From NCBI GenBank assembly GCA_021797515.1, contig JAJZZP010000127.1:1-64000 (forward strand): 64,000 nt of DNA, given 5' to 3'. The notes below the pieces were generated by a model. The model saw nothing but the letters and a program-made list of their open reading frames with translations, made no database searches and was not told where the DNA came from. This document shows, one piece after another, positions 1 to 64,000 of this stretch. The DNA comes from Bacillota bacterium (GTDB lineage: Bacteria > Bacillota > Sulfobacillia > Sulfobacillales > Sulfobacillaceae). Position numbers and translations under genes: made by a program. The first letter of the stretch is position 1. Each line of letters begins with the position of its first letter.

Positions 1-2
1 AA

Positions 3-134
3 TTCATGTCCCGCGCCATGGCCGAGATGCATACCATGCATGAGCGGTTTGGGGTGACGCTGCGCAAGGCGGCCTATTTAGTGGCCACCGAACGCATTGC
101 GCAAGCCATGCGGGTTCGCGGGTGGCTAAGGTAA
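3..134 (+). CDS. Glutamate dehydrogenase, C-terminal fragment (cut by window start)
   Basis: The last 43 codons of a gene that begins before the window. The end of the protein reads [14 protein letters not shown] followed by RVRGW, which matches the C-terminal helix of Glu/Leu/Phe/Val dehydrogenases (NAD(P)-dependent oxidative deamination of glutamate to 2-oxoglutarate). No catalytic residues lie in this fragment, so glutamate specificity rather than leucine or valine is inferred from the similarity of this tail alone. It ends 22 nt before the mutase start on the same strand, so the two may share a transcript. Confidence 0.6.
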
Positions 135-156
135 GGGTAAGGGAGGTAACGATGAC

Positions 157-1830
157 GTGGGTGACCCTAAAGAAGAGCTGCTCGCTGCGTATCGTCAGTG
201 GGATAAAGCGGTATTAAAGCCCTTTGTCACGAAAAGTGCGTTCCAGGAGTCCTCATTTGAAACGGTCTCGGAGATGCCTGTAGACCCCCTTTACACGCCA
301 CTAGATTGGGAATCTTCCGATTATCAGGACAAATTGGGGTTTCCTGGGATGGCTCCTTTTACCCGTGGCATTTATCCTACTATGTACCGGGGTCGATTCT
401 GGACCATGCGCCAGTACGCCGGCTTCGGGACGGCTGAAGAATCCAATCGCCGCTATCGGTATCTATTAGAACAAGGCCAAACCGGGTTGTCGGTTGCATT
501 TGATTTGCCGACACAAATGGGCTATGACTCCGATGATCCGGCGGCCGATGGAGAAGTGGGTAAAGTTGGGGTGGCCATCGATTCTTTGGCCGACATGGAG
601 ATATTATTGGATGGAATTCCATTGGATCGGGTTTCGGTCTCGATGACGATAAATGCACCTGCCGCTATTTTATTGCTGATGGTGGCGGCGGTGGCAGAAA
701 AACAGCAAGTACCATTGGCCAAACTCTCGGGGACCATTCAAAACGACATTTTAAAGGAATATGCTGCACGGGGCACTTATATTTTCCCACCCAAACCTTC
801 GATGCGACTTATCACAAATACATTTCAGTGGTGTGCTAAAAACCTGCCTAGTTGGAATACGATAAGTATTTCCGGATATCACATTCGTGAGGCAGGATCG
901 ACGGCGGCTCAAGAGATAGCGTTTACCTTAGCCAATGGGGTGGCCTACGTAGAAGCAGCCATCGCGGCCGGCCTAGCAGTTGACTCTTTTGCTCCGCGCT
1001 TGTCTTTCTTTTTCAACGCACACATGGACTTTTTTGAAGAGGTGGCAAAATTTCGAGCCGCTCGACGATTGTGGGCGGAGATTATGCAGCGTCGGTTTAA
1101 GGCGCAAGATCCTCGATCCTGGCAACTGCGATTTCACACTCAAACAGCCGGGTCTACGCTGACAGCGCAACAACCTGACAATAATGTGGTGCGTGTAACG
1201 TTGCAGGCATTATCGGCAGTGTTGGGTGGAACGCAGTCGTTGCACACTAATTCTAAGGATGAAGCTTTGGCATTGCCTACCGAAATGTCGGCCCGATTGG
1301 CATTAAGAACTCAACAGGTCATTGCCTATGAAAGTGGTGTCACCGCGACGGTAGACCCTTTAGGGGGATCATACTATGTAGAGAATCTCACGGACCGTTT
1401 AGAAGCTTTAGCTAAAACTTATCTACAGCACATTGACGAGATGGGTGGCGCTGTCGAAGCTATCGAGCAAGGCTATGTGCAACGTGAGATTCAAGATGCA
1501 GCCTGGCGATTCCAACAAAAAATTGAGCATAGTCAACGTGTGATTGTAGGAGTCAATCGGTTTGTTACGGACGACGAGGATCATCGCGACTTACTTCGGG
1601 TCGATGCCACGCTACAAACCCGGCAAATTGCCAAATTGGCAAAAACTCGGCGTCAAAGGGACGCGGCATCGGTTAATGCTGCCTTAGCCTGGCTAGATCG
1701 AGCCGCCGTCAGTGGAGAAAATCTCTTAGACCCGCTTTTGGCAGCAGTCAAGGCTTATGCTACGTTAGGAGAAATGGTTCGGGTATTAAAGAGGCATTTT
1801 GGGCAGTATCATCCACCTGCAGTGTTATAG
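157..1830 (+). CDS. Methylmalonyl-CoA mutase, large (catalytic TIM-barrel) subunit
   Basis: 557 aa. Adenosylcobalamin-dependent interconversion of (R)-methylmalonyl-CoA and succinyl-CoA. The protein covers the substrate-binding barrel ([12 protein letters not shown] near residue 70, [14 protein letters not shown] near 115, SGYHIREAG further on) but stops before any B12-binding DxHxxG domain, so it needs a separate small subunit, which is not in this window. Tyr87 in RQYAGF and Arg205 in ARGTYIFPP are the residues that in this family separate methylmalonyl-CoA mutase (Tyr, Arg) from isobutyryl-CoA mutase (Phe, Gln), so methylmalonyl-CoA is the likelier substrate. The GTG start at 157 has GGAGGT at 142-147. 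The epimerase and carboxylase genes follow directly, which supports a propionyl-CoA/succinyl-CoA route. Confidence 0.92.
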
Positions 1831-1844
1831 AAAGGCTGTGAGCC

Positions 1845-2252
1845 ATGAAATTGGATCATCTAGGGGTCGCGGTGCGGCATTTGGACGAAGCAATTATCCT
1901 CTACGAAGCGATGGGACTTGAGGTCGCGCATCGTGAGCAAGTGACTCAGGACCAGGTGTCGGTAGCCTTCATTCCATTTGGTGGAGGGCGTTTTGAGTTG
2001 CTAGAGCCTTTGGCTGACACCTCGCCCATTGCAAAATTTTTGGATCGGCGAGGACCCGGGTTACACCATGTGGCACTTGAGGTGCCAAATATTCGAAAAA
2101 CTCTCGGTGATTTGAAGAAGCGGGGTTTGCAACTGATTGATTCCGAACCTCGACCTGGTGCGGATCAGTCTTTGGTCGCGTTTGTACACCCATCCGCAAC
2201 GGGGGGGATTCTTTTGGAATTGGTTCAGCACGGGGAGGATTTGGGTGAATAA
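1845..2252 (+). CDS. mce: Methylmalonyl-CoA epimerase (VOC family)
   Basis: 135 aa, the normal size for the family. It interconverts (S)- and (R)-methylmalonyl-CoA, linking the carboxylase product to the mutase. The N-terminus MKLDHLGVAVRHLDEAI is the typical first VOC (glyoxalase-fold) motif with the metal-binding His. A second module starts at GPGLHHVALEV near residue 70, and the acidic metal ligand lies in ILLELVQ near the C-terminus. It sits 14 nt after the mutase gene, and its last codons overlap the GTG start of the carboxyltransferase by 8 nt, so the three genes should be translated as a unit. Confidence 0.9.
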   Translation: MKLDHLGVAVRHLDEAIILYEAMGLEVAHREQVTQDQVSVAFIPFGGGRFELLEPLADTSPIAKFLDRRGPGLHHVALEVPNIRKTLGDLKKRGLQLIDSEPRPGADQSLVAFVHPSATGGILLELVQHGEDLGE

Positions 2253-3792
2253 GGCGCCGTTGGAAGAGCTTTATCAAAGGCAAGCCGCTGTTGAGGCTAT
2301 GGGGGGCATCGCACGGGTAGATCGCCAGCACAAGATGGGAAAATGGACTGCCCGAGAACGGATCGATGCGCTGTTGGATCCGGCAACCTTTGAGGAAATT
2401 GGTGCCCATGTACAGCACCGAGCCACGCTTTTTGGGCTGGAAAATGTTAACGCCCCGGCCGATGGGGTGGTTACTGGATTTGGTCGCATCCATGACCGGA
2501 TAGTTTACGTGTTTGCGCAGGACTTCACGGTACTTGGAGGATCCCTGGGAGAAATGCATGCGGCCAAGATTCAGCGGGTGCAGGACTTGGCACTAAAGGC
2601 AGGCGTTCCTATTATCGGCCTCAACGATTCAGGGGGAGCTCGCATTCAGGAGGGCGTCGATGCGCTAAATGGCTATGGAGAAATCTTTAAGCGCAATACC
2701 TGGGCATCTGGGGTGATTCCCCAAATTACGGTTATTATGGGGCCCAGTGCCGGAGGCGCCGTGTACTCGCCAGCCCTGACCGACCTCATTATTATGGTGA
2801 AGCATACCGGGCAGATGTTTATAACCGGACCGCAGGTCATTAAGACAGTTACCGGGGAGACCGTGAGCGCGGAAGAGCTTGGCGGTGCGGTGGCACAAAT
2901 TCGCCGTTCCGGAGTCGCGCATTTAGCAGCAGAAACCGATGAACAGGCATTGTCGTGGGTCCGCACGTATCTTACGTATGTGCCCAGCAATAATATGGAA
3001 GAACCGCCGCTGTATGACATTCAGGATCCGTTAGATCGCGCTGATGTTTCCTTGCGGAACCTGGTGCCGCAAGATCCCAACAAACCCTATGATGTGATCC
3101 TGGCTATTGCGGCGATGCTGGACCGTGACAGTTTTTTTGAGTTGCAAAAAGGATTTGCCGATAACTTGGTAGTCGGTTTGGGGCGTATCGGTGGCCATTC
3201 TGTTGGCGTAGTGGCCAACCAACCTCGGGTTTTAGCAGGGACCTTGGATATCAATGCCTCCACGAAACTCGCTAGATTTGTAAGATTTTGTGACGCTTTT
3301 AATATCCCGGTGGTGACTTTGGTAGATACCCCGGGATATCTTCCGGGGACAGCCCAAGAATTTGGCGGTATTATCCGTCATGGCGCCAAGGTGCTCTACG
3401 CTTATGCTGAAGCAACGGTACCGAAGGTTACGGTAATATTGCGCAAGGCATATGGTGGCGCTTATTTGGCGATGTGCAGCCGATCATTGGGCGCCGATTT
3501 AGCGTTCGCTTGGCCGTCGGCGGAGATTGCAGTCATGGGTCCCGATGGTGCAGCGAACATTATCTTTAAAGACGAGATCGCCACGGCTCCGGATCCGGAT
3601 GCAGTGCGCAAGGCGAAATCCGTCCAATATCAAGAACGTTTTGCCAACCCTTATGTGGCAGCGCAACATGGATATATTGACGCGGTAATAGACCCTGGCG
3701 AAACGCGGGCTCACGTGGCACGTGCTTTAATGAGCCTACATAATAAGAAGGAGGACCGGCCACGAAAACGGCATGGGAACATTCCCTTATGA
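2245..3792 (+). CDS. mmdA: Propionyl-CoA carboxylase beta / methylmalonyl-CoA decarboxylase alpha carboxyltransferase subunit
   Basis: 515 aa from a GTG at 2245 (GGGGAGG at 2232-2238). It transfers carboxyl groups between carboxybiotin and propionyl-CoA. The two crotonase-like carboxyltransferase halves are visible: N-terminal GLNDSGGARIQEG and PSAGGAVYSPALTD, and C-terminal VDTPGYLPG and KAYGGAYLAM. Length and motifs match MmdA/PccB/AccD5-type subunits. A biotin carrier follows, but no biotin carboxylase and no membrane OadB/MmdB subunit lie in the window, so the direction (carboxylase or Na+-pumping decarboxylase) cannot be fixed from here. The gene overlaps the epimerase by 8 nt and the next small gene by 4 nt (ATGA). 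Confidence 0.9.
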   Translation: MNKAPLEELYQRQAAVEAMGGIARVDRQHKMGKWTARERIDALLDPATFEEIGAHVQHRATLFGLENVNAPADGVVTGFGRIHDRIVYVFAQDFTVLGGSLGEMHAAKIQRVQDLALKAGVPIIGLNDSGGARIQEGVDALNGYGEIFKRNTWASGVIPQITVIMGPSAGGAVYSPALTDLIIMVKHTGQMFITGPQVIKTVTGETVSAEELGGAVAQIRRSGVAHLAAETDEQALSWVRTYLTYVPSNNMEEPPLYDIQDPLDRADVSLRNLVPQDPNKPYDVILAIAAMLDRDSFFELQKGFADNLVVGLGRIGGHSVGVVANQPRVLAGTLDINASTKLARFVRFCDAFNIPVVTLVDTPGYLPGTAQEFGGIIRHGAKVLYAYAEATVPKVTVILRKAYGGAYLAMCSRSLGADLAFAWPSAEIAVMGPDGAANIIFKDEIATAPDPDAVRKAKSVQYQERFANPYVAAQHGYIDAVIDPGETRAHVARALMSLHNKKEDRPRKRHGNIPL

Positions 3793-3956
3793 GACCTGAA
3801 GACGAAGGTTTGGTGGATGAACAGTGGCCCCCCCAGGTAGTGGCCAGCATTGCAGCAACGTTGGCCTTGATGTGGGGGGATGATGTTGATGTATATCCGG
3901 GACGGATACGTGTTAGAGAAGAGTGGCCACGCACGACACTGTGGCGATGGCTTTAG
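3789..3956 (+). CDS. 55-aa carboxylase-associated small protein (possible epsilon-like subunit)
   Basis: A short ORF starting with the ATGA overlap of mmdA (ATG 3789, mmdA stop TGA 3790-3792) and ending 26 nt before the biotin-carrier gene. It has an acidic N-terminus, a hydrophobic helix (VVASIAATLALMWG) and a basic Trp-rich tail (EEWPRTTLWRWL). It has no long transmembrane segment, so it does not look like a classical OadG anchor. By position and size it resembles the small, poorly conserved epsilon-type or assembly subunits found beside acyl-CoA carboxylase genes. That role is inferred. The overlap and the uninterrupted frame support it being translated. Confidence 0.55.
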   Translation: MRPEDEGLVDEQWPPQVVASIAATLALMWGDDVDVYPGRIRVREEWPRTTLWRWL

Positions 3957-3982
3957 AAATTGAGTAGAAGGGGCGACAACCA

Positions 3983-4375
3983 ATGGCAGTCCGGAAGTTT
4001 CGCATAACGGTAAATGGGGTAGTGTATGAGGTGGAGGCGGAAGAGATCCCGTCGGATGGGAAAGTTGAGTCCCCTAAGACATCCCAACCCGCAGTCGTCC
4101 AAGAAACGCCAGTGCCGCCTAAAGCCGTGAAAAGAGCCCAAACGGTAGTCAAGGATACCGCGGTTATTGTGGAGGCGCCCCTTCCTGGAGCCGTGTTGGA
4201 CGTGCGTGCCCAAGTGGGACAAGTGGTTGAGATGGGGCAAATCATCGTGATTTTAGAGGCGATGAAGATGGAAAACGAAATTACCGCACCGGTTGCGGGA
4301 CGTATTAGCGCAATTCAGGTGCAAAAAGGGGGGGCGGTTAATGCCCAGGATCCCCTTTTCACCATCGAGCCCTAA
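3983..4375 (+). CDS. mmdC: Biotin carboxyl carrier protein
   Basis: 130 aa. Carries biotin between a biotin carboxylase and the MmdA carboxyltransferase. The C-terminal lipoyl/biotinyl domain (about residues 60-130) holds the biotinylation motif EAMKMENE, with the modified lysine at residue 95. Before it is a Pro/Ala/Val-rich linker (about residues 30-55) typical of carrier proteins. The N-terminus (MAVRKFRITVNGVVYEV) is the short strand domain common to MmdC/OadA-tail carriers. It is the fifth gene of the methylmalonyl-CoA group and overlaps the start of the downstream deacetylase by 35 nt. Confidence 0.9.
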   Translation: MAVRKFRITVNGVVYEVEAEEIPSDGKVESPKTSQPAVVQETPVPPKAVKRAQTVVKDTAVIVEAPLPGAVLDVRAQVGQVVEMGQIIVILEAMKMENEITAPVAGRISAIQVQKGGAVNAQDPLFTIEP

Positions 4376-5612
4376 ATCAGAGCATCTCGTGGTAATCGCT
4401 CCTCATCCCGACGATGAGGCTTTGGGTGCCGGGGGATTGATAAGCTATTTCGTAGAAAACGGCAATACTGTCGATGTGATCTTACTGACCATGGGTGACG
4501 GGTTTGTCCAAGATGCCGAACGGTACTATTTATCGTTCGATGTGACGGCCGCTGAGTACATCAATTTGGGATATCGCCGTATGCGGGAAACAATCGATGC
4601 TATGGCTGTCTTAGGTGTGGGCGCTGACCATGTGCATTTTCTCGGGTTCCCCGATGGGGGACTGGATCGACTCCTGTTTGACCACTGGGACCAAGAGCCA
4701 TTTTGCAGTACTACCACCGGAGTGTCTTACGGACCCTACATTGAGTCTTATGGAGAAAAATCGCCATATTTAGGACGAACGCTGCTTATCTTGTTGCGGC
4801 AACTGTTGGTTCAATTGAAGCCCACCTGGATTGTGTCGCCTAGTGCTTACGACGAACATCCTGATCATTGGGCGGCTGGGGCATTTGCCCGTCTGGCGGG
4901 GACTGATTTGGCGAATCCAGTGCATCACTTCAGTTATTTGGTACACTGGCCGGGATGGCCCTTACCGCTGGCTTTTCGACCCCGTCTCCATCAAAAGGCC
5001 CCGCATATATTGTCCCAATCACATCCTGGACGTTGGCGAGAATTTGTGTATGATGCCGACAACGTAGCTCGGAAACGACGAGCTCTCATGACGTATCAAA
5101 GTCAGGTGGAGTTAATCAAGCCCTTTATGCTGGCATTTGCCCGGCGGTCTGAGGTATTGCTGGAAGAGACGGTGGCTAATATGCCCACCGGGCATTGGAT
5201 CACCGTGCCGACACCATCTAGAAATCACTGGACGCGCTATCTCAAACAGGAGAGCCCCATTAACAACGTGGCTTGGGCCATCTTCGCCAAAGATCAACAC
5301 GTACGGGTGGAATGGGACAGACCAATGCGGTCCGAAGAAATTTTGCACATTTCACTTCACATGCCACATACCCAAACCCTGAGACACTGGCGTATTGACG
5401 CTTCCGGGGCCGTGAGCGGGGATCGAAGCGACACGGTTCAGGTGTCGCTCGACCCCTTGGTATTGGAGGCATCATGGCCTATAAGCGAGTTTGACGGAAA
5501 TCAAGTAGCGATGGTCGGGGTGCAGATGGCGAACCAGGGGGTTTGGATTGGTCGTACTGCAATGGAGCGCTATCGGGTGTCCCAGATTCTCGATCACAAC
5601 ACGGAAGATTAG
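4341..5612 (+). CDS. PIG-L / LmbE-family N-deacetylase
   Basis: 423 aa from ATG 4341, which has a run of G (4328-4335) as ribosome site and lies inside the end of the biotin-carrier gene. The N-terminal domain has the Zn-binding HPDDE motif (residues 22-26) and the later EHPDHW motif with a further His ligand. This fold deacetylates GlcNAc-type sugar conjugates: GlcNAc-malate in bacillithiol synthesis, GlcNAc-PI or mycothiol precursors. At 423 aa it is much longer than the roughly 220-aa BshB enzymes. The extra C-terminal part (from about residue 240) has no motif I recognise. The true substrate is unknown. A longer form from ATG 4293 is less likely because it would lie deep in the carrier domain. 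Confidence 0.8.
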   Translation: MPRIPFSPSSPKSEHLVVIAPHPDDEALGAGGLISYFVENGNTVDVILLTMGDGFVQDAERYYLSFDVTAAEYINLGYRRMRETIDAMAVLGVGADHVHFLGFPDGGLDRLLFDHWDQEPFCSTTTGVSYGPYIESYGEKSPYLGRTLLILLRQLLVQLKPTWIVSPSAYDEHPDHWAAGAFARLAGTDLANPVHHFSYLVHWPGWPLPLAFRPRLHQKAPHILSQSHPGRWREFVYDADNVARKRRALMTYQSQVELIKPFMLAFARRSEVLLEETVANMPTGHWITVPTPSRNHWTRYLKQESPINNVAWAIFAKDQHVRVEWDRPMRSEEILHISLHMPHTQTLRHWRIDASGAVSGDRSDTVQVSLDPLVLEASWPISEFDGNQVAMVGVQMANQGVWIGRTAMERYRVSQILDHNTED

Positions 5613-5623
5613 GAGGAAGGGCG

Positions 5624-6457
5624 ATGAAAGTTTGGCTTTCAGTGGACATGGAAGGAATTAGCGGTATTGTCGAGCGATCCCAATTGTTGCGCGGGGAACT
5701 GCAATACGAGAGGGGCCGGGAACTCCTTATGACCGAATTGCATGTGATTCTGGGCGCCCTAAAATCAGAGCCTGATGTATCCGAAATTATTGTAAATGAC
5801 TCCCACGACGGTATGGTCAACCTGCTGTGGGATCAAATCCCTGAAGGTGTGCGTCTCATTTCTGGGGGCACTAAGGCATTGTCCATGAACCAAGGAATGG
5901 CGGGAGCCGACGTGGGATTTTTCGTGGGATATCACGCGATGGCCGGCACTACCGCGGCGGTAATGGACCATACTTATGCCGGGCAAATTTTTCGGGTACG
6001 GTTAAATGGCTGCGAAGTAGGTGAGACAGGCATTAATGCTGCAGTGGCAGGACATTTTGGGGTGCCTATTGCTATGATAAGTGGAGATGACAAATTGTGC
6101 CTGGAGGCCGTAAAGTTGTTGCCTGAGGCCGTGACGGTCATGGTAAAAGAGGGCGTTAGTCGCAATTCAGCTAAATTGTATTCATCGTCAGAAACCTCAG
6201 CCCGATTGACCAGGGGAGTGAAGGACGCGTTAGCCCGATTTCGTCGTTCAGAGTTGAAACCGTTTAGGGTGTCATCTCCAGCGGAATGGGAAATTACCCT
6301 AATGACGGCAGATATGGCGGACCGTGCTATGTATTGTCCAGGAATGGAGCGTGTGGATGGTCGAACAGTGTCTTACCGAGATTCGACAGTGCTGGAAGGA
6401 TTTCGCGCTTTTTACACCGTCATGGCATTAACCAGCGGACGACCTTTATATGGCTGA
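5624..6457 (+). CDS. dppA: D-aminopeptidase, M55 family (DppA-like)
   Basis: 277 aa. Zn-dependent peptidase releasing N-terminal D-amino acids such as D-Ala. Expected M55 metal residues are present: Asp8 and Glu10 in SVDMEG, His61 in NDSHDG, His104 in GYHAMAG, and Glu134 in EVGETG. The likely catalytic His116 is in MDHTY. ATG 5624 follows AGGAGG at 5611-5616. An in-frame upstream extension overlaps the deacetylase and lacks a ribosome site. The pairing with a GlcNAc-type deacetylase suggests scavenging or remodelling of cell wall material, which is inference. The last codons overlap an interrupted downstream ORF. Confidence 0.88.
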   Translation: MKVWLSVDMEGISGIVERSQLLRGELQYERGRELLMTELHVILGALKSEPDVSEIIVNDSHDGMVNLLWDQIPEGVRLISGGTKALSMNQGMAGADVGFFVGYHAMAGTTAAVMDHTYAGQIFRVRLNGCEVGETGINAAVAGHFGVPIAMISGDDKLCLEAVKLLPEAVTVMVKEGVSRNSAKLYSSSETSARLTRGVKDALARFRRSELKPFRVSSPAEWEITLMTADMADRAMYCPGMERVDGRTVSYRDSTVLEGFRAFYTVMALTSGRPLYG

Positions 6458-6842
6458 GTGCAATCCATGGTTGGAATTTTCTGTTATTCGGTCCGAACCA
6501 TCTTTTGCAATGATCGGAGACCCATGTTGGAATAGACGGTTGGTGCTCGACGGTTTGCGCCCTCCACAAGTTGGAAAGTCCGTCGAAGGCGAACTAGTCC
6601 ATAGAGGGTGTCGAAAAATGCAGGATCCTCTGGAATCGCGATCAGACGCCGTTGGACTTTCCTGTCGAAAGGATTGGCTTGAACCGGGTATTTTGTTGGC
6701 AGTATAACCAAGCGCAGGTGGTTTAAATGTGTTGGTCGGTGCCATTTATGGAGACCGCAATAGTCGCTCAAAATGGGTGGATTGGGGACGAATACTAGTG
6801 CACGAACGCCGCCGAATCTCCAGAATCAGTTCGGTGAAGTAG
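6450..6842 (+). pseudogene. Interrupted ORF of unknown function downstream of dppA
   Basis: A frame opens at ATG 6450, overlapping the dppA stop by 8 nt, and runs 85 codons to TAA 6705-6707. The same frame continues after the stop for 44 more codons to TAG 6840-6842, with plausible protein-like sequence (VLVGAIYGDRNS, WGRILVHERR). I do not recognise a family. The operon-style overlap and the readable sequence on both sides of one stop suggest a gene recently inactivated by a nonsense change or indel. Chance cannot be excluded. Confidence 0.3.
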
Positions 6843-6922
6843 GTTGCAGTGATCAGAGGAAAAGCTTGGTCAGGAGGTTGCAACAGCTTACCATAAATAT
6901 ATGAATGTCGCTGACAATATGG

Positions 6923-6928
6923 TATAAT
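6923..6928 (+). promoter_or_regulatory. -10-like TATAAT before the IS607 remnant
   Basis: A perfect TATAAT lies 21 nt before the GTG of the truncated IS607 recombinase gene. I see no convincing -35 at 16-18 nt, so this is at best a weak or ancestral promoter of the element. Confidence 0.3.
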
Positions 6929-6948
6929 GTTGCTGAGGCTATCGATCC

Positions 6949-7122
6949 GTGGACGAGCAATTTGTCAGCATCGGCAAGGCCGCCAAGATGCTCGGCATGA
7001 GCATTGACGGACTCCGGAAGTGGGAACGCGAAGGACGCCTGATTCGGGAGCGGACCGTGGCGAATCATCGGCGCTATCGGGTCGCGGACTGACGCGCCGT
7101 GATGCTCGGGATCGGGCAATAA
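6949..7122 (+). pseudogene. IS607-family recombinase (TnpA) remnant, MerR-like HTH only
   Basis: Starting at GTG 6949 the frame encodes a MerR-type winged HTH with the layout of IS607-family serine recombinases: SIGKAAKMLG, then LRKWEREGRLI, then NHRRYRV. TGA at 7090-7092 interrupts the frame, which then continues as RAVMLGIGQ to TAA 7120-7122; intact relatives read on here into the linker before the catalytic domain. The serine-recombinase catalytic domain is entirely missing, and no partner tnpB follows here. This is a dead 5' fragment of a transposon, not a MerR regulator, because no effector-binding domain follows. Confidence 0.7.
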
Positions 7123-7191
7123 GCACCAAGTAATTGGTCTGATAATTGCGAAAATAGGCGAGGGACGAGAAGGCCAGGTTAAAATTAACCC

Positions 7192-7635
7192 ATGAGACAC
7201 GTGATGTGGTGGACGACGGGCGCAATAGCTCTAGGAACCATTGTGTTGGTAGCATTCCTAGGAACGCGAGGGGGCACATGGCAAACCGTTAGAGATGGGA
7301 TTCAAACCGCGACCATCCCGCGGAGTTGGAATTTGCGCCAAGTGAACCATGGCGAACAGGTCTATTTCCCACTACAAAACAAGGAAACTTGTCTGTGGTT
7401 GGTTTCCTCACGGCAATCTCCCTTTAGCCCAGGAAACGGTGCGAGCCAGATTTCTAGTCCCCAACCGGGTGTCGTGGAATGGCAGGTGTCCACGACTCAA
7501 CATGGTGTACGGATGGTAAATTTTTACGGAATTTTTCACCAATCACGGCAATATCGCGGAGTTCATATCCTGGTGCCTGCGCACCAACTTGCCTTGGGCT
7601 CTCAAATCTTAGGGAGTTGGCAACCGAACTCATAG
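7192..7635 (+). CDS. Hypothetical membrane-anchored extracytoplasmic protein
   Basis: 147 aa. The N-terminus has one hydrophobic segment (about residues 5-24, TTGAIALGTIVLVAFLG) flanked by Arg/His on the cytoplasmic side, which predicts a signal anchor. The remainder is soluble, about 120 aa, rich in Gln/Ser/Trp, with no family I recognise. The ribosome site is weak (GAGAAGG about 24 nt before ATG 7192). It stands alone between an IS607 remnant and a tRNA, so context gives no clue. Coding status is supported by length and amino-acid pattern only. Confidence 0.5.
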   Translation: MRHVMWWTTGAIALGTIVLVAFLGTRGGTWQTVRDGIQTATIPRSWNLRQVNHGEQVYFPLQNKETCLWLVSSRQSPFSPGNGASQISSPQPGVVEWQVSTTQHGVRMVNFYGIFHQSRQYRGVHILVPAHQLALGSQILGSWQPNS

Positions 7636-7997
7636 GGGCGTGTTCACTATTGTCGGCAAAGCCGTAAGCTTTCCGTCCTTATTTGGCTGTCCGAGGCACT
7701 TAATAAGAACCGGCTGTGATTGGATACTTTCACTTATGGAGAACGGGCCACTTTTCCGGCTCAACCAATCCAATTGTCATCGGGCCAGCTTGTCTAGCGA
7801 CGGGAATCAAAAATAGAACTGCGACGCGTCGCCTGGATCAACTTCAAAATCGGAATTGTAAAATCCCACAACAGTTGAAAGTCCCGCAAATTGAGCCAAG
7901 GTAGCGTAAGAAAACCTGGTTGATTTAGGAACAGGCATTGAATTTCATGATCTTGGGATTTTGCAGAAATACCATCCTTGAGGGTAAATCAAATGGC
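7636..7997. other. Intergenic stretch with no recognisable gene
   Basis: About 360 nt between the hypothetical membrane protein and the tRNA. A 62-codon frame at 7716-7904 has no ribosome site and no recognisable sequence. I see no hairpin terminator, repeat or promoter that I would defend. Confidence 0.5.
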
Positions 7998-8073
7998 TGG
8001 TGGAGGCGAGGGGAGTCGAACCCCTGACCTTCGACTTGCGATGCCGACGCTCTCCCAACTGAGCTACGCCCCC
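7998..8073 (-). tRNA. tRNA-Ala (anticodon CGC)
   Basis: 76 nt on the minus strand including encoded CCA (7998-8000 as TGG on plus). The acceptor stem is GGGGGCG paired with CGCCTCC, giving the G3-U70 wobble that marks tRNA-Ala. The D arm is GCTC-AGTTGGGA-GAGC, the anticodon stem-loop is TCGGC-ATCGCAA-GTCGA with anticodon CGC (reads GCG), and the T arm is AGGGG-TTCGACT-CCCCT. All stems pair. A consensus promoter lies immediately upstream on the same strand. Confidence 0.97.
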
Positions 8074-8086
8074 ACAACGACTTCTC

Positions 8087-8115
8087 ATTATACGGATCGT
8101 GTTGTACAGTGTCAA
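8087..8115 (-). promoter_or_regulatory. Consensus sigma-A promoter of tRNA-Ala
   Basis: On the minus strand TTGACA (plus 8110-8115) and TATAAT (plus 8087-8092) are separated by exactly 17 nt. The -10 ends 13 nt before the mature tRNA 5' end at 8073. Both hexamers are perfect matches, as expected for a stable RNA gene. Confidence 0.9.
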
Positions 8116-8260
8116 CGACTTTTATTTTGTTGCCAAATTTAGTGATAATCTCCTTATATTTGCCGCGAACATCAATTATGCGGTCACTTGTCCCCAGTTT
8201 TTGTAAGTAAAAACTTTTTTTCTAAAGCAGGAACCTTAAACATTGAAAGCGAAACCACAA

Positions 8261-8307
8261 GTGGAGTAAAGTGGAGGATAATGGAGACAAAGTGGAGGTG
8301 AGTGGGG
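8261..8307 (+). promoter_or_regulatory. MraZ-box-like array upstream of mraZ
   Basis: Five direct repeats of GTGGAG or close variants begin at 8261, 8271, 8281 (ATGGAG), 8292 and 8302 (GTGGGG). Spacing is therefore 10, 10, 11 and 10 nt, about one DNA turn each. MraZ proteins are known to bind short TGG-containing direct repeats with this period in their own promoter. The last two repeats coincide with the mraZ ribosome-binding site (GGAGGTGA at 8294-8301), so binding could also affect translation. Assignment to MraZ is inferred from position and pattern. Confidence 0.7.
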
Positions 8308-8308
8308 G

Positions 8309-8740
8309 ATGTTGATGGGCGAATATTTTCATGCCTTGGATGATAAAGGTCGTCTCATCCTTCCTGCTCGCCTTCGCGATGATCTTCAAGATCATTTTGT
8401 CATGACTAAAGGACTCGATGGTTGTTTGTTTTTTTACGCCATGGACGAATGGCAAAAAATGGAGGAGAGATTAAGGTCTCTTCCAATGACAAATGCTAAT
8501 GCGCGAGCTTTTCAACGATTGTTTCTGGCGGGAGCTCAAGATGTGGAAGTTGACCGCCAATTTCGGATTACCATTCCTCCTCGATTGCGGGAATTTGCCG
8601 GAGTGCAAAAAGATGTAGTGCTCGTCGGAGTCAGCAGTCGCGTCGAGTTATGGGCCCTTGATCGATGGACAGAGTACCAATCGACCGCTCAAGCAGGTTA
8701 CGAAGACGTTGCAGAGAAAATGGGAGACTTCGGTTTTTGA
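8309..8740 (+). CDS. mraZ: Transcriptional regulator MraZ
   Basis: 143 aa, the usual length. MraZ is an AbrB-fold, ring-forming DNA-binding protein that controls the division and cell wall cluster it heads. Both SpoVT/AbrB-like halves are visible: GEYFHALDDKGRLILPARLR at the N-terminus and VEVDRQFRITIPPRLREFA near residue 75, each with the DxxGR- or DRQFR-type signature. ATG 8309 follows GGAGGTGA by 7 nt. An ATG at 8315 is possible, but homologues keep two or three residues before GEY. It is the first gene of the dcw operon. Confidence 0.95.
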   Translation: MLMGEYFHALDDKGRLILPARLRDDLQDHFVMTKGLDGCLFFYAMDEWQKMEERLRSLPMTNANARAFQRLFLAGAQDVEVDRQFRITIPPRLREFAGVQKDVVLVGVSSRVELWALDRWTEYQSTAQAGYEDVAEKMGDFGF

Positions 8741-8756
8741 GGGAGGTGGTGGCTTG

Positions 8757-9647
8757 GTGACATTTACTCATGTAAGTGTTATGCCCGAGCAGGTTTTGGC
8801 CCACTGGGTCACAGACCCGTCCGGGTTATACCTTGACGCAACATTAGGCGGAGGAGGTCATAGCCACTTGCTGCTATCTCAATTTCCCGACTGTCGTCTC
8901 ATTGCTATTGACCAGGATCCTGCGGCAGTGTCCCAAGCTCATGATCGGTTAGGAGCATGGAGTTCCCGGGTGTCGATACGCCAGGGTAATTTTCGCAGGT
9001 TAGACGATATTTTGAGCCCAGACGAAAAAGGCGCGGTTCAGGGTATCTTGTTTGACTTAGGAGTATCTTCACCACAACTAGACCAGATGGCGCGCGGATT
9101 TGGCTACCAAAATATCGATGCCCCTTTGGATATGCGGATGGATCCCGATAATCCAGTCACCGCATTTCGATTAGTAAATATGAAGCCTAGAGAAGATATT
9201 ATCCGTGCTCTAAAAGAGTGGGGCGAAGAGCGTTGGGCATCGCGGATTGCAGACTTCATCGTGAGTGCCAGGGAGAAAGAGCCCATTCGCACGACCGGTC
9301 AACTGGTGGAATTAATTAAAGCGGCCATTCCGGCTTCGGCGCGGAGAACAGGAGGACATCCCGCCCGGAGGACGTTTCAAGCCCTGCGTATCTGGGTCAA
9401 TGATGAATTGGCGGCATTAAAGCAAGGACTGGCTGCTGCTATTGACGTTGCTGCACCCAAAGGGCATATTGTGGCCATTTCATTTCAATCGCTCGAAGAC
9501 CGCATAGTTAAACACACGTTCCGGGAATGGCAGGCAAGTCAACGCGGAATTGTAGTTACCCGTCGGCCACTCATTCCCTCCCCTGAGGAAATCGAAAGTA
9601 ATCCGCGGTCTCATTCGGCCAAATTGCGCGCTTTTGCTAAGGGTTAG
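8757..9647 (+). CDS. rsmH: 16S rRNA (cytosine-1402-N4)-methyltransferase RsmH
   Basis: 296 aa. SAM-dependent N4-methylation of C1402 in the 16S rRNA decoding centre. FTHVSVMPEQV at the N-terminus, the SAM-binding loop DATLGGGGHSHLLL, FDLGVSSPQLD and the C-terminal NPRSHSAKLRA are all family signatures. GTG 8757 follows GGGAGG (8741-8746). A TTG at 8754 is an equally possible start, whereas the frame further upstream runs inside mraZ. It is 16 nt after mraZ, the usual order. Confidence 0.95.
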   Translation: MTFTHVSVMPEQVLAHWVTDPSGLYLDATLGGGGHSHLLLSQFPDCRLIAIDQDPAAVSQAHDRLGAWSSRVSIRQGNFRRLDDILSPDEKGAVQGILFDLGVSSPQLDQMARGFGYQNIDAPLDMRMDPDNPVTAFRLVNMKPREDIIRALKEWGEERWASRIADFIVSAREKEPIRTTGQLVELIKAAIPASARRTGGHPARRTFQALRIWVNDELAALKQGLAAAIDVAAPKGHIVAISFQSLEDRIVKHTFREWQASQRGIVVTRRPLIPSPEEIESNPRSHSAKLRAFAKG

Positions 9648-9749
9648 CAGCGGGTCCTTATCCCGGGAATGCCTGTGTTCATAGCATCGACATAGTTCGT
9701 CTTAAGATAACAAATTTCGAGGTTTTGGTTCCAAGGAGGTTGAAGTTCA

Positions 9750-10208
9750 ATGATCAACCAGCAAGAAAATGAATATGTTTTGTACAAAGAGGGTAATTTA
9801 GCCCGCACTTGGGAAAAGAAACTGCGTCCCAAAATGACGCCGCGTCCTCGACGCAAATTTAACGGGCTAGCCCATACCATATTGTGGATTATGGGGGTTT
9901 GGGCTGTCGGTATGGGGGCGTCTCTTTTGGCTGTTCATGTCTTAGTGATGGGTTATCAGGTCGATGCCCTATCATCCCAATATACGGATTTGACTCGACA
10001 GAACCAAGTATTGGCTGCCACGGTGACCCAATTGAGTTCTCCTCAAGTTTTGGCGGCTGATAGCCAAAAATATCATGTAGCCCTCAAGAGTCCTATGATT
10101 CACACGGGCATTCACAGTGCCGCTCCTGCGGTTGCAAAGAGCACACCATGGTATGGACGCGTGTCGCAATGGATATTGGCTTTGCGGCAAGCATTAGTTG
10201 CCAAATGA
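9750..10208 (+). CDS. ftsL: FtsL-like cell division protein
   Basis: 152 aa with a single transmembrane segment (about residues 37-63), a basic cytoplasmic N-terminus (RPKMTPRPRRK) and an extracytoplasmic leucine-zipper-like coiled coil (VDALSSQYTDLTRQNQVL and onward), the FtsL/DivIC architecture. Sequence identity in this family is low, so the call rests on topology and position between rsmH and the PBP genes. It is longer at the C-terminus than typical 110-120-aa FtsL. AAGGAGG at 9734-9740 precedes ATG 9750. Its end overlaps the next gene by 4 nt. Confidence 0.8.
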   Translation: MINQQENEYVLYKEGNLARTWEKKLRPKMTPRPRRKFNGLAHTILWIMGVWAVGMGASLLAVHVLVMGYQVDALSSQYTDLTRQNQVLAATVTQLSSPQVLAADSQKYHVALKSPMIHTGIHSAAPAVAKSTPWYGRVSQWILALRQALVAK

Positions 10209-11941
10209 AGAAAAAATCTACGCACTTGGTGCGGCACCGGGCTCGGCTGCTGTTGCTGTACACAGCCTTGTTTTCGGCATTGCTGCTGGTTCGACTTCTC
10301 ATGATTCAGGTTGCCGACGCTAATCAACTTCATGCTTATGCCTCCAGCATTCATGTGCACCGCATTGCATTACCGGCGAGCCGGGGGGAGATTGTGGACC
10401 GCAACGGAATAGTGCTGGCAATGGATACTCCGACCTATCAAGTGGTTGCTGTACCCAAATATTTGACTTCACGAAAACAGGTGGAAAGCGCAGCGGTAAC
10501 TTTGGCCCATTATTTGCCGTTTTCCTCCAAGTTGTTGGCGTCAGTATTGGGTAATGGGTCATGGTATGCATTGCTGGCGCGTTCGGTATCCAGTGCTGTG
10601 GCGCATCAGATCTCAACGTTAAATTTGCCGGGAATCTCGGTGGTTCCGTCTACTGGGCGTGAATATCCTAACGGAACTTTGGCCTCGCAAGTGTTGGGAA
10701 TGGTGGGATCTCAAGGCCAAGGACTAGCGGGAGTAGAATACGAATACAATAAAATTTTGGCTGGCAAGCCAGGTAGTTGGGTTGTGAGAACCGACGCTGC
10801 CGGAAATCCGCTGCCACAATGGCAGCTAGCCTATAAGGCGCCGGTACCGGGTGATACCGTACAGTTGACCATTGATGCCAATATTGAAGCTGCTGCCCAA
10901 AAATGGTTGAAGTGGGGTATTAAGAGAGCCCATGCCCTCAACGGCACGGTCATTGTGCTCAATCCGCATACCGGATCTGTCATTGCGCTTGCCAACTGGC
11001 CCAATTTTAATCCCAACAATTACTACAATGCGACGCCGTTGCAGATGAACGATTATGCCGTAGAGGATCCGGTGCCGCCGGGCTCGATCTTCAAACCAGT
11101 CACGGCAACGGCGGGATTGACACTGGGTTTGTTTACGCCTAACAGTATGTTTGATACGGTAGGCTATAAAATCGTGGACGGAGTCCGCATTAACGATTGG
11201 AATCCAAATGGCTGGGGTTGGATTACACTGACGCGAGGGCTTGAGGTTTCCTCGGACCAGGTGTTTATGGATGTGGCGCTAAAAGTCGGAGCCGCAAGTT
11301 TGTATCATTTCATCAAGCTGTTCGGCTTTAACCATCCTAGCAATGTGGGGTTGCCTGGAGATTCCCCAGGGCTTTGGGTTCCTTTGAACCAGGTGAACCC
11401 GGTTGATTTGGCGACAATCGGATTCGGACAGGGCTTTGCCGCTACTGCAATGCAGATGGTTGCGGCGGATTCTGCGGTGGCCAACAATGGAGTCATGATG
11501 CAGCCGCATATTTTGAAAGCTGTCCTATCGCCCCATGGCACGGTGGTGAAAGCAGTGAAACCCAAAGTCGAATCTGTCACGACCACGCCAGCCATAGCCG
11601 AGGAAATACAGCATATGATGACCCTTGAAGCCACTCAGGGAACGGGAGTTCCAGCTCAGGTGCCAGGGTATATCATTGCTGGGAAAACGGGCACCTCGCA
11701 AAAAATTGTGAATGGACGCACCTCAAACAACTTGTTTATCGCGTCATATATGGGAATGGGCCCGATGCCCAAGCCTCGGTTTATCATGTTGGTCATGATT
11801 AACCGCCCGATTGGTAACTTATTTTATGGGGATCAAGTGTCGGCACCCGTGTGGAAACATATTGCGGAGTTTATGTTTCATTATTGGAACATTAAGCCTT
11901 ATGCGGGCCCGGACAATGGTTCCAAACCCTTGAAGCCCTAA
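10205..11941 (+). CDS. Class B penicillin-binding protein (FtsI/SpoVD type, no PASTA)
   Basis: 578 aa. D,D-transpeptidase for septal or spore peptidoglycan. It has one N-terminal transmembrane helix (about residues 14-35), a dimerisation domain starting with ASRGEIVDRNG, and a C-terminal transpeptidase domain. Active-site Ser294 lies in SIFK, and the KTGT motif is at Lys494. The second motif, normally SxN, reads S349-S-D351, so the Asn is replaced by Asp. There are no PASTA repeats. It overlaps ftsL by 4 nt (ATGA) and is followed by a second class B PBP whose three motifs fall at identical residue numbers, which indicates tandem duplication. Which of the two is vegetative and which sporulation-specific cannot be read from sequence. 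Confidence 0.9.
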   Translation: MKKKSTHLVRHRARLLLLYTALFSALLLVRLLMIQVADANQLHAYASSIHVHRIALPASRGEIVDRNGIVLAMDTPTYQVVAVPKYLTSRKQVESAAVTLAHYLPFSSKLLASVLGNGSWYALLARSVSSAVAHQISTLNLPGISVVPSTGREYPNGTLASQVLGMVGSQGQGLAGVEYEYNKILAGKPGSWVVRTDAAGNPLPQWQLAYKAPVPGDTVQLTIDANIEAAAQKWLKWGIKRAHALNGTVIVLNPHTGSVIALANWPNFNPNNYYNATPLQMNDYAVEDPVPPGSIFKPVTATAGLTLGLFTPNSMFDTVGYKIVDGVRINDWNPNGWGWITLTRGLEVSSDQVFMDVALKVGAASLYHFIKLFGFNHPSNVGLPGDSPGLWVPLNQVNPVDLATIGFGQGFAATAMQMVAADSAVANNGVMMQPHILKAVLSPHGTVVKAVKPKVESVTTTPAIAEEIQHMMTLEATQGTGVPAQVPGYIIAGKTGTSQKIVNGRTSNNLFIASYMGMGPMPKPRFIMLVMINRPIGNLFYGDQVSAPVWKHIAEFMFHYWNIKPYAGPDNGSKPLKP

Positions 11942-12014
11942 GGTTCTTTTGATTGCATGGCCTGCATAAGCATTGTGAGTAACAGCCCGTCCTGCAAAAG
12001 GAGGCTTGCTCACA

Positions 12015-14105
12015 ATGGATAGTCGACCGACGTTGGTGATGAAGCGCAGGAATTTTTTGGTGCTGGCTCTGGTGGGGGTGTTCGATGTCGGACTCTTGGG
12101 TCGTTTGGTTACGGTGCAAGGTGTTGAAGGGCCAAAATTACAAAAAATAGCAGAATCTGCTCATTTCCGAGGAGTGCCTTTAGCTGCCTTTCGCGGTAAC
12201 ATTGTTGATCGTCATGGACATCTTCTGGCTGGTAGCCATCATGCCTACTCGGCTTACGCGATTCCGATTCAAACCAGGAAACATCGATTTGCCGAAGCCA
12301 CTCTTCTATCCGTGATGTTGAATATGTCTGTGGACCGGTTGTTGCGTCGATTATCACGGCACCAGGGTTTTGTTTGGGTAAAAAGGCGTTTGACAGCTTC
12401 CGAGCTGGACCAAATACGCGGACAGATGGCCGCATTGCCGGGCGTTTATTTGGTGACTGAAACCGCCAGATATTATCCTGAAGGGGCATTAGTTGGTCCG
12501 GTACTGGGTTTTACCGGCATTGACAATCAAGGTCTAGCCGGTATCGAAATGGTTTATAACAAGTATTTGCAAGGAAAGCCCGGCAGTATTCAGGAAGAAT
12601 ATGATGTGACCGGGCAGACCATCCAATTTGCGCGGCAACGTGTAGTCCCGCCGTTACAAGGGGACACATTGGAATTAACATTGGATGAGAAAATTCAGTG
12701 GATGGCCGAACGTGCCTGCGAGCAAGCTATGATTACCACAGGAGCCAAGTCAGTTAGTATCGCGATAATGCACCCCCGCTCTGGTGGTCTTCTTGCGTTG
12801 GCCCAACGCCCGTCATTTGACCCAAATCATTTTAGAGACTATAACCCGAAAAATTACCGTGTACTAGCGGTGTCGGACACGATTCCGCCGGGGTCGATCT
12901 TTAAACCAGTGACCTTGGCAGCTGCTCTTGAGGAAGGTACTACCAGCCCGGGGGCAGGATTCTATTGCCCTGGGTTCAAAGTTGTGCTGGGACGCCGTGT
13001 GAACTGCTGGAGGCCTCAGGGTCATGGGGCAGAATCATTGGCTGCGGTCGTTAAAAATTCCTGCAATGTGGGGTTTATGGACTTGGGATTGGGGCTCGGA
13101 GTGGCTAAGTTTTATGAGTACTTAGACAAATTCGGAATCTCCAAACCCATACCTATAGACCTTCCTGGTCAAGCCCGGGGAATTTTTCCTAAAGCATCTC
13201 GGGTCACCGCATTAGATCTAGCGATTATGGCGTTTGGCCAAACTCTCACCGTGTCGCCGATCGCACTGCTAAACGCGATTTCCGCCATCGCCAATGATGG
13301 AACCCTACTGGTTCCTCATCTGGCAAGAGTGATCAAAAAACCAGACGGCACAGTGGTCAAACAGTTTGATCGCCAAGTGGTGCGACAAGTAGTATCTTTA
13401 CATGTGGCTCAGTTAGTGCAAAATATGATGGTTGCAGTCGTGTCTTCGGGTACCGGAAAGTTGGGACAGGTGCCGGGGTTTAGGATGGCCGGGAAGACGG
13501 GTACGGCCCAAAAGGTGATTAATGGGCGAGTGGAAAAGGGCGTGTATATCGCATCGTTTGTTGGATTTGGTCCCGTACCCAACCCCGAAGTGGCCATTAT
13601 GGTCAACGTGGATGAACCAGTAGGGGCGTTTTATGGAGGGCAGGTAGCCGCCCCCATATTTGCTCAGCTTGGCCGAGACATATTTAGACATTTAGGCCTT
13701 CAGCCCACAGAACCCATACTGCCGCCAAAAACTGGGTCGCTACAAATGGTGCCCAATCTGGTAAATTTGGACCCAGTGAGTGCTCAAGATGATGCCGAAG
13801 CCTTTGGATTTTCGGTACAATTTACAGGACAGGGAAATGTTGTAGTGGAACAATCGATTGAATATGGGGGTTGGCGCCCTACGGGAACATTGTTGCAATT
13901 GACGTTGGGACGTCATCCGAGAATCTATTTAGAGTGGGTGGCGGTTCCCAGCTTTGTTGGACTGCCGATCGGAACTGCACAACGACTAGCATTGGAGTTA
14001 GGTCTTAACGTGGTTCCTCAAGGGTTGTCGGTGGCACCCGTGGAACGGCAGTCTATTGTTGCCGGTACCGAAGTGCGATCCGGCACCACCATTGTGGTAA
14101 TGTAG
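12015..14105 (+). CDS. Class B penicillin-binding protein with PASTA domains (PbpB/SpoVD type)
   Basis: 696 aa from ATG 12015, with AAGGAGG at 11998-12004; a TTG at 12006 is too close to that site. It has an N-terminal transmembrane helix, a dimerisation domain (FRGNIVDRHG), and a transpeptidase domain with Ser294 in SIFK, S349-C-N351 (a normal SxN motif) and Lys494 in KTGT. The tail from about residue 575 has two PASTA-like repeats (MVPNLVNLDP and VAVPSFVGLPIG). Such repeats occur in SpoVD and PBP2x-type septal PBPs. It lies between its paralogue and murE, as pbpB-spoVD-murE in Bacillus subtilis. Confidence 0.92.
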   Translation: MDSRPTLVMKRRNFLVLALVGVFDVGLLGRLVTVQGVEGPKLQKIAESAHFRGVPLAAFRGNIVDRHGHLLAGSHHAYSAYAIPIQTRKHRFAEATLLSVMLNMSVDRLLRRLSRHQGFVWVKRRLTASELDQIRGQMAALPGVYLVTETARYYPEGALVGPVLGFTGIDNQGLAGIEMVYNKYLQGKPGSIQEEYDVTGQTIQFARQRVVPPLQGDTLELTLDEKIQWMAERACEQAMITTGAKSVSIAIMHPRSGGLLALAQRPSFDPNHFRDYNPKNYRVLAVSDTIPPGSIFKPVTLAAALEEGTTSPGAGFYCPGFKVVLGRRVNCWRPQGHGAESLAAVVKNSCNVGFMDLGLGLGVAKFYEYLDKFGISKPIPIDLPGQARGIFPKASRVTALDLAIMAFGQTLTVSPIALLNAISAIANDGTLLVPHLARVIKKPDGTVVKQFDRQVVRQVVSLHVAQLVQNMMVAVVSSGTGKLGQVPGFRMAGKTGTAQKVINGRVEKGVYIASFVGFGPVPNPEVAIMVNVDEPVGAFYGGQVAAPIFAQLGRDIFRHLGLQPTEPILPPKTGSLQMVPNLVNLDPVSAQDDAEAFGFSVQFTGQGNVVVEQSIEYGGWRPTGTLLQLTLGRHPRIYLEWVAVPSFVGLPIGTAQRLALELGLNVVPQGLSVAPVERQSIVAGTEVRSGTTIVVM

Positions 14106-14144
14106 CGGGAACAGGAAACCAAGCTGAAGGCAGGAGGGGAACTG

Positions 14145-15626
14145 ATGCTGTTGGAAGAACTGGGTAAGGCACTGGCGGAGGTGACACCGGTGGGGTCCCT
14201 TGATGTGGACCTCACCGGGATCGCCTATAATTCACGGGTGGTGGAACCAGGCAATCTGTTTTGTGCTATTCCAGGATTTCGTACTGATGGGCATCTTTAT
14301 TGCCAAGAAGCTATGGCACGTGGCGCCGCTGCATTTCTCGTGGAACGCTCCGAAGCGATACCTCAAGGCAAACCGGGATTGGTCGTTCCCAATGCCCGAG
14401 CTGCAATGGCGAAAGTTGCCGATCTTTTTTTTGGTAGCCCCTCACGACGATTATGGATGGTAGGGGTCACGGGTACCAATGGTAAGACGACAACAACCCA
14501 TCTGGTTCGAGCGCTTTTGGAGGCTAATGATGTGAGCTGTGGGTTGACTGGCACGCTGCATACTTTGATGGGGGTGGAGAGTTTCAAAGTCTCTCGGACC
14601 ACCCCGGAAGCGCCAGATCTGCAGAGCATTTTGCGACATATGGCAGACCGCGGCATGAAAGCCGCAGTAATGGAGGTGTCGTCACATGCACTGGTGCTGT
14701 CACGCGTGGATACCGTAGCGTATAATGTTGCGGTATTCACTAATTTGACGCAGGACCATCTCGACTTTCACCCCGATTTGGAATCCTATTTTCAAGCAAA
14801 ATCTTTGTTGTTTACCAGGCTGGGAGAAGTTCCCAAACCTGGTCCCATGGCTGCCGTCATTAATGGGGACGATCCCTATGCTGGGCGTTTAACGGCATTA
14901 AGTCATGTTCCGGTGGTCACGTATGGGCTCTCAGACGGTGTGGATGTAAGAGCCAGCACGGTGCAAATTGCCAGTCGTGGGGTGCAATTCCTGGCCGAAT
15001 TTCCTGATGGTCAAAATCAGGCGATCGAATTTGGAATGACGGGACGCTTCAATGTGTCCAATGCTTTGGCTGCGCTATCTGTAGGCTACGTATGGGGATT
15101 AGAGCCGCGTAAAATGGCGGAAGCTTTGGCTCGGTATCCAGGTGTTCCGGGACGCTTTGAAAGAATTGATGAAGGACAGCCGTTCACTGTCATCGTAGAT
15201 TATGCACACACGCCTGATGGCTTAAAGAATGTATTACAAACGGCGCGTGAGTTTGCCATGGGGCACATTGGCGTGGTGTTTGGGGCGGGAGGTGATAGGG
15301 ATCGGGGAAAACGTTCGATGATGGGTGAAGTGGCAGGACAATTGGCGGATTGGGTAATGCTGACCGCGGATAACCCACGATCCGAAGACCCGATGGATAT
15401 CATTCACCAGATTGCTCAAGGAGTAGAGCAATCGCATGGCCAGTACGAGGTGGAATTGGACCGTGAACGTGCCATCCGCCAAGCGCTGCATCGGGGGCAA
15501 CCTGGTGACGTGATCTTGATTGTTGGTAAAGGACATGAAACTTATCAAATCTACCGGGATGCCACTATTCATTTTGACGACCGAGAAGTGGCGCGACAAG
15601 TGTTGAAGGAGTTGCGCAAGGCATGA
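14145..15626 (+). CDS. murE: UDP-MurNAc-L-Ala-D-Glu:meso-DAP ligase MurE
   Basis: 493 aa. ATP-dependent addition of meso-diaminopimelate to the peptidoglycan precursor in the cytoplasm. The P-loop is GVTGTNGKTTTT near residue 110, the Mur ligase central domain carries EVSSHAL and NLTQDHLDFH, and the C-terminal domain has DNPRSEDP and GKGHETYQ. The DNPR sequence is the accepted signature for DAP over lysine. AGGAGGGG precedes ATG 14145. It overlaps murF by 4 nt (ATGA). Confidence 0.96.
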   Translation: MLLEELGKALAEVTPVGSLDVDLTGIAYNSRVVEPGNLFCAIPGFRTDGHLYCQEAMARGAAAFLVERSEAIPQGKPGLVVPNARAAMAKVADLFFGSPSRRLWMVGVTGTNGKTTTTHLVRALLEANDVSCGLTGTLHTLMGVESFKVSRTTPEAPDLQSILRHMADRGMKAAVMEVSSHALVLSRVDTVAYNVAVFTNLTQDHLDFHPDLESYFQAKSLLFTRLGEVPKPGPMAAVINGDDPYAGRLTALSHVPVVTYGLSDGVDVRASTVQIASRGVQFLAEFPDGQNQAIEFGMTGRFNVSNALAALSVGYVWGLEPRKMAEALARYPGVPGRFERIDEGQPFTVIVDYAHTPDGLKNVLQTAREFAMGHIGVVFGAGGDRDRGKRSMMGEVAGQLADWVMLTADNPRSEDPMDIIHQIAQGVEQSHGQYEVELDRERAIRQALHRGQPGDVILIVGKGHETYQIYRDATIHFDDREVARQVLKELRKA

Positions 15627-16975
15627 TGACGATGAGTTTTGGGGAAATCATAGAGTGGACCGGAGCTCTCCCGGAACACGTCGACGCGACACGAATCGTC
15701 ACTAATGTGACCATCGACAGCCGACAAACGATGCGTAACAGTTTGTTTATTGCCTTGCCAGGGACACGGCATCACGGGCATGAATTTGTCGCTGATGCGT
15801 GGCAGGCAGGGGCCACGGCAATGGTTGAGTCGACTTTTGGTTTATCTGGCGGACCATTGCTAAGGACTGACAACCCGCTTAGGGCCATGGACGATATCAT
15901 GCGCCAGATGATTTTAGCCCGCCACATCCACATCGTTGGCATTACGGGTAGTGTAGGCAAGACCAGTCTCAAGGAATTAGCCACAGCCGTATTACGCACC
16001 CGATATGATACGGGGCTGTCTCATGGGAATTACAACACGGCTATTGGTTTGCCCCTCTCCTTTTTCGGCGAATCCGACATGATGACCCACTTTGTCGCGG
16101 AAATGGGAATGCGGCAGCGCGGAGAAATCCAGTACCTCACCGAAATTGCTCCCCCGGAGGTGGCGGCGATTAGCAACATTGGCCCAAGTCATTTGGAGCA
16201 ATTAGGGTCGATGGCAGAAATTCAAGCAGCCAAAGGCGAAATTTTAGAAGGGTTAGTGCAGGGAGGCACTGCGGTACTAAATTACGATGATGTGCGGGTT
16301 CGCGAATTAGGGGAGAAGACGGGTCATCGGGTTTTGTGGTACGGTCACCATGCCCACTGTGATTTGCGAATTATTGCATCCCAAATTGAAAATTGGCATA
16401 CCCGCATCGAATTGGAAAATGATCGAGGGCGCTGGCGAGTTACTTTGCCCTGGATTGGAGCCCACCATGGGTCTAACGTTGCGGCGGCCCTATTGATTGG
16501 GGAGGTTTTAGGGATTTCCTTGCCAGATGGCATTCGCGGAATTGAAAATGTGGACCAAGAGCGGTCTCGCATTCGCCCCATAACAATGGGACAAATGATG
16601 TTGCTTAAAGATGTCTATAATGCCAGTCCGGTTTCGATGAAAGCTGGAATCGATGTCTTGAAAAGCTTTCCGGGACGAAAGGTTGCCGTTTTGGGAGACA
16701 TGTTGGAACTTGGAACCGCAGAAATGCAAAGCCATTGGGAAATAGGACAATACGCTCAGGATCATGCGGATTTGGTGGTCGCCATTGGGCCGCGAAGTCA
16801 CATGATTGCTCAAGGCGCTGGGTCCGTGGGACAACATTGTGAAACTCTTGAGGATGCCTTTCAATTGTTGCAGCAGATTTTGCGCCCGAATGACGTAGTC
16901 TTATTGAAGGCTTCTCGGGGTATGCACTTTGAAGATCTGGCGCGTTGGCTTGAGGATTGGGGTGGCCCCCAATGA
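15623..16975 (+). CDS. murF: UDP-MurNAc-tripeptide:D-Ala-D-Ala ligase MurF
   Basis: 450 aa. Adds D-alanyl-D-alanine to UDP-MurNAc-tripeptide. The N-terminal substrate domain includes VTIDSRQTMRNSLFIAL, the P-loop reads GITGSVGKTSLKE, and further motifs are MGMRQRGEI, NIGPSHLEQLGS, and DVYNASPVSMKAG in the C-terminal domain. It is linked to murE and mraY by 4-nt overlaps. No D-Ala-D-Ala ligase gene lies in the window. Confidence 0.96.
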   Translation: MMTMSFGEIIEWTGALPEHVDATRIVTNVTIDSRQTMRNSLFIALPGTRHHGHEFVADAWQAGATAMVESTFGLSGGPLLRTDNPLRAMDDIMRQMILARHIHIVGITGSVGKTSLKELATAVLRTRYDTGLSHGNYNTAIGLPLSFFGESDMMTHFVAEMGMRQRGEIQYLTEIAPPEVAAISNIGPSHLEQLGSMAEIQAAKGEILEGLVQGGTAVLNYDDVRVRELGEKTGHRVLWYGHHAHCDLRIIASQIENWHTRIELENDRGRWRVTLPWIGAHHGSNVAAALLIGEVLGISLPDGIRGIENVDQERSRIRPITMGQMMLLKDVYNASPVSMKAGIDVLKSFPGRKVAVLGDMLELGTAEMQSHWEIGQYAQDHADLVVAIGPRSHMIAQGAGSVGQHCETLEDAFQLLQQILRPNDVVLLKASRGMHFEDLARWLEDWGGPQ

Positions 16976-17913
16976 TCTTATGGGCGGCTGGACTGGTAGC
17001 GTTTGCCATGACCTTCGGCATGGGTCCCGTGGTGATTCCGTTGCTGACCCGACTGAGGTTAGGGCAAATGGTGCGAGAAGCGGGCCCGCAATCCCATTTA
17101 AAGAAGCAGGGAACACCCACTATGGGAGGAATATTATTCTTACTGCCTCTGCCGGTGGTGGTGGCAATCTTTGATCGGCAAAGTCTGGAGGCTTGGGCAC
17201 TGGTTTTTATCATCTGGGGGTTTGGATTGGTGGGGTTTGCCGATGATTTCCTGAAGGTGGCGTTAAAACGTCCGTTGGGACTTCGAGCCCGAGAAAAACT
17301 TTTGCTGCAAGTCGTCCTGGCCGTGGTGTTCACCTGGGTAGTTGGCCAAGTGCTGCATCTGGACCAAAATTATGTGCTGCCTTTTGGGTTGGGCACGATC
17401 AGTCTCAAGTGGTGGTTTGGGCCGCTATCGGTACTGGCGATCTTGGGAAGTGGCAATGCAGTGAATATCACGGATGGGTTGGACGGTCTGGCTGCCGGGG
17501 CCACGGGCATTGCCATGATGTTTTTTACCTTCTGGGGTGTCGCTTTCCACCACAACACGGTGTCCTTGGTGGGGATGGCCATGGCGGCTGGTTTATTGGG
17601 GTTCTTGCGTTACAATGTCCATCCTGCCCGCGTTTTTATGGGTGACACCGGTTCACTGGCATTGGGAGCAGCGTTGGCCGGGTTGGCCGTTGTAAGTCAG
17701 ACAACTTTATTGCTGCCCTTAATAGGTATTTTGTTTGTCGTAGAAACTCTGTCGGTCATTATTCAAGTGATTAGCTTCAAACTCACTGGGAAAAGGGTGT
17801 TTCGCATGAGTCCTATCCACCATCACTTTGAACTGGGTGGGTGGCCGGAAGAACGCGTGGTATCGGTGTTTTGGATATTTTCTATTTTGGGGGCATTGTT
17901 GGCCTGGTGGTAA
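16972..17913 (+). CDS. mraY: Phospho-MurNAc-pentapeptide translocase MraY
   Basis: 313 aa integral membrane enzyme with about ten hydrophobic segments. It transfers phospho-MurNAc-pentapeptide to undecaprenyl phosphate to make lipid I. Signatures seen are HLKKQGTPTMGG, GFADDFLKV (Mg-binding DD), NITDGLDGLAAG, MGDTGSLALG and SPIHHHFELGG. The ATG at 16972 overlaps the murF stop by 4 nt. FtsW/SpoVE follows directly after 23 nt, with no murD between them. Confidence 0.96.
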   Translation: MILWAAGLVAFAMTFGMGPVVIPLLTRLRLGQMVREAGPQSHLKKQGTPTMGGILFLLPLPVVVAIFDRQSLEAWALVFIIWGFGLVGFADDFLKVALKRPLGLRAREKLLLQVVLAVVFTWVVGQVLHLDQNYVLPFGLGTISLKWWFGPLSVLAILGSGNAVNITDGLDGLAAGATGIAMMFFTFWGVAFHHNTVSLVGMAMAAGLLGFLRYNVHPARVFMGDTGSLALGAALAGLAVVSQTTLLLPLIGILFVVETLSVIIQVISFKLTGKRVFRMSPIHHHFELGGWPEERVVSVFWIFSILGALLAWW

Positions 17914-17936
17914 CGCTGCGGGGTGGGAGAAACGCG

Positions 17937-19034
17937 ATGTCACAAGCGAAACAACGTATAGATTATATTCTGGTTGGAGCGGTGCTGTCGCTATTAGCGA
18001 TTGGTACGGTCATAGTGTTTTCAGCAAGTGCCGACACGGCTTATCAGCAATTCGCATCACCCTACTACTATTTAGAACATCAACTGGCATGGGCGGTCAT
18101 TGGCATTTTGGTGATGGCAGTCGCGGCACGTATCGATTATTGGCGCTATAAGCGCCTTATCTTGCCACTCTATGTGATTTCGGTTGGCCTTTTGGTACTG
18201 GTATTAATACCGCATATAGGGATTAATATTAATGGGGCACGGCGTTGGCTTGGGGTGGGGTCTTTGCAAGTTCAACCCTCAGAATTGGCAAAACTGGCGA
18301 TGATTTTTATGTTTGCCCACTTGTTTAGTCGGCATCAAGACCGATTGGATGATTTTTGGCATGGCGTGGTGCCGCATATCCTGCTCGCCAGCCTTATCTT
18401 TGTGCTGGTTCTGGCCGAACCGGATCTAGGCACAACGGTTGTCATTGCCGGAACATTTTTTGTCATGCTGTTCGTAGCAGGTCTGCAAAAAAAGCACTTG
18501 TTGGGACTGACTGCCGTAGGTACCCCGATTTTGGCTTGGGCCATGTTAGGGGAGCAGTATCGAAGGCAGCGATTGCTCGCGTTTATTGATCCTTGGAAGC
18601 ATCCGCTAGGAGTTGGCTTCCATACCATTCAGGCACTCTTGGCACTAGGTTCTGGCGGAGTTTTGGGAGTGGGGCTGGGTTATTCCCGGCAGGCACTCGG
18701 ATTTCTTCCGGAATCCTTTACCGATTTTATCTTTGCCATTTTAGGAGAAGAACTGGGACTGTTGGGTACGGTGACTGTGGTGCTCTTGTTTTTGGTGGTG
18801 GCATGGCGTGGCTATCGGGTGGCAATGCGGGCTCCTGACCTGTTCTCTAGTCTTTTGGCCACAGGAATTACCACGATGATTGCGATTCAAGCGGCAATAA
18901 ACATCGGGGTGGTTACCGCTACCCTGCCGGTTACCGGCATTACGTTGCCGTTTATTAGTTACGGGGGATCCTCTTTGGTGTTGAGTCTTGCTGGCGTCGG
19001 CATCTTGCTCAATATTAGCAGGAACGCAATATGA
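17937..19034 (+). CDS. FtsW/SpoVE-type peptidoglycan glycosyltransferase (SEDS family)
   Basis: 365 aa polytopic membrane protein, about ten transmembrane helices. SEDS proteins polymerise lipid II and work with a class B PBP; two candidate partners are encoded upstream. Signatures are IDYILVGAVLSLLAIG at the N-terminus, LVLAEPDLGTT in the middle, DFIFAILGEELGLLG, and the C-terminal PITGITLPFISYGGSS. Start ATG 17937 has GGGTGGGAGA upstream. The vegetative (FtsW) or sporulation (SpoVE) role cannot be separated by sequence. The dcw position fits either. Confidence 0.93.
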   Translation: MSQAKQRIDYILVGAVLSLLAIGTVIVFSASADTAYQQFASPYYYLEHQLAWAVIGILVMAVAARIDYWRYKRLILPLYVISVGLLVLVLIPHIGININGARRWLGVGSLQVQPSELAKLAMIFMFAHLFSRHQDRLDDFWHGVVPHILLASLIFVLVLAEPDLGTTVVIAGTFFVMLFVAGLQKKHLLGLTAVGTPILAWAMLGEQYRRQRLLAFIDPWKHPLGVGFHTIQALLALGSGGVLGVGLGYSRQALGFLPESFTDFIFAILGEELGLLGTVTVVLLFLVVAWRGYRVAMRAPDLFSSLLATGITTMIAIQAAINIGVVTATLPVTGITLPFISYGGSSLVLSLAGVGILLNISRNAI

Positions 19035-19095
19035 CCATTTGCATACGCTAGGAGTGTTCCCCAAAACGAGGCTTAAGCAGCAGGGAGCGATGGAA

Positions 19096-20193
19096 GTGAA
19101 GATGGTGGTAACCGGGGGTGGCTCCGGAGGTCACATTTATCCGGCGTTGGCCATTGTTGATGCCATGCGGCGGCGCGATTCCGATCTTGAGGTTCTCTAT
19201 GTCGGAACGGACCATGGTTTGGAGAAGGACCTTGTGACAAGAGCCGGCATTCCGTTTGCAACCATCCACGCACGAGGTCTCTTGGTTCATGGATGGGCAG
19301 CTAAACTAGGCGGTGCTGTGGCAGCGACACGTGGCCTTCGAGATGCATTGATCTTGCTGTCACGGTATCGTCCTTCAGTGGTGGTAGGCACTGGCGGTTA
19401 TGTTTCCGGCCCCGTCGGGCTGGCGACAGTTATCTTGCGTCAACCCTTGGTATTGCAAGAACAAAATGTTTGGCCGGGATTTACCAATCGCAAGCTAGCG
19501 ACGCATGCGACCAAGGTTTTGGTCCCTTTTGAAGAGGCGAAGTCCAACTTTCCTCCTGGATCGCCTCTGACGGTGGTGGCGAATCCGGTAACAATTTCGG
19601 TGACTGACTCTAAAGCGATGATCCGAGACGAATTAGGGATGCCAAGAGATACGGTCGTAATATTGGCCACGGGAGGCAGCCAAGGTGCGAAGGCACTGAA
19701 TCAATTTTTGCTGTCATGGGTAAGCAGGCTAAATGATGAACAAAATTGGGGAATTTTTTGGATGACTGGGAAACGCTATTACCCAGAGATCAAAGCGCAA
19801 CTGGGCCAAATGGCGTTGGACCCCAAAAGGGTTCTGGTGGTCGAATACTTTTATCAGATACAAAAGTATCTTCGTGCTTCGGATATATTTTTTGGTCGCG
19901 CCGGAGCGATGAGTGTGGCCGATTGTGCGGCGTTTGGCTTGCCCGCAGTACTGGTGCCATCACCCAATGTATCTGAGGACCATCAAACCCGCAATGCCGA
20001 GGTGTTGGTCAAACGCGGAGCGGGATACATGGTGCCGGAATCACAATTGCAAATCCGTGGGGCCTCGGTATTGGAGAAAGTTTTAATGGATAGCGGTCTG
20101 CGGGACAAAATGAGGCAAAATGTGCAAAGCCTTTTTGACCCCGAGGCGGAAAACAAGGTCGTGGATGCCATTTTGCAAGCGGCGCGAGTGTGA
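19096..20193 (+). CDS. murG: UDP-GlcNAc:lipid I N-acetylglucosaminyltransferase MurG
   Basis: 365 aa. Converts lipid I to lipid II at the cytoplasmic membrane face. The N-terminus MKMVVTGGGSGGHIYPALAI has the GGGxGGH donor loop, followed by GTGGYVSGP, QEQNVWPGFTN and ATGGSQGAKALNQ. I place the start at GTG 19096 because AGGGAG (19082-19087) is 8 nt away and the protein then aligns with the usual MKIVV start. ATG 19090 is only 2 nt from that site. The next gene is murB, 15 nt on. Confidence 0.95.
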   Translation: MKMVVTGGGSGGHIYPALAIVDAMRRRDSDLEVLYVGTDHGLEKDLVTRAGIPFATIHARGLLVHGWAAKLGGAVAATRGLRDALILLSRYRPSVVVGTGGYVSGPVGLATVILRQPLVLQEQNVWPGFTNRKLATHATKVLVPFEEAKSNFPPGSPLTVVANPVTISVTDSKAMIRDELGMPRDTVVILATGGSQGAKALNQFLLSWVSRLNDEQNWGIFWMTGKRYYPEIKAQLGQMALDPKRVLVVEYFYQIQKYLRASDIFFGRAGAMSVADCAAFGLPAVLVPSPNVSEDHQTRNAEVLVKRGAGYMVPESQLQIRGASVLEKVLMDSGLRDKMRQNVQSLFDPEAENKVVDAILQAARV

Positions 20194-20208
20194 GGAGGCG
20201 AGGTTCTA

Positions 20209-21192
20209 GTGAATGCCTCACAAATTATTGACCAATTAGGCGAATTGGATATTGGGGCAGTGCGGCAAGACGAACCCTTAAGACGTCATACGTCCTTTAA
20301 GATTGGTGGCCCAGCAAGATTTTTCGTCGAACCAGAATCACAGTCGGCCGTGGTACGGGCGTTAAATTGGGTCCGCGATCATCGCATTCCCTATTTCATC
20401 ATTGGGCAAGGCACCAATATCTTGGTGTCCGATCAAGGCTTGAATGCAGTGGTGATTTCCACTGCCCGAGGACTTAAGTCGATTGCGGTGGAGGCGCCGT
20501 ATCTGTCTGCCGGATCTGGAGTGCTGTTGACCAAACTGGCCCACACTGCTGCGCGGGCAGGGCTTACCGGCTTAGAGTTTGCTATCTCGATCCCGGGTAC
20601 TCTGGGGGGCGCGTTAGTCATGAATGCCGGGGCCCATGGCTCATCCATGGTAGCTGTTGTCGACCGCGTTACGGTATGGGATCCGATTCGCGGCGTGCGG
20701 GAAATCCCCGCATCGGAAGCGGAGTTTGAGTACCGCAAGAGTCGATTTCAAAAAACTCCTTGGATCGCGCTGGAGGCGAGTCTAGAGCTTAGCCCAGGGG
20801 ATCCTGTTCAGATTCGTGAAGCGATGAGGCACTATATGGCCTATCGCCTTCAAAGCCAACCGGTGGGAGAGGCCAATGCTGGGAGTATCTTTAAAAATCC
20901 TTTGCCGGAATTTGCGGGGCGGCTCATTGAGGGCATTGGAGCGAAAGGGTGGCGCGAGAACGATGCCGAAGTGTCATCGCTTCACGCTAATTTTATCATT
21001 AACCGCGGAGGAGCTAAGGCTATCGATGTCTTGCGGTTGATGCGCCGAATTCGTTGCGTGGTATATCACGCTACCGGTGTGATATTGCGGCCGGAAGTGC
21101 GCTGGATTGGTCCGGGAGAGGGAGGAACCAATACGATATGGGACAATTTGTGGTACGCGGAGGGCGAAGGCTTGAGGGAACCCTGCGAGTAA
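20209..21192 (+). CDS. murB: UDP-N-acetylenolpyruvoylglucosamine reductase MurB
   Basis: 327 aa. FAD/NADPH-dependent reduction giving UDP-MurNAc. The FAD-binding PCMH fold is shown by RHTSFKIGGPARFFVEP, GQGTNILVSDQG and GIPGTLGGA-like SIPGTLGGALVMNAG. The catalytic Ser is in NAGSIFKNP and the C-terminal Glu is in LRPEVRWIG. The length fits type II MurB. The GTG start at 20209 has GAGGAGG at 20192-20198. Its last 55 nt overlap the murA start in another frame. Confidence 0.95.
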   Translation: MNASQIIDQLGELDIGAVRQDEPLRRHTSFKIGGPARFFVEPESQSAVVRALNWVRDHRIPYFIIGQGTNILVSDQGLNAVVISTARGLKSIAVEAPYLSAGSGVLLTKLAHTAARAGLTGLEFAISIPGTLGGALVMNAGAHGSSMVAVVDRVTVWDPIRGVREIPASEAEFEYRKSRFQKTPWIALEASLELSPGDPVQIREAMRHYMAYRLQSQPVGEANAGSIFKNPLPEFAGRLIEGIGAKGWRENDAEVSSLHANFIINRGGAKAIDVLRLMRRIRCVVYHATGVILRPEVRWIGPGEGGTNTIWDNLWYAEGEGLREPCE

Positions 21193-22394
21193 AAGGATCA
21201 AAAAACGCGGCACTGCCGATTATGGCGGCGTCGATACTGGCGACAGGCGCGGTGATTTTAGACGGAGTGCCGCGTCTTCGGGACATTGAGGTCATGATTC
21301 AGGTGCTCCAATCGCTGGGAGCAAGGGTCCAGTGGGAAGCTTCCCGACTCATCATCGATCCGCGCCCTATTAATCAATATGTAGTTCCTGCAGAATTAAT
21401 GCAACAAATGCGAGCCTCCATTTTTGTAACAGGACCCTTGCTGGCGCGGATGGGACGGGCTGTCGCTTTCCAGCCGGGCGGCTGCAATATTGGCGATCGG
21501 CCTATCGATTTGCACGTTAATGGATTAATCAAACTCGGTGCCCAAAGCCGAACCCAGGAGGGTCAACTATTGTTGGAGACCGTCGGGCTTAAGGGTACCG
21601 AAGTACACTTGTCCTACCCTTCGGTGGGCGCAACAGAAAACATCATGATGGCAGCTGTGTTGGCCCGAGGCGAGACCCGGATTCGAAACGCGGCAATGGA
21701 GCCGGAGATTGTGGATTTAGCGCAATTTTTAGAAACGATGGGCGCAACTATACGTGGGGCGGGTACATCGGATGTACGCATAGAAGGCCGTGAGTCACTT
21801 CATGGTACCGAATACACCATTATTCCCGACCGTATTGAGGCCGGAAGTTTTGCTCTGGCGGCAGCCTTGACGGAAGGTCAGGTGCGTCTGGAAAATTGTT
21901 TGGTGGATCATCTTCCGGGACTTTGGGGTCGCATGCGAGAGGTGGGGGTAGAAGTCCGGGAAGTTGACGCGGAAACGGTGGAGATTGTAGCGCCCAAACG
22001 ATACCGTCGCACGTCGGTATCCCTGCATACTAACCCCTACCCCGGGTTTGCTACGGATTTGCAGCCCCAGTTTATGGCGTTTTTGCTCAAAGTACCTGGT
22101 GTCCATCTGATTTCGGAGAGGGTGTTTGAAAATCGGTTAGGACATGCACGAGAGTTCCGACGCATGGGGGCGCAGGTCGCGGCGGATCAACGGGTTGCCT
22201 TAATTTACGGCGGCCACGAACTATATGGGGCCCAGGTAACGGCAATGGATCTTAGAGCGGGGGCCGGATTAATCCTGGCAGCGCTCGGGGCCAATGGTCA
22301 AACCACCATTGAGGGCCGGGAGGTTATTGAACGCGGCTATGAGAATTTGGCACAGCGTTTATCCCAGCTAGGGGCTGACGTAACGTCTCTGTAA
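21138..22394 (+). CDS. murA: UDP-GlcNAc 1-carboxyvinyltransferase MurA
   Basis: 418 aa. First committed step of peptidoglycan synthesis, transfer of enolpyruvate from PEP. Signatures are KGSKNAALPIMAASIL near residue 20, the catalytic Cys116 in QPGGCNIGDRP (Cys is the fosfomycin target), and LHTNPYPGFATDLQPQFMA. The standard length is 417-420 aa, which supports ATG 21138 even though that places 55 nt of the gene inside murB. An upstream in-frame ATG at 21054 would add residues not found in the family. Confidence 0.95.
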   Translation: MGQFVVRGGRRLEGTLRVKGSKNAALPIMAASILATGAVILDGVPRLRDIEVMIQVLQSLGARVQWEASRLIIDPRPINQYVVPAELMQQMRASIFVTGPLLARMGRAVAFQPGGCNIGDRPIDLHVNGLIKLGAQSRTQEGQLLLETVGLKGTEVHLSYPSVGATENIMMAAVLARGETRIRNAAMEPEIVDLAQFLETMGATIRGAGTSDVRIEGRESLHGTEYTIIPDRIEAGSFALAAALTEGQVRLENCLVDHLPGLWGRMREVGVEVREVDAETVEIVAPKRYRRTSVSLHTNPYPGFATDLQPQFMAFLLKVPGVHLISERVFENRLGHAREFRRMGAQVAADQRVALIYGGHELYGAQVTAMDLRAGAGLILAALGANGQTTIEGREVIERGYENLAQRLSQLGADVTSL

Positions 22395-22415
22395 GGTATA
22401 CTAAAAGCAAAGGAC

Positions 22416-23135
22416 GTGCGATGGGTGGGTAGGCTGGCGATGGGCGGCTCTTGGCGGTGGGGCTTAATCTTGGGTATGGTGTGTATGGTATTGGGGATGG
22501 GGTTAAGTCAGCAACTGCGGTTGGTGTCCCAGTTGAACAACACGACTCGCGTACAACAGGGGCGCATCCTAACATTTCTTGTCACACGGACAGTGGAACA
22601 AAACCAGTCCTTGAGGAACCAAATCGCTAATCTCCTCAATCGCGTCAACAACCTGCCATCTCCCATGGTGACACCGATGGCGGAAAAATTGGCGGTGATT
22701 AGACGTATGGCTGGATTGACCTCTGTCGAGGGACCTGGGGTTGAGGTGATCTTGCACGACGCAGTCAAACCTTCATATCCGGGAGAACCTTCAGTGTATC
22801 AGCTGGTCCACGATCAATACGTGTTGCATGTGGTCGCTCTGCTCTCTGCCGCAGGCGCCACTGCCATTTCTATTGATGGGCAGCGGTACGTTTCGACCAC
22901 TTCAATATTTTGTGCTGGACCTACTATCCGCATCAATGGTATCAATTACGGAGCACCTTATGTAGTGCTTGCTGTAGGCGCACCTCAGGCTTTGTTGACG
23001 GCTTTAGCAGATGATCCCGATGTCCAGGGGTGGTCCCAGTTAGTCTCCATCAGCTATCGGGCCGAGAACCGTTTGAAAGTTGTGGGGTATCGCGGCCAGG
23101 TACAGTTTAACAATGCCAGACCTGCTAAGATATAA
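22416..23135 (+). CDS. DUF881-family division-cluster membrane protein (YlxW/YlxX-like)
   Basis: 239 aa. One N-terminal transmembrane helix (about residues 12-32), a short coiled coil (NQSLRNQIANLLNRVNNL), then the DUF881 domain with the typical AGLTSVEGPGVEVILHD stretch. In Bacillus such genes (ylxW, ylxX) sit between divIB and sbp-ftsA-ftsZ; here the neighbours sbp, ftsA and ftsZ are the same but divIB is missing. The biochemical role is unknown. The start is uncertain: GTG 22416 is close behind AAAGGA, and ATG 22440 is an alternative. Confidence 0.85.
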   Translation: MRWVGRLAMGGSWRWGLILGMVCMVLGMGLSQQLRLVSQLNNTTRVQQGRILTFLVTRTVEQNQSLRNQIANLLNRVNNLPSPMVTPMAEKLAVIRRMAGLTSVEGPGVEVILHDAVKPSYPGEPSVYQLVHDQYVLHVVALLSAAGATAISIDGQRYVSTTSIFCAGPTIRINGINYGAPYVVLAVGAPQALLTALADDPDVQGWSQLVSISYRAENRLKVVGYRGQVQFNNARPAKI

Positions 23136-23165
23136 GGTAGCAGGGCAGGGGGTTGGATTCTAGCG

Positions 23166-23534
23166 ATGTGGATTGTGGTTGTCGGGTTATTGGTCGGGAT
23201 TGTGATTGGGCTGGAATTTCCTATAATTGTGCCCTTGGCCTTTGCGCAATATCTCTCTATAGCCTTGCTAGCGGCATTGGATACGGTGTTTGGCGGGGCG
23301 CGAGCTGGCTTGCAGGGGAAATTCGTGCCCGCGACTTTTGTGACTGGGTTGCTGACTAACGCCATATTGGCGGGGCTGCTAACATATCTCGGCAATAAGC
23401 TTGGTGTCCCACTTTATTATGCTGCGCTGTTTGCGTTTGGCTACCGAATTTTTCAGAACTTGGGCACCATCCGCCACCTGCTGATCGACCGTTGGATAAA
23501 ATCTCGATCAAAATTGCATCAATCCTCTTTGTGA
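23166..23534 (+). CDS. sbp: Small basic protein Sbp (DUF1290)
   Basis: 122 aa, three or four transmembrane helices with a basic C-terminus (WIKSRSKLHQ). GLEFPIIVPLAFAQYLSIALLAALDTVFGG and GYRIFQNLGTIRHLL are characteristic of the Sbp family that lies upstream of ftsA in many Firmicutes. Its function is not established. The position between the DUF881 gene and ftsA is the usual one. Confidence 0.9.
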   Translation: MWIVVVGLLVGIVIGLEFPIIVPLAFAQYLSIALLAALDTVFGGARAGLQGKFVPATFVTGLLTNAILAGLLTYLGNKLGVPLYYAALFAFGYRIFQNLGTIRHLLIDRWIKSRSKLHQSSL

Positions 23535-23607
23535 GGCAGGAATATCTGCAGGGCAAAGAGAAAGGAACATTAAAGGATGGTGTCGAAATTATCCGCGGAG
23601 GTGTGCT

Positions 23608-24804
23608 GTGCCTAAACGCCCACTGATTTTAGCCATAGATGTTGGCACCACCAAAGTGTCGGCGTTAGTTGCGGAAGTGCGTCCGGACGGAGAGTTGGCA
23701 GTTTTGGGCATTTCGGCGACGCCCGTGGTGGGAATGCGAAGAGGATTAGTCTTTGAGGTGGAACGCGTGGCGTTGGCTATTCGGGATGCCGTAAACCGTT
23801 CCAATAGCATGGCAGGAACCGATTTAACCCAAGCAGCTGTGGCAGTTAATGGGGATCATTTGACGATTGTTCCGGGACAAGCCCGGATGGGCCTGAAAAC
23901 AGGCACTATCCGAGAAGAAGATTTACGGGCGGTACTGACTAAGGCAGCGCAGATACCGCTAGATGGGGACCACGAGGCCATTCAAACTCTGCGGCGGGGA
24001 ATTAGCGTGGATGGTTTTCGGGGGGTGGTGGACCCCGTTGGGATGGTCGCTCACCAATTAGAGGCCGATGTGTTTGTGGTATCCGGGGCGTCCACGGTGG
24101 TGCGCAATCTGCGACGCGTGGTGACTATGGCCGGGATAACACCTACGATTTTGGTGCCCACGCCGCGTGCTTCCGCAGAAGCGGTGTTGTCCGATGATGA
24201 AAAGCAATTGGGCGTGGTGCATCTGGATATTGGAGGAGGTACCACTGGCATTACTGTATACCGTTCAGGCCATCTCCAATATTTGGGTGTCGTGCCTCTC
24301 GGTGGGGAGTCGATTACATCCGACTTAAGTGTAGGACTGGGAGTAGTGGCCACTCAGGCAGAACGACTCAAACTTGAATACGCAGCGGTAGGGGCAGATC
24401 GGGAAGGAACCTTAGAGGTACGTGCGGTGAGTGGCCAATCCGTAAAACTGATTCCGGTAAAAGAATTGGAAGACATTGTGGAAGCCCGGGTTGATGAATG
24501 GACGCAGTTTGTGGAAAGCCACTTGCAGCGTATCGAATGGCCTAAAGGGCCAGCCGCTGGGGTAGTAATGACCGGCGGAGGTGCCATGCTTAAGGGCCTA
24601 GGATCTCATATTGAATCTCGGTGGGGGTGGCCGGTACGTCTGGGAGCTCCTTTTGGGTTGGGTGGGCTCTCGGATTTGTCAAAAAGCCCCGGATATGCGA
24701 CTGTGGTAGGGGTAGCAAAAAATGCAATGGCAGGGGGCGTAAGACCAGAACCGGAATCGGTATGGGACCGCCTTATAAAATTTTGGATGCATTTATGGAC
24801 ATAA
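23608..24804 (+). CDS. ftsA: Cell division protein FtsA
   Basis: 398 aa actin-like ATPase that anchors FtsZ to the membrane. The phosphate-binding loops are AIDVGTTKVSALVAE near the N-terminus and HLDIGGGTTGITVY in the middle, with GGESITSDLSVGL and MTGGGAMLKGL following. The final residues WDRLIKFWMHLW form the expected amphipathic membrane-targeting helix. GTG 23608 has GGAGGT (23597-23602). It ends 36 nt before ftsZ. Confidence 0.95.
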   Translation: MPKRPLILAIDVGTTKVSALVAEVRPDGELAVLGISATPVVGMRRGLVFEVERVALAIRDAVNRSNSMAGTDLTQAAVAVNGDHLTIVPGQARMGLKTGTIREEDLRAVLTKAAQIPLDGDHEAIQTLRRGISVDGFRGVVDPVGMVAHQLEADVFVVSGASTVVRNLRRVVTMAGITPTILVPTPRASAEAVLSDDEKQLGVVHLDIGGGTTGITVYRSGHLQYLGVVPLGGESITSDLSVGLGVVATQAERLKLEYAAVGADREGTLEVRAVSGQSVKLIPVKELEDIVEARVDEWTQFVESHLQRIEWPKGPAAGVVMTGGGAMLKGLGSHIESRWGWPVRLGAPFGLGGLSDLSKSPGYATVVGVAKNAMAGGVRPEPESVWDRLIKFWMHLWT

Positions 24805-24840
24805 ACGCCAAGCCCGGCAGGGCCCCAGGGAGGTTCTAGG

Positions 24841-25902
24841 ATGTTGGAATTTGATCAATCGGCGGAAAACTTTGCGGTCATTAAAGTGGTGGGGGTAGGG
24901 GGCGGCGGCACAAATGCGGTAAATCGCATGATTCACGCTGGCCTCAAAGGAGTAGAATTTATTGCCATTAATACTGATGCCCAGGCCCTGGCATTGTCAA
25001 TGGCGCCCACTAGACTGCAGGTTGGAACCAAACTTACCAAGGGTCTCGGTGCCGGCGCTAATCCCGATATTGGTCAAAAGGCCGCTGAGGAGAGTCGGGA
25101 ATTGATTGCCGATTCACTCAAAGGGGCAGATATGGTGTTTATCACTGCGGGAATGGGTGGCGGCACGGGCACCGGAGCTGCCCCGGTCGTGGCTGAAGTG
25201 GCCAAAGAGGTGGGCGCGTTAGCAGTAGGCGTGGTGACCAAACCCTTTACTTTTGAAGGCCGTCGGCGTCAGAGCTTTGCGGAAAAAGGCGCCTCCAATC
25301 TCAAAGCCAAGGTGGATACACTGATTACCATTCCCAACGACCGGTTGTTGCAGGTAGTCGAAAAGCGTACGGCGATTGTAGAAGCGTTTCGCATTGCAGA
25401 CGATGTATTGAGGCAAGGGGTTCAAGGTATTTCTGACTTGATTGCAGTACCCGGGCTGATTAATTTAGATTTTGCCGATGTCAAGACCATTATGTCGGAA
25501 ATGGGGTCGGCATTGATGGGGGTTGGAATCAGCCAGGGTGAGAACAGGGCCGCAGCGGCAGCCAAAGCAGCCATTTCCAGCCCGCTTTTGGAGACCAGCA
25601 TCGACGGTGCTCGAGGAGTTTTGTTGAATATTACCGGTGGGAATGACTTGGCTCTGTTTGAAGTCAATGAAGCGGCAGAAATTGTGATTCAAGCAGCCGA
25701 TCCGGAAGCCAATATAATATTTGGCGCCGTGATCGATGAGTCACTCAAAGATGAGGTTCGCGTCACCGTGATAGCCACCGGCTTCTCTGGGGAACGCGGC
25801 ATCCGCAGGCCCGAAGTGGATGCCGGTCGTGAAGAACTGGAGATAAAGCCGTTTGCTAATGACGATTTGGACATCCCGGCATTCCTCAGGCGACGAACGT
25901 AA
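24841..25902 (+). CDS. ftsZ: Cell division GTPase FtsZ
   Basis: 353 aa tubulin homologue forming the Z ring. GTP-binding signatures are [13 protein letters not shown] near residue 20 and [16 protein letters not shown] near residue 105; the T7-loop region follows [11 protein letters not shown]. The C-terminal peptide [11 protein letters not shown], which binds FtsA and SepF, is present after a very short linker (only about 25 residues). GGGAGG (24829-24834) precedes ATG 24841. A terminator follows, closing the dcw operon. Confidence 0.98.
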
Positions 25903-25920
25903 ACCTAAGGTAGCAAGGCG

Positions 25921-25949
25921 AAATCCGCCCCCTTCGGGGCGGATTTTTT
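25921..25949 (+). terminator. Rho-independent terminator after ftsZ
   Basis: Stem CCGCCCC (25925-25931), loop CTTC, stem GGGGCGG (25936-25942), flanked by AAAT and ATTTTTT. It lies 20 nt after the ftsZ stop and separates the division cluster from the sporulation genes. Confidence 0.93.
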
Positions 25950-26081
25950 GTCGGCAATTTGGTGGACTGACTTTTCTTTCTGTGACAGGTTTTTTTAAGT
26001 TAGGTGCCTAGAATATGGTTCAGAGACATACCGGGCATGGCTCGCTGCATAGGGTGTGATAGGAGACAAGGGGGGATTGTC

Positions 26082-26963
26082 TTGGTCAACGGAATTCTGA
26101 CACTAGCCATGAGTCTAGAGATGGACAGTGCTTTGTTGTGGCTCACCTCCCGATTCTTAGGGATTCGACTTTCTCGTTTTCGAATTGCCGTCGGTGCGGC
26201 AGTAGGTACACTTCCTACTCTATGGGTATTGCTAACACAAAATCTTTATTCCGTTCCCTGGGGAATCGCCATAATTTGGCCAACCTTCATGTTGACGGCT
26301 TCATTTGCCCCGCTGCCCCGCCGTTATTGGTTCACCAGTTATGTCGCATTGCTGTGTGGTACGGTGCTGGCAGCCGGCATCGGACTCTTTATGGTTACTT
26401 GGGCAACCCATCTGTTTCCAGACGTTTCGGTTATCGTCTGGCTCTTGGTAGCATTGCCAATGGTGCTTCTAGGGATTGCTTGGTGGCTGCCTGTTTGGCG
26501 GCGCACACCATCAGATGTGACGGGAGAAATTCGCCTAGTGTTGGAAGACAAAAGGCTATCCGTACGAGTGTTATGGGATTCCGGCAATCAACTGCGCGAT
26601 CCAGTGTTGCGGCGGCCCGTCGTTGTGTTAGACACCAATTCCGTTATTGAATGGCTGCCGGAAGACATCTTAGGGTGGGTGGTAGATACTACTCGCGGCC
26701 AGTTAACAGCGCCTCCTCCAGCGTGGCGCGACAGGTTAGGGGTAATTTCGTTTCATTCGCTAGGGGGCAACGGCCGATTGCCAATAGTGGCTGTGGATTA
26801 TGCCGAGGGATACCTAAATGGGCGTTGGTATCGCTTGGTGCCGGTTTTCGCCGGCTTTAGCGCTAACCCTGTGGCTGGTGATGGTGCATATCAGGCGCTA
26901 TGCAATCCGTCTGCGGTCACAGCGATGAATCAGGAGGCTATGAAAGAGGGGGTGGGAGCATGA
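26082..26963 (+). CDS. spoIIGA: Sporulation sigma-E processing peptidase SpoIIGA
   Basis: 293 aa. A membrane aspartic protease that cleaves pro-sigma-E in the mother cell. The N-terminal half has five hydrophobic helices and the C-terminal half is a pepsin-like domain with the catalytic Asp166 in [11 protein letters not shown] choose TTG 26082, 6 nt after GGGGGA, because it gives the normal length; the frame stays open upstream to 26004 but that part is not membrane-like. The last codons overlap sigE by 4 nt, the order found across spore formers. Confidence 0.92.
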
Positions 26964-27703
26964 TTCAACAAATTCACCGGGATTTTCCTGGGCGATGGGC
27001 ATTTCGTGTTGCCGTCGCCGTCCGTCGCTGGTTGGGTCTTATTCCCGACATCGATGATGTCCATTACATTGGTTCGAGCGAAGCACTGCCACCGCCACTA
27101 AGTTTTGACGAGGAAGCCAATCTCTTGATGTCTTTAAGCCATGGGGACATCGCCGTGCGGTCAGTGTTAATTGAACGGAATCTGCGACTAGTGGTGTATA
27201 TTGCACGAAAGTTTGAAAACACCGGGGTAGGCATTGAAGACTTGGTCTCCATTGGTACTATTGGACTCATCAAGGCAGTTAACACCTTCAACGTGGAGAA
27301 GCGAATTAAATTAGCCACTTATGCATCAAAATGCATCGAAAATGAGATTCTAATGTATTTGCGACGCAATTCGCGTTTGCGCTCTGAAGTATCGTTTGAT
27401 GAACCGTTAAATGTTGACTGGGACGGTAACGAGTTACTGTTGTCGGATGTGTTGGGCACAGAGGGTGACATCATTTATAAACGGTTGGAGGAAGAAGTGG
27501 ATCGATCGTTGTTGCGCGGTGCGTTGAATAAATTGAATGGGCGTGAGCGACGCATTATGGAGTTAAGGTTTGGTCTTAGCGATGGTAACGAGCGAACTCA
27601 AAAAGAGGTGGCAGATTCCTTAGGAATTTCGCAATCGTACATTTCGCGGTTGGAAAAACGCATCATAAAACGGCTCCAAAAAGAATTTCGCCGTATGGAT
27701 TGA
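26960..27703 (+). CDS. sigE: RNA polymerase sporulation sigma factor sigma-E
   Basis: 247 aa, mother-cell-specific sigma factor made as an inactive precursor. The first 30 or so residues are the amphipathic pro-sequence ([13 protein letters not shown]); the conserved stretch around [12 protein letters not shown] marks the SpoIIGA cleavage region. Region 2 includes [32 protein letters not shown] and [14 protein letters not shown]; region 4 ends with the helix-turn-helix [23 protein letters not shown] 26960 overlaps spoIIGA (ATGA). Confidence 0.97.
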
Positions 27704-27739
27704 TATCACCAATACTATTAGAAAAATCAGGATTTACCA

Positions 27740-27775
27740 ATCACTAGCCCGCATTGAACGGGCTAGTGATTTTTG
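27740..27775 (+). terminator. Rho-independent terminator after sigE
   Basis: A perfect 12-bp stem ATCACTAGCCCG (27740-27751) with CGGGCTAGTGAT (27759-27770), loop CATTGAA, followed by TTTTTG. It ends the spoIIGA-sigE transcript before sigG. Confidence 0.93.
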
Positions 27776-27997
27776 TCCGTCAATAATCTCGGGAGAAGGA
27801 TTAAGACCTCATCGCATCCACATTATGGAACACAAAACGCGCGATAAGTGCATCGTTGGACCATGTGCTTAGGGACGCTGCTGACCATTCAACACCGGTT
27901 CGAGTGCCAATTTCTGGGCCTGGTATAGCAAAGGTGCTATTTGGTGATACTTGAGTTGTGAGTCGGTCGACGGCTCCGGGGAGGGACATCATAGTAT

Positions 27998-28771
27998 ATG
28001 CCGCTCAACAAGGTAGAAATCCCTGGCGTCAACACTGCCAAACTGCCGGTGCTAACCAATGTCAAAATGAGGGAACTTTTTGCCGCAATGCAGGCAGGCG
28101 ATATCGGGGCCCGTGACCAACTTATCAATGGCAATTTACGGCTAGTATTAAGTGTGATTCAACGGTTTCAAAACCGTGGGGAACATAGCGATGATTTGTT
28201 TCAAGTCGGTTGCATCGGGTTAATGAAAGCTATTGACAATTTTGATCTGGGACAAAACGTGAAGTTTTCCACGTACGCAGTGCCCATGATTATCGGAGAA
28301 ATTCGGCGATATCTGCGCGACAATAATCCGATTCGGGTCAGTCGGTCGCTTAGAGATATAGCATACAAAGCGCTGCAGGTGCGTGATGGGTTGGTACACA
28401 AATTTTCCAAGGAGCCGACAATTAGTGAAATAGCGCAAGAACTGTCGGTTCCGCGTGAAGAAGTCCTATATGCATTGGATGCGATTCAAGAGCCAATGTC
28501 ATTGTTTGAACCGATTTACCATGATGGCGGAGATCCGATTTATGTCATGGACCAGATCAGTGATGAAAAAAATCATGATCGCAATTGGCTAGAAGGCATT
28601 GCTATCCGAGAAGCAATGCGGCGCTTAAATGACCGAGAACGGATGATCCTGACAATGCGGTTTTTTGATGGCAAAACTCAGATGGAGGTTGCCGAAGAAA
28701 TTGGGATTAGTCAGGCACAGGTTTCTCGATTGGAAAAGGGTGCATTGAGTCACATGCGAAAGTACATGTGA
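27998..28771 (+). CDS. sigG: RNA polymerase sporulation sigma factor sigma-G
   Basis: 257 aa, late forespore sigma factor. N-terminal VEIPGVNTAKLPVL is the conserved sigma-G start that in Bacillus includes residues bound by the anti-sigma factor. Region 2 has DDLFQVGCIGLMKAIDNFD, region 3 has PTISEIAQELSV, and region 4 has TQMEVAEEIGISQAQVSRLEK. It lies separately behind the sigE terminator with 220 nt of upstream DNA, fitting a promoter of its own, although I could not pick a convincing sigma-F/G promoter by eye. Confidence 0.97.
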   Translation: MPLNKVEIPGVNTAKLPVLTNVKMRELFAAMQAGDIGARDQLINGNLRLVLSVIQRFQNRGEHSDDLFQVGCIGLMKAIDNFDLGQNVKFSTYAVPMIIGEIRRYLRDNNPIRVSRSLRDIAYKALQVRDGLVHKFSKEPTISEIAQELSVPREEVLYALDAIQEPMSLFEPIYHDGGDPIYVMDQISDEKNHDRNWLEGIAIREAMRRLNDRERMILTMRFFDGKTQMEVAEEIGISQAQVSRLEKGALSHMRKYM

Positions 28772-28807
28772 ACGACCCTGGGTTGAATCAACAAGGAGAT
28801 TGAAGTC

Positions 28808-29458
28808 GTGATGTGGTTGAAACAAGTGCTGGTAGCCGTATTATCTTTAGGATTTCTGTTGAATGTTGCCCCTGGACCGGAAGTCGGCGTCACAACAACT
28901 CACGCCATTAGCACACGCATTGTGACGCCAAAGGTGATCCGATTTCGGGTGATTGCCAACTCGGACAATCCCATTGATCAAGCCGTGAAATTGGATGTGC
29001 GCGATGCGGTTCTCCGTGTATTAGAACCTCGGCTCGATCAGGTAACTACCTTTGCTCAAGCGCAAAGTGTCCTGAAAAAAATGGATCAACAAGTCCTTAA
29101 GGTGGCCAACCAGGTCTTGAAGTCGCAAAAAGTCCCTTATCAGGCGCGAGTTACCCTGGGAACCACAGCATTCCCTACCAAAGTGTATGGGAGTTGGGTG
29201 TTGCCTGCAGGACGTTATACGGCTTTGCTGGTGACTCTAGGCCGAGGTGATGGCCATAATTGGTGGTGTGTCCTCTTTCCCTCACTGTGTTTCATCGATA
29301 TGGGAAACGCGGTGGCCGTGCCTTATCGTGCCACGCTAACAAAGCCCGCTCCGTTACCGCAGCAGATGGTGCCCAGTTCATCGGATTCGGGCACCGGACA
29401 CATTGCAGTGTCGTGGTTGCCACCAAACTTCATTCGCCATTTGATTCGGTGGCTTTAG
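28808..29458 (+). CDS. spoIIR: Stage II sporulation protein R (SpoIIR)
   Basis: 216 aa secreted forespore signal that activates SpoIIGA across the septum. It has an N-terminal signal peptide (about residues 1-22), then RFRVIANSDNPIDQAVKLDVRDAV and the signature YGSWVLPAGRYTALLVTLGRG followed by NWWCVLFPSLCF. GTG 28808 has AAGGAGAT at 28793-28800; ATG 28811 is an alternative. Its position just after sigG places signal, protease and both sigma factors within 3.4 kb. Confidence 0.92.
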   Translation: MMWLKQVLVAVLSLGFLLNVAPGPEVGVTTTHAISTRIVTPKVIRFRVIANSDNPIDQAVKLDVRDAVLRVLEPRLDQVTTFAQAQSVLKKMDQQVLKVANQVLKSQKVPYQARVTLGTTAFPTKVYGSWVLPAGRYTALLVTLGRGDGHNWWCVLFPSLCFIDMGNAVAVPYRATLTKPAPLPQQMVPSSSDSGTGHIAVSWLPPNFIRHLIRWL

Positions 29459-29687
29459 GGTAAGTTTCGCACCTTAGCACCAGTAAGATTCCGGTCGGTC
29501 TTATCCCCTATGCGGCGATCGACCCCATGCCGCGCCATGTTCGATTCCCATTGCCGTGTGAGGCAGCCACTGGTGGCAGTCGTGCGCTCATTCAAACCAA
29601 AATCGTGGGTTGGAGACTAAAAGCTTAACTTGTCTACCATTCTAGGGCTTTAGGCCTGAACATATGGTGAAAACGGGGGGATTTCTC

Positions 29688-29939
29688 ATGGTGAAAACCT
29701 CCGAATTTCGGACAAAGGACGTAGTGAATGTCACCGACGGGCGACGCCTGGGATTTATCGGCGACTTGGAGTTGGATTTAGAGCATGGCCGGGTTAAATC
29801 AGTTGTAATATTGGGAAACGGTCGCTTTATGGGGCTATTGGGAAGAGAACGTGATACTGTAATCGATTGGACCCATATTCGGAAAATTGGTCATGATGTG
29901 ATTCTAGTGGAAATTTCGGCTGACGAAGTTCTAGGGTAG
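29688..29939 (+). CDS. YlmC/YmxH-family sporulation protein (PRC-barrel)
   Basis: 83 aa. A PRC-barrel-like small protein with RTKDVVNVTDGRRLGFIGDLELDLEHGRV and IDWTHIRKIGHDVILVE, as in the YlmC/YmxH family found near sporulation and sepF-region genes. Biochemical role unknown. The start at ATG 29688 is preferred because GGGGGG at 29675-29680 is 7 nt away. A near-identical ATGGTGAAAAC sequence at 29664 forms an in-frame upstream candidate without a ribosome site. A terminator follows at once. Confidence 0.8.
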   Translation: MVKTSEFRTKDVVNVTDGRRLGFIGDLELDLEHGRVKSVVILGNGRFMGLLGRERDTVIDWTHIRKIGHDVILVEISADEVLG

Positions 29940-29975
29940 ATAAGACGCCCCAAATGGGGGCGTCTTATCTATTTT
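29939..29975 (+). terminator. Rho-independent terminator after the ylmC-like gene
   Basis: A 13-bp perfect stem GATAAGACGCCCC (29939-29951) with GGGGCGTCTTATC (29957-29969), loop AAATG, followed by TATTTTG. It begins inside the stop codon of the preceding gene. Confidence 0.92.
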
Positions 29976-30062
29976 GTTACCCATTTCTGCCAGCGACTAA
30001 CCCGTCAAAATGCAAACCATATGGCATAATGGAAGGCACAAACCAAACAGGGGGAAATGGCA

Positions 30063-30845
30063 ATGCGTTGGTACCTGGACCCTGCTACCAAAAATTGGGT
30101 ATGGGATACACCTACTTCGGTATCGGCTTGGGTGACCACCAGGTCTGGCGGCGTTAGTCATCCGCCTTTAGACTCCCGCAACATATCGTATAATGTGGGC
30201 GACTTGCCTTTTGCGGTAAAAGAGAATCGTCGGCGCTCGGTTCCCCGCCTTAACCAGTTAATCATGGCACAGCAAGTGCATCAAGCTCAGACGGAGTGGG
30301 TAGGTCAGGCCGACGCCGGCCGAGGTGCGTTAGAGGCCTCCTCAGCCATTGCGGGAGCAGACGGGTTGGTGACGGATAGCGAAACCGTCGTGCTGGGTAT
30401 GGGCTTTGCCGACTGTGTCCCGATATTTTTTTCTGATGTCACAGGGACCGCGATTGGAATCGTGCATGCGGGATGGCGGGGAACCGTATCCGGGGTTCAA
30501 CTGGGGGCACTGGAATCTTTCCGGCAGCACGGGTGGGAGCCTGATGAGATGCTGGTGGGCATTGGCCCTGCTATCGGGCCTTGTTGCTACGAGGTGGACA
30601 TCCAAGTGGCTGAGCGGGTGCGGATTGCAGTGGGGGGCAGTGAAACACTCATTGTGGGGCGGGATCCGGATCATTTTTATTTGGATTTGTGGGAAACCAA
30701 TCGCTTGATGCTGGAACGTGCGGGGATTCCAGCCGCTCACATTACCATTTTAAAACGATGCACGGCGTGTCATCCCGAGGAATTTTTTTCTCATCGCCGA
30801 GATCGGGGCCGCACAGGCCGCATGGGGGGATTTATATGTCGGTAA
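30063..30845 (+). CDS. pgeF: PgeF-family peptidoglycan editing factor / purine nucleoside phosphorylase (YlmD, DUF152)
   Basis: 260 aa. The DUF152/laccase-domain family has been shown in some species to act on purine nucleosides and to edit mis-made muropeptide precursors. Zn ligands are in the conserved blocks QQVHQA (His), GFADCVPIFF (Cys) and HAGWRGTVSG (His); GPAIGPCCYEV is the family signature. ATG 30063 is 8 nt from AGGGGG (30049-30054), better than ATG 30057. It overlaps yggS by 10 nt, the same ylmD-ylmE order as in Bacillus. Confidence 0.92.
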   Translation: MRWYLDPATKNWVWDTPTSVSAWVTTRSGGVSHPPLDSRNISYNVGDLPFAVKENRRRSVPRLNQLIMAQQVHQAQTEWVGQADAGRGALEASSAIAGADGLVTDSETVVLGMGFADCVPIFFSDVTGTAIGIVHAGWRGTVSGVQLGALESFRQHGWEPDEMLVGIGPAIGPCCYEVDIQVAERVRIAVGGSETLIVGRDPDHFYLDLWETNRLMLERAGIPAAHITILKRCTACHPEEFFSHRRDRGRTGRMGGFICR

Positions 30846-31528
30846 TCGCATCAAATATTCAACGAATTCGGGACATCATTGATCGGATGCATCCGGATCA
30901 TGCGGTAGCGATTATGGCGGTCACCAAGAACCGGACACGGCAAGAGGCTGACGAGGCGATTAATCGAGGAGTGGACTTGGTCGGGGAAAATCGTGTTCAG
31001 GAGTCTATCGCGAAATGGATTCCAAGACCCTCGGTTCCCTTGCATCTGATTGGACATCTGCAAACTAACAAGGTAAAATATGCCATAGATCATTTCGATG
31101 CGGTCGACTCCCTAGACAGCGAAAAAATTGCGGAACAGCTAAACCGGCGTTTGGCCGAACAATCTCGTGGTACGTTTAAAGTTATGCTTCAAATCAACGC
31201 CGGGATGGAAGAGAGCAAGACAGGTTTTCCGCCACATTGCGATGTCGTGCGAAATTTTCTATTACAGGCTTCAAAGTGGCCACATTTAGAATTTATTGGT
31301 ATCATGGCATTATTTCCACGTGCGATCGACACGTCGGAGCAAGAAAAAGAAAAAGTTCGTAAATTGATGAAGGAAACTGGGGAATTATGGCGAATGTGTC
31401 AGTTAGAAGGCTTCCCTTGGGCGCCCCTGACCACATTGTCAATGGGGATGAGCGAGGATTACGAATGGGCAATTGATGCCGGAAGTACCTTGATACGGGT
31501 GGGGACCAGTATTTTTGGCCCTCGGTGA
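30836..31528 (+). CDS. YggS/PROSC-family pyridoxal-phosphate homeostasis protein (YlmE)
   Basis: 230 aa single-domain fold-type III PLP-binding protein that buffers PLP; no catalytic reaction is established. The PLP lysine is in IMAVTKNRTRQE, followed by VGENRVQE, HLIGHLQTNKVK and the C-terminal LSMGMSEDYEWAIDAGSTLIRVGTSIFG. ATG 30836 has a GGGGGGA site 6 nt upstream. It lies between pgeF and sepF as in Bacillus. Confidence 0.94.
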   Translation: MSVIASNIQRIRDIIDRMHPDHAVAIMAVTKNRTRQEADEAINRGVDLVGENRVQESIAKWIPRPSVPLHLIGHLQTNKVKYAIDHFDAVDSLDSEKIAEQLNRRLAEQSRGTFKVMLQINAGMEESKTGFPPHCDVVRNFLLQASKWPHLEFIGIMALFPRAIDTSEQEKEKVRKLMKETGELWRMCQLEGFPWAPLTTLSMGMSEDYEWAIDAGSTLIRVGTSIFGPR

Positions 31529-31563
31529 TTGGATACGTAGGGATAAAAGAGGAGGGAATAGAT

Positions 31564-32001
31564 TTGAAGTCTAATTTGGTAAGCAAGTTTTTAAACTTTG
31601 TGGGTTTGGAAGAAGTTGAGGGTGAGCCTTATGAGGTTGAGGAAACGGCTGCGGCGTCCGATTGGGAAGACGAAGTGCCGAAAAAACGTCGGGGTGGAGT
31701 GGTGAGCTTGCCTGCGTCGAGGGGCATGCGGGTGGTGGTGATGCATCCGCGAACATTAGAGGACGGCCAAGCGATTGCTGACCAAGTCAAAGGGCGTCGA
31801 CCAGTCATTGTGAATTTAGATTTAGCGGAAGAAAAAGCGGGGCAACGATTGCTAAATTTCCTTTCTGGGGTTGCGTATGCCGTGGACGGCGGGCTACGTA
31901 AGGTCGGAGATAACATCTTTTTGGTAACTCCTAGTAATATTGAAGTCGCCAGCGAGGACCAAGAAGAGACTCCGGGATGGATGCGTGGATTGTCTAAGTG
32001 A
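31564..32001 (+). CDS. sepF: Cell division protein SepF
   Basis: 145 aa. SepF binds FtsZ and the membrane and aligns Z-ring filaments. The N-terminal amphipathic helix (LVSKFLNFVGL) is followed by an acidic linker and the core domain (VVVMHPRTLEDGQAIADQVKGRRPVIVNLD, then QRLLNFLSGVAYAVDGGLRKVG). A TTG at 31564 with GAGGAGGGA upstream gives the canonical MKSNLVSK start; the in-frame ATG 31525 overlaps yggS and lacks support. It overlaps yggT by 4 nt. Confidence 0.93.
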   Translation: MKSNLVSKFLNFVGLEEVEGEPYEVEETAAASDWEDEVPKKRRGGVVSLPASRGMRVVVMHPRTLEDGQAIADQVKGRRPVIVNLDLAEEKAGQRLLNFLSGVAYAVDGGLRKVGDNIFLVTPSNIEVASEDQEETPGWMRGLSK

Positions 32002-32288
32002 CGGCGATTTTGTATCATTTGGCTCAAACCGTTAACATTTTGCGAGACTTGTTTTTTGTCATCCTTATGGTGCGTATTATTGCATCATATGTGCCACCTA
32101 GGGCGGAAGGGATATGGTCTTTTGCGGCGACCATTTCCTATCGGTTTACTGAACCAGTATTGGCTCCCATCCGTCGCAGGGTACCTTTGGTGGGGATGAT
32201 GGACCTGTCTCCGCTCATTGCGTTGTTTTTGGTAGATATTGCGGGGTATGTTTTGGTGAGATTATTAATGGGATTGACGACGCTGTAA
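31998..32288 (+). CDS. YggT-family membrane protein (YlmG)
   Basis: 96 aa with two transmembrane segments (about residues 10-32 and 68-92) and the YggT signature RIIASYVPP then TEPVLAPIRRRVPLVGMMDLSPLIALFL. Family members occur next to sepF and divIVA across bacteria and plastids; function is unsettled, with links to division and ion homeostasis. The GTG start overlaps the sepF stop. Confidence 0.9.
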   Translation: MTAILYHLAQTVNILRDLFFVILMVRIIASYVPPRAEGIWSFAATISYRFTEPVLAPIRRRVPLVGMMDLSPLIALFLVDIAGYVLVRLLMGLTTL

Positions 32289-32306
32289 CGGGAGCGGAGG
32301 ATTTGT

Positions 32307-32771
32307 ATGCCATTGACACCTCTTGACATTGTCAACAAGGAGTTTAAACACGGGTTCCGTGGATACAGTGAGGACGAGGTCAACGAGTTTTTGGACGAAA
32401 TCGTTAGAGATTACGAGGCACTGATTCGGGAAAACGATGAACTAAAAGAAAACACGTCAGGGATGACGGAACGGCTTGAACAGTACCGTAAACTAGAGGC
32501 GACCTTGCAAAACACCTTGGTGGTGGCACAGCAAACTGCCGAAGAAGTTAAGATGGCGGCACGCAAAGAGGCGGAGTTAATTGTTCGCGAAGCGGAGTCT
32601 AAGGCTCAGGAGATTATTAATCAGGCGGAAGAGCGAAGTCGTGACGCTATGAGAGAACTTGACCAACTTCGTAAGGAAACAGAAAAGTACCGGGTTCAGG
32701 TCAAAAGTGTCCTGGAATCCCAGCTCTCTATTTTGAATCAAGGATTTGACGGATTCGCCAACAGTGATTAG
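32307..32771 (+). CDS. divIVA: Cell division/polarity protein DivIVA
   Basis: 154 aa. DivIVA binds curved membrane at poles and septa. The N-terminal membrane-binding motif is PLTPLDIVNKEFKHGFRGYSEDEVNEFLDEI; the rest is a long coiled coil rich in Glu, Lys, Gln and Arg (about residues 35-140). The distance to the ileS leader is short, and no strong terminator is seen after the gene. Confidence 0.95.
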   Translation: MPLTPLDIVNKEFKHGFRGYSEDEVNEFLDEIVRDYEALIRENDELKENTSGMTERLEQYRKLEATLQNTLVVAQQTAEEVKMAARKEAELIVREAESKAQEIINQAEERSRDAMRELDQLRKETEKYRVQVKSVLESQLSILNQGFDGFANSD

Positions 32772-32795
32772 AGTGTGATAAAATGGGAGATAATT

Positions 32796-33040
32796 GCAGA
32801 AGTAAAGCGATGAACGGGACCAATGACGAGACAATGGCCCCAGAGAGCAGGCGGTTGCTGCGAGCCTGTGCTAAGCTCGTCTAAGATCACCCGGGAGCGC
32901 CTTCATGACGTCTTAATTGGATTAGTAAAGGCCGGGTCGCGCTCGTTACCGCGCTTTGAGTGCCGCACGTCGGTGTGGAACCAAGGGTGGTACCGCGCAT
33001 CTGCGTCCCTTGCCAAATGGCAAGGGTCTATTTTTATTTC
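32796..33040 (+). promoter_or_regulatory. T-box leader (isoleucine specifier) controlling ileS
   Basis: The conserved T-box sequence AAGGGTGGTACCGCG lies at 32983-32997, and a terminator stem CCCTTGCC/GGCAAGGG (33007-33014/33019-33026) with a T-rich tract follows. Stem I can be drawn: CGGG paired with CCCG at the base, GACGAG with CTCGTC above. The specifier loop TAAGATCA leaves ATC (32886-32888), an Ile codon, unpaired. Uncharged tRNA-Ile should stabilise the antiterminator. The whole leader is open in the ileS frame, so a naive start call would wrongly include it. Confidence 0.93.
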
Positions 33041-33053
33041 CGGGGGGATAGCA

Positions 33054-35792
33054 TTGGATTACCGCAAAACACTCAACTTGCCCAAGACCGGGTTTCCCAT
33101 GAAAGCCAACTTACCCGAACGGGAACCAAGCTGGCTCGGGTCTTGGAAAGAAGAGGGCCTCTATCAGCGTCAACGAAACCTGCGCCTTGGGCGCCCGAAA
33201 TTTATTCTTCATGATGGGCCCCCTTATGCGAATGGTGATATCCACACGGGAACCGCATTAAACAAAATATTGAAGGATATGATTAACCGTCTGAAAAGCC
33301 TTGAAGGGTATGATGTGGTGTATGTGCCGGGATGGGACACCCACGGGCTGCCAATTGAAATGAAGGCCCTAAAGAAACTGGGATTGTCCCAGCATCAGAT
33401 CGACCCCGTAATGTTGCGTCAAGAGTGCGTCTCCGTCGCTCACCACTATATCGGGGTAATGACTGAAGAATTTCAACGTCTGGGTGTGATGGGTGATTGG
33501 TCTAATCCGTACGTCACCATGACCCCGGGCTATGAGGGAGCAGAACTTAATGTATTTGCCGATATGGTCGAGCGCAATTTGATATATCGCGACCTCAAGA
33601 GCGTGTATTGGTGTCCGCATTGTGAAACCGCATTGGCCGAAGGAGAAATTGAATATCAGGAGCATGAGTCGGACTCCATTTACGTTGCGTTCCTGATCGA
33701 ATACCCGCAAGACTATGAGATGCCTGAGGGAACCCGCGCTGTCATTTGGACTACGACTCCGTGGACGATTCCTGCCAATGTGGCCATTGCGGTAAATCCT
33801 AAGTTGCCTTATGTGGTGGTGACTACGGATAGAGGGTCGTTTTTGCTGGCCGAACATCTAGTAGACCAAGTACTGGCGACGTTAGGGCTTTCCAACCAGG
33901 GCCAAAAGGGGCCATGGCTGGGTTCGTCACTAGAAGGCATAAAAACGCGTCATCCTTATCTAGGGCACGAAGTACCCATCATTTTAGGAGATCATGTCAC
34001 CGAGGAAAGCGGCACTGGACTGGTTCATACAGCTCCGGGCCATGGTGTTGAAGACTTTGATGTCGGCCGTCGATACCATTTGCCCGTTGTGCAGCCTCTT
34101 GATGATCAAGGACGTTATTATGCTGGCACCCCATTAGTTGACGGATTATTTTACCAGGACGCCAATCCGGTAGTTAATGCGGAACTTGCCGCGCGGGGCG
34201 CTTTGTTGCATGCAGAAAAGTTTCGCCATCAATATGCCTTTTGTTGGCGTTGTAAAAACCCGGTGATTTTCCGGGCCACCTCTCAGTGGTTTATGTCGAT
34301 TGACAAACTTCGGGAACAACTGGTAGAGGCCACGTATCCGGTTCACTGGGAGCCGGAATGGGGCGGTGACCGGATGCGTCGCATGGTATTAGATCGGCAA
34401 GATTGGTGCTTGTCACGGCAAAGAGTATGGGGACTACCCATTCCGGCTTTTTATTGCCAGGATTGTGGCCAGGTGATATTGGATGCGCCATTGATTCGGC
34501 ACGTGGCCGCCATTATTGGTCAGGAGGGATCAGATAGTTGGTGGTCGCAACCTGCCGCGCATTTTCTTCCTCGCGACTTTGTGTGTCCCAAGTGCCATGG
34601 AGAACACTTGCGGCAGGAGATGGATATCTTTGATGTGTGGATGGACTCGGGGTCCAGCCAAGCCGCCGTATTGGCGGATCATCCCGGATTGGAGTGGCCG
34701 GCTGACGTGGTATTGGAAGGAAACGATCAATACCGCGGATGGTTTAATAGCTTGTTAACCACTGGGGTCTCGACTCGGGGCCGTGCTCCGTACAAGATGG
34801 TACTGACTCATGGCATGGTGCTCGACAAGTCAGGACAGGAGATGCATAAGTCGCTAGGCAACACGATCGACCCCATGGATATTGTCCATCGATATGGCGC
34901 GGATATTTTGCGACTGTGGGTGGCTACTAGCGATTATCGCACGGATGTTAGGATTTCGGACGAGATTTTAACCCAACTGTCTGAAACCTATCGCAAGATC
35001 CGCAATACGTTTAGGTTTCTGTTAGGCAATTTGGCTGATTATCGGCAAGGGCGTCCGGTTACAGTGACCGACCCAATGAATCGTTGGGCGGTCGCCACCG
35101 TGAATCAATGGATTACCCGGGCTCGGGAATCTTACCGGCAGTATATTTTTCATCCCATCCTGCACGAATTGGTTCGATTGATGACAATAGATCTATCAAG
35201 TTTTTATCTCGACGTTATTAAAGACCGTCTTTACACGCTGGCTCCCCATGATCCCTTGCGCCGTGAAACGCAAAGTGTGCTGAATTACATTTTGCAAGGA
35301 TTAGTGCGAGGCATTTCCCCGGTGTTGGTGTTTACTGCCGAGGAAGTTTACCGAGAAAGTCTTGAGTGGGAAAGTGGACCGCCTTCAGTGCATTTAACCG
35401 AATGGACCCCGCCATGGGACATTGGCTGGACGGCGCCCGAAGCATCTATGATGGAGCGGCTGCTATCCTATCGGGGAGTCATATTAAAAGCATTAGAGTC
35501 TCTGCGCGCTGAAAAGGTGATCGGCAATTCCCTTCAAGCTATGGTGGAGTTGACGTTGCCGCCCGAAGAAGGGATGACGGATTCAGAGACAGCCCTATTG
35601 CTGGAAATGGTGCTGGCTGCGGATATCCACGTGGTATCTGGTGGATCTGGGGACATCGTAGCTAGGGCGTACGCAACCGAGTGGAATCGATGTGACCGAT
35701 GCTGGCGGTATACTCGCGATGTTGGCGCGAACACCGCTCATCCAGATTTGTGCCCTCGCTGTATCGAGGTTTTGCACATTCTTGGGGGTTAA
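33054..35792 (+). CDS. ileS: Isoleucyl-tRNA synthetase
   Basis: 912 aa class I synthetase charging tRNA-Ile. TTG 33054 follows GGGGGGAT (33042-33049) right after the T-box terminator and gives the standard start MDYRKTLNLPKTGFPM. The catalytic core shows YANGDIHTGTALNKILKD (the HIGH box reads H64-T-G-T67) and the KMSKS-loop reads M597-H-K-S600-LGN, both departures from the textbook motifs. The editing domain (about residues 200-390) includes IWTTTPWTIPANVA and TAPGHGVEDFDVG. A C-terminal zinc finger (CDRCWRY then CPRC) is intact. Confidence 0.96.
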   Translation: MDYRKTLNLPKTGFPMKANLPEREPSWLGSWKEEGLYQRQRNLRLGRPKFILHDGPPYANGDIHTGTALNKILKDMINRLKSLEGYDVVYVPGWDTHGLPIEMKALKKLGLSQHQIDPVMLRQECVSVAHHYIGVMTEEFQRLGVMGDWSNPYVTMTPGYEGAELNVFADMVERNLIYRDLKSVYWCPHCETALAEGEIEYQEHESDSIYVAFLIEYPQDYEMPEGTRAVIWTTTPWTIPANVAIAVNPKLPYVVVTTDRGSFLLAEHLVDQVLATLGLSNQGQKGPWLGSSLEGIKTRHPYLGHEVPIILGDHVTEESGTGLVHTAPGHGVEDFDVGRRYHLPVVQPLDDQGRYYAGTPLVDGLFYQDANPVVNAELAARGALLHAEKFRHQYAFCWRCKNPVIFRATSQWFMSIDKLREQLVEATYPVHWEPEWGGDRMRRMVLDRQDWCLSRQRVWGLPIPAFYCQDCGQVILDAPLIRHVAAIIGQEGSDSWWSQPAAHFLPRDFVCPKCHGEHLRQEMDIFDVWMDSGSSQAAVLADHPGLEWPADVVLEGNDQYRGWFNSLLTTGVSTRGRAPYKMVLTHGMVLDKSGQEMHKSLGNTIDPMDIVHRYGADILRLWVATSDYRTDVRISDEILTQLSETYRKIRNTFRFLLGNLADYRQGRPVTVTDPMNRWAVATVNQWITRARESYRQYIFHPILHELVRLMTIDLSSFYLDVIKDRLYTLAPHDPLRRETQSVLNYILQGLVRGISPVLVFTAEEVYRESLEWESGPPSVHLTEWTPPWDIGWTAPEASMMERLLSYRGVILKALESLRAEKVIGNSLQAMVELTLPPEEGMTDSETALLLEMVLAADIHVVSGGSGDIVARAYATEWNRCDRCWRYTRDVGANTAHPDLCPRCIEVLHILGG

Positions 35793-35796
35793 ACCG

Positions 35797-36285
35797 ATGC
35801 AACGACGATGGATTTTCTGGATAGCACTCGCAACGCTACTTGCCGACCGTGCCCTAAATGTTTGGGTATCGCGCGCCATGTATGTGGGGGAAAGTATTCC
35901 CATAATCCCCCACGTACTATGGATTACGTATTTCTTGAACAGTGGGGCGGCTTTTTCTTTGTTGCTCCATGGTACTTTACTGTTTATTGCGGTGGCCTGG
36001 ATACTGTTGGGGGTCGTGGCCTATGTGGTCTGGAAGTTTCCCAAACTGCCGGCTCGAGCTATTTGGGGACTAGGCCTGTTGGCAGGGGGGTCGGCCGGAA
36101 ACTTATGGGACCGTATGGTCACGGGACGTGTGGTAGACTACATTCACTTTAGATTTTGGGCAATATTTAATTTGGCTGATGCGGCCATTGTCGTCGGGAT
36201 GGGACTATTGGTATGGGAATATTGGAAAAGACAGGAGGATCCGCCTGATGCCGAAGACGGTTCTAACGGTACCACCGGAAGCTGA
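35797..36285 (+). CDS. lspA: Lipoprotein signal peptidase LspA
   Basis: 162 aa, four transmembrane helices. Removes signal peptides from prolipoproteins. Catalytic aspartates are Asp114 (GRVVDYIHF) and Asp128 (FNLADAA); the GGSAGNLWDR box is also conserved. The second conserved block contains NSGAAFSLL. ATG 35797 is 4 nt after the ileS stop, and the last 38 nt overlap the rluD start. The acidic tail after the last helix is longer than usual, probably because it is shared with the overlap. Confidence 0.94.
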   Translation: MQRRWIFWIALATLLADRALNVWVSRAMYVGESIPIIPHVLWITYFLNSGAAFSLLLHGTLLFIAVAWILLGVVAYVVWKFPKLPARAIWGLGLLAGGSAGNLWDRMVTGRVVDYIHFRFWAIFNLADAAIVVGMGLLVWEYWKRQEDPPDAEDGSNGTTGS

Positions 36286-37267
36286 CGGGCGTCGGGTGGA
36301 TCGGTTTTTGGCAGACATGTTGCCGGAACGGTCGCGAACTTTATGGCAGCGTGAAGTCAAGGCTCACCAAGTAAAGGTTCGGCATCACACGGCGAAATCG
36401 GGCGACCTGGTCCATACTGGGGACCAGGTCGAAGTGGAGTGGGAAGACACGCCTGCGGTAGGCCCAGACCTTGACGCCATGACTGAGATCGATTCGAGCC
36501 TCATCATCTACCAAGATGACGCGATTATTGTGGTAAACAAACCCAGGGATTTAGTAGTGCATCCGAGTCGCGGGCATTGGGAGGATTCGGTGGTGCATCG
36601 CTTGCATCCTTTGTTGGGGAATGACGGTAGTCATTTCCGACCGGGTGTGGTACACCGTTTAGATCAAAATACCACTGGCCTTCTTGTTTTGGCTCGCAAT
36701 GAGTTGGCACGCAGCAAATTATCTCAGGCCATTACCGATCGGCAAGTGCATCGACGATACTTGGCGGTGGTTCATGGCCAAATTGGGCCGTTGTCGGGGA
36801 GGATCGATGCGCCAATCGGGCGCGATGCGAAGAATCGTCTTAAAATGGCCACAGTGTTGTCAGGAAAACCGGCCACGACCCGGTATCGAACGATAGCCTT
36901 GACATCGGGTTATTCCTTAGTCCAACTGTCGTTGGATACCGGGCGCACCCATCAGATTCGAGTGCATTTGTCGGCTATCGGTCATGCGGTAGCTGGGGAT
37001 GTGGTTTACGGTGGTGGCCATCCCCAGGGATTATTAGGAGGGCAAGCGCTTCATGCTGGGCAACTAGCATTTTCTCATCCCGAGACCGGGCAACTCCTAT
37101 GCTTTACCGCGCCATTGCCCTGGGATTGGAAAGAATTAGGTTTCCTGTCGTGGCATGTGGTCCAGGAATCGGTGTTTGAAGAAGAGGAAGATGTGTTGTA
37201 TCCCTGCCCAAAATGGACTACCGCTGATCTGCTTAAAACCTGGGCGAGTCACTGTGGGGGTCCCTGA
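36248..37267 (+). CDS. RluD-type 23S rRNA pseudouridine synthase (RluA family)
   Basis: 339 aa. N-terminal S4 RNA-binding domain (about residues 15-75) and a catalytic domain with Asp139 in HRLDQNTTGLLVLA. Other family blocks are VVNKPRDLVVHPSRGH and DTGRTHQIRVHL. Gene order lspA-rluD is the same as in Bacillus (ylyB). Exact target uridines cannot be told from sequence. ATG 36248 has AGGAGG at 36235-36240. The 3' end overlaps the convergent mscS gene by 19 nt. Confidence 0.92.
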   Translation: MPKTVLTVPPEADGRRVDRFLADMLPERSRTLWQREVKAHQVKVRHHTAKSGDLVHTGDQVEVEWEDTPAVGPDLDAMTEIDSSLIIYQDDAIIVVNKPRDLVVHPSRGHWEDSVVHRLHPLLGNDGSHFRPGVVHRLDQNTTGLLVLARNELARSKLSQAITDRQVHRRYLAVVHGQIGPLSGRIDAPIGRDAKNRLKMATVLSGKPATTRYRTIALTSGYSLVQLSLDTGRTHQIRVHLSAIGHAVAGDVVYGGGHPQGLLGGQALHAGQLAFSHPETGQLLCFTAPLPWDWKELGFLSWHVVQESVFEEEEDVLYPCPKWTTADLLKTWASHCGGP

Positions 37268-38154
37268 GCGGACAATCCGGCAATTTGAGGAACCAGTTGG
37301 CTTAGGATTTGGTCCCGAATTGTATCATCAGTTGCCATTGCCTCCAGAGAATTGATTGCCACGGCAACAGAATAGGAGCTGGGCGACACATCCACCAGGA
37401 ACGCGTCCCCTTGATAATGTAGATGTTGTAGTATCTGACGAATCGCGTCGATAACGGCTTCTGCCGGGGTGGCTAGAGGCAGATCAAACCGGAATCGGAT
37501 GCGGCGCCCATCGGATCGCGAATGGTTTTCGATCATCGCTTGGATTAGAATCCCGTTGGGAATCATCATGGGCAGCCCCTGATCACTGCGAATGGCGGTG
37601 TACATCAGATTGATGTCGGTAATGACACCGCTATATCCCGGTTTGAGGGCGTCGTGAGGATAGGAAGGCATTAGCATGGGATATTGCCAAGCCACAAAGG
37701 TGACGTGGTTTCCCACATCAAATGGCCTAAATATCACTAAGCCAATGCCAGCGATCAAATTACCAAACATGGTTTGCCCAGCCAGGCCGATGATTACGGT
37801 AAAAAATGCCCCGCCAAACACGACCGAAGACAGACCGACGCCAAAGGCCGCTAATACGGAGAGAACGACAACGAGAAGCAAAATGAGGCGCACTACAAAC
37901 CGTAGGGATGATGTGCGGCCACCGGCGGACGGGGCTATTCGGAACAGGTAGCGTTCCAGGAGATAGGAAATCAATCCACCCACGACCAAAACGATGAAAG
38001 CTTTAATAAGGTGGAGGTAGTTTTTGTTGAGGCCAAGACGTTGACGAGATAAGTCCAAGCCAACCGCCAGGGCGATTCCTAACAAGACAAGCACCAACAC
38101 CAGGATCCAGGTTTGGCGCCCCAGCTTTTTGAAGTCGGGGGGGATTTTCTGCAT
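37249..38154 (-). CDS. MscS-family mechanosensitive channel
   Basis: 301 aa with three N-terminal hydrophobic segments (about residues 14-35, 48-68, 83-115), then the pore-lining TM3 and the beta domain typical of small-conductance mechanosensitive channels (VIGLAGQTMFGNLIAGIGLVIFRPFDVGNHV). It releases solutes on hypo-osmotic shock. ATG at plus 38154 has AAAGGAGG 6 nt upstream on the minus strand; a longer in-frame start at 38187 lacks one. It is transcribed towards rluD. Confidence 0.9.
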   Translation of the reverse strand: MQKIPPDFKKLGRQTWILVLVLVLLGIALAVGLDLSRQRLGLNKNYLHLIKAFIVLVVGGLISYLLERYLFRIAPSAGGRTSSLRFVVRLILLLVVVLSVLAAFGVGLSSVVFGGAFFTVIIGLAGQTMFGNLIAGIGLVIFRPFDVGNHVTFVAWQYPMLMPSYPHDALKPGYSGVITDINLMYTAIRSDQGLPMMIPNGILIQAMIENHSRSDGRRIRFRFDLPLATPAEAVIDAIRQILQHLHYQGDAFLVDVSPSSYSVAVAINSLEAMATDDTIRDQILSQLVPQIAGLSAQGPPQ

Positions 38155-38400
38155 AAAGAACCTCCTTTTCAGCAAATAGGGTATCATGGGAACAAGATTA
38201 TTGTCACCTGTTCAAACCCTAGAGATCGAGACGGAGCGGCTGATGAAGGAGGTTATACAGTTTTTTGAAAAGTTATCCATTTATGATCATCCCTAACTTT
38301 GTCTGACATATTTCACGGGAAAATCGGTCGGCGAAACTCCTTTCAGGGGGATGTCGTAGACCGAATCATGAACATATGTATTTACATAGGGGGCATCGCG

Positions 38401-39409
38401 ATGATTTGGGCTCGCAAAATCGCATGGGGTTCCAACAAGGCCCAGGAGTCCTATTTTTGCCGGGTGGTTGGAGTGGCACGGTTTGCCTACAATTGGGCAT
38501 TAAGTGCAGGGCCGAAACCCTCAGAGGGCGCTTTTTAGCGTCAACTCAATGCTCTCAAACGGGACGAATTCCCCTGGCCACGCGTTTACGAATGTCTTTG
38601 CCGGGACGGCCCACTATCCGACGGTGAAGAAGAAGGGCCGTCACGACAACTTCCCGCGCACAAAGGATCAGTTCGTGATCAAGAGATCGTGGGTGAAAAT
38701 TTCCAAACAGGGCTGGTTCGGATCCGCTTTACCGGCAAAGTGCGGGAGGGAACCCTCTCTCGAACCGCCGACCGTTGGTTTCTGAGTGCCGCCGTCAAGA
38801 AGATCGTGGGACCCAAAACCTATGGGGCCGTTCAAAAACAGCTTCGTCGGGAATCGCTACATGGTAGCCGCCAAATGGAGGCTGCCAAAGTTCGCACCGG
38901 GCTGAAGCCCGACCGGTCCATCCCCAAAGGGATGCGCATTCGTGGTCCCAGAACCAGGTCCAGACGCAACGCCGGATCGCTCGGCGTTGCGTCTGGATCG
39001 CTAACATTCGAGCGAATACGCTGCATCAACTGACCGCGACGCTCGTGGACCGCTTCGATGGCATCGCCATCGAAGATTGGTACGTCGCGGGGCGGCTCTA
39101 AAATCATCAACCGGCTCGGACGATTGCGGATTCCGTAACTAGATGGAATATTGAGAAAATTACCTTAAGTGCGCAGGCGCGGATGTACCCGCAGTGCCAG
39201 ACATCGCATGACCGCGACATCAACGCGGCGATTAATTGGCAGAAGCGGGCCGAGAGTTCGGTGAGGGGCTCCTCGCCCGGTTCTGCTTAAACGCGGAACG
39301 GCTCGGTAACGAACTTGTGGAGTGCCATCCGGTGGATGATCGGCCAATGACCCTGAAAATTCGTGGCGTGAAGAAGCAAGAAGGTGGCGACAAATTTGGT
39401 CAAAAATAA
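38401..39409 (+). pseudogene. Decayed TnpB (OrfB_IS605-type RNA-guided nuclease) gene
   Basis: Pieces of one TnpB are readable in all three frames. The N-terminus (MIWARKIAWGSNKAQESYF, VARFAYNWAL) opens at ATG 38401. Next come LNALKRDEFPW, KKKGRHDNF and TLSRTADRWFLSAAV, then ANIRANTLHQLTATLVDRFDGIAIEDW (39005-39085), and a final CPQCQTSHDRDINAAINWQKRAESS. The segment with the first RuvC aspartate (usually near VGVDLG) is not found and part of the zinc finger is missing, so no active nuclease can be made. There is no partner tnpA here. Confidence 0.8.
38960..38996. repeat. 15-bp perfect inverted repeat inside the TnpB remnant
   Basis: CCAGACGCAACGCCG (38960-38974) and its exact complement CGGCGTTGCGTCTGG (38982-38996) flank the 7-nt loop GATCGCT. 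The octamer GGATCGCT occurs both across the left arm and loop and again right after the right arm. It is not part of the normal TnpB sequence and looks like a local templated copy event. Confidence 0.85.
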
Positions 39410-39427
39410 TCAGAAGTGGTAGGCTCA

Positions 39428-39447
39428 CTAAGCCAAACGAGGCTTAG
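39428..39447 (+). other. Hairpin at the end of the TnpB element
   Basis: CTAAGCC (39428-39434) and GGCTTAG (39441-39447) form a 7-bp stem with loop AAACGA, followed by CCGCGTTTTC. It lies 19 nt after the tnpB stop. A hairpin near the right end of tnpB elements is typical and also marks where the guide-containing RNA ends; a weak terminator is an alternative. Confidence 0.45.
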
Positions 39448-39567
39448 CCGCGTTTTCATATTTTGATTATAAATCGCAAAAAATTATAAGTCTACTCTTG
39501 TTACGGAAATTTCTCTATGATAAGCGGGCCTGGCCGGGAAGCCGCCATGGAGAGGAAGTGCAAATCA

Positions 39568-40821
39568 ATGATCAAATCTCTATTCACCACAGGCCCCCTT
39601 ACGCGTTCCCAGTTCCGATGGTTCTACTTGGCTCGCACCATTTCCCTGATTGGCAGTGGGATGACACCCGTGGCACTGGCGTTCGCGGTCCTTCACGCAC
39701 GCCATGGGCAACAACTGCTGGGCTATATTCTGGCGGCGGAGCTTTTGCCCAACGTTCTTATGGTGCTCATTGGCGGAAGCGTAGGCGATCGGTATCGTCG
39801 TGATCGGCTCATCCAGTTGGCGAGCTGGGGTTCCGGTTTTTCCCAAGCGTGTATTGCCGCCGTAGTGCTCACCGGTACCAACTCCTATTGGATTTTTCCG
39901 TTGGCTATCTTCAATGGGGTCTTGGGGGCCCTTACCAGCCCTGCGATTCGAGGTATTGTCCCTGAACTTGTCGATCATGAAGATATCAACCAGGCCAATG
40001 CCCTCGTGAATACGTCTCGGAGTGCTGGTCGGATTGTAGGGCCAGCAGTGGCCGGGATTCTCGTGAGCACCGTCGGAGGTGGCTGGGGCATCGCATTCGA
40101 CGCTCTGAGCTTCTTCATCGCGGGCGCCTTTATGGTTCGTGTTCAGATTCCGTCCCATCCCAGGTCTCCTGGGAATTCGTTAATCCACCAGATGCGTGAG
40201 GGGTGGGCGTATTTCCGATGCCTTCGGTGGATTTGGCCGATTAGCGGCGCCTGGGCCGTGATGAATGCGGTGCAGATGGGGGCCTGGCAAGTGCTCGGGC
40301 CGATTATTGCCGAGCGTACGTTTGGTGCGGCGGGTTGGGGGTTGACGTTAAGCGTTAAAGCTATCGGTCTTCTCATCGGTAGTGTGATGATGTTGCGTTT
40401 TCAGTTCTCCCGTCCTCTGCGCGACGGAATGGTGGCCGCGGCAGCTGTAGGCATTCCAATGGTGGTTTTGGGGCAAGGCCTCGCTCTGCCCTATCTGATG
40501 GTGGCTGCCATCGCGGCAGGGATCGGGTCGACAATGTCCACCATCGCGTGGGACACCTCTTTGCAGCAAGGGATTCCTAAGGACAGATTGTCGCGGGTCA
40601 TGGCTTTCGATGAGTTAGGGTCATACGTAGTCATTCCCCTCGGCGAAATTCTCTCGGTGCCGGTCGCGGATCAATTTGGCCTCCGCACGGTAGAAACATG
40701 GGGGGGATTGATCTTTATTGCCGCCGCTTTGGTGCCATTATCCCTTGGGTTGATCCGCCAAATGACGATGGCGGACATTCGAACGCTGGCACAAGACCAG
40801 GAGGATGTCATTACTCGGTAA
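39568..40821 (+). CDS. MFS transporter (EntS/MFS_3-like exporter)
   Basis: 417 aa, about twelve transmembrane helices. N-terminal RWFYLARTISLIGSGMTPVALAFAVL and GGSVGDRYRRDRLIQL (the loop 2-3 motif of MFS) place it in the EntS-like exporter group; substrates in that group include siderophores and drugs. I prefer ATG 39568 with AGAGGAAG 9 nt upstream; an in-frame ATG at 39517 would add 17 residues of low-complexity sequence. It stands alone between the TnpB remnant and the pyr leader; no substrate can be assigned. Confidence 0.85.
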   Translation: MIKSLFTTGPLTRSQFRWFYLARTISLIGSGMTPVALAFAVLHARHGQQLLGYILAAELLPNVLMVLIGGSVGDRYRRDRLIQLASWGSGFSQACIAAVVLTGTNSYWIFPLAIFNGVLGALTSPAIRGIVPELVDHEDINQANALVNTSRSAGRIVGPAVAGILVSTVGGGWGIAFDALSFFIAGAFMVRVQIPSHPRSPGNSLIHQMREGWAYFRCLRWIWPISGAWAVMNAVQMGAWQVLGPIIAERTFGAAGWGLTLSVKAIGLLIGSVMMLRFQFSRPLRDGMVAAAAVGIPMVVLGQGLALPYLMVAAIAAGIGSTMSTIAWDTSLQQGIPKDRLSRVMAFDELGSYVVIPLGEILSVPVADQFGLRTVETWGGLIFIAAALVPLSLGLIRQMTMADIRTLAQDQEDVITR

Positions 40822-40970
40822 ACCATTGCCAGCACCGCGGGTAGACATTGCTTTACACGCATGAAGGATTTTCCTTAGAGGCTTGTGGGGGGAATTTGTG
40901 GATGCTAAAGTGAACCTTTACCAACACGGCCGCGTGGGTTATTATGTGTTAGGGTACACTTCCTTTAATA

Positions 40971-41040
40971 CCAGTCCTGCGAGGCTGGGAAGGGGCGTCG
41001 ATGTTTTTGCTCTAGCCTTCGCAGGGGTAGAGCATTTTTT
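40971..41040 (+). promoter_or_regulatory. PyrR-responsive attenuator in front of the pyr operon
   Basis: The PyrR-binding hairpin is visible at 40971-40988: CCAG/CTGG stem around TCCTGCGAGG, which matches the published anti-antiterminator consensus AGTCCNGNGAGGCT exactly. A terminator stem TGCTCTA (41008-41014) with TAGAGCA (41028-41034) is followed by TTTTTT and ends 14 nt before pyrR. With UMP bound, PyrR should favour termination and shut the operon. Confidence 0.92.
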
Positions 41041-41053
41041 ATTGGGGAGGATT

Positions 41054-41608
41054 ATGGTGGCGGAAGCGGAGATTCTTGACCACGATGGGATGAGGCGTGC
41101 ATTGATGCGCATTGCTCATGAAATTGTGGAACGCAATCATGGAGCGTCTCGGCTTATGTTGGTGGGGATTCGCAGCCGCGGAGTGCCACTCGCGTGGCGA
41201 ATTCAACACAACATCAAATTGATTGAAGAGATTGCCGTGCCAGTGGAAATTCTTGACATAGGACTTTACCGGGACGATTGGTTTCAAAGGCCATTCAATC
41301 CGGTAAGATCCAGCGATATTTCCACGACGGTGAATCATCGGGTAGTGGTGTTGGTGGATGATGTACTTTTTACCGGAAGGACCATTCGGGCGGCCATGGA
41401 TGCCTTGTCTGACTATGGTCGTCCATTGGCGATTCAACTTGCGGTATTGGTGGACAGAGGACACCGAGAACTTCCCATTAGAGCAGACTTTGTCGGGAAG
41501 AACATTCCTACTTCGCGAAATGAAAAAGTGTTGGTGCGGCTGAAAGAAGTGGATGGTGAAGATCGGGTGCTTCTGAGTCGCCCTCAGGACTCACCAGGGG
41601 ACTTATGA
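41054..41608 (+). CDS. pyrR: PyrR bifunctional pyr operon regulator / uracil phosphoribosyltransferase
   Basis: 184 aa. RNA-binding attenuator protein with a phosphoribosyltransferase fold. The PRPP loop [22 protein letters not shown] and the early [13 protein letters not shown] are standard. Its own leader carries the matching RNA target. GGGGAGG at 41044-41050 is only 3 nt from ATG 41054, so GTG 41057 may be the real start. The frame is open further upstream through the leader, but that part is not homologous. Confidence 0.95.
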
Positions 41609-41609
41609 C

Positions 41610-42542
41610 GTGCTTAAGGGGAGTTTGAACAACGTGAGGGATTTTACTGCAATAGAAGGCATGAATGCGCAAGAACTGACGACCCTCATTGATCTGGCGG
41701 AAACTTTGAGCGATGTCTTGGAACGGCCTATTAAAAAAGTTCCAACACTGCGGGGCAAGGCAATCGCCAATGTATTTTTTGAACCGAGCACGAGGACGCG
41801 CAATTCATTTGAATTGGCGGCCAAGTACATGAGCGCCGATGTGATCAATTTTCAAACCAGCGGGTCGAGCATAGAAAAAGGGGAAACGTTATGGGATACC
41901 GCTAGGAACCTCAAAGCCATGGCAATTGATGCGGTGGTGATCCGCCATCAAGTGGCGGGGGTTCCCGGATTGTTGGCCGATCTACTGGATGTGCCGGTAA
42001 TCAATGCCGGGGACGGAATGCACGAACACCCGACCCAAGGCCTCCTGGATTTGGCGACGGTTCAAGCGCATTATGGACGGATTCAGGGTTTACAGGTCGC
42101 AATCGTGGGCGATGTGCTGCATAGCCGGGTGGCACGGTCTGATTTGTGGGGGTTTACCATCATGGGAGCCACCGTGCGGTTTGTGGGACCGCCAAATCTG
42201 CTACCTTCGGAAATGGGAGCTCCCATGACTTCGAATTTGGAAGACGGAATTCGTGGGTGTGATGTAGTGCAAGTGCTGCGTTTGCAACACGAAAGGCAAA
42301 AAAGCGGTGAGGTACCTTCGATGAGAGAATATCGCGAGAAGTTCGGGGTCACCCGGGACCGGCTGGAAAAATGGGCGCCTGATGCGCTAGTCATGCATCC
42401 AGGGCCGCAAAATCGGGGCGTAGAAATTGACAGCGAGGTGTTAGACGGACCGCACAGCGCGGTATTAGACCAGGTGCGGTACGGCGTAGCGGTACGAATG
42501 GCGGTATTGTACCGCTTGTTAGGAGGAACCCATGACAGTTAG
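41610..42542 (+). CDS. pyrB: Aspartate carbamoyltransferase catalytic subunit
   Basis: 310 aa. Condenses carbamoyl phosphate with aspartate. Carbamoyl phosphate-binding FFEPSTRTRNSFELAAKYM near residue 55, HPTQGLLDL in the middle and MHPGPQNRGVEI near the C-terminus. Start is uncertain: GTG 41610 gives this length, and GTG 41634 is 10 nt from AAGGGGAG and also fits. No pyrI regulatory subunit is present, as is normal for Gram-positive ATCases. It overlaps pyrC by 11 nt. Confidence 0.95.
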   Translation: MLKGSLNNVRDFTAIEGMNAQELTTLIDLAETLSDVLERPIKKVPTLRGKAIANVFFEPSTRTRNSFELAAKYMSADVINFQTSGSSIEKGETLWDTARNLKAMAIDAVVIRHQVAGVPGLLADLLDVPVINAGDGMHEHPTQGLLDLATVQAHYGRIQGLQVAIVGDVLHSRVARSDLWGFTIMGATVRFVGPPNLLPSEMGAPMTSNLEDGIRGCDVVQVLRLQHERQKSGEVPSMREYREKFGVTRDRLEKWAPDALVMHPGPQNRGVEIDSEVLDGPHSAVLDQVRYGVAVRMAVLYRLLGGTHDS

Positions 42543-43842
42543 CGAAACATCGTCTGCCGACAACTGGCATATTAAAAATGTTCGGATTGTTGATCCTTAT
42601 ACTCATACAGATGCTTTGGGAGACATTTTCATTGCCGGCGGATGTTTTGTATCCGGAACTCTTCCAGGAATGCTAACAGTGGATGCAACGGGGTTATGGG
42701 CCGTCCCGCGGATGGTGGATATTCACGTTCATTTTCGGGAACCCGGGCAAGAACACAAGGAGGATTTGGTATCGGGCAGTAGGGCAGCCGCGGGTGGCGG
42801 GTTTAGTGTCGTGGCAGCAATGCCAAATACGGATCCGGTGATTGACAATCCTGCCCTTATTAGCTGGGAAGAGGCTCGCGGTCGGGAAATTGGATTGATC
42901 GATCTCTGGCCGCTGGGGGCAGTAACCAAAGCATCGGCGGGCAAAGAATTGGCTGAGTTAGCACTGATGGAAGCGGCTGGCGCTGTGGGCTTTTCGGATG
43001 ATGGTAAACCAGTAGCCAATGGACGCATTATGCGTACCGCGTTAAGTTACGCCACAATGTTGAAGCATCCCATAGTGCAGCATGCCGAAGATCTCGATTT
43101 GAGCGAAGGAACGGTTATGCATGAAGGCAACATTTCTCATCGCTTAGGATTACCTGGGGTGCCGGCCGCTGCCGAGGAAGCAATGGTGTGGCGGGATGTC
43201 GAACTGTCATTGCTGACCCACGGTCCACTGCATGTGGCGCACGTGACGGCATTGGGGTCGTTGGAGGCTGTGGCCTATGGCAAAAGGCTGGGGGCTCCGG
43301 TGACTGCCGAAGCGACTCCCCATCATCTGCTATTGACTGATCAGGCTGTGGTTGACTGGGAGGTGTCACCGGTTACCAAGGTCAATCCCCCGCTTCGGCC
43401 TCCTAAACTTCGTGATGCCTTACGTAAAGCAGTTGCTTCCGGGTTAGTGTCTGTTATTGCTAGCGACCATGCCCCCCATCACGACGATGAAAAAATGTCT
43501 CCCTATCCTCAGGCGCCCTACGGCATTAGTGGGCTTGAAACAAGCATCGGAGCAGCCTTTTCTTCCTTGTTGCACACGGGCTTGATGGATCCTTTGACGC
43601 TTTTGGAACGGATGACAAGCGGCCCGCACCAGGCATTGGGGGCATGGTACCCTGGGGTAGTTCCGGGTGCCCGCGCTGACTTAACGCTAATTGATCCCCA
43701 ACTTTTATGGGTAGTGGACCCCCAGACCTTTTATTCCCGGGGACATAATACTCCTATGGCTGGGATGCAGCTCAAGGGAAAAGCGGTGGCAACGATGTTG
43801 CGGGGACGATGGACGATGCGAGAAGGGCAGGTGCTGGCATGA
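42532..43842 (+). CDS. pyrC: Dihydroorotase (class I)
   Basis: 436 aa Zn amidohydrolase closing carbamoyl aspartate to dihydroorotate. Metal motif DIHVHFREPGQEHKED near residue 65, further His ligands in QHAEDLDL and HVAHVTALGS, and the Asp of ASDHAPHH near 310. Length and motif match the class I enzymes of Bacillus. AGGAGG at 42521-42526 precedes ATG 42532 inside the end of pyrB; it overlaps carA by 4 nt. Confidence 0.96.
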   Translation: MTVSETSSADNWHIKNVRIVDPYTHTDALGDIFIAGGCFVSGTLPGMLTVDATGLWAVPRMVDIHVHFREPGQEHKEDLVSGSRAAAGGGFSVVAAMPNTDPVIDNPALISWEEARGREIGLIDLWPLGAVTKASAGKELAELALMEAAGAVGFSDDGKPVANGRIMRTALSYATMLKHPIVQHAEDLDLSEGTVMHEGNISHRLGLPGVPAAAEEAMVWRDVELSLLTHGPLHVAHVTALGSLEAVAYGKRLGAPVTAEATPHHLLLTDQAVVDWEVSPVTKVNPPLRPPKLRDALRKAVASGLVSVIASDHAPHHDDEKMSPYPQAPYGISGLETSIGAAFSSLLHTGLMDPLTLLERMTSGPHQALGAWYPGVVPGARADLTLIDPQLLWVVDPQTFYSRGHNTPMAGMQLKGKAVATMLRGRWTMREGQVLA

Positions 43843-44927
43843 GTCAACCCGGATGGCTCACTTTTGCCAATGGACGCCGATTCATAGGCCGCTTGATTGG
43901 GGCAACGGATCAGGTAGTGGCCGGGGAAGTGGTGTTCAACACAGCCATGACCGGATACCAGGAAATTTTGACCGATCCGTCCTATTTTGGCCAAATTGTG
44001 GTACTGACCTATCCATTGATCGGCAATTACGGAACGTTTGCAGAAGCTGCGGAGTCTTTATTTCCCTGGGCCACTGCTGTCGTGATGCATCAGGTCAGTG
44101 CGTTCCCCTCCCACTTTGGCGGCGCGGAGTCGATTGACCAATATCTTAAGCGTTATGGCAAAGTGGGACTGGTAGATGTTGACACGAGGAGTCTAACCAA
44201 AATGCTGCGCTCTGAAGGAACCCAAATTGCCGCGATGTCTCCTTTAGGCACTGACGAAAACATTCTGCTTCAGGCGATATCGGCAGTGGATTTGACGGAC
44301 AGTGTGTTTTCTGTCAGCACTCCTCAAGTGATGACAATTGACGGACCCGGACCGCACATCGTAGTGGTTGATTACGGGGCTAAAAACTCCATCTTGGCCG
44401 AACTGCAACGCCGTGGGGCCCGGATTTCTGTGGTTCCTGCCGGGGTTACTCCAGACGAGATGGCGGCGATGCAACCAGATGGGGTCGTTCTCTCCAATGG
44501 GCCGGGCAATCCGGCCAGCATTCCCCAGGTATTGCCTACGGTGAAACATGTTATTGAGCATTATCCCACTTTGGGCATTTGCTTAGGACACCAACTTATT
44601 GCTCTGGCCGAGGGGGATCGCACGTACCCATTGAAATTTGGTCACCATGGCGCCAATCATCCCTTATGGGACAGCGAGCGGCAAAAAATATTGATTACCT
44701 CGCAAAATCACGGGTATGCAATAGCAGGTGACTCTTTGTCAGACCGATACCAAGTGCGCTTAACCAACTTGCACGACCAAACCATCGAAGGTTTGCAACA
44801 CCGAACACGGCCAGTAATGTCGGTACAACATCATCCCGAGGCAGGGCCCGGCCCTTCTGACTCACTCTACTTATTTGACGAATTCATGCATTGGGTTGTG
44901 GACCAAAGGGGGAATGCGAGTGCCTAG
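43839..44927 (+). CDS. carA: Carbamoyl-phosphate synthase small (glutaminase) subunit
   Basis: 362 aa. Hydrolyses glutamine and passes ammonia to CarB. N-terminal domain with GEVVFNTAMTGYQEILTDPSYFGQ; the class I amidotransferase domain has its nucleophile Cys248 in GICLGHQ and the HHPEAGPGP His/Glu pair near the C-terminus. Being the only car genes here and inside the pyr operon, they probably serve pyrimidine synthesis; an arginine-linked copy may exist elsewhere. ATGA overlap with pyrC, 8-nt overlap with carB. Confidence 0.96.
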   Translation: MSQPGWLTFANGRRFIGRLIGATDQVVAGEVVFNTAMTGYQEILTDPSYFGQIVVLTYPLIGNYGTFAEAAESLFPWATAVVMHQVSAFPSHFGGAESIDQYLKRYGKVGLVDVDTRSLTKMLRSEGTQIAAMSPLGTDENILLQAISAVDLTDSVFSVSTPQVMTIDGPGPHIVVVDYGAKNSILAELQRRGARISVVPAGVTPDEMAAMQPDGVVLSNGPGNPASIPQVLPTVKHVIEHYPTLGICLGHQLIALAEGDRTYPLKFGHHGANHPLWDSERQKILITSQNHGYAIAGDSLSDRYQVRLTNLHDQTIEGLQHRTRPVMSVQHHPEAGPGPSDSLYLFDEFMHWVVDQRGNASA

Positions 44928-47900
44928 GGATACACGGGTCAAAAAAGTTCTGGTTATTGGTTCGGGCCCAATTATCATTGGGCAAGCTGCAGAATTCGAT
45001 TACGCAGGAACCCAAGCCTGTCGGGCCCTCAAAGAAGAGGGACTCGAGGTGGTATTGGTAAACAGCAATCCAGCAACGATTATGACCGATTTGTCAGTGG
45101 CTGATATTGTCTATGTTGAACCGCTTACGGTTTCGTTTTTGGCTTATATTTTGGGGAAAGAGCGGCCTGACGGAATTTTAGCCACACTTGGCGGGCAAAT
45201 GGGGCTAAATTTGACCACCGAACTTTTCAAGGCGGGCATTCTTACTGATTTAGGAGTGAAGGTGTTAGGTACTTCTATAGCTACCATCGAGAAAGCTGAA
45301 GACCGTGAAGCCTTTCGTCGTTTGATGCTTGATTTAGGCCATCCGATTGCCACTAGCCGTACGGTTACCACTTTGGAAGAAGGTCTCGAATTTGCGGAGG
45401 AAATCCCGTATCCTCTGGTTTTGCGGCCTGCATACACGTTAGGCGGCAGCGGCGGTGGATTTGTCTACAACGATGCCGACATGCAAGAGCGCTTGCCCCA
45501 TGCTTTGGCTCTAAGCCCCATAGGGCAGGTGCTGGTAGAAGAGTCTATAGCCGGGTTTAAGGAGGTCGAGTACGAGGTTATCCGTGATAGCGCAGGAAAC
45601 GCTATCACCGTTTGCAACATGGAGAATTTTGATCCAGTAGGGGTCCATACCGGAGATTCTATTGTGGTGGCACCAAGTCAAACCCTGACGGATAAGGAAT
45701 ATCAGTTGCTGCGATCAGCATCGTTAGATATTGTCCACCACCTAGGAGTAGAAGGCGGATGCAATGTGCAATTTGCGCTGCATCCCGATGGCCGTTATCG
45801 GGTGATTGAAGTCAACCCTCGGGTTTCCCGCTCGAGCGCCTTGGCTTCAAAGGCTACCGGATACCCTATCGCCCGGGTCGTGTCCAAAATCGCTGTGGGA
45901 CTGACACTGCCAGAAATCCCTAACTCTGTTACTGGCACCACTACTGCCGCCTTTGAGCCCGCGCTAGACTATGTTGTTGCAAAAATTCCCCGTTGGCCAT
46001 TCGATAAGTTTGCCACCGCTGATCGGCATTTGGGAACTCAGATGAAAGCTACCGGCGAAGTGATGGCCATTGATCGCACCTTTACCGCTGCGTTGCAAAA
46101 AGCGGTGCGGTCTTTGGAGATTAAACGATTTGGTCTTTCGGGTCCTAAGGAGGCTCGAGCTTCGTTAGACGCGATATGGGACGAATTGAAACACCCTACT
46201 GACGAGAGGCTGTTCTATGTGGCCGAAGCATTGCGCCGGGGAATAACCGTTGAGGCGATTCATGACGCCACCCAAATTGACCGCTGGTTTCTTCATCAAA
46301 TCGAGGACATTGTTCATGACGAAAACTGGTTAACAAAGCATCCGGAGCATTGGCCGGCAAGGTTGCCAGAACTAAAGGCAAAAGGCTTTGCGGATCGGCG
46401 CATCGCGGAGATGGTGGGGGAGTCCGAAGAAACCGTGAGGGAAGAGCGCCTGCGACGGAGCCTTCTGCCTCAATACAAAATGGTGGACACTTGCGCCGGG
46501 GAATTCCCGGCCGCAACGCCATATTTCTATGCCACCTATGATCAGGAAAATGAGGCGAACCCACTTCCCGGACCAAAAGTCCTGGTTCTAGGATCCGGTC
46601 CTATACGCATTGGCCAGGGAATAGAATTCGACGCCGCAAGCGTTTATGCTTTGGAGGCATTGAGGGAACTTGGTTACCGGGCCGTCATGTTGAACAACAA
46701 CCCGGAAACCGTGTCTACCGACTTTAATGCGTCGGATCGGCTGTATTTTGAGCCGCTTACCTTGGAAGATGTGTTAAACGTGATTGCCCAGGAAAAACCT
46801 GATGGGGTGATGGTACAATTTGGCGGGCAAACCGCAATCAATTTGGCAGAAGAGTTAGCTCGGCTCGGAGTGCCTATTCTGGGTACTTCCGTAGAAGGCA
46901 TTCGGGGGGCCGAGGATCGTGAGCAATTCGATAGGATTTTAGAAACACACGGGATTATGCGTCCGCCGGGAAGGACCGCAACTACTGCAGCTGAGGCTCT
47001 GGCAGCGGCACATGACATTGGGTATCCGGTGTTGGTGCGGCCGTCTTATGTGCTAGGCGGACGGGCCATGGAAATTGTAGACGACGCGGAAGGACTGGCC
47101 GATTATTTGCAACGGACTCAGGAAATGGGGCCAGGCCAGCCGCTTTTGATTGATCGGTATATGAATGGTTTGGAGTTGGAAGTCGATGCGGTGAGTGATG
47201 GGATTCGGGTGGCAATTCCGGCAATTATGGAACATGTGGAAAGAGCAGGCATTCACTCCGGTGATTCGGTGGCGGCATTGCCGCCAATTCGGGCTTCACG
47301 TTCAGTGATTGACCGAGTGGTATCGATTACGGAGCAACTTTGCCAGGCGTTGGCCATTCGCGGTTTGTTAAACGTGCAGTTTGTTGCGGTATCGGACCAA
47401 GTATACGTTATTGAGGCGAATCCCAGGGCCAGCCGAACCGTGCCCTTTATCATCAAGGCGACCGGGGCTCCAATGGTAAAAATGGCTATTGAAGCCGCGG
47501 TTAAAGGTTCGCTGAGTTCCGAGTATCGCATGGGATTGTGGCCTTCCCCGGATCATTTTGCAGTCAAAATGCCCGTGTTCTCTTTTGGCAAACTGAATTT
47601 GGTTGATGCGGCTCTCGGCCCGGAGATGAAAAGTACCGGCGAAGTAATGGGCATTGATCAGGACTTCCCTAGCGCCTTGTATAAGGCGCTGATTGCTGGC
47701 GGGTTTCGGTTGCCGGCGGGAGGAAAGATTTTGGTCACCATCGCAGACCAGGACAAAACCGAAGCATTGCCATATTTAGAAGAGTTGGCGCGGTTGGGTT
47801 ATCGGATTTATGCCACAACAGGAACTTTGGCCCTGTTATCCTCGTTAGGCATTCCCGCAACGCCGGTCTATAAACTGGGAGAGCGTCGACCTCATCTTGT

Positions 47901-48138
47901 CGACTTAATTCGCCAAGGCCAGTTCAACCTGGTGATCAATACAATTACTGTTGGTGGTGACCGAGAACGGGAAGGATTTCTGATACGTCGGGCTGCGGTC
48001 GAACGGGGAGTGCTGTGCTTTACCTCCTTAGATACCGTTGCTGCCGCGTTAGAAGCACTTCGACAACGATCGCGACAGGCATTTGGCGTGCATTCATTAA
48101 ACGAATGGCTTGCCGTCAGGAACGTTAAAACACCTTAA
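44920..48138 (+). CDS. carB: Carbamoyl-phosphate synthase large subunit
   Basis: 1072 aa with two homologous ATP-grasp halves: KKVLVIGSGPIIIGQAAEFD at the N-terminus and a second PKVLVLGSGPIRIGQGIEFD near residue 555, each with its own ATP-binding glycine loop, then an oligomerisation/allosteric MGS-like domain (about residues 935-1072). GTG 44920 is 7 nt from AAAGGGGG (44905-44912), whereas ATG 44914 is too close. It makes carbamoyl phosphate from bicarbonate, two ATP and ammonia supplied by CarA. Confidence 0.97.
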   Translation: MPRDTRVKKVLVIGSGPIIIGQAAEFDYAGTQACRALKEEGLEVVLVNSNPATIMTDLSVADIVYVEPLTVSFLAYILGKERPDGILATLGGQMGLNLTTELFKAGILTDLGVKVLGTSIATIEKAEDREAFRRLMLDLGHPIATSRTVTTLEEGLEFAEEIPYPLVLRPAYTLGGSGGGFVYNDADMQERLPHALALSPIGQVLVEESIAGFKEVEYEVIRDSAGNAITVCNMENFDPVGVHTGDSIVVAPSQTLTDKEYQLLRSASLDIVHHLGVEGGCNVQFALHPDGRYRVIEVNPRVSRSSALASKATGYPIARVVSKIAVGLTLPEIPNSVTGTTTAAFEPALDYVVAKIPRWPFDKFATADRHLGTQMKATGEVMAIDRTFTAALQKAVRSLEIKRFGLSGPKEARASLDAIWDELKHPTDERLFYVAEALRRGITVEAIHDATQIDRWFLHQIEDIVHDENWLTKHPEHWPARLPELKAKGFADRRIAEMVGESEETVREERLRRSLLPQYKMVDTCAGEFPAATPYFYATYDQENEANPLPGPKVLVLGSGPIRIGQGIEFDAASVYALEALRELGYRAVMLNNNPETVSTDFNASDRLYFEPLTLEDVLNVIAQEKPDGVMVQFGGQTAINLAEELARLGVPILGTSVEGIRGAEDREQFDRILETHGIMRPPGRTATTAAEALAAAHDIGYPVLVRPSYVLGGRAMEIVDDAEGLADYLQRTQEMGPGQPLLIDRYMNGLELEVDAVSDGIRVAIPAIMEHVERAGIHSGDSVAALPPIRASRSVIDRVVSITEQLCQALAIRGLLNVQFVAVSDQVYVIEANPRASRTVPFIIKATGAPMVKMAIEAAVKGSLSSEYRMGLWPSPDHFAVKMPVFSFGKLNLVDAALGPEMKSTGEVMGIDQDFPSALYKALIAGGFRLPAGGKILVTIADQDKTEALPYLEELARLGYRIYATTGTLALLSSLGIPATPVYKLGERRPHLVDLIRQGQFNLVINTITVGGDREREGFLIRRAAVERGVLCFTSLDTVAAALEALRQRSRQAFGVHSLNEWLAVRNVKTP

Positions 48139-48161
48139 TCACAACATGGAGGAGAGGCAAT

Positions 48162-48935
48162 CTGTCGCAGTTAATTTTAGCACCCGTGGTAAAACGGCAA
48201 GTGCCAGCGCCGGGTCATGTGGAATTATGGGTGCATAGCCCTGTATTAGCTGGGGCCACGCCGGGGCAATTTGCCCACGTGGTGACCCAAGGGACGTTGC
48301 GTCGGCCAATTTCCTTTTCCCGCCTTGACGTCGACACGGGAAACGCGGCAATGCTGTTTCAGGTAGTAGGAGTGGGAACCCGTTGGCTAGCCAACCAAGA
48401 AATGGGGGCTGTCCTTGATATATTAGGACCCTTAGGCCGAGGCTTCCCGGTGCCCGATGCTCGCCGTCCATGGTGCCTGGTGGGAGGCGGGGTGGGAATT
48501 CCCCCATTATTTGCCGCAGCATCCCAATGGACCAGTGCTGCACGAATGACTCCGACCGCAATATTGGGAGCAAGGACCGAGTCTCTGGTTTTGCTGGAGG
48601 AGGAATTTCGCCAGTTAGGACATGTCGTGTGGATCACTACCGATGATGGCTCGCGCGGGATGAAGGGCACCGTGATCGGGCCTTTGGCCCGCTGGCTAGC
48701 TAAAAATCCACAGGGCCAGGTGTATGCATGCGGCCCTACTGCGATGTTAAGGGCGGTTGGGGCAATATCGGGTCAGCGTGACGATGTTTGGATGGCATTA
48801 GAGCAAAGAATGGGATGTGGAGTCGGGGCGTGCTTGGCTTGTGTGGTGTTAGGGAACGGGCCTGAAGGGCCCGATTATCGTCGGGTCTGTACCGAGGGCC
48901 CGGTGTTTTCTGGAGAGGAGCTGATCTTCCCATGA
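48162..48935 (+). CDS. pyrK: Dihydroorotate dehydrogenase electron transfer subunit PyrK
   Basis: 257 aa if started at CTG 48162, 249 aa from GTG 48186. FAD/[2Fe-2S] protein linking PyrD to NAD. FAD-binding LRRPISFSRLD, the nucleotide-binding CLVGGGVGIPPLFAAA, and the C-terminal Cys cluster CGVGACLACVV with a later Cys in RRVCTEGP are seen. The only strong ribosome site (GGAGGAGAGG, 48148-48157) lies 4 nt before CTG 48162, while GTG 48186 has none; no ATG, GTG or TTG is available nearer that site. Overlaps pyrD by 4 nt. Confidence 0.9.
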   Translation: MSQLILAPVVKRQVPAPGHVELWVHSPVLAGATPGQFAHVVTQGTLRRPISFSRLDVDTGNAAMLFQVVGVGTRWLANQEMGAVLDILGPLGRGFPVPDARRPWCLVGGGVGIPPLFAAASQWTSAARMTPTAILGARTESLVLLEEEFRQLGHVVWITTDDGSRGMKGTVIGPLARWLAKNPQGQVYACGPTAMLRAVGAISGQRDDVWMALEQRMGCGVGACLACVVLGNGPEGPDYRRVCTEGPVFSGEELIFP

Positions 48936-49885
48936 ATTTGGCGGTGTCATTGCCTCGCGGACTAAAACTCAAAAATCCCATCATAGCGGCCTCGGGAACG
49001 TTCGGATTTGGTCCCGAGTACGCTTCATTTGTCGATATGTCCGTGTTAGGGGGGATTAGCGTCAAAGGGTTGTCTCCGGACCCCTGGCCAGGCAACCCGC
49101 CGCCCCGGGTTTGGGAAACCCCCATGGGGATTTTAAATTCAATTGGACTGCAAAATCACGGTGTCGAGGTGTTTTGTCAGCAAGACCTGCCCTTTTTGCG
49201 CGAAACCGACACTCGCGTTGTTGCCAACATTATCGGTCATACCGTTGATGAATATCGCCAGGTCGCAGCACGGTTGAGTCGAGAACCTGGGATTGACGCG
49301 TTGGAAGTGAATATTTCCTGCCCTAACATCAAAGAAGGGGGAATGAGCTTCGGACAAAATCCCGATCAGGCTGCACAGGTGATGGCTGCGGTTCGGTTCG
49401 AGACCGATTTGCCGGTAATGGTTAAAATCTCACCAAACACCACCTACCCGGTGGAAATTGCTGAAGCGGTGGAGGATGCTGGTGCCGACATGATTTCCGC
49501 CATTAATACTTTGGTGGGAATGGCCATTGACGTCAAACACCGGAGGCCCGCTTTAGGGGGAGTTACCGGGGGCTTATCCGGGCCTGCGATTAAACCAATA
49601 GCCTTGCGTATTGTGTACGAAGTAGCTCAAACCGTAAAAATTCCGGTAGTGGGCATGGGCGGAATTAGTTCCACCATGGACGTGGTGGAATTTTTAATGG
49701 CCGGGGCAGCCGCGGTAATGGTGGGAACAATCACCTTTCAATATCCTCGGCGGATGCAAGAGATTGTGGCCGAATTGCCGGAGGTTATAACGGAGTTGGG
49801 ATTTGACTGTCTGCAGGATGTAGTGGGATCGGCTCTTCCGGGGAGAAGCAATGCTTCTTCCATGATGGAGGCGGAATATGAATAG
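48932..49885 (+). CDS. pyrD: Dihydroorotate dehydrogenase, class 1B catalytic subunit
   Basis: 317 aa FMN enzyme. Active-site Cys130 in NISCPNIKEGG marks class 1 (class 2 has Ser). N-terminal LKLKNPIIAASGTFGFG, FMN-binding GGLSGPAIKPIALRIV and GMGGISS. Together with pyrK just upstream it forms the NAD-dependent 1B heterotetramer. It overlaps pyrK by 4 nt and pyrF by 8 nt. Confidence 0.96.
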   Translation: MNLAVSLPRGLKLKNPIIAASGTFGFGPEYASFVDMSVLGGISVKGLSPDPWPGNPPPRVWETPMGILNSIGLQNHGVEVFCQQDLPFLRETDTRVVANIIGHTVDEYRQVAARLSREPGIDALEVNISCPNIKEGGMSFGQNPDQAAQVMAAVRFETDLPVMVKISPNTTYPVEIAEAVEDAGADMISAINTLVGMAIDVKHRRPALGGVTGGLSGPAIKPIALRIVYEVAQTVKIPVVGMGGISSTMDVVEFLMAGAAAVMVGTITFQYPRRMQEIVAELPEVITELGFDCLQDVVGSALPGRSNASSMMEAEYE

Positions 49886-50567
49886 ACCCAAAATATGGAT
49901 AGCCTTGGACGTGTCCTCGCGTGACCACGCGGAATCTTTGATAGCGAAATTTCCCGACCACCGGCAGTTCAAAGTGGGACTGGAGCTGTTTTCAGCTATT
50001 GGTTCAGGACCGGTCCAAGAATGGATCCGTCAGGGACGGGAAATATTTTTAGATTTGAAGCTTCATGATATTCCCCATACCGTCTCTCGAGCCATTAATC
50101 GCATTGAAGAAATGGGCGTGTCCCTGACCACGGTCCATGCCCTAGGGGGCATGGTGATGATGCAGACTCTATCCCGACGGCAATTAGCAATCGTGGGAGT
50201 TACTCTTTTGACTAGTTTGGGGAACCGAGATCTACATCAAATGGGTTTCAGGGGGACCAGCCAAGATTTCGTCATCAATGTTGCCCAGTTGTGCCAACAG
50301 GCAGGATTGGACGGGGTGGTGGCGTCTCTACACGAAACCCGGCGGATCCGAGAACTGTGGCCCGAGGCCCGCATTGTAGTACCGGCAATCCGGTGGGGCG
50401 ATGCGGTCACCGGAGATGATCAGGAACGCATCGCAGCACCGGATCGGGCGGTTTTGGCTGGTGCCACCGATTTGGTGGTAGGCCGAGCCCTTATCCGTCG
50501 ATCCGACGTTGGTCAGGCCTATCAAGAACTCATGGCGATGGTTGAGGACACGAGTGGGAACAAGTAA
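49878..50567 (+). CDS. pyrF: Orotidine 5'-phosphate decarboxylase
   Basis: 229 aa. Final step to UMP. The catalytic Asp-Lys array is in FLDLKLHDIPHTV near residue 55; N-terminal IALDVSSRDHAESL and the C-terminal phosphate-binding VVGRALIRRSD complete the family pattern. ATG 49878 lies within the end of pyrD. Confidence 0.95.
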   Translation: MNRPKIWIALDVSSRDHAESLIAKFPDHRQFKVGLELFSAIGSGPVQEWIRQGREIFLDLKLHDIPHTVSRAINRIEEMGVSLTTVHALGGMVMMQTLSRRQLAIVGVTLLTSLGNRDLHQMGFRGTSQDFVINVAQLCQQAGLDGVVASLHETRRIRELWPEARIVVPAIRWGDAVTGDDQERIAAPDRAVLAGATDLVVGRALIRRSDVGQAYQELMAMVEDTSGNK

Positions 50568-50622
50568 GTAGTTACGCGGCCGTGGTGCTGTTACAAGGAA
50601 AACAATAGGTTGGGAGGGGGAG

Positions 50623-51207
50623 ATGACAGCGATGACTTGCGATGCTGCCAATTTAGCCAAGTGGGGCGCTTATTTGAAAGGCCATTTTCTGTTGACTACC
50701 GGTCGCCATAGTGATCAATTTGTTTTATTGGCCCGGTTGACCGAATATCCGTCTGCGGTCGCCCCTTGGGCCGATCAGTTAGCAAGACAATTGGAGCCTT
50801 ATGAGGCACTCACTGTAGTGGGTCCGGCCGTTGGAGGAATTATACCTGCCTTTGCCGTGGCTTCACGGTGGCATGACAGTCGCATTTTATTTGCTGAAAA
50901 AACTGACGATGGAACTATGCAATTTAAGCGGGGATTTCGTCTGGCTCCCGGAGAACGGGTGGTCGTGGTAGAGGACGTCGTGACGACGGGGAGTTCCGTT
51001 GACAAAGTCATTGCAGCTGTGAACGCAGATGGGGGGCTCGTGGTCGCAGTGGGGGCTCTGGTGGACCGAGGGCAGGAAAAACCCCATTGGACCAAATGGG
51101 GTTACGAAGCGGTATTTCGGTTTCCTCCAGGATCTGTGCCTTCTTGGGAGCCGGGCGAGTGTCCACTATGTCGAAAGAACATTCCCTTGACAAGGCCTAA
51201 AGTTTAA
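50623..51207 (+). CDS. pyrE: Orotate phosphoribosyltransferase
   Basis: 194 aa. Joins orotate to PRPP. PRPP-binding loop VVVVEDVVTTGSSVDKVIAAV near residue 110, flexible loop region AEKTDDGTMQFKRGF, and a C-terminal CPLC pair that some PyrE proteins share. It is the last gene of the operon, so pyrR to pyrE here encodes all UMP steps. Its stop codon overlaps the stop of the convergent NFACT gene. Confidence 0.94.
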   Translation: MTAMTCDAANLAKWGAYLKGHFLLTTGRHSDQFVLLARLTEYPSAVAPWADQLARQLEPYEALTVVGPAVGGIIPAFAVASRWHDSRILFAEKTDDGTMQFKRGFRLAPGERVVVVEDVVTTGSSVDKVIAAVNADGGLVVAVGALVDRGQEKPHWTKWGYEAVFRFPPGSVPSWEPGECPLCRKNIPLTRPKV

Positions 51208-52820
51208 CGGGAACCAGGGTTTCCCCTTGCGGCTAATTTTTCTTTTACTGCGCCTAGCCGTCTCAGGCGATTCGGGTCTGGTGTGATGTACAAAGTTTTT
51301 TCTTGCCGATATAAGACTTGGCCTGCATCGCCGTGAGGCCGCTTGCGAACAAACTTTCTCCGGGTATAGTCTACCGGCACCATGGAAGATTGCGACGCCT
51401 GACTGTAAAAGACGGCAAGTTCTGCGGCGTCCAACAAGTCATCAAGATTAGGGTGCGACTTTCCGCAGCCCAATATGACGTGTGATCCGGGCGATTGTTT
51501 GACGTGAAACCACATGTCGTCAGGCCGGGCTCGGCGAAAAGTCAGATCCGCGTTTTCTTGTTGCGAACGGCCCACCAAGATAGGGTAACCGCTTTGGGTT
51601 TGAAATCGGCGGTAAGGGAGGACTTCCTCGGCGACCGGTTTGGCGCCCATCTTTTGAGTTATCTGCAATTGGTGCGCCAGCCATGCCTGACCGACAACGG
51701 TATCTGCCAAGATAGCCTGATTTTTTGATACCTCGGCAAGTTCCTGGGCCAGTTGTGGAAGGATTTGAGCGAGAGACGTCTTGCGGGCTTGCTGTTTGCG
51801 GGCTTCCCGGTAATAGGCTTGGGCCAAGGCAACCGGAGTATCCCCCGGATGGGCGGTGAGTACTACCATAGTAGCAGGGTTTTCCAACGAGGGTACCTCA
51901 ACCGAACAGGGCAACGACCGGTTTTGGAATAGATACTGATAAGTCAGCCAGAGGTCTCCAAGATGGCGTAACTGGTTTGGGTCCGCAGCCATTTGCGATT
52001 GATAGTCGGTAATTTTTTGCTCAAGGTGCTGCCGCCGTTTCTCCAATAACCGCGCCAATTGCTTGCGTTGGGCTTCAATCGCCATGGCTTGTTCGCGGGA
52101 GCGGAAATATTCATCGAGCGCTGCGTCTGGATCCGTCACGGCCACACTTTGGTACCCTTCAAGTGGGTAGACCCATAGATCCGCCTCGCCTTGTGGGGAA
52201 GTCAGGTGATAAATGTGGTAATTTGCTTGATTCCAATCGGAACAAAACGATTCCCAGGACCAGTGCTCCGATTCCGAATACAAGCGTTTGGCGAATGGAG
52301 TTAAGTGGTTGGGATCGTGGGTATTGCAGGGATTGGCGACGGTTGGCGGCGACACATAAGGCTGACCGGGCCAAATAGTGCGTCCGGGACGGCCTGGCGG
52401 AATTTTACGGAATGCGTCAACCACGGTGAAATCGGGTGTTACCAGAACCAGATTGGTAAGGTGCCCTGCCATTTCGACAATGAGTCGGCCGGGTTTGGGC
52501 TCTTCAAAGTCATTGTGCCGCAAGATTTCTAGGTGGACAATTCGCTCAAAGGGTGGCACGGCGAGGGTGGTGATCATAAATGGAGTCAGGCGCTGAAAAA
52601 ATTGATTGTTGTTGCGATCGCCTTCTTTGGGCACGGGGTGCCGGGTCCAGTGCATGCGGCTTAACCCCGGTGCCAACACTATTAATAGGGCACGGGGGCG
52701 ATTTTTTGCCTTGAACCAAATAAGGCCGTTCCGGGAAACTATGTGCTCTACGTACATGCCGGGCAATTCGGTGGCCCAGCGCTGCTCTAAAGCACGTAAC
52801 ATAAGGGCGTCAAAGGGCAT
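51204..52820 (-). CDS. rqcH: RqcH/NFACT-family ribosome quality control protein
   Basis: 538 aa. RqcH binds stalled 50S subunits and recruits tRNA-Ala to add C-terminal Ala tails. N-terminal NFACT-N domain starts MPFDALMLRAL; then coiled coil (about residues 250-290, QLARLLEKRRQHLEQK) and the C-terminal NFACT-R domain with FRRARPDDMWFHVKQSPGSHVIL. At the position of the conserved Asp-Arg pair in NFACT-N the sequence reads PPFE92-R93IV, with Glu in place of Asp. Start chosen at plus 52820 for its AGGAG 6 nt upstream. Confidence 0.88.
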   Translation of the reverse strand: MPFDALMLRALEQRWATELPGMYVEHIVSRNGLIWFKAKNRPRALLIVLAPGLSRMHWTRHPVPKEGDRNNNQFFQRLTPFMITTLAVPPFERIVHLEILRHNDFEEPKPGRLIVEMAGHLTNLVLVTPDFTVVDAFRKIPPGRPGRTIWPGQPYVSPPTVANPCNTHDPNHLTPFAKRLYSESEHWSWESFCSDWNQANYHIYHLTSPQGEADLWVYPLEGYQSVAVTDPDAALDEYFRSREQAMAIEAQRKQLARLLEKRRQHLEQKITDYQSQMAADPNQLRHLGDLWLTYQYLFQNRSLPCSVEVPSLENPATMVVLTAHPGDTPVALAQAYYREARKQQARKTSLAQILPQLAQELAEVSKNQAILADTVVGQAWLAHQLQITQKMGAKPVAEEVLPYRRFQTQSGYPILVGRSQQENADLTFRRARPDDMWFHVKQSPGSHVILGCGKSHPNLDDLLDAAELAVFYSQASQSSMVPVDYTRRKFVRKRPHGDAGQVLYRQEKTLYITPDPNRLRRLGAVKEKLAARGNPGSR

Positions 52821-52932
52821 CGGAGGCTCCTGCTTTCCTGAATACATATCAAATGTCATTGTACGATTTAACGTAATTGATTAAAAGGCACTATGCTGAG
52901 ATGTAGATTTGTGGCATCGATGGTGGGATAAT

Positions 52933-52953
52933 GACTTAAGAGTGGCTTAAGTC
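52933..52953. promoter_or_regulatory. Palindrome upstream of the DHA2 pump (possible operator)
   Basis: GACTTAAG (52933-52940) and CTTAAGTC (52946-52953) form a perfect 8-bp inverted repeat with a 5-nt centre (AGTGG), a size typical of TetR/MarR-type operators. A second short hairpin, TCCCCG/CGGGGA (52952-52957/52964-52969), follows. Both are 50-85 nt before the pump start. No regulator gene is adjacent, so a role in control is inference. Confidence 0.45.
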
Positions 52954-53017
52954 CCCGTGGAGGCGGGGAAAATTCGTCCGCCTGAGCCATGTTGAGAATT
53001 TCTTTGGAGGGATAGCC

Positions 53018-54523
53018 GTGGCACAGGGAAGCGCTCATTCAGCGAGCGGCTTAAGACATTTGTGGCAAACCTTGCCAATGGAGAAGTTTACGGCCAGGCC
53101 TAACTACATTTGGCTGGTTGTCGGCACAGTCTGTATTGGAGCGTTCATGGCTGCCCTCGATGCCAGCATCGTGAATGTTGCCTTGCCGATCATGAGTACG
53201 TCATTTCATGCATCTGCCAGTGTTGTAGGTTGGGTTCTTATTTCTTACCTGCTAACGTTGGCTACTTTGTTGACGTTGTTTGGCCGCATGGCCGACATGT
53301 TGGGTCGAAGGCCGCTTTATACCTTCGGCTTTCTAGTGTTTATCCTCGGTTCGGCAACCTGTGGGGCTGCCGTTAACCTTCCGATGCTCATCGTGTCCCG
53401 GGTTTTTCAAGCCGCGGGCGCGGCCATGTTGCAAGCCAATTCGGTCGCGATAATCACAGCAACTGTACCGGCTTCGGTGCGCGGCAAGGCGATCGGCTTT
53501 CAAGGATCGGCTCAAGCGATTGGATTGTCGCTCGGACCCGCGATTGGCGGTGCATTGATCGGCCTATTCGGCTGGCGAGCTATTTTTTATGTGAATGTGC
53601 CGGTAGGATTAGTCGGTACAATTATGGCGGGCATGATCTTGCCCAAAGATAAGATGTCTGGAGCTAAAGCGACGTTTGACTGGTGGGGTACCATCTTGTT
53701 CACGCCGTTTTTAGTAGCCTTGATGTTGGCTTTGACCGAAGGGAATGTTTGGCATTGGGATTCTGCACCGATTATCGGATTGTTTGTGGCGTCTATTGTT
53801 CTGCTCGTTGCTTTTTTGTTGCGAGAAAAAAGTTTTCGGGCTCCACTGGTGGACTTAAAGTTGTTTAAGATTCCCATCTTTAGTATGGGCAATTTCACAG
53901 GATTATTGTCGTATTTGGCTATGTTTGGGGTTCTGTTTTTGATGCCGTTCTTTTTTGAGCGGGTCTCCGGGTTCAATTCCGCGTTAACCGGCTTGATTTT
54001 AACGTCGGTTCCGTTGGGAATGACAGTAGTCGCGCCGAAAGCAGGCGGATTGGCAGATCGTTATGGTTCGCGGTTATTGACGACGGTAGGCATGGCAGTG
54101 ACAGGCTTGGCTGCACTATTCTTGGCGTTTAGTGTCAGCATTCGTGCCGACTTAATCTTCATGATTGCCGAACTAGTATTTGTAGGCGTAGGGCTCGGGA
54201 TCTTTACGCCACCCAATAATAGTTCGGTGATGGGAAGTCTTCCTGCCGATCGTCTGGGTGTGGGCGGCGGTATTTTGAACATGGCACGATCTTTGGGCAT
54301 GGCGATGGGCACAGCGCTGTCTAGTACGTTGATGGCGGCGTTTTTAATTATGCATGGGGGAACCGAAAGTGCTGGCGGACCGAAACCGCCTTGGGTCCCC
54401 GCCATTCGATACGCGCTGTTCGTTTTGGTGTTTTTGTCGCTAGTGGCGGCTCTGATGTCGTTATTTCGGGTTCAAGGCGAGTCGAAAAACAGTGAACACG
54501 AAGCAATGCCAATGGAATGGTAG
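53018..54523 (+). CDS. DHA2-family MFS drug exporter (EmrB/QacA type)
   Basis: 501 aa with about fourteen transmembrane helices, the DHA2 layout of proton-driven multidrug exporters. MAALDASIVNVALP (motif D1), LFGRMADMLGRRPLY (motif A) and GLSLGPAIGG (motif C, antiporter signature) are clear. GTG 53018 has GGAGG 9 nt upstream. The first 25 or so residues before the first helix are longer than usual, so translation may start inside. Substrate unknown. Confidence 0.9.
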   Translation: MAQGSAHSASGLRHLWQTLPMEKFTARPNYIWLVVGTVCIGAFMAALDASIVNVALPIMSTSFHASASVVGWVLISYLLTLATLLTLFGRMADMLGRRPLYTFGFLVFILGSATCGAAVNLPMLIVSRVFQAAGAAMLQANSVAIITATVPASVRGKAIGFQGSAQAIGLSLGPAIGGALIGLFGWRAIFYVNVPVGLVGTIMAGMILPKDKMSGAKATFDWWGTILFTPFLVALMLALTEGNVWHWDSAPIIGLFVASIVLLVAFLLREKSFRAPLVDLKLFKIPIFSMGNFTGLLSYLAMFGVLFLMPFFFERVSGFNSALTGLILTSVPLGMTVVAPKAGGLADRYGSRLLTTVGMAVTGLAALFLAFSVSIRADLIFMIAELVFVGVGLGIFTPPNNSSVMGSLPADRLGVGGGILNMARSLGMAMGTALSSTLMAAFLIMHGGTESAGGPKPPWVPAIRYALFVLVFLSLVAALMSLFRVQGESKNSEHEAMPMEW

Positions 54524-54538
54524 GGAATTGGGGCAATA

Positions 54539-54561
54539 GGGCGCAACTAATGGTTGCGCCC
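54539..54561 (+). other. Hairpin after the DHA2 pump
   Basis: Perfect 9-bp stem GGGCGCAAC (54539-54547) and GTTGCGCCC (54553-54561), loop TAATG, 16 nt after the stop. No T-run follows, so it is not a canonical intrinsic terminator; it may protect an mRNA end. Confidence 0.6.
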
Positions 54562-54634
54562 ATTGCGCAAGAGGCGGAAAATAAGAAGTGACGACCAGAT
54601 TGAACACGGTGACCAACCGGCAGGAGGGACTTCC

Positions 54635-54838
54635 ATGTGGACGGTTGTCTATATCGCTCCCACGTTAGCTATTGCGGAGCGATTAAAGCAACTACTAGAA
54701 AATGAGGGCATGCTGGTCAATTTGCGACGCGTTGATGTGGATGACGCTGGCCGCGGCAATATTGAAATCCAAGTGCCTGATGGGGAAGCGGAGGAGGCCC
54801 AAGAAATTATTACCGAAAATTTGGGCCGATTAAGATAA
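54635..54838 (+). CDS. Small DUF2007-like protein coupled to pyruvate kinase
   Basis: 67 aa. One small alpha/beta domain: MWTVVYIAPTLAIAERLKQLLENEGMLVNLR then VEIQVPD-like IEIQVPDGEAEEAQEII. Similar short proteins occur next to pfkA/pyk in Clostridia and are sometimes mislabelled glutamate decarboxylase, which this is not, because there is no PLP domain. ATG 54635 has CAGGAGGG 7 nt away. Its TAA overlaps the pyk ATG by one nucleotide and pyk has no site of its own, so the two appear translationally coupled. Function unknown. Confidence 0.8.
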   Translation: MWTVVYIAPTLAIAERLKQLLENEGMLVNLRRVDVDDAGRGNIEIQVPDGEAEEAQEIITENLGRLR

Positions 54839-56568
54839 TGCGACGAACTAAAATTGTAGCTACCCTGGGACCGGCCTGCGATAATTTTGACGTTATGACG
54901 CAACTTCTGCAGGCAGGGGTCGATGTAGTCCGAGTCAATTTGTCCCACGGGGAGTGGGACCTGCATCAAAAGCGTATCCGTTTAGCCCGGAGTGCGGCGC
55001 AACAATTAGGGAAAGAAATTGGTGTCATGTTAGACACCCAAGGACCAGAAGTACGCCTTGGACCGCTTCGAAAGCCACTGCATTTGGAGATTAACGATAC
55101 TTTTTATATTGGGCGAGAAGGCAATGAATCTGGCCGCATATTGACAGTTACCTGGCCGGGGCTGTTTAACATGTTGCAAACGGGGCAAACGCTTTGGATT
55201 GACGACGGACGTTTAGTGGTGGAGGTGCGGTCTGTCGCCAATGATTTGATTACCCTGGCGGCCAAGAACCGAGGTAATGTCGATTCCCAAAAAAAATTAA
55301 GTCTTCCAGGATATGGTTGGCCATTGGATCCCCTTACGCAAAAAGATCGGGATGCAATTGTACGGGGGGTGACCGAAGAAGGAGTTGATTTCGTCGCGCT
55401 CTCTTTTGTACGGACGGCAGAGGATATTTTCGCGGTCCGTCGATTTTTGGAAGAACAACAAATATCAACATTTCTTATGGCCAAAATAGAAAACCCGTTG
55501 GGGATGGATCATCTGGATGAAATTTTGCAGGTATCCGACGGAGTTATGGTGGCTCGCGGTGACTTAGGCGTGGAATTGCCGGAAGAAGAGGTTCCAGAGC
55601 TGCAAAAAACCATTATTCGCCAGGCCAATCTGATGGGCCGCCCGGTTGTCACCGCAACTCAAATGCTTGAATCTATGATAGATCAAGAACGGCCGACGCG
55701 AGCTGAGGCGACCGATGTCGCCAATGCAATCTGGGACGGCACCGATGCCGTGATGCTATCGGGCGAAACCGCTGTGGGCAAGCATCCGGTAGAGTCTGTC
55801 GCAATGATGGCTAAGATTGCGGAGCGCGCGGACGCTCATCCCGAATATGCGCACCGGGTAAAGTTTACCACCGACCGCATTGCTGATGCGGTCAGCCGAG
55901 CATCCGCAGAAATTGCCGCTGAACTGCACGCACGCGCCATTCTTACGGTGACCGAATCGGGATACACAGCGCGAATGGTCAGCCGATGTAAACCTTCGGT
56001 ACCAGTGGTGGCGATTTCTCCCCATCAAACCACCTTGCGACAACTCACCTTATTTTGGGGTGTGGAAGGGCTTGCAATGAACTCCGCCATCCATACCACT
56101 GATATGGTGCGTCAAGCCATCGAAGTGGCACGAGAAGCTGCGGTGGTAGAAGAGGGAAATTTGGTCGTAGTCACGGCTGGCGTACCTCATGGTACTCCCG
56201 GAACCACCAATTTAGTGCGTGTTGAGATGATTACCGACCCCGTGCTGGAGGGTCAGGGGCTAGGGGCCAATGTCGGTTCCGTGACAGGGACGGTTGTGGT
56301 GGTCACTAGCCAATCGGTAGTGCCGGATTCTCCGTTTGTGGCGGTGGTAGACGGCTATGATCAATCCTTGCTGCCAATTTTAGACCAGGCGGCTGCTATT
56401 GTTGCCAGCAATGCTGGGTGGACTTCTGATATTGCAGTGTATGCGTTGTCGCGAAAAATTCCAGCTGTGGTTGGGATTCTAGACGCTACTCAAAAACTTA
56501 AAGATGGACAGATTGTTACCGTAGACCCAGTACGTGGCGTGATTTATTTGGGGAAGACGCAAGTATAG
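54838..56568 (+). CDS. pyk: Pyruvate kinase with C-terminal PEP-utiliser-like domain
   Basis: 576 aa. Converts PEP and ADP to pyruvate and ATP. N-terminal MRRTKIVATLGPAC, VNLSHG, the Mg/PEP-binding MAKIENPLG, and the MVARGDLGVE and TATQMLESM blocks are standard. The last 100 or so residues (from about residue 475) form the extra domain seen in Bacillus/Geobacillus enzymes of about 585 aa; its region SNAGWTSDIAVYAL lacks the His (TSHAA) that is phosphorylated in true PEP-utilising enzymes, as expected for a non-catalytic module. Confidence 0.96.
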   Translation: MRRTKIVATLGPACDNFDVMTQLLQAGVDVVRVNLSHGEWDLHQKRIRLARSAAQQLGKEIGVMLDTQGPEVRLGPLRKPLHLEINDTFYIGREGNESGRILTVTWPGLFNMLQTGQTLWIDDGRLVVEVRSVANDLITLAAKNRGNVDSQKKLSLPGYGWPLDPLTQKDRDAIVRGVTEEGVDFVALSFVRTAEDIFAVRRFLEEQQISTFLMAKIENPLGMDHLDEILQVSDGVMVARGDLGVELPEEEVPELQKTIIRQANLMGRPVVTATQMLESMIDQERPTRAEATDVANAIWDGTDAVMLSGETAVGKHPVESVAMMAKIAERADAHPEYAHRVKFTTDRIADAVSRASAEIAAELHARAILTVTESGYTARMVSRCKPSVPVVAISPHQTTLRQLTLFWGVEGLAMNSAIHTTDMVRQAIEVAREAAVVEEGNLVVVTAGVPHGTPGTTNLVRVEMITDPVLEGQGLGANVGSVTGTVVVVTSQSVVPDSPFVAVVDGYDQSLLPILDQAAAIVASNAGWTSDIAVYALSRKIPAVVGILDATQKLKDGQIVTVDPVRGVIYLGKTQV

Positions 56569-56589
56569 GACGAAGGGATGTTAAACGGG

Positions 56590-57438
56590 ATGCACGTTTA
56601 TCTAAATGGTAAGTTGGTGCCGGAATCACAGGCGATGGTCTCTATTGATGACCGAGGCTTTCTGTTTGCCGATGGGGTCTATGAGGTGATCCATGTCTAC
56701 CGGCAAAAACTCTTTGAGTGGAACTTGCATCTGGCACGGTTGGGTAGAAGTTTGGCAGCCATTCAGTTGCCAGCCGTAGATGGGTCTGAATTAGCGCTAA
56801 TTGCGGAGCAACTCATTGGGGAACTGGGACCGGAGCAATCTGAGGCTAGCCTTTACATAGAAGTGACCCGGGGTACGCATCGCCGGGCTCATGGGTTTCC
56901 GCCTCCGGGATCCACACCCCCCACGATTTTGATGTGGGTGCGGCCGGTGAGCCCGATTTCCAAGGAGACCGTTGAGCACGGTGTCCCGGTGATTACAGTC
57001 CCCGATGATCGCTGGGCAAAGGTGTGGGTTAAAACCATAGGGCTATTGCCTAATGTATTGGCTAAGGAAAAAGCACACCAAAATGGTGCTTTTGATGCGA
57101 TCTTTGTGCGCGACGGCATAGTGACGGAGGCCACTAGCGCCAACATTTTCATGGCTAAGGATGGCGTGCTTTATACTGCGCCGGCGACCAATTACATTCT
57201 GTCAGGCATTACCCGGCAGGTTGTGTTGGAGTTAGCGCAGGCACGCAACATTCCGGTGAATTTAACCCCATTTAGTGTCGAGCAGTTGCTTACGGCTGAT
57301 GAGGTGTTCCTTACCGGAACCCTTACCGAAGTGTTGCCGATTGCGTCTATCGATGGCTATCCGGTGAAAAGCCCTAGCGGGCCCCTGGCCCTTCAACTGC
57401 TTCAAGATTTGCATGAGCGTGCGGGACTACACGCATAA
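56590..57438 (+). CDS. dat: D-amino-acid transaminase (class IV PLP aminotransferase)
   Basis: 282 aa. Interconverts D-Ala and D-Glu for cell wall synthesis. Signatures are DDRGFLFADGVYEVI, the PLP lysine Lys159 in NVLAKEKAHQNGAFDAIF, EATSANIFMAKDG and LSGITRQVVLELA, which resemble Bacillus D-alanine transaminase more than branched-chain enzymes. ATG 56590 gives the usual start MHVYLNGKLV; ATG 56578 is directly after GAAGGG without spacing. Substrate specificity is inferred. Confidence 0.85.
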   Translation: MHVYLNGKLVPESQAMVSIDDRGFLFADGVYEVIHVYRQKLFEWNLHLARLGRSLAAIQLPAVDGSELALIAEQLIGELGPEQSEASLYIEVTRGTHRRAHGFPPPGSTPPTILMWVRPVSPISKETVEHGVPVITVPDDRWAKVWVKTIGLLPNVLAKEKAHQNGAFDAIFVRDGIVTEATSANIFMAKDGVLYTAPATNYILSGITRQVVLELAQARNIPVNLTPFSVEQLLTADEVFLTGTLTEVLPIASIDGYPVKSPSGPLALQLLQDLHERAGLHA

Positions 57439-57466
57439 TAACAGGTGAAACGGGAGGGGAACCGGA

Positions 57467-57931
57467 GTGCATGTGGTGTTAGTGGAGCCGGAGATTCCGC
57501 CTAACACCGGGAACATTGCTCGTACCTGCGCTGCTACCGGGACCACGCTGCACTTAATTGAACCTCTGGGATTTTCGGTGAGTGACCGTTATTTGCGGCG
57601 GGCTGGGGTAGACTATTGGCATCTGGTGGATGTGCGTATTCACAAATCTTGGGAAGATTTTCCGTCATTGTTAAAGATCGCCCAACGTTTGCATTTGTTC
57701 ACCTCTGGTGCGCAGGCATCTTATATTGATACGGTATTTGAGCCGGAAGATGTATTGGTCTTTGGACGGGAATCGATAGGATTACCCAATTGGCTGTTAG
57801 ATCAATACCCGGATCGGCAACGCAGGATCCCGATGCGCGGGGCGGTGCGGTCATTGAATTTGTCTAATGCCGTAGCAATAGTCGTGTATGAAGCCTTGCG
57901 ACAACAAGGATTTCCCGGTTGGCAGGTATAA
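57467..57931 (+). CDS. trmL: tRNA (cytidine/uridine-34 2'-O)-methyltransferase TrmL
   Basis: 154 aa single-domain SPOUT (knotted) methyltransferase acting on the wobble base of some tRNA-Leu. IPPNTGNIARTCAATG, DYWHLVD, FGRESIGLP and the knot region MRGAVRSLNLSNAVAIVVYE match TrmL/YibK. The GTG start at 57467 has GGGAGGGG upstream. Confidence 0.93.
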   Translation: MHVVLVEPEIPPNTGNIARTCAATGTTLHLIEPLGFSVSDRYLRRAGVDYWHLVDVRIHKSWEDFPSLLKIAQRLHLFTSGAQASYIDTVFEPEDVLVFGRESIGLPNWLLDQYPDRQRRIPMRGAVRSLNLSNAVAIVVYEALRQQGFPGWQV

Positions 57932-57982
57932 GAACCTCTGGATTGTCCATATAATCCATTGACTAAAGGGGGGAGGGGTACG

Positions 57983-58960
57983 GTGTCACTCCTTCTGATT
58001 TTGGTTAGTGGCATGGTGTTGATCATTTTATCAGCCGATTACTTTACCAACGGGGTCGAGTGGCTGGGCTTCATCCTGGGACTTGGCGAGGGGGCCGTAG
58101 GCTCGTTGCTCGCCGCCCTTGGGACTGCGTTGCCGGAGACGTTGGTTCCGGTGATGGCAATGGCTTTTGGGGCGAGTCAAGTGAGTGATGCGATTGGATT
58201 GGGAGCCATTTTGGGGGCACCACTAATGTTGGCTACGTTGGCCTTCATGATCATTGGGATTGGGCTATGGTCGCACGGGCGTGTAGTCCCTCGTTTACAC
58301 TCGGGGTCCATGGAGCGTGATTTGACTTTCTTTATCGGTTCCTTTGGGTTGGCTATCGCCACAGGATTTTTGCCGTCACCTTGGCACAGCACGTTGGCTT
58401 GTATTTTGATTTTAGGATACTTGGTTCACGCCTGGACGGTTGTACATTACAGTCGAGGCCATCAACAAGTGATACCCCCGACAGAGAGGTTGCACCTAGC
58501 TATTGGTGCTATCCCGGTTTGGCTAATGGCTTGGATTCAGGTAGCGATGGCGCTTTCCGGCATGATTTTAGGTGCCCGGTTTTTTGTGATGGCGTTGGAT
58601 CAGGCGTCCGCAAGTCTTAGAATTTCCGGATTTTTCTTGTCTGTAATCGTTACTCCAGTTGCGACCGAACTTCCTGAGGTGTTAAACAGCGTGCTTTGGA
58701 TTCGCCGCGGAAAAGATACGTTAGCCTTCGGCAACGTTACCGGAGCGATGGCTTTTCAAGCTTCTGTGGTTCCGGCATTGGGAATTTTTTTGACGCCGTG
58801 GCGTTTAACCGGATGGGAATTCGCTGCGGCGGGAATAGCGTGGAGTTCTGCTGCGTGGATTTTATGGCGAAGTCACCGGAAGCGTTTATCTCGCGGCCCA
58901 CTCCTAATGGCTGGCCTATTTTACCTAGCCTTTATCGGGTTAATTTTGACTTGGGGATAG
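57983..58960 (+). CDS. CaCA-family sodium/calcium exchanger-like protein
   Basis: 325 aa, about ten transmembrane helices in two inverted repeats. The alpha-repeat signatures are AALGTALPETLVPV near residue 50 and IVTPVATELPEVLNSVLW near residue 235, each with the ion-binding Glu. Prokaryotic members exchange Ca2+ or other cations for Na+ or H+. GTG 57983 has GGGAGGGG 5 nt upstream; an in-frame TTG at 57959 lies before that site. Ion specificity cannot be read from sequence. Confidence 0.88.
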   Translation: MSLLLILVSGMVLIILSADYFTNGVEWLGFILGLGEGAVGSLLAALGTALPETLVPVMAMAFGASQVSDAIGLGAILGAPLMLATLAFMIIGIGLWSHGRVVPRLHSGSMERDLTFFIGSFGLAIATGFLPSPWHSTLACILILGYLVHAWTVVHYSRGHQQVIPPTERLHLAIGAIPVWLMAWIQVAMALSGMILGARFFVMALDQASASLRISGFFLSVIVTPVATELPEVLNSVLWIRRGKDTLAFGNVTGAMAFQASVVPALGIFLTPWRLTGWEFAAAGIAWSSAAWILWRSHRKRLSRGPLLMAGLFYLAFIGLILTWG

Positions 58961-59635
58961 AGTGGATCCTTGGAAGCTACTAGGCATGAGATCAATACAA
59001 CACCAAGTAAAATGACTCGTGTTTGACTCAATAAAGTTACTTAACTGTAGTTCACAGGGGAATTTTTAAGACCATTTACTATTAATAAACCGAATGTTCT
59101 GATAAGTGCTTGCGGCGGGAAAATAATCACAGCGGGCTGGATGGTTTGTTTGGGCCACGCCAAAATATCGTGTCCAGAGGGTTCGGACAATGCCCGAGGC
59201 AACGTTTCGCGAGATTTATTATTGATGCACACGATGCTGTGGCTGGGCCAGTAAAATTGAGGAGATTCTACATAATATCCGTGAAGAATACGTGGTGCAG
59301 GCCCGCTTGGGATTCCGAGAATCGGTTCGGGTTGCTCGGTGAGCGAGGTCTCCAGGACTGTGAGACTCACTTTGGCGGGAATGGATCCGACTTTGCGGTA
59401 CTGCAACCCCGCCCGTTGGATATGCACGCACTGGGCGCGGGATTTTTGGCCGCCCGGCGGGTGCATGGATCCGTGGCCCCGCTTCCCGAGCACTGCGGGG
59501 CGTACTACCTACCCACAGAGAAGGCGCAGGGGGCCACCAATGTACAATCACAACACACACGGTTCGTCATAGAGAGGTAGAGGTACTGACAAACCGTTAA
59601 ATTTGAGCTGCGCAGTATAGCGGTTTCTGAACCCA
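58961..59635. other. 675-nt stretch without a defensible gene
   Basis: Two overlapping frames are open here: plus 59110-59580 and minus 59041-59493. Neither has a good ribosome site. The plus frame contains DMHALGAGFLAARRVHG followed by YLPTEKA, vaguely like the tail of a sugar kinase, and the minus frame has PSGPAPRILHGYYVE. Either could be a decayed gene tied to the neighbouring sugar locus. I cannot choose. Confidence 0.35.
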
Positions 59636-60937
59636 TCACATTTTTCTTGAATCTTGTGGGAAGTCGTCTGGCAGAAACGGCCGATTCTGTTGAATTAACT
59701 CATTCAACACCATGTCAGAAGTTTCGGCGTCGTTAAATAGGGGATGCAGAAGCATCGCCTGCCTTAAAGAGGCGACACTTCGTTGCTCGGCACCATCCAA
59801 CAATAACCGATAATATTCTGCCATCGTCCGTATCAATGGAAAGGCGTAGGAGGGCAGAGGGCCAGTGTCAAGAGGTAACAGCTGACCCTGCTTTACCATG
59901 ACAGGCACCTCTACAGCAGAGTTTGTCGGGATGCCCTCTAAAGTGTGGTCATTCTTAATATTAATGTAGTGGATAGTATCGTCGTCCCGATAAAAACTGA
60001 GCATCAAACGGACTACGACGCGTGAATATCCGAAACCACCCCGTTGCTTGAGTAAATCGGGTACTTCATTCAGTGTGAGATCGCCGTATAGTTGTAGCAA
60101 CTCGTGCTCGATATCGAGAACCTCTTCGCCTCGTGTCTTTGGTGCCGTGAGTAGTTCCTGCATAATTTTCTCCGCATGCCAGTAATACTGAAGATAGGGA
60201 TTGAAAATAGCCGGAAATGCGTGAATCACATTTTCCGAAAACGGAACAGGAAATTTGAGGGGTACAAATCGATTTAAGGCGTCGTTCAACACATTTTTTC
60301 CGTCCAGGTAGACTGCGTCAGTGACTGTCAGATGATTAAGTCCTCGAGTCTTCATATAGAAAGCCGTTTCGGGAACGTCAAAGAGAGACGACAAATGTTT
60401 AGCTAAAATAATAGGGACATTGCAGACCCCAACCGCATTGGGTACACCTAATCTAAGCAAATACTCCGTAAGCGGCCCTGCTGGATTGGCAAAGTTCATA
60501 ACACGTGAATGAGGTGCATAGCGGAGAATCAGGTCAGCAATTTCCTCATATATGGAAATGCTGCGCAAAAAGGTTCCAAGGCCGCAGACCGACACCGTTT
60601 CCACAAACGGGATTCGGTATTTTAATCCAATTTTTTCATCACTGATGCGCCCTAGTTGATTACCAGCCCGCAGTTGGATGAGAATGAAGTCGGCATTTTC
60701 AATCGCCTCCCGGTAGCTGCGGCTGGTGCGCACGACAAAATCTTGACCAGAACGCTTTACCAACCGCTCTGCAAAGTTCCGCAGGATTTCTACCCGCGGC
60801 ATATTCGTATCCATCAGCACGACTTCACGAATAGGCATCTCATGGTTAGATTTGGCCAGCAAATCAATAAGTTCAGGCGTAAAGACACTTCCGCCCCCGA
60901 TGACGCCGATTTTAATGGGTTCCTTACGTTCCATCAT
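59636..60937 (-). CDS. Glycoside hydrolase family 4 enzyme, probable 6-phospho-beta-glucosidase
   Basis: 433 aa. GH4 enzymes use NAD+ and a divalent metal in a redox elimination mechanism. The N-terminal Rossmann motif is IGVIGGGSVFTPELI, then IQLRAGNQLGR, NFANPAGPLTEYLLR, and the metal-site block GVCNVP, whose CNxP form is the one associated with phospho-beta-glucosidases (CDMP for phospho-alpha-glucosidases, CH-forms for galactosidases/glucuronidases). The start at plus 60937 has GAGGAGG 4 nt upstream on the minus strand. No PTS genes are in view to supply a phosphorylated glycoside. Confidence 0.9.
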   Translation of the reverse strand: MMERKEPIKIGVIGGGSVFTPELIDLLAKSNHEMPIREVVLMDTNMPRVEILRNFAERLVKRSGQDFVVRTSRSYREAIENADFILIQLRAGNQLGRISDEKIGLKYRIPFVETVSVCGLGTFLRSISIYEEIADLILRYAPHSRVMNFANPAGPLTEYLLRLGVPNAVGVCNVPIILAKHLSSLFDVPETAFYMKTRGLNHLTVTDAVYLDGKNVLNDALNRFVPLKFPVPFSENVIHAFPAIFNPYLQYYWHAEKIMQELLTAPKTRGEEVLDIEHELLQLYGDLTLNEVPDLLKQRGGFGYSRVVVRLMLSFYRDDDTIHYINIKNDHTLEGIPTNSAVEVPVMVKQGQLLPLDTGPLPSYAFPLIRTMAEYYRLLLDGAEQRSVASLRQAMLLHPLFNDAETSDMVLNELIQQNRPFLPDDFPQDSRKM

Positions 60938-61361
60938 GTTTCCTCCTCGTATAAACATATTGGGAGTGGACTTGCTTCTTAATGATGTAAACCCCAGGGT
61001 TGGGATGCGGGTTAGGGACCGCATCCCAACCGAGGCCGATCTGAAAATAGTTGTCTTGCATTGCAAGTTCCGATCGATGATACGGGATCTGATCCGGACG
61101 ACTGACGCTAGTTTCTCCCGCCCCGCGAGGCACGCATGCGGGTGTAAGAAGGCTCTCAAATATTGGGTGATTGACTGACTGATGGAATGCTAACGCGCGG
61201 GTTGCAACTCTCTTGCGACTGCACCCTTGGCACCGATGCCAGCGCATAACTCGATGGAGCATGACAGCTGATAACGGGACCAACAGCGGGCGTCGGTCGG
61301 CACCCCTTCTGGACCGCGACGAATAATCCGTCATACTATCTCCAGAAAAGAGGTGTGTTGT
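60938..61361. other. GH4 upstream region and undefined flank of the IS110 remnant
   Basis: About 420 nt with no recognisable gene. It holds the ATATGTTTATA element next to the GH4 start, a strong hairpin (60998-61031) and otherwise unassigned DNA, possibly older IS110 flank. A minus-strand frame covering it has no coherent protein features. Confidence 0.4.
60998..61031. repeat. 13-bp perfect hairpin upstream of the GH4 gene
   Basis: GGTTGGGATGCGG (60998-61010) and CCGCATCCCAACC (61019-61031) pair completely around an 8-nt loop. It lies 60 nt upstream of the GH4 start on the minus strand. There is no T-run, so it could be an operator, an mRNA leader structure, or a mobile element end. Confidence 0.8.
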
Positions 61362-61700
61362 ATCTATAGTGCGGGAATTGTGGTCGAAATGGGATCCATT
61401 GCCCGATTCTCTTTGGACGACGCCCAGGCGAAATATGCGGGGCTGATATGGCGGGGCTACCAATCGGCGCCCTTTGATACGGAAGATCGAGCGCTTACGC
61501 GGTCGCGCAATACCTGATTGCGGTGTTAGTTGATCGAGGTGGCCGATACGGGATTTCAAGCATTTTACGCCAGTAAATTCGAAGAGTCGGTTCATCACCA
61601 GAATAAACGGGCATTGGTGCTCACAGCACGGAAATTGATCAGTGTGATCTTCGCGTTGCTGACCCGAAATCAATTCTACGGAAGGAGGTTCGGATTGTAA
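61362..61700 (+). pseudogene. IS110-family transposase, C-terminal fragment
   Basis: About 112 codons in one frame ending at TAA 61698-61700. SAGIVVEMGSIARF, AKYAGLIWRGYQS, ALTRSRNT, FQAFYASKFEESVHHQNKRALVLTARKLI and FALLTRN match the C-terminal (Transposase_20) domain of IS110/IS1111 recombinases. Two in-frame stops (TGA 61515-61517, TAG 61527-61529) interrupt the place where relatives read NxYLRYYL. The N-terminal DEDD catalytic half is missing. It lies between two minus-strand sugar genes. Confidence 0.8.
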
Positions 61701-61840
61701 GATCGCGGCAACATCGGTCATTGCTATTGTCTCCCTGCCATTTACTGTTCTTTTTCAAACCGGCCAGATTCGCGTTGCTGGTTTTCGCCTGCCTGGCCAA
61801 AAACAGCTGCCTGACTTTTTACGGCGAGTCTTAAACCAGT

Positions 61841-63442
61841 TTAGGCACTCGGTGACGTAAGATGCGGTACTTCGGCCCTTGAGAGTATTTCCTGAGCAAT
61901 GCGACGACTTAAGTCTATCGTGTGAGCACATGCATTGGGGCTTACATCGTCCCAGCGAACAAACTGGTCCAAATATTGCGGATTTATAGGTGGCCCAGGG
62001 GTAACTTGGCTCCATTGGATCGCAAGAGTTTTGGCCGCTTGATCCCAATCTTTGTACACCCCTACGGCCATTCCCGCTAAAACTGCCGCCCCAAGCGCAC
62101 TTGTATCCGTCACATTAGGGATTAGCAATGATTCCTGGAGAAAGTCGGCTTTTCTTTGCACCCACAGTTGATTTTTAGTGCCGCCTCCCGTGACGACAGT
62201 CTTCGTGATTTTTTCGCCATTGGCGGCAGTGAGGGTTTTAATAGCCTCCATGCTGACGTAACTCAACGCGTCGATCATGGCCCGCGCCAAATGTTCGGGA
62301 CCGTGCCGTTCGGATAGACCGAGTAAGGCGCCGTGAGGGTGAACGCAACGTTCGGGAAAGAATCGGCCAAATAAGAACGGGGCGAACACCAAGTTAACCA
62401 TATCGGTGTCTTGCAAATGGGTGCTACTATCAAGTATTTTTTCCCACTGTCTAATACTTGCTGCCTCATCGAGCCCTCCTGTAAGCATCCGCCGTAGCCA
62501 TTCCAGGTGACCGCCCCCAATAACCTGAAACATTAAGGCGCGAGTACCAGGATAGACATGGGTATCGTCAATGAGGTCGACATCGGACGGACTTACCACT
62601 GGTGCAGAACGATGTGGTGTTGCAAGAATCTCGTAGGTTCCTAACATGTTTAACATCGTGCCTGGTTTCGTTACTCCTAAGGCTCCTGCGGCACAAAGGT
62701 AGTCATGTCCACCCACAGCAACCAGAGTATGGGCTGGCAGTCCAGTGTCAGCGGCCAGTCGCGTGCGAATGGGTCCGATCAATGTTCCAGCAGGCTCGAC
62801 GTGGGGAAAGCATTCCGGGGAAATAGGAGTGATGTGGATGATTTGTGTGGCCCACCGCCCGCAGCCTTGATCCCAAATCCCCGTACCGCTAGCCGAAGAG
62901 GGATCGCAGACAGCTGTCCCGGATAATGCATACGTGACATAACTCACAATGGGAAGGATTTGCGTAATTCGACTGAATCGTGTACGGTCGTGTTCTGCAA
63001 GCCATGTTACCGTAGCAAACGGACTGTTGTGTGGATGATATCCTGTCACTTCATAAAAATGCCTGTCCTGGTCAGCCAGAACGGTTTCATGCACTTCAAT
63101 AGGCCACAACCCGATCACCGGATATACCGGATTGGACTCGGAGTCAAGAGCTACCATAGGCCCCCCCATTCCGGTGACAGCAATGGCCAATATGTTGGAG
63201 TGATTACCAGCGAGCCGGATTTTCGCCAAGAGATCTCGGATGAGTACCTGGATCGCGGTGAGTAGTCGTGCGGGGTCTATAAGGGAATCAAAATAAAGGT
63301 CTCCCACGCGAACTTCAGCTGTCTGAACTTCCCGGGCAGACAGTCGGGCATCAGCCACAATCATCCCTTTAGGAGTGAAAGCAACCGCCTTGAGGTTGGT
63401 ATTGCCTATATCCAGGCTGATAAGAACCGATTCCGTGGTCAT
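61841..63442 (-). CDS. FGGY-family carbohydrate kinase
   Basis: 533 aa ATP-dependent sugar kinase. The phosphate-binding start ISLDIGNTNLKAVAF, the mid-domain VAVGGHDYLCAAGALG, MLNMLGTYEI and the C-terminal VVTGGGTKNQLWVQRKADFL followed by TSALGAAVLAGMAVG define the FGGY family (gluconate, xylulose, rhamnulose, fuculose and related substrates). I cannot assign the sugar. ATG at plus 63442 has GAGGTGAG 5 nt upstream; a promoter is visible before it. Confidence 0.9.
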   Translation of the reverse strand: MTTESVLISLDIGNTNLKAVAFTPKGMIVADARLSAREVQTAEVRVGDLYFDSLIDPARLLTAIQVLIRDLLAKIRLAGNHSNILAIAVTGMGGPMVALDSESNPVYPVIGLWPIEVHETVLADQDRHFYEVTGYHPHNSPFATVTWLAEHDRTRFSRITQILPIVSYVTYALSGTAVCDPSSASGTGIWDQGCGRWATQIIHITPISPECFPHVEPAGTLIGPIRTRLAADTGLPAHTLVAVGGHDYLCAAGALGVTKPGTMLNMLGTYEILATPHRSAPVVSPSDVDLIDDTHVYPGTRALMFQVIGGGHLEWLRRMLTGGLDEAASIRQWEKILDSSTHLQDTDMVNLVFAPFLFGRFFPERCVHPHGALLGLSERHGPEHLARAMIDALSYVSMEAIKTLTAANGEKITKTVVTGGGTKNQLWVQRKADFLQESLLIPNVTDTSALGAAVLAGMAVGVYKDWDQAAKTLAIQWSQVTPGPPINPQYLDQFVRWDDVSPNACAHTIDLSRRIAQEILSRAEVPHLTSPSA

Positions 63443-63464
63443 GGTTTCTCACCTCATGTAACAA

Positions 63465-63494
63465 TATAAACATATTTCGTCGTATTGTAGTCAA
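63465..63494 (-). promoter_or_regulatory. Probable promoter of the FGGY kinase gene
   Basis: On the minus strand TTGACT (plus 63489-63494) and TTTATA (plus 63465-63470) are separated by 18 nt, about 23 nt before the kinase start. The -10 overlaps a 12-mer also found at the GH4 start. Confidence 0.6.
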
Positions 63495-63533
63495 ATTCCT
63501 GCCGCGTGAGAAAATTATTTCGTCAGATGCTAA

Positions 63534-63562
63534 TTGGTGAACAAATTTAGTATTATTATATA
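63534..63562 (+). promoter_or_regulatory. Probable promoter of the SIS-domain gene
   Basis: TTGGTG (63534-63539) and TATATA (63557-63562) with a 17-nt spacer, about 30 nt before the GTG start. With the opposite kinase promoter it makes a 150-bp divergent control region. Confidence 0.55.
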
Positions 63563-63592
63563 CACAATCTAAAATACCCAGGGGGGAGTTTT

Positions 63593-64000
63593 GTGGTCGG
63601 AGAAAAAGTCTACGAGCTCATCCATCATCAGGCACAGTTGTGGGAATCTTGCGCCAATGATTGCCCGGCGTTTCAAGGATCTGCACCCTACCTTTTTATC
63701 GGTAGTGGAACATCCTATTACTTAGCCAAGGTGGCGAGCGCTTATGCGATGGCGTTGGGTTTGTCGGCGCAAGCCGCTCCAACGGCGGAAGCCTTCATCG
63801 AGCCCGATCTGTGGGCTCCTCGATTTAAAACGGCAGTCATAATCTCACGCTCAGGCACTACTACTGAGGCAGTATTGGCGGCTCAGAGGCTGGCTGAGCG
63901 ACATCAATATATCACTGCACTGACATGCCATAGGGATTCGACGTTGGCAGAAATCGCTCACCAAGTGTATGCGGCGGAAGGCAGTGACGACGACACCGTG
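63593..64000 (+). CDS. SIS-domain sugar-phosphate protein (AgaS/GlmS-isomerase-like), cut by window end
   Basis: The first 136 codons of a gene running off the window. The sugar isomerase (SIS) fold is shown by YLFIGSGTSYYLAKVASAYA, then VIISRSGTTTEAVLAA and AEGSDDDTV, which is similar to amino-sugar isomerase/deaminases such as AgaS or the GlmS isomerase half. No N-terminal glutaminase domain is present. GTG 63593 has GGGGGGAG 4 nt upstream. It is divergent from the FGGY kinase, so both probably belong to one sugar-use locus. Exact substrate unknown. Confidence 0.8.
   Translation, partial: MVGEKVYELIHHQAQLWESCANDCPAFQGSAPYLFIGSGTSYYLAKVASAYAMALGLSAQAAPTAEAFIEPDLWAPRFKTAVIISRSGTTTEAVLAAQRLAERHQYITALTCHRDSTLAEIAHQVYAAEGSDDDTV

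Follow-up and report, generated by a model that had tools for sequence, protein, structure and literature searches.

SpoVD and some PBP2s are among the closest known relatives of the two penicillin-binding proteins (PBPs) analysed here, and are covered by two studies (PMC9334274, PMC9974482). In these proteins the middle residue of the SxN motif is a cysteine that binds Zn2+ together with a histidine and two Cys or Asp residues (PMC9334274, PMC9974482). The ligand set of a Zn2+-binding PBP is given in the first of these studies as C/D, C/D, H and the Cys at position x of SxN (PMC9334274), and the site spacings printed in the second are C-x12-C-x6-H-x12-C for SpoVD and C-x14-C-x5-H-x12-C for PBP3 (PMC9974482). 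The second study also prints the motif of class B PBPs as S-x-N/D, with D385 as the third residue in A. baumannii PBP2 (PMC9974482). A narrow search of open-licence papers found nothing on a zinc-less SSD variant of the kind described below.

Identification and genomic context of the two PBP genes

The window, a stretch of 64,000 nucleotides from a member of the Sulfobacillales, carries two adjacent PBP genes on the + strand. PBP A (bp 10205 to 11941) is 578 aa long, and PBP B (bp 12015 to 14105), which is of the SpoVD type, is 696 aa long. PBP_dimer and Transpeptidase domains were found in both proteins and a transglycosylase domain in neither, which places both in class B, and the SxxK, SxN/D and KTG motifs are in register in the two sequences if D is allowed at the third position, as in PMC9974482. 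In PBP A these motifs are S294-I-F-K (bp 11084 to 11095), S349-S350-D351 at the SxN position (bp 11249 to 11257) and K494-T-G (bp 11684 to 11692). Read from ATG 12015, PBP B has S294-I-F-K, S349-C-N351 and K494-T-G at the same residue numbers, which become 297, 352 and 497 when counted from TTG 12006, the start given in the ORF list. ATG 12015 is the better start because a GGAGG ends 10 nt upstream of it, as against 1 nt upstream of TTG 12006. A domain search gave two PASTA matches in PBP B, the better-scoring one at bp 13938 to 14099, and none in PBP A. Residue positions and domain matches thus agree with the first-pass annotation, which had described tandem class B PBPs with SSD in the first, SCN in the second and no PASTA domain in the first.

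The equal residue numbers had also been taken as the sign of a clean duplication, and this part of the description was abandoned. The two proteins are only 35% identical (E 1e-121, 5 gapped columns in 567), which rules out a recent duplication, and the paralogues appear to have split before the order arose (see below). The matching numbers rest in part on gaps that cancel each other, so the equality indicates common descent and not a clean, recent event. The placement of the SSD motif itself held up, since the SSD of PBP A stood opposite the SCN of SpoVD when PBP A was aligned with hmmer to the C. difficile protein (7rcz); this register rules out a misplaced motif.

TIGR02214 (spoVD_pbp) was the top-scoring family for both proteins, with 535 bits for PBP B and 392 bits for PBP A, both under the cut-off of 688 bits. 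PBP A scored 297 bits against TIGR03423 (pbp2_mrdA), under its cut-off of 455, and these profile scores, along with the grouping of PBP A with SpoVD/FtsI-type rows, rule out a misfiled MrdA. AlphaFold models were obtained with a pLDDT of 91.7 for PBP A and 87.9 for PBP B. Among PDB entries, Foldseek matched the PBP A model best to 7rcz, the SpoVD of C. difficile (E 4e-52), and to PBP3 of P. aeruginosa, from which the fold, as modelled, looks intact. Five Transpeptidase matches were found in the host genome, namely PBP A, PBP B, an MrdA-like PBP (locus L003), a protein judged by eye to be of class A type (L004) and a short piece at a contig end (L005). The nearest named relatives of this genome are Sulfobacillus benefaciens and S. 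thermotolerans.

Both genes lie in a dcw cluster, all of it on the + strand. Upstream are mraZ, mraW and an ORF in the ftsL position (bp 8309 to 10208); this last ORF is without a Pfam match, and its stop overlaps the ATG of PBP A at 10205. Downstream are a murE-type Mur ligase, murF, mraY, an ftsW/spoVE-type SEDS gene and murG (bp 14145 to 20193), of which the Mur ligase at 14145 and the SEDS gene were assigned by Pfam and murF, mraY and murG by eye. Sporulation genes stand alongside division genes farther on, where ftsA, ftsZ, spoIIGA, two sigma factors and spoIIR follow (bp 23608 to 29458); Pfam supplied ftsA, spoIIGA, spoIIR and one sigma factor (at 26900), and the other sigma factor (at 27998) was recognised by eye, as was ftsZ. 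With spoIIGA, the sigma factors and spoIIR downstream in the window, the organism should be able to sporulate. Among ORFs of at least 150 aa at bp 22394-23608 no FtsQ/DivIB was recognised, and only a DUF881 ORF lies between a murA-like ORF and ftsA. The host genome has three class B PBPs and two SEDS matches, so that one SEDS protein may serve two PBPs, and PBP A and PBP B probably share the one encoded in the dcw cluster. In family f2, with genes identified by eye, the A copy is located outside the dcw cluster and the B copy inside it (L062 and L063 versus L073 and L079).

Conservation of the SSD and SCN motifs

All 26 PBP A copies available as loci carry SSD, the copy in the window included. 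The same motif was found in 37/37 distinct rows at least 48% identical to PBP A, and SCN in 53/53 distinct rows at least 50% identical to PBP B, each count including the window's own row. The first-pass annotation had proposed that homologues be aligned to see whether the Asp is conserved, and among these relatives it is fixed, which rules out a sequencing error or a strain-specific change at D351. For a broader view, FtsI/SpoVD-type rows were pooled; the 358 rows were de-duplicated because many genomes had been entered twice, and the removal of 45 duplicates and of 4 short or motif-less rows left 309, a few of them of the MrdA type. Their motifs were SCN (199 rows), SSD (50), SSN (24), SAN (21), SDN (5) and SCD (4), with SDD and SLN in two rows each and SRN and SVN in one row each.

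An Asp at this position is also found among MrdA-type PBPs. All five aligned MrdA-type PDB chains have S-x-D (SND, SCD, SCD, SAD and SAD), although two of the five, 7zg8 and 8zpc, look like one protein. The MrdA-like PBP of the host genome (G000, contig C27, L003:571-2529) has SDD and is without the zinc-site His and Cys. SDD was likewise read in 27/27 distinct MrdA-like rows of the order (28 rows with one sequence present twice, two further matches from the order having been left out). Of the other MrdA-like rows in this survey, 32 in number, 25 have SCN instead. The view of the Asp as a departure from SxN therefore stands in part: it is unusual among FtsI/SpoVD-type rows but not across class B PBPs, where PBP2s with S-x-D occur. 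Its oddness was overstated because the motif has been written in print as S-x-N/D, and because a PBP2 with S-x-D is a functioning enzyme and a drug target (PMC9974482). The SSD of PBP A is real, conserved and biologically meaningful, yet a variant of known parts, and it makes clear that the MrdA branch is not the only one in which SxD arises.

The zinc-ligand site

All four ligand residues of the Zn2+-binding PBPs are present in PBP B as C318, C331, H337 and C350 (bp 12966 to 13064, + strand; ligand set as in PMC9334274 and PMC9974482). Their spacing, C-x12-C-x5-H-x12-C, is near those printed for SpoVD and PBP3, and PBP B is predicted to bind Zn2+. PBP A has T318, D331, W337 and S350 at these positions and, going by these residues, falls outside the Zn2+-binding PBPs. 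Across the 309 pooled rows, the Cys at position x of SxN and the His were both present in 201 rows and both absent in 102, and only 6 rows were split. With 303/309 rows keeping or losing His and Cys jointly, the SpoVD-type zinc site acts as one unit, and this co-occurrence indicates that PBP A lost the whole site and not a single residue. The Cys/His pair was missing from 53 of the 56 rows that bear the Asp, and the remaining three are SCD rows (L104, L107 and L111). Judged by residue, rows with SAN, SSN, SDN or SSD were all classed as putatively zinc-less. The zinc site contributes to keeping the SxN loop in place, and its loss is a larger difference between PBP A and PBP B than the Asp; this loss had been overlooked in the first-pass annotation.

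Descent of the two copies

In a FastTree analysis of 119 hand-picked rows, all FtsI-type rows with SxD from the class formed one clade of 20 with a support of 99. The clade was recovered (SH-aLRT 98) by IQ-TREE from 70 hand-picked rows with the ligand and SxN block removed, where it held 16 rows from about nine families (f1, f2, f3, f96, f110, f115, f122, f123 and L075/L078). Its sister in the 70-row tree consisted of the PASTA-less SDN copies of f121 (support 94), and the SCN partners from the families of the SxD clade clustered together less firmly (87). Judging from these sequences, PBP A and PBP B are an ancient pair that appears to have split before the order arose.

Asp was gained twice on the 70-row FtsI-type tree, the second case being L170. 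This separate SSD copy (genome G141, family f69) is 565 aa long and has a near-normal charge content, and its genome also holds an SCN paralogue, L149, at another locus. Family f115 (L346, L351, L354 and L355) has two types of SSD paralogue, and one of its genomes, G277, carries both types along with one SCN copy. PASTA domains were found in all six SxD copies tested from outside the order (L335, L346, L340, L349, L075 and L078), and no PASTA match was obtained in PBP A, L009, L028 or the f121 copy L452. This pattern means that the absence of PASTA from PBP A is either a secondary loss or a feature shared with f121.

It is possible, though somewhat unlikely, that no separate duplication took place and that PBP A is a direct orthologue of Bacillus PbpB (PBP2B), the pair being the old pbpB-spoVD tandem. 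In B. subtilis the class B PBP PbpB stands beside spoVD within the dcw cluster, and PBP A occupies the equivalent place. In L203 and L219 a PbpB-like copy with SSN likewise adjoins one with SCN, and an AU test did not reject a single clade of the SxD rows and the L203 SSN copy (p 0.13). The best tree, however, placed the SSN copy of L203 among further copies from the phylum and was better by 32 log units, although the forks involved were weakly supported.

Division and spore cortex

The sporulation protease SpoIVB scored over the cut-off in 134/151 genomes of the class. Two genomes, G295 and G296, which are the homes of L075 and L078, have one FtsI-type match each, with SSD, and one MrdA-like match each, with SCD. 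No SpoIVB match was found in either, and SpoIVB was present in 4/4 other genomes of the same search. The L075 and L078 genes are contained in L468 and L469, and G295 and G296 appear, from equal E-values and sizes, to be identical with the f86 genomes G229 and G203, respectively, which are 96-97% complete.

In 56 genomes from the SxD-bearing families, a B match of whole-copy strength was found in 48/50 genomes with SpoIVB and 1/6 genomes without it (Fisher p 3e-5), where the status of B was mostly taken from match strength rather than read sequence and the genomes are not independent. When f86 was counted once the association had a p of 0.0016, and when only genomes at least 90% complete were also required, 0.018. 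Genomes lacking both SpoIVB and B outside f86 are G021 and G273 (82% complete). Counter-cases were also seen: G006 (100% complete) has both copies and no SpoIVB match, and G288 and G237 have SpoIVB and no B match at whole-copy strength. Furthermore, many sporulators of the class have a single copy only, of the SCN, SAN or SSN type, so sporulation in them does not depend on a zinc-type SpoVD. The position of the A copy rather than the B copy outside the dcw cluster in f2, and the scores of both proteins under NCBI's SpoVD cut-off, also speak against this assignment of roles. The joint absence of B and SpoIVB, together with the lone SSD copies, favours PBP A for division and PBP B for cortex. 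Most likely, then, PBP A is the division PBP, a role in keeping with G295 and G296, where an SSD copy is the only match of the FtsI type, and with the nearby FtsW-type SEDS gene, and PBP B is the cortex PBP SpoVD.

The explanation that we favour, and regard as reasonably probable, is that the two proteins are ancient duplicates of a dcw-cluster PBP, B being a zinc-type SpoVD for the cortex and A a zinc-less division transpeptidase of the Asp type. An ancient duplication of the class B PBP in the dcw cluster would have given rise to PBP A and PBP B. PBP B would be the SpoVD copy, with a predicted Zn2+-binding Cys3His site, SCN and PASTA domains, acting in the spore cortex. PBP A would be the vegetative copy, most likely a septal transpeptidase in the FtsI role, paired with the SEDS protein of the dcw cluster. 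With Trp in place of His and Ser in place of Cys, PBP A would have lost the clamp that zinc provides for the SxN loop, and at the third position of the motif Asp would have replaced Asn a single time, at the root of the clade that spans about nine families. By analogy with MrdA-type PBP2, Asp351 might hold the substrate or the lactam amide through hydrogen bonds from the facing wall of the cleft. Since the zinc site and the choice of N or D differ together in this natural pair, whose genes are neighbours in one cluster, the role of each could be tested by exchange.

Alternative explanations for the Asp

Adaptation to acid offers another account, which we consider unlikely. Sulfobacillus is acidophilic, and PBP A and the MrdA-like PBP would face a very acid medium in which metal is not retained by a Cys/His site and Asn can give way to a protonated Asp, while PBP B, in the sheltered forespore space, would keep SCN and zinc. 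The contents of D+E and K+R in the ectodomains are low in PBP A (6.4 and 7.3%) and in the MrdA-like SDD protein (6.5 and 6.1%), and are 8.0 and 11.1% in PBP B and 11.9 and 11.0% in the rest of the FtsI-type set. The uniform SDD of the order's MrdA-like rows fits this account, as does a set of 19 additional MrdA-like rows from the class, where SxD was found in 13/13 rows at no more than 16.5% charged residues and SxN in 6/6 rows at 17.8% or above. However, the changes to Asp number only 3 on the MrdA tree and 2 on the FtsI-type tree, and independent-pair tests, with 2 and 5 pairs, are unable to reach significance; in the FtsI-type pair test Asp was not associated with charge at all. In f116 and f121 the FtsI-type copies have equally few charged residues, yet show SAN, SVN, SSN or SDN, and among MrdA-like rows L276 (f5) has SCD at normal charge and L274 (f6, 17.0%) has SVN. 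SpoIVB, which is expected in the sheltered space of PBP B and hence to have normal charge, is as poor in D+E as PBP A (4.3-6.3% in 8 rows from f1-f3), and this weakens the sheltered-forespore version of the idea; its K+R content is often higher in families other than f1-f3 (survey of 50 rows, 8 of which, pieces under 100 aa, were left out). A connection of the Asp with exposure to acid is thus suggestive, but phylogenetically unsupported and partly contradicted. The full form of the account, in which both vegetative class B PBPs of the order, as an acid-living lineage of sporulators, dropped the metal clamp and took a protonated Asp while the spore PBP kept its zinc ligands and Asn, seems to us improbable; if true, the pair would indicate which transpeptidase is in contact with the outside acid.

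The suggestion of the first-pass annotation that the Asp gives PBP A a low affinity for, or insensitivity to, beta-lactams, or alters its choice of peptide, is very unlikely. In its favour, the SxN motif is described as important for substrate binding, and C. difficile PBP2 bound Bocillin about 5-fold more weakly once one of its zinc ligands was removed (C551S; PMC9334274). Against it, an S-x-D PBP2 is a normal beta-lactam target and zinc-site mutants of A. baumannii PBP2 were more, not less, susceptible to beta-lactams (PMC9974482), and inspection by eye of the listed ORFs near PBP A showed no resistance gene. Neither resistance nor a new choice of peptide thus found support in this analysis.

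Comparison with known PBPs

B. subtilis PbpB is, like PBP A, a class B PBP next to spoVD in the dcw cluster, and the PbpB-like copies L203 and L219 have SSN as opposed to the SSD of PBP A. The MrdA-type PBP2s of E. coli, A. baumannii and P. aeruginosa share the S-x-D form with PBP A. Unlike them, PBP A scores higher with spoVD_pbp than with pbp2_mrdA (392 versus 297 bits, both below cut-off) and groups with SpoVD/FtsI-type rows in the tree. SpoVD of C. difficile and B. subtilis, as described in PMC9334274, resembles PBP B in the Cys-Cys-His-Cys ligands, the SCN motif, the PASTA domains and the location in the dcw cluster. C. difficile SpoVD (7rcz) is also the best PDB match of PBP A, both by sequence and by fold, and the two have the same fold, but unlike SpoVD, PBP A is without the His and Cys ligands and PASTA domains and carries SSD.
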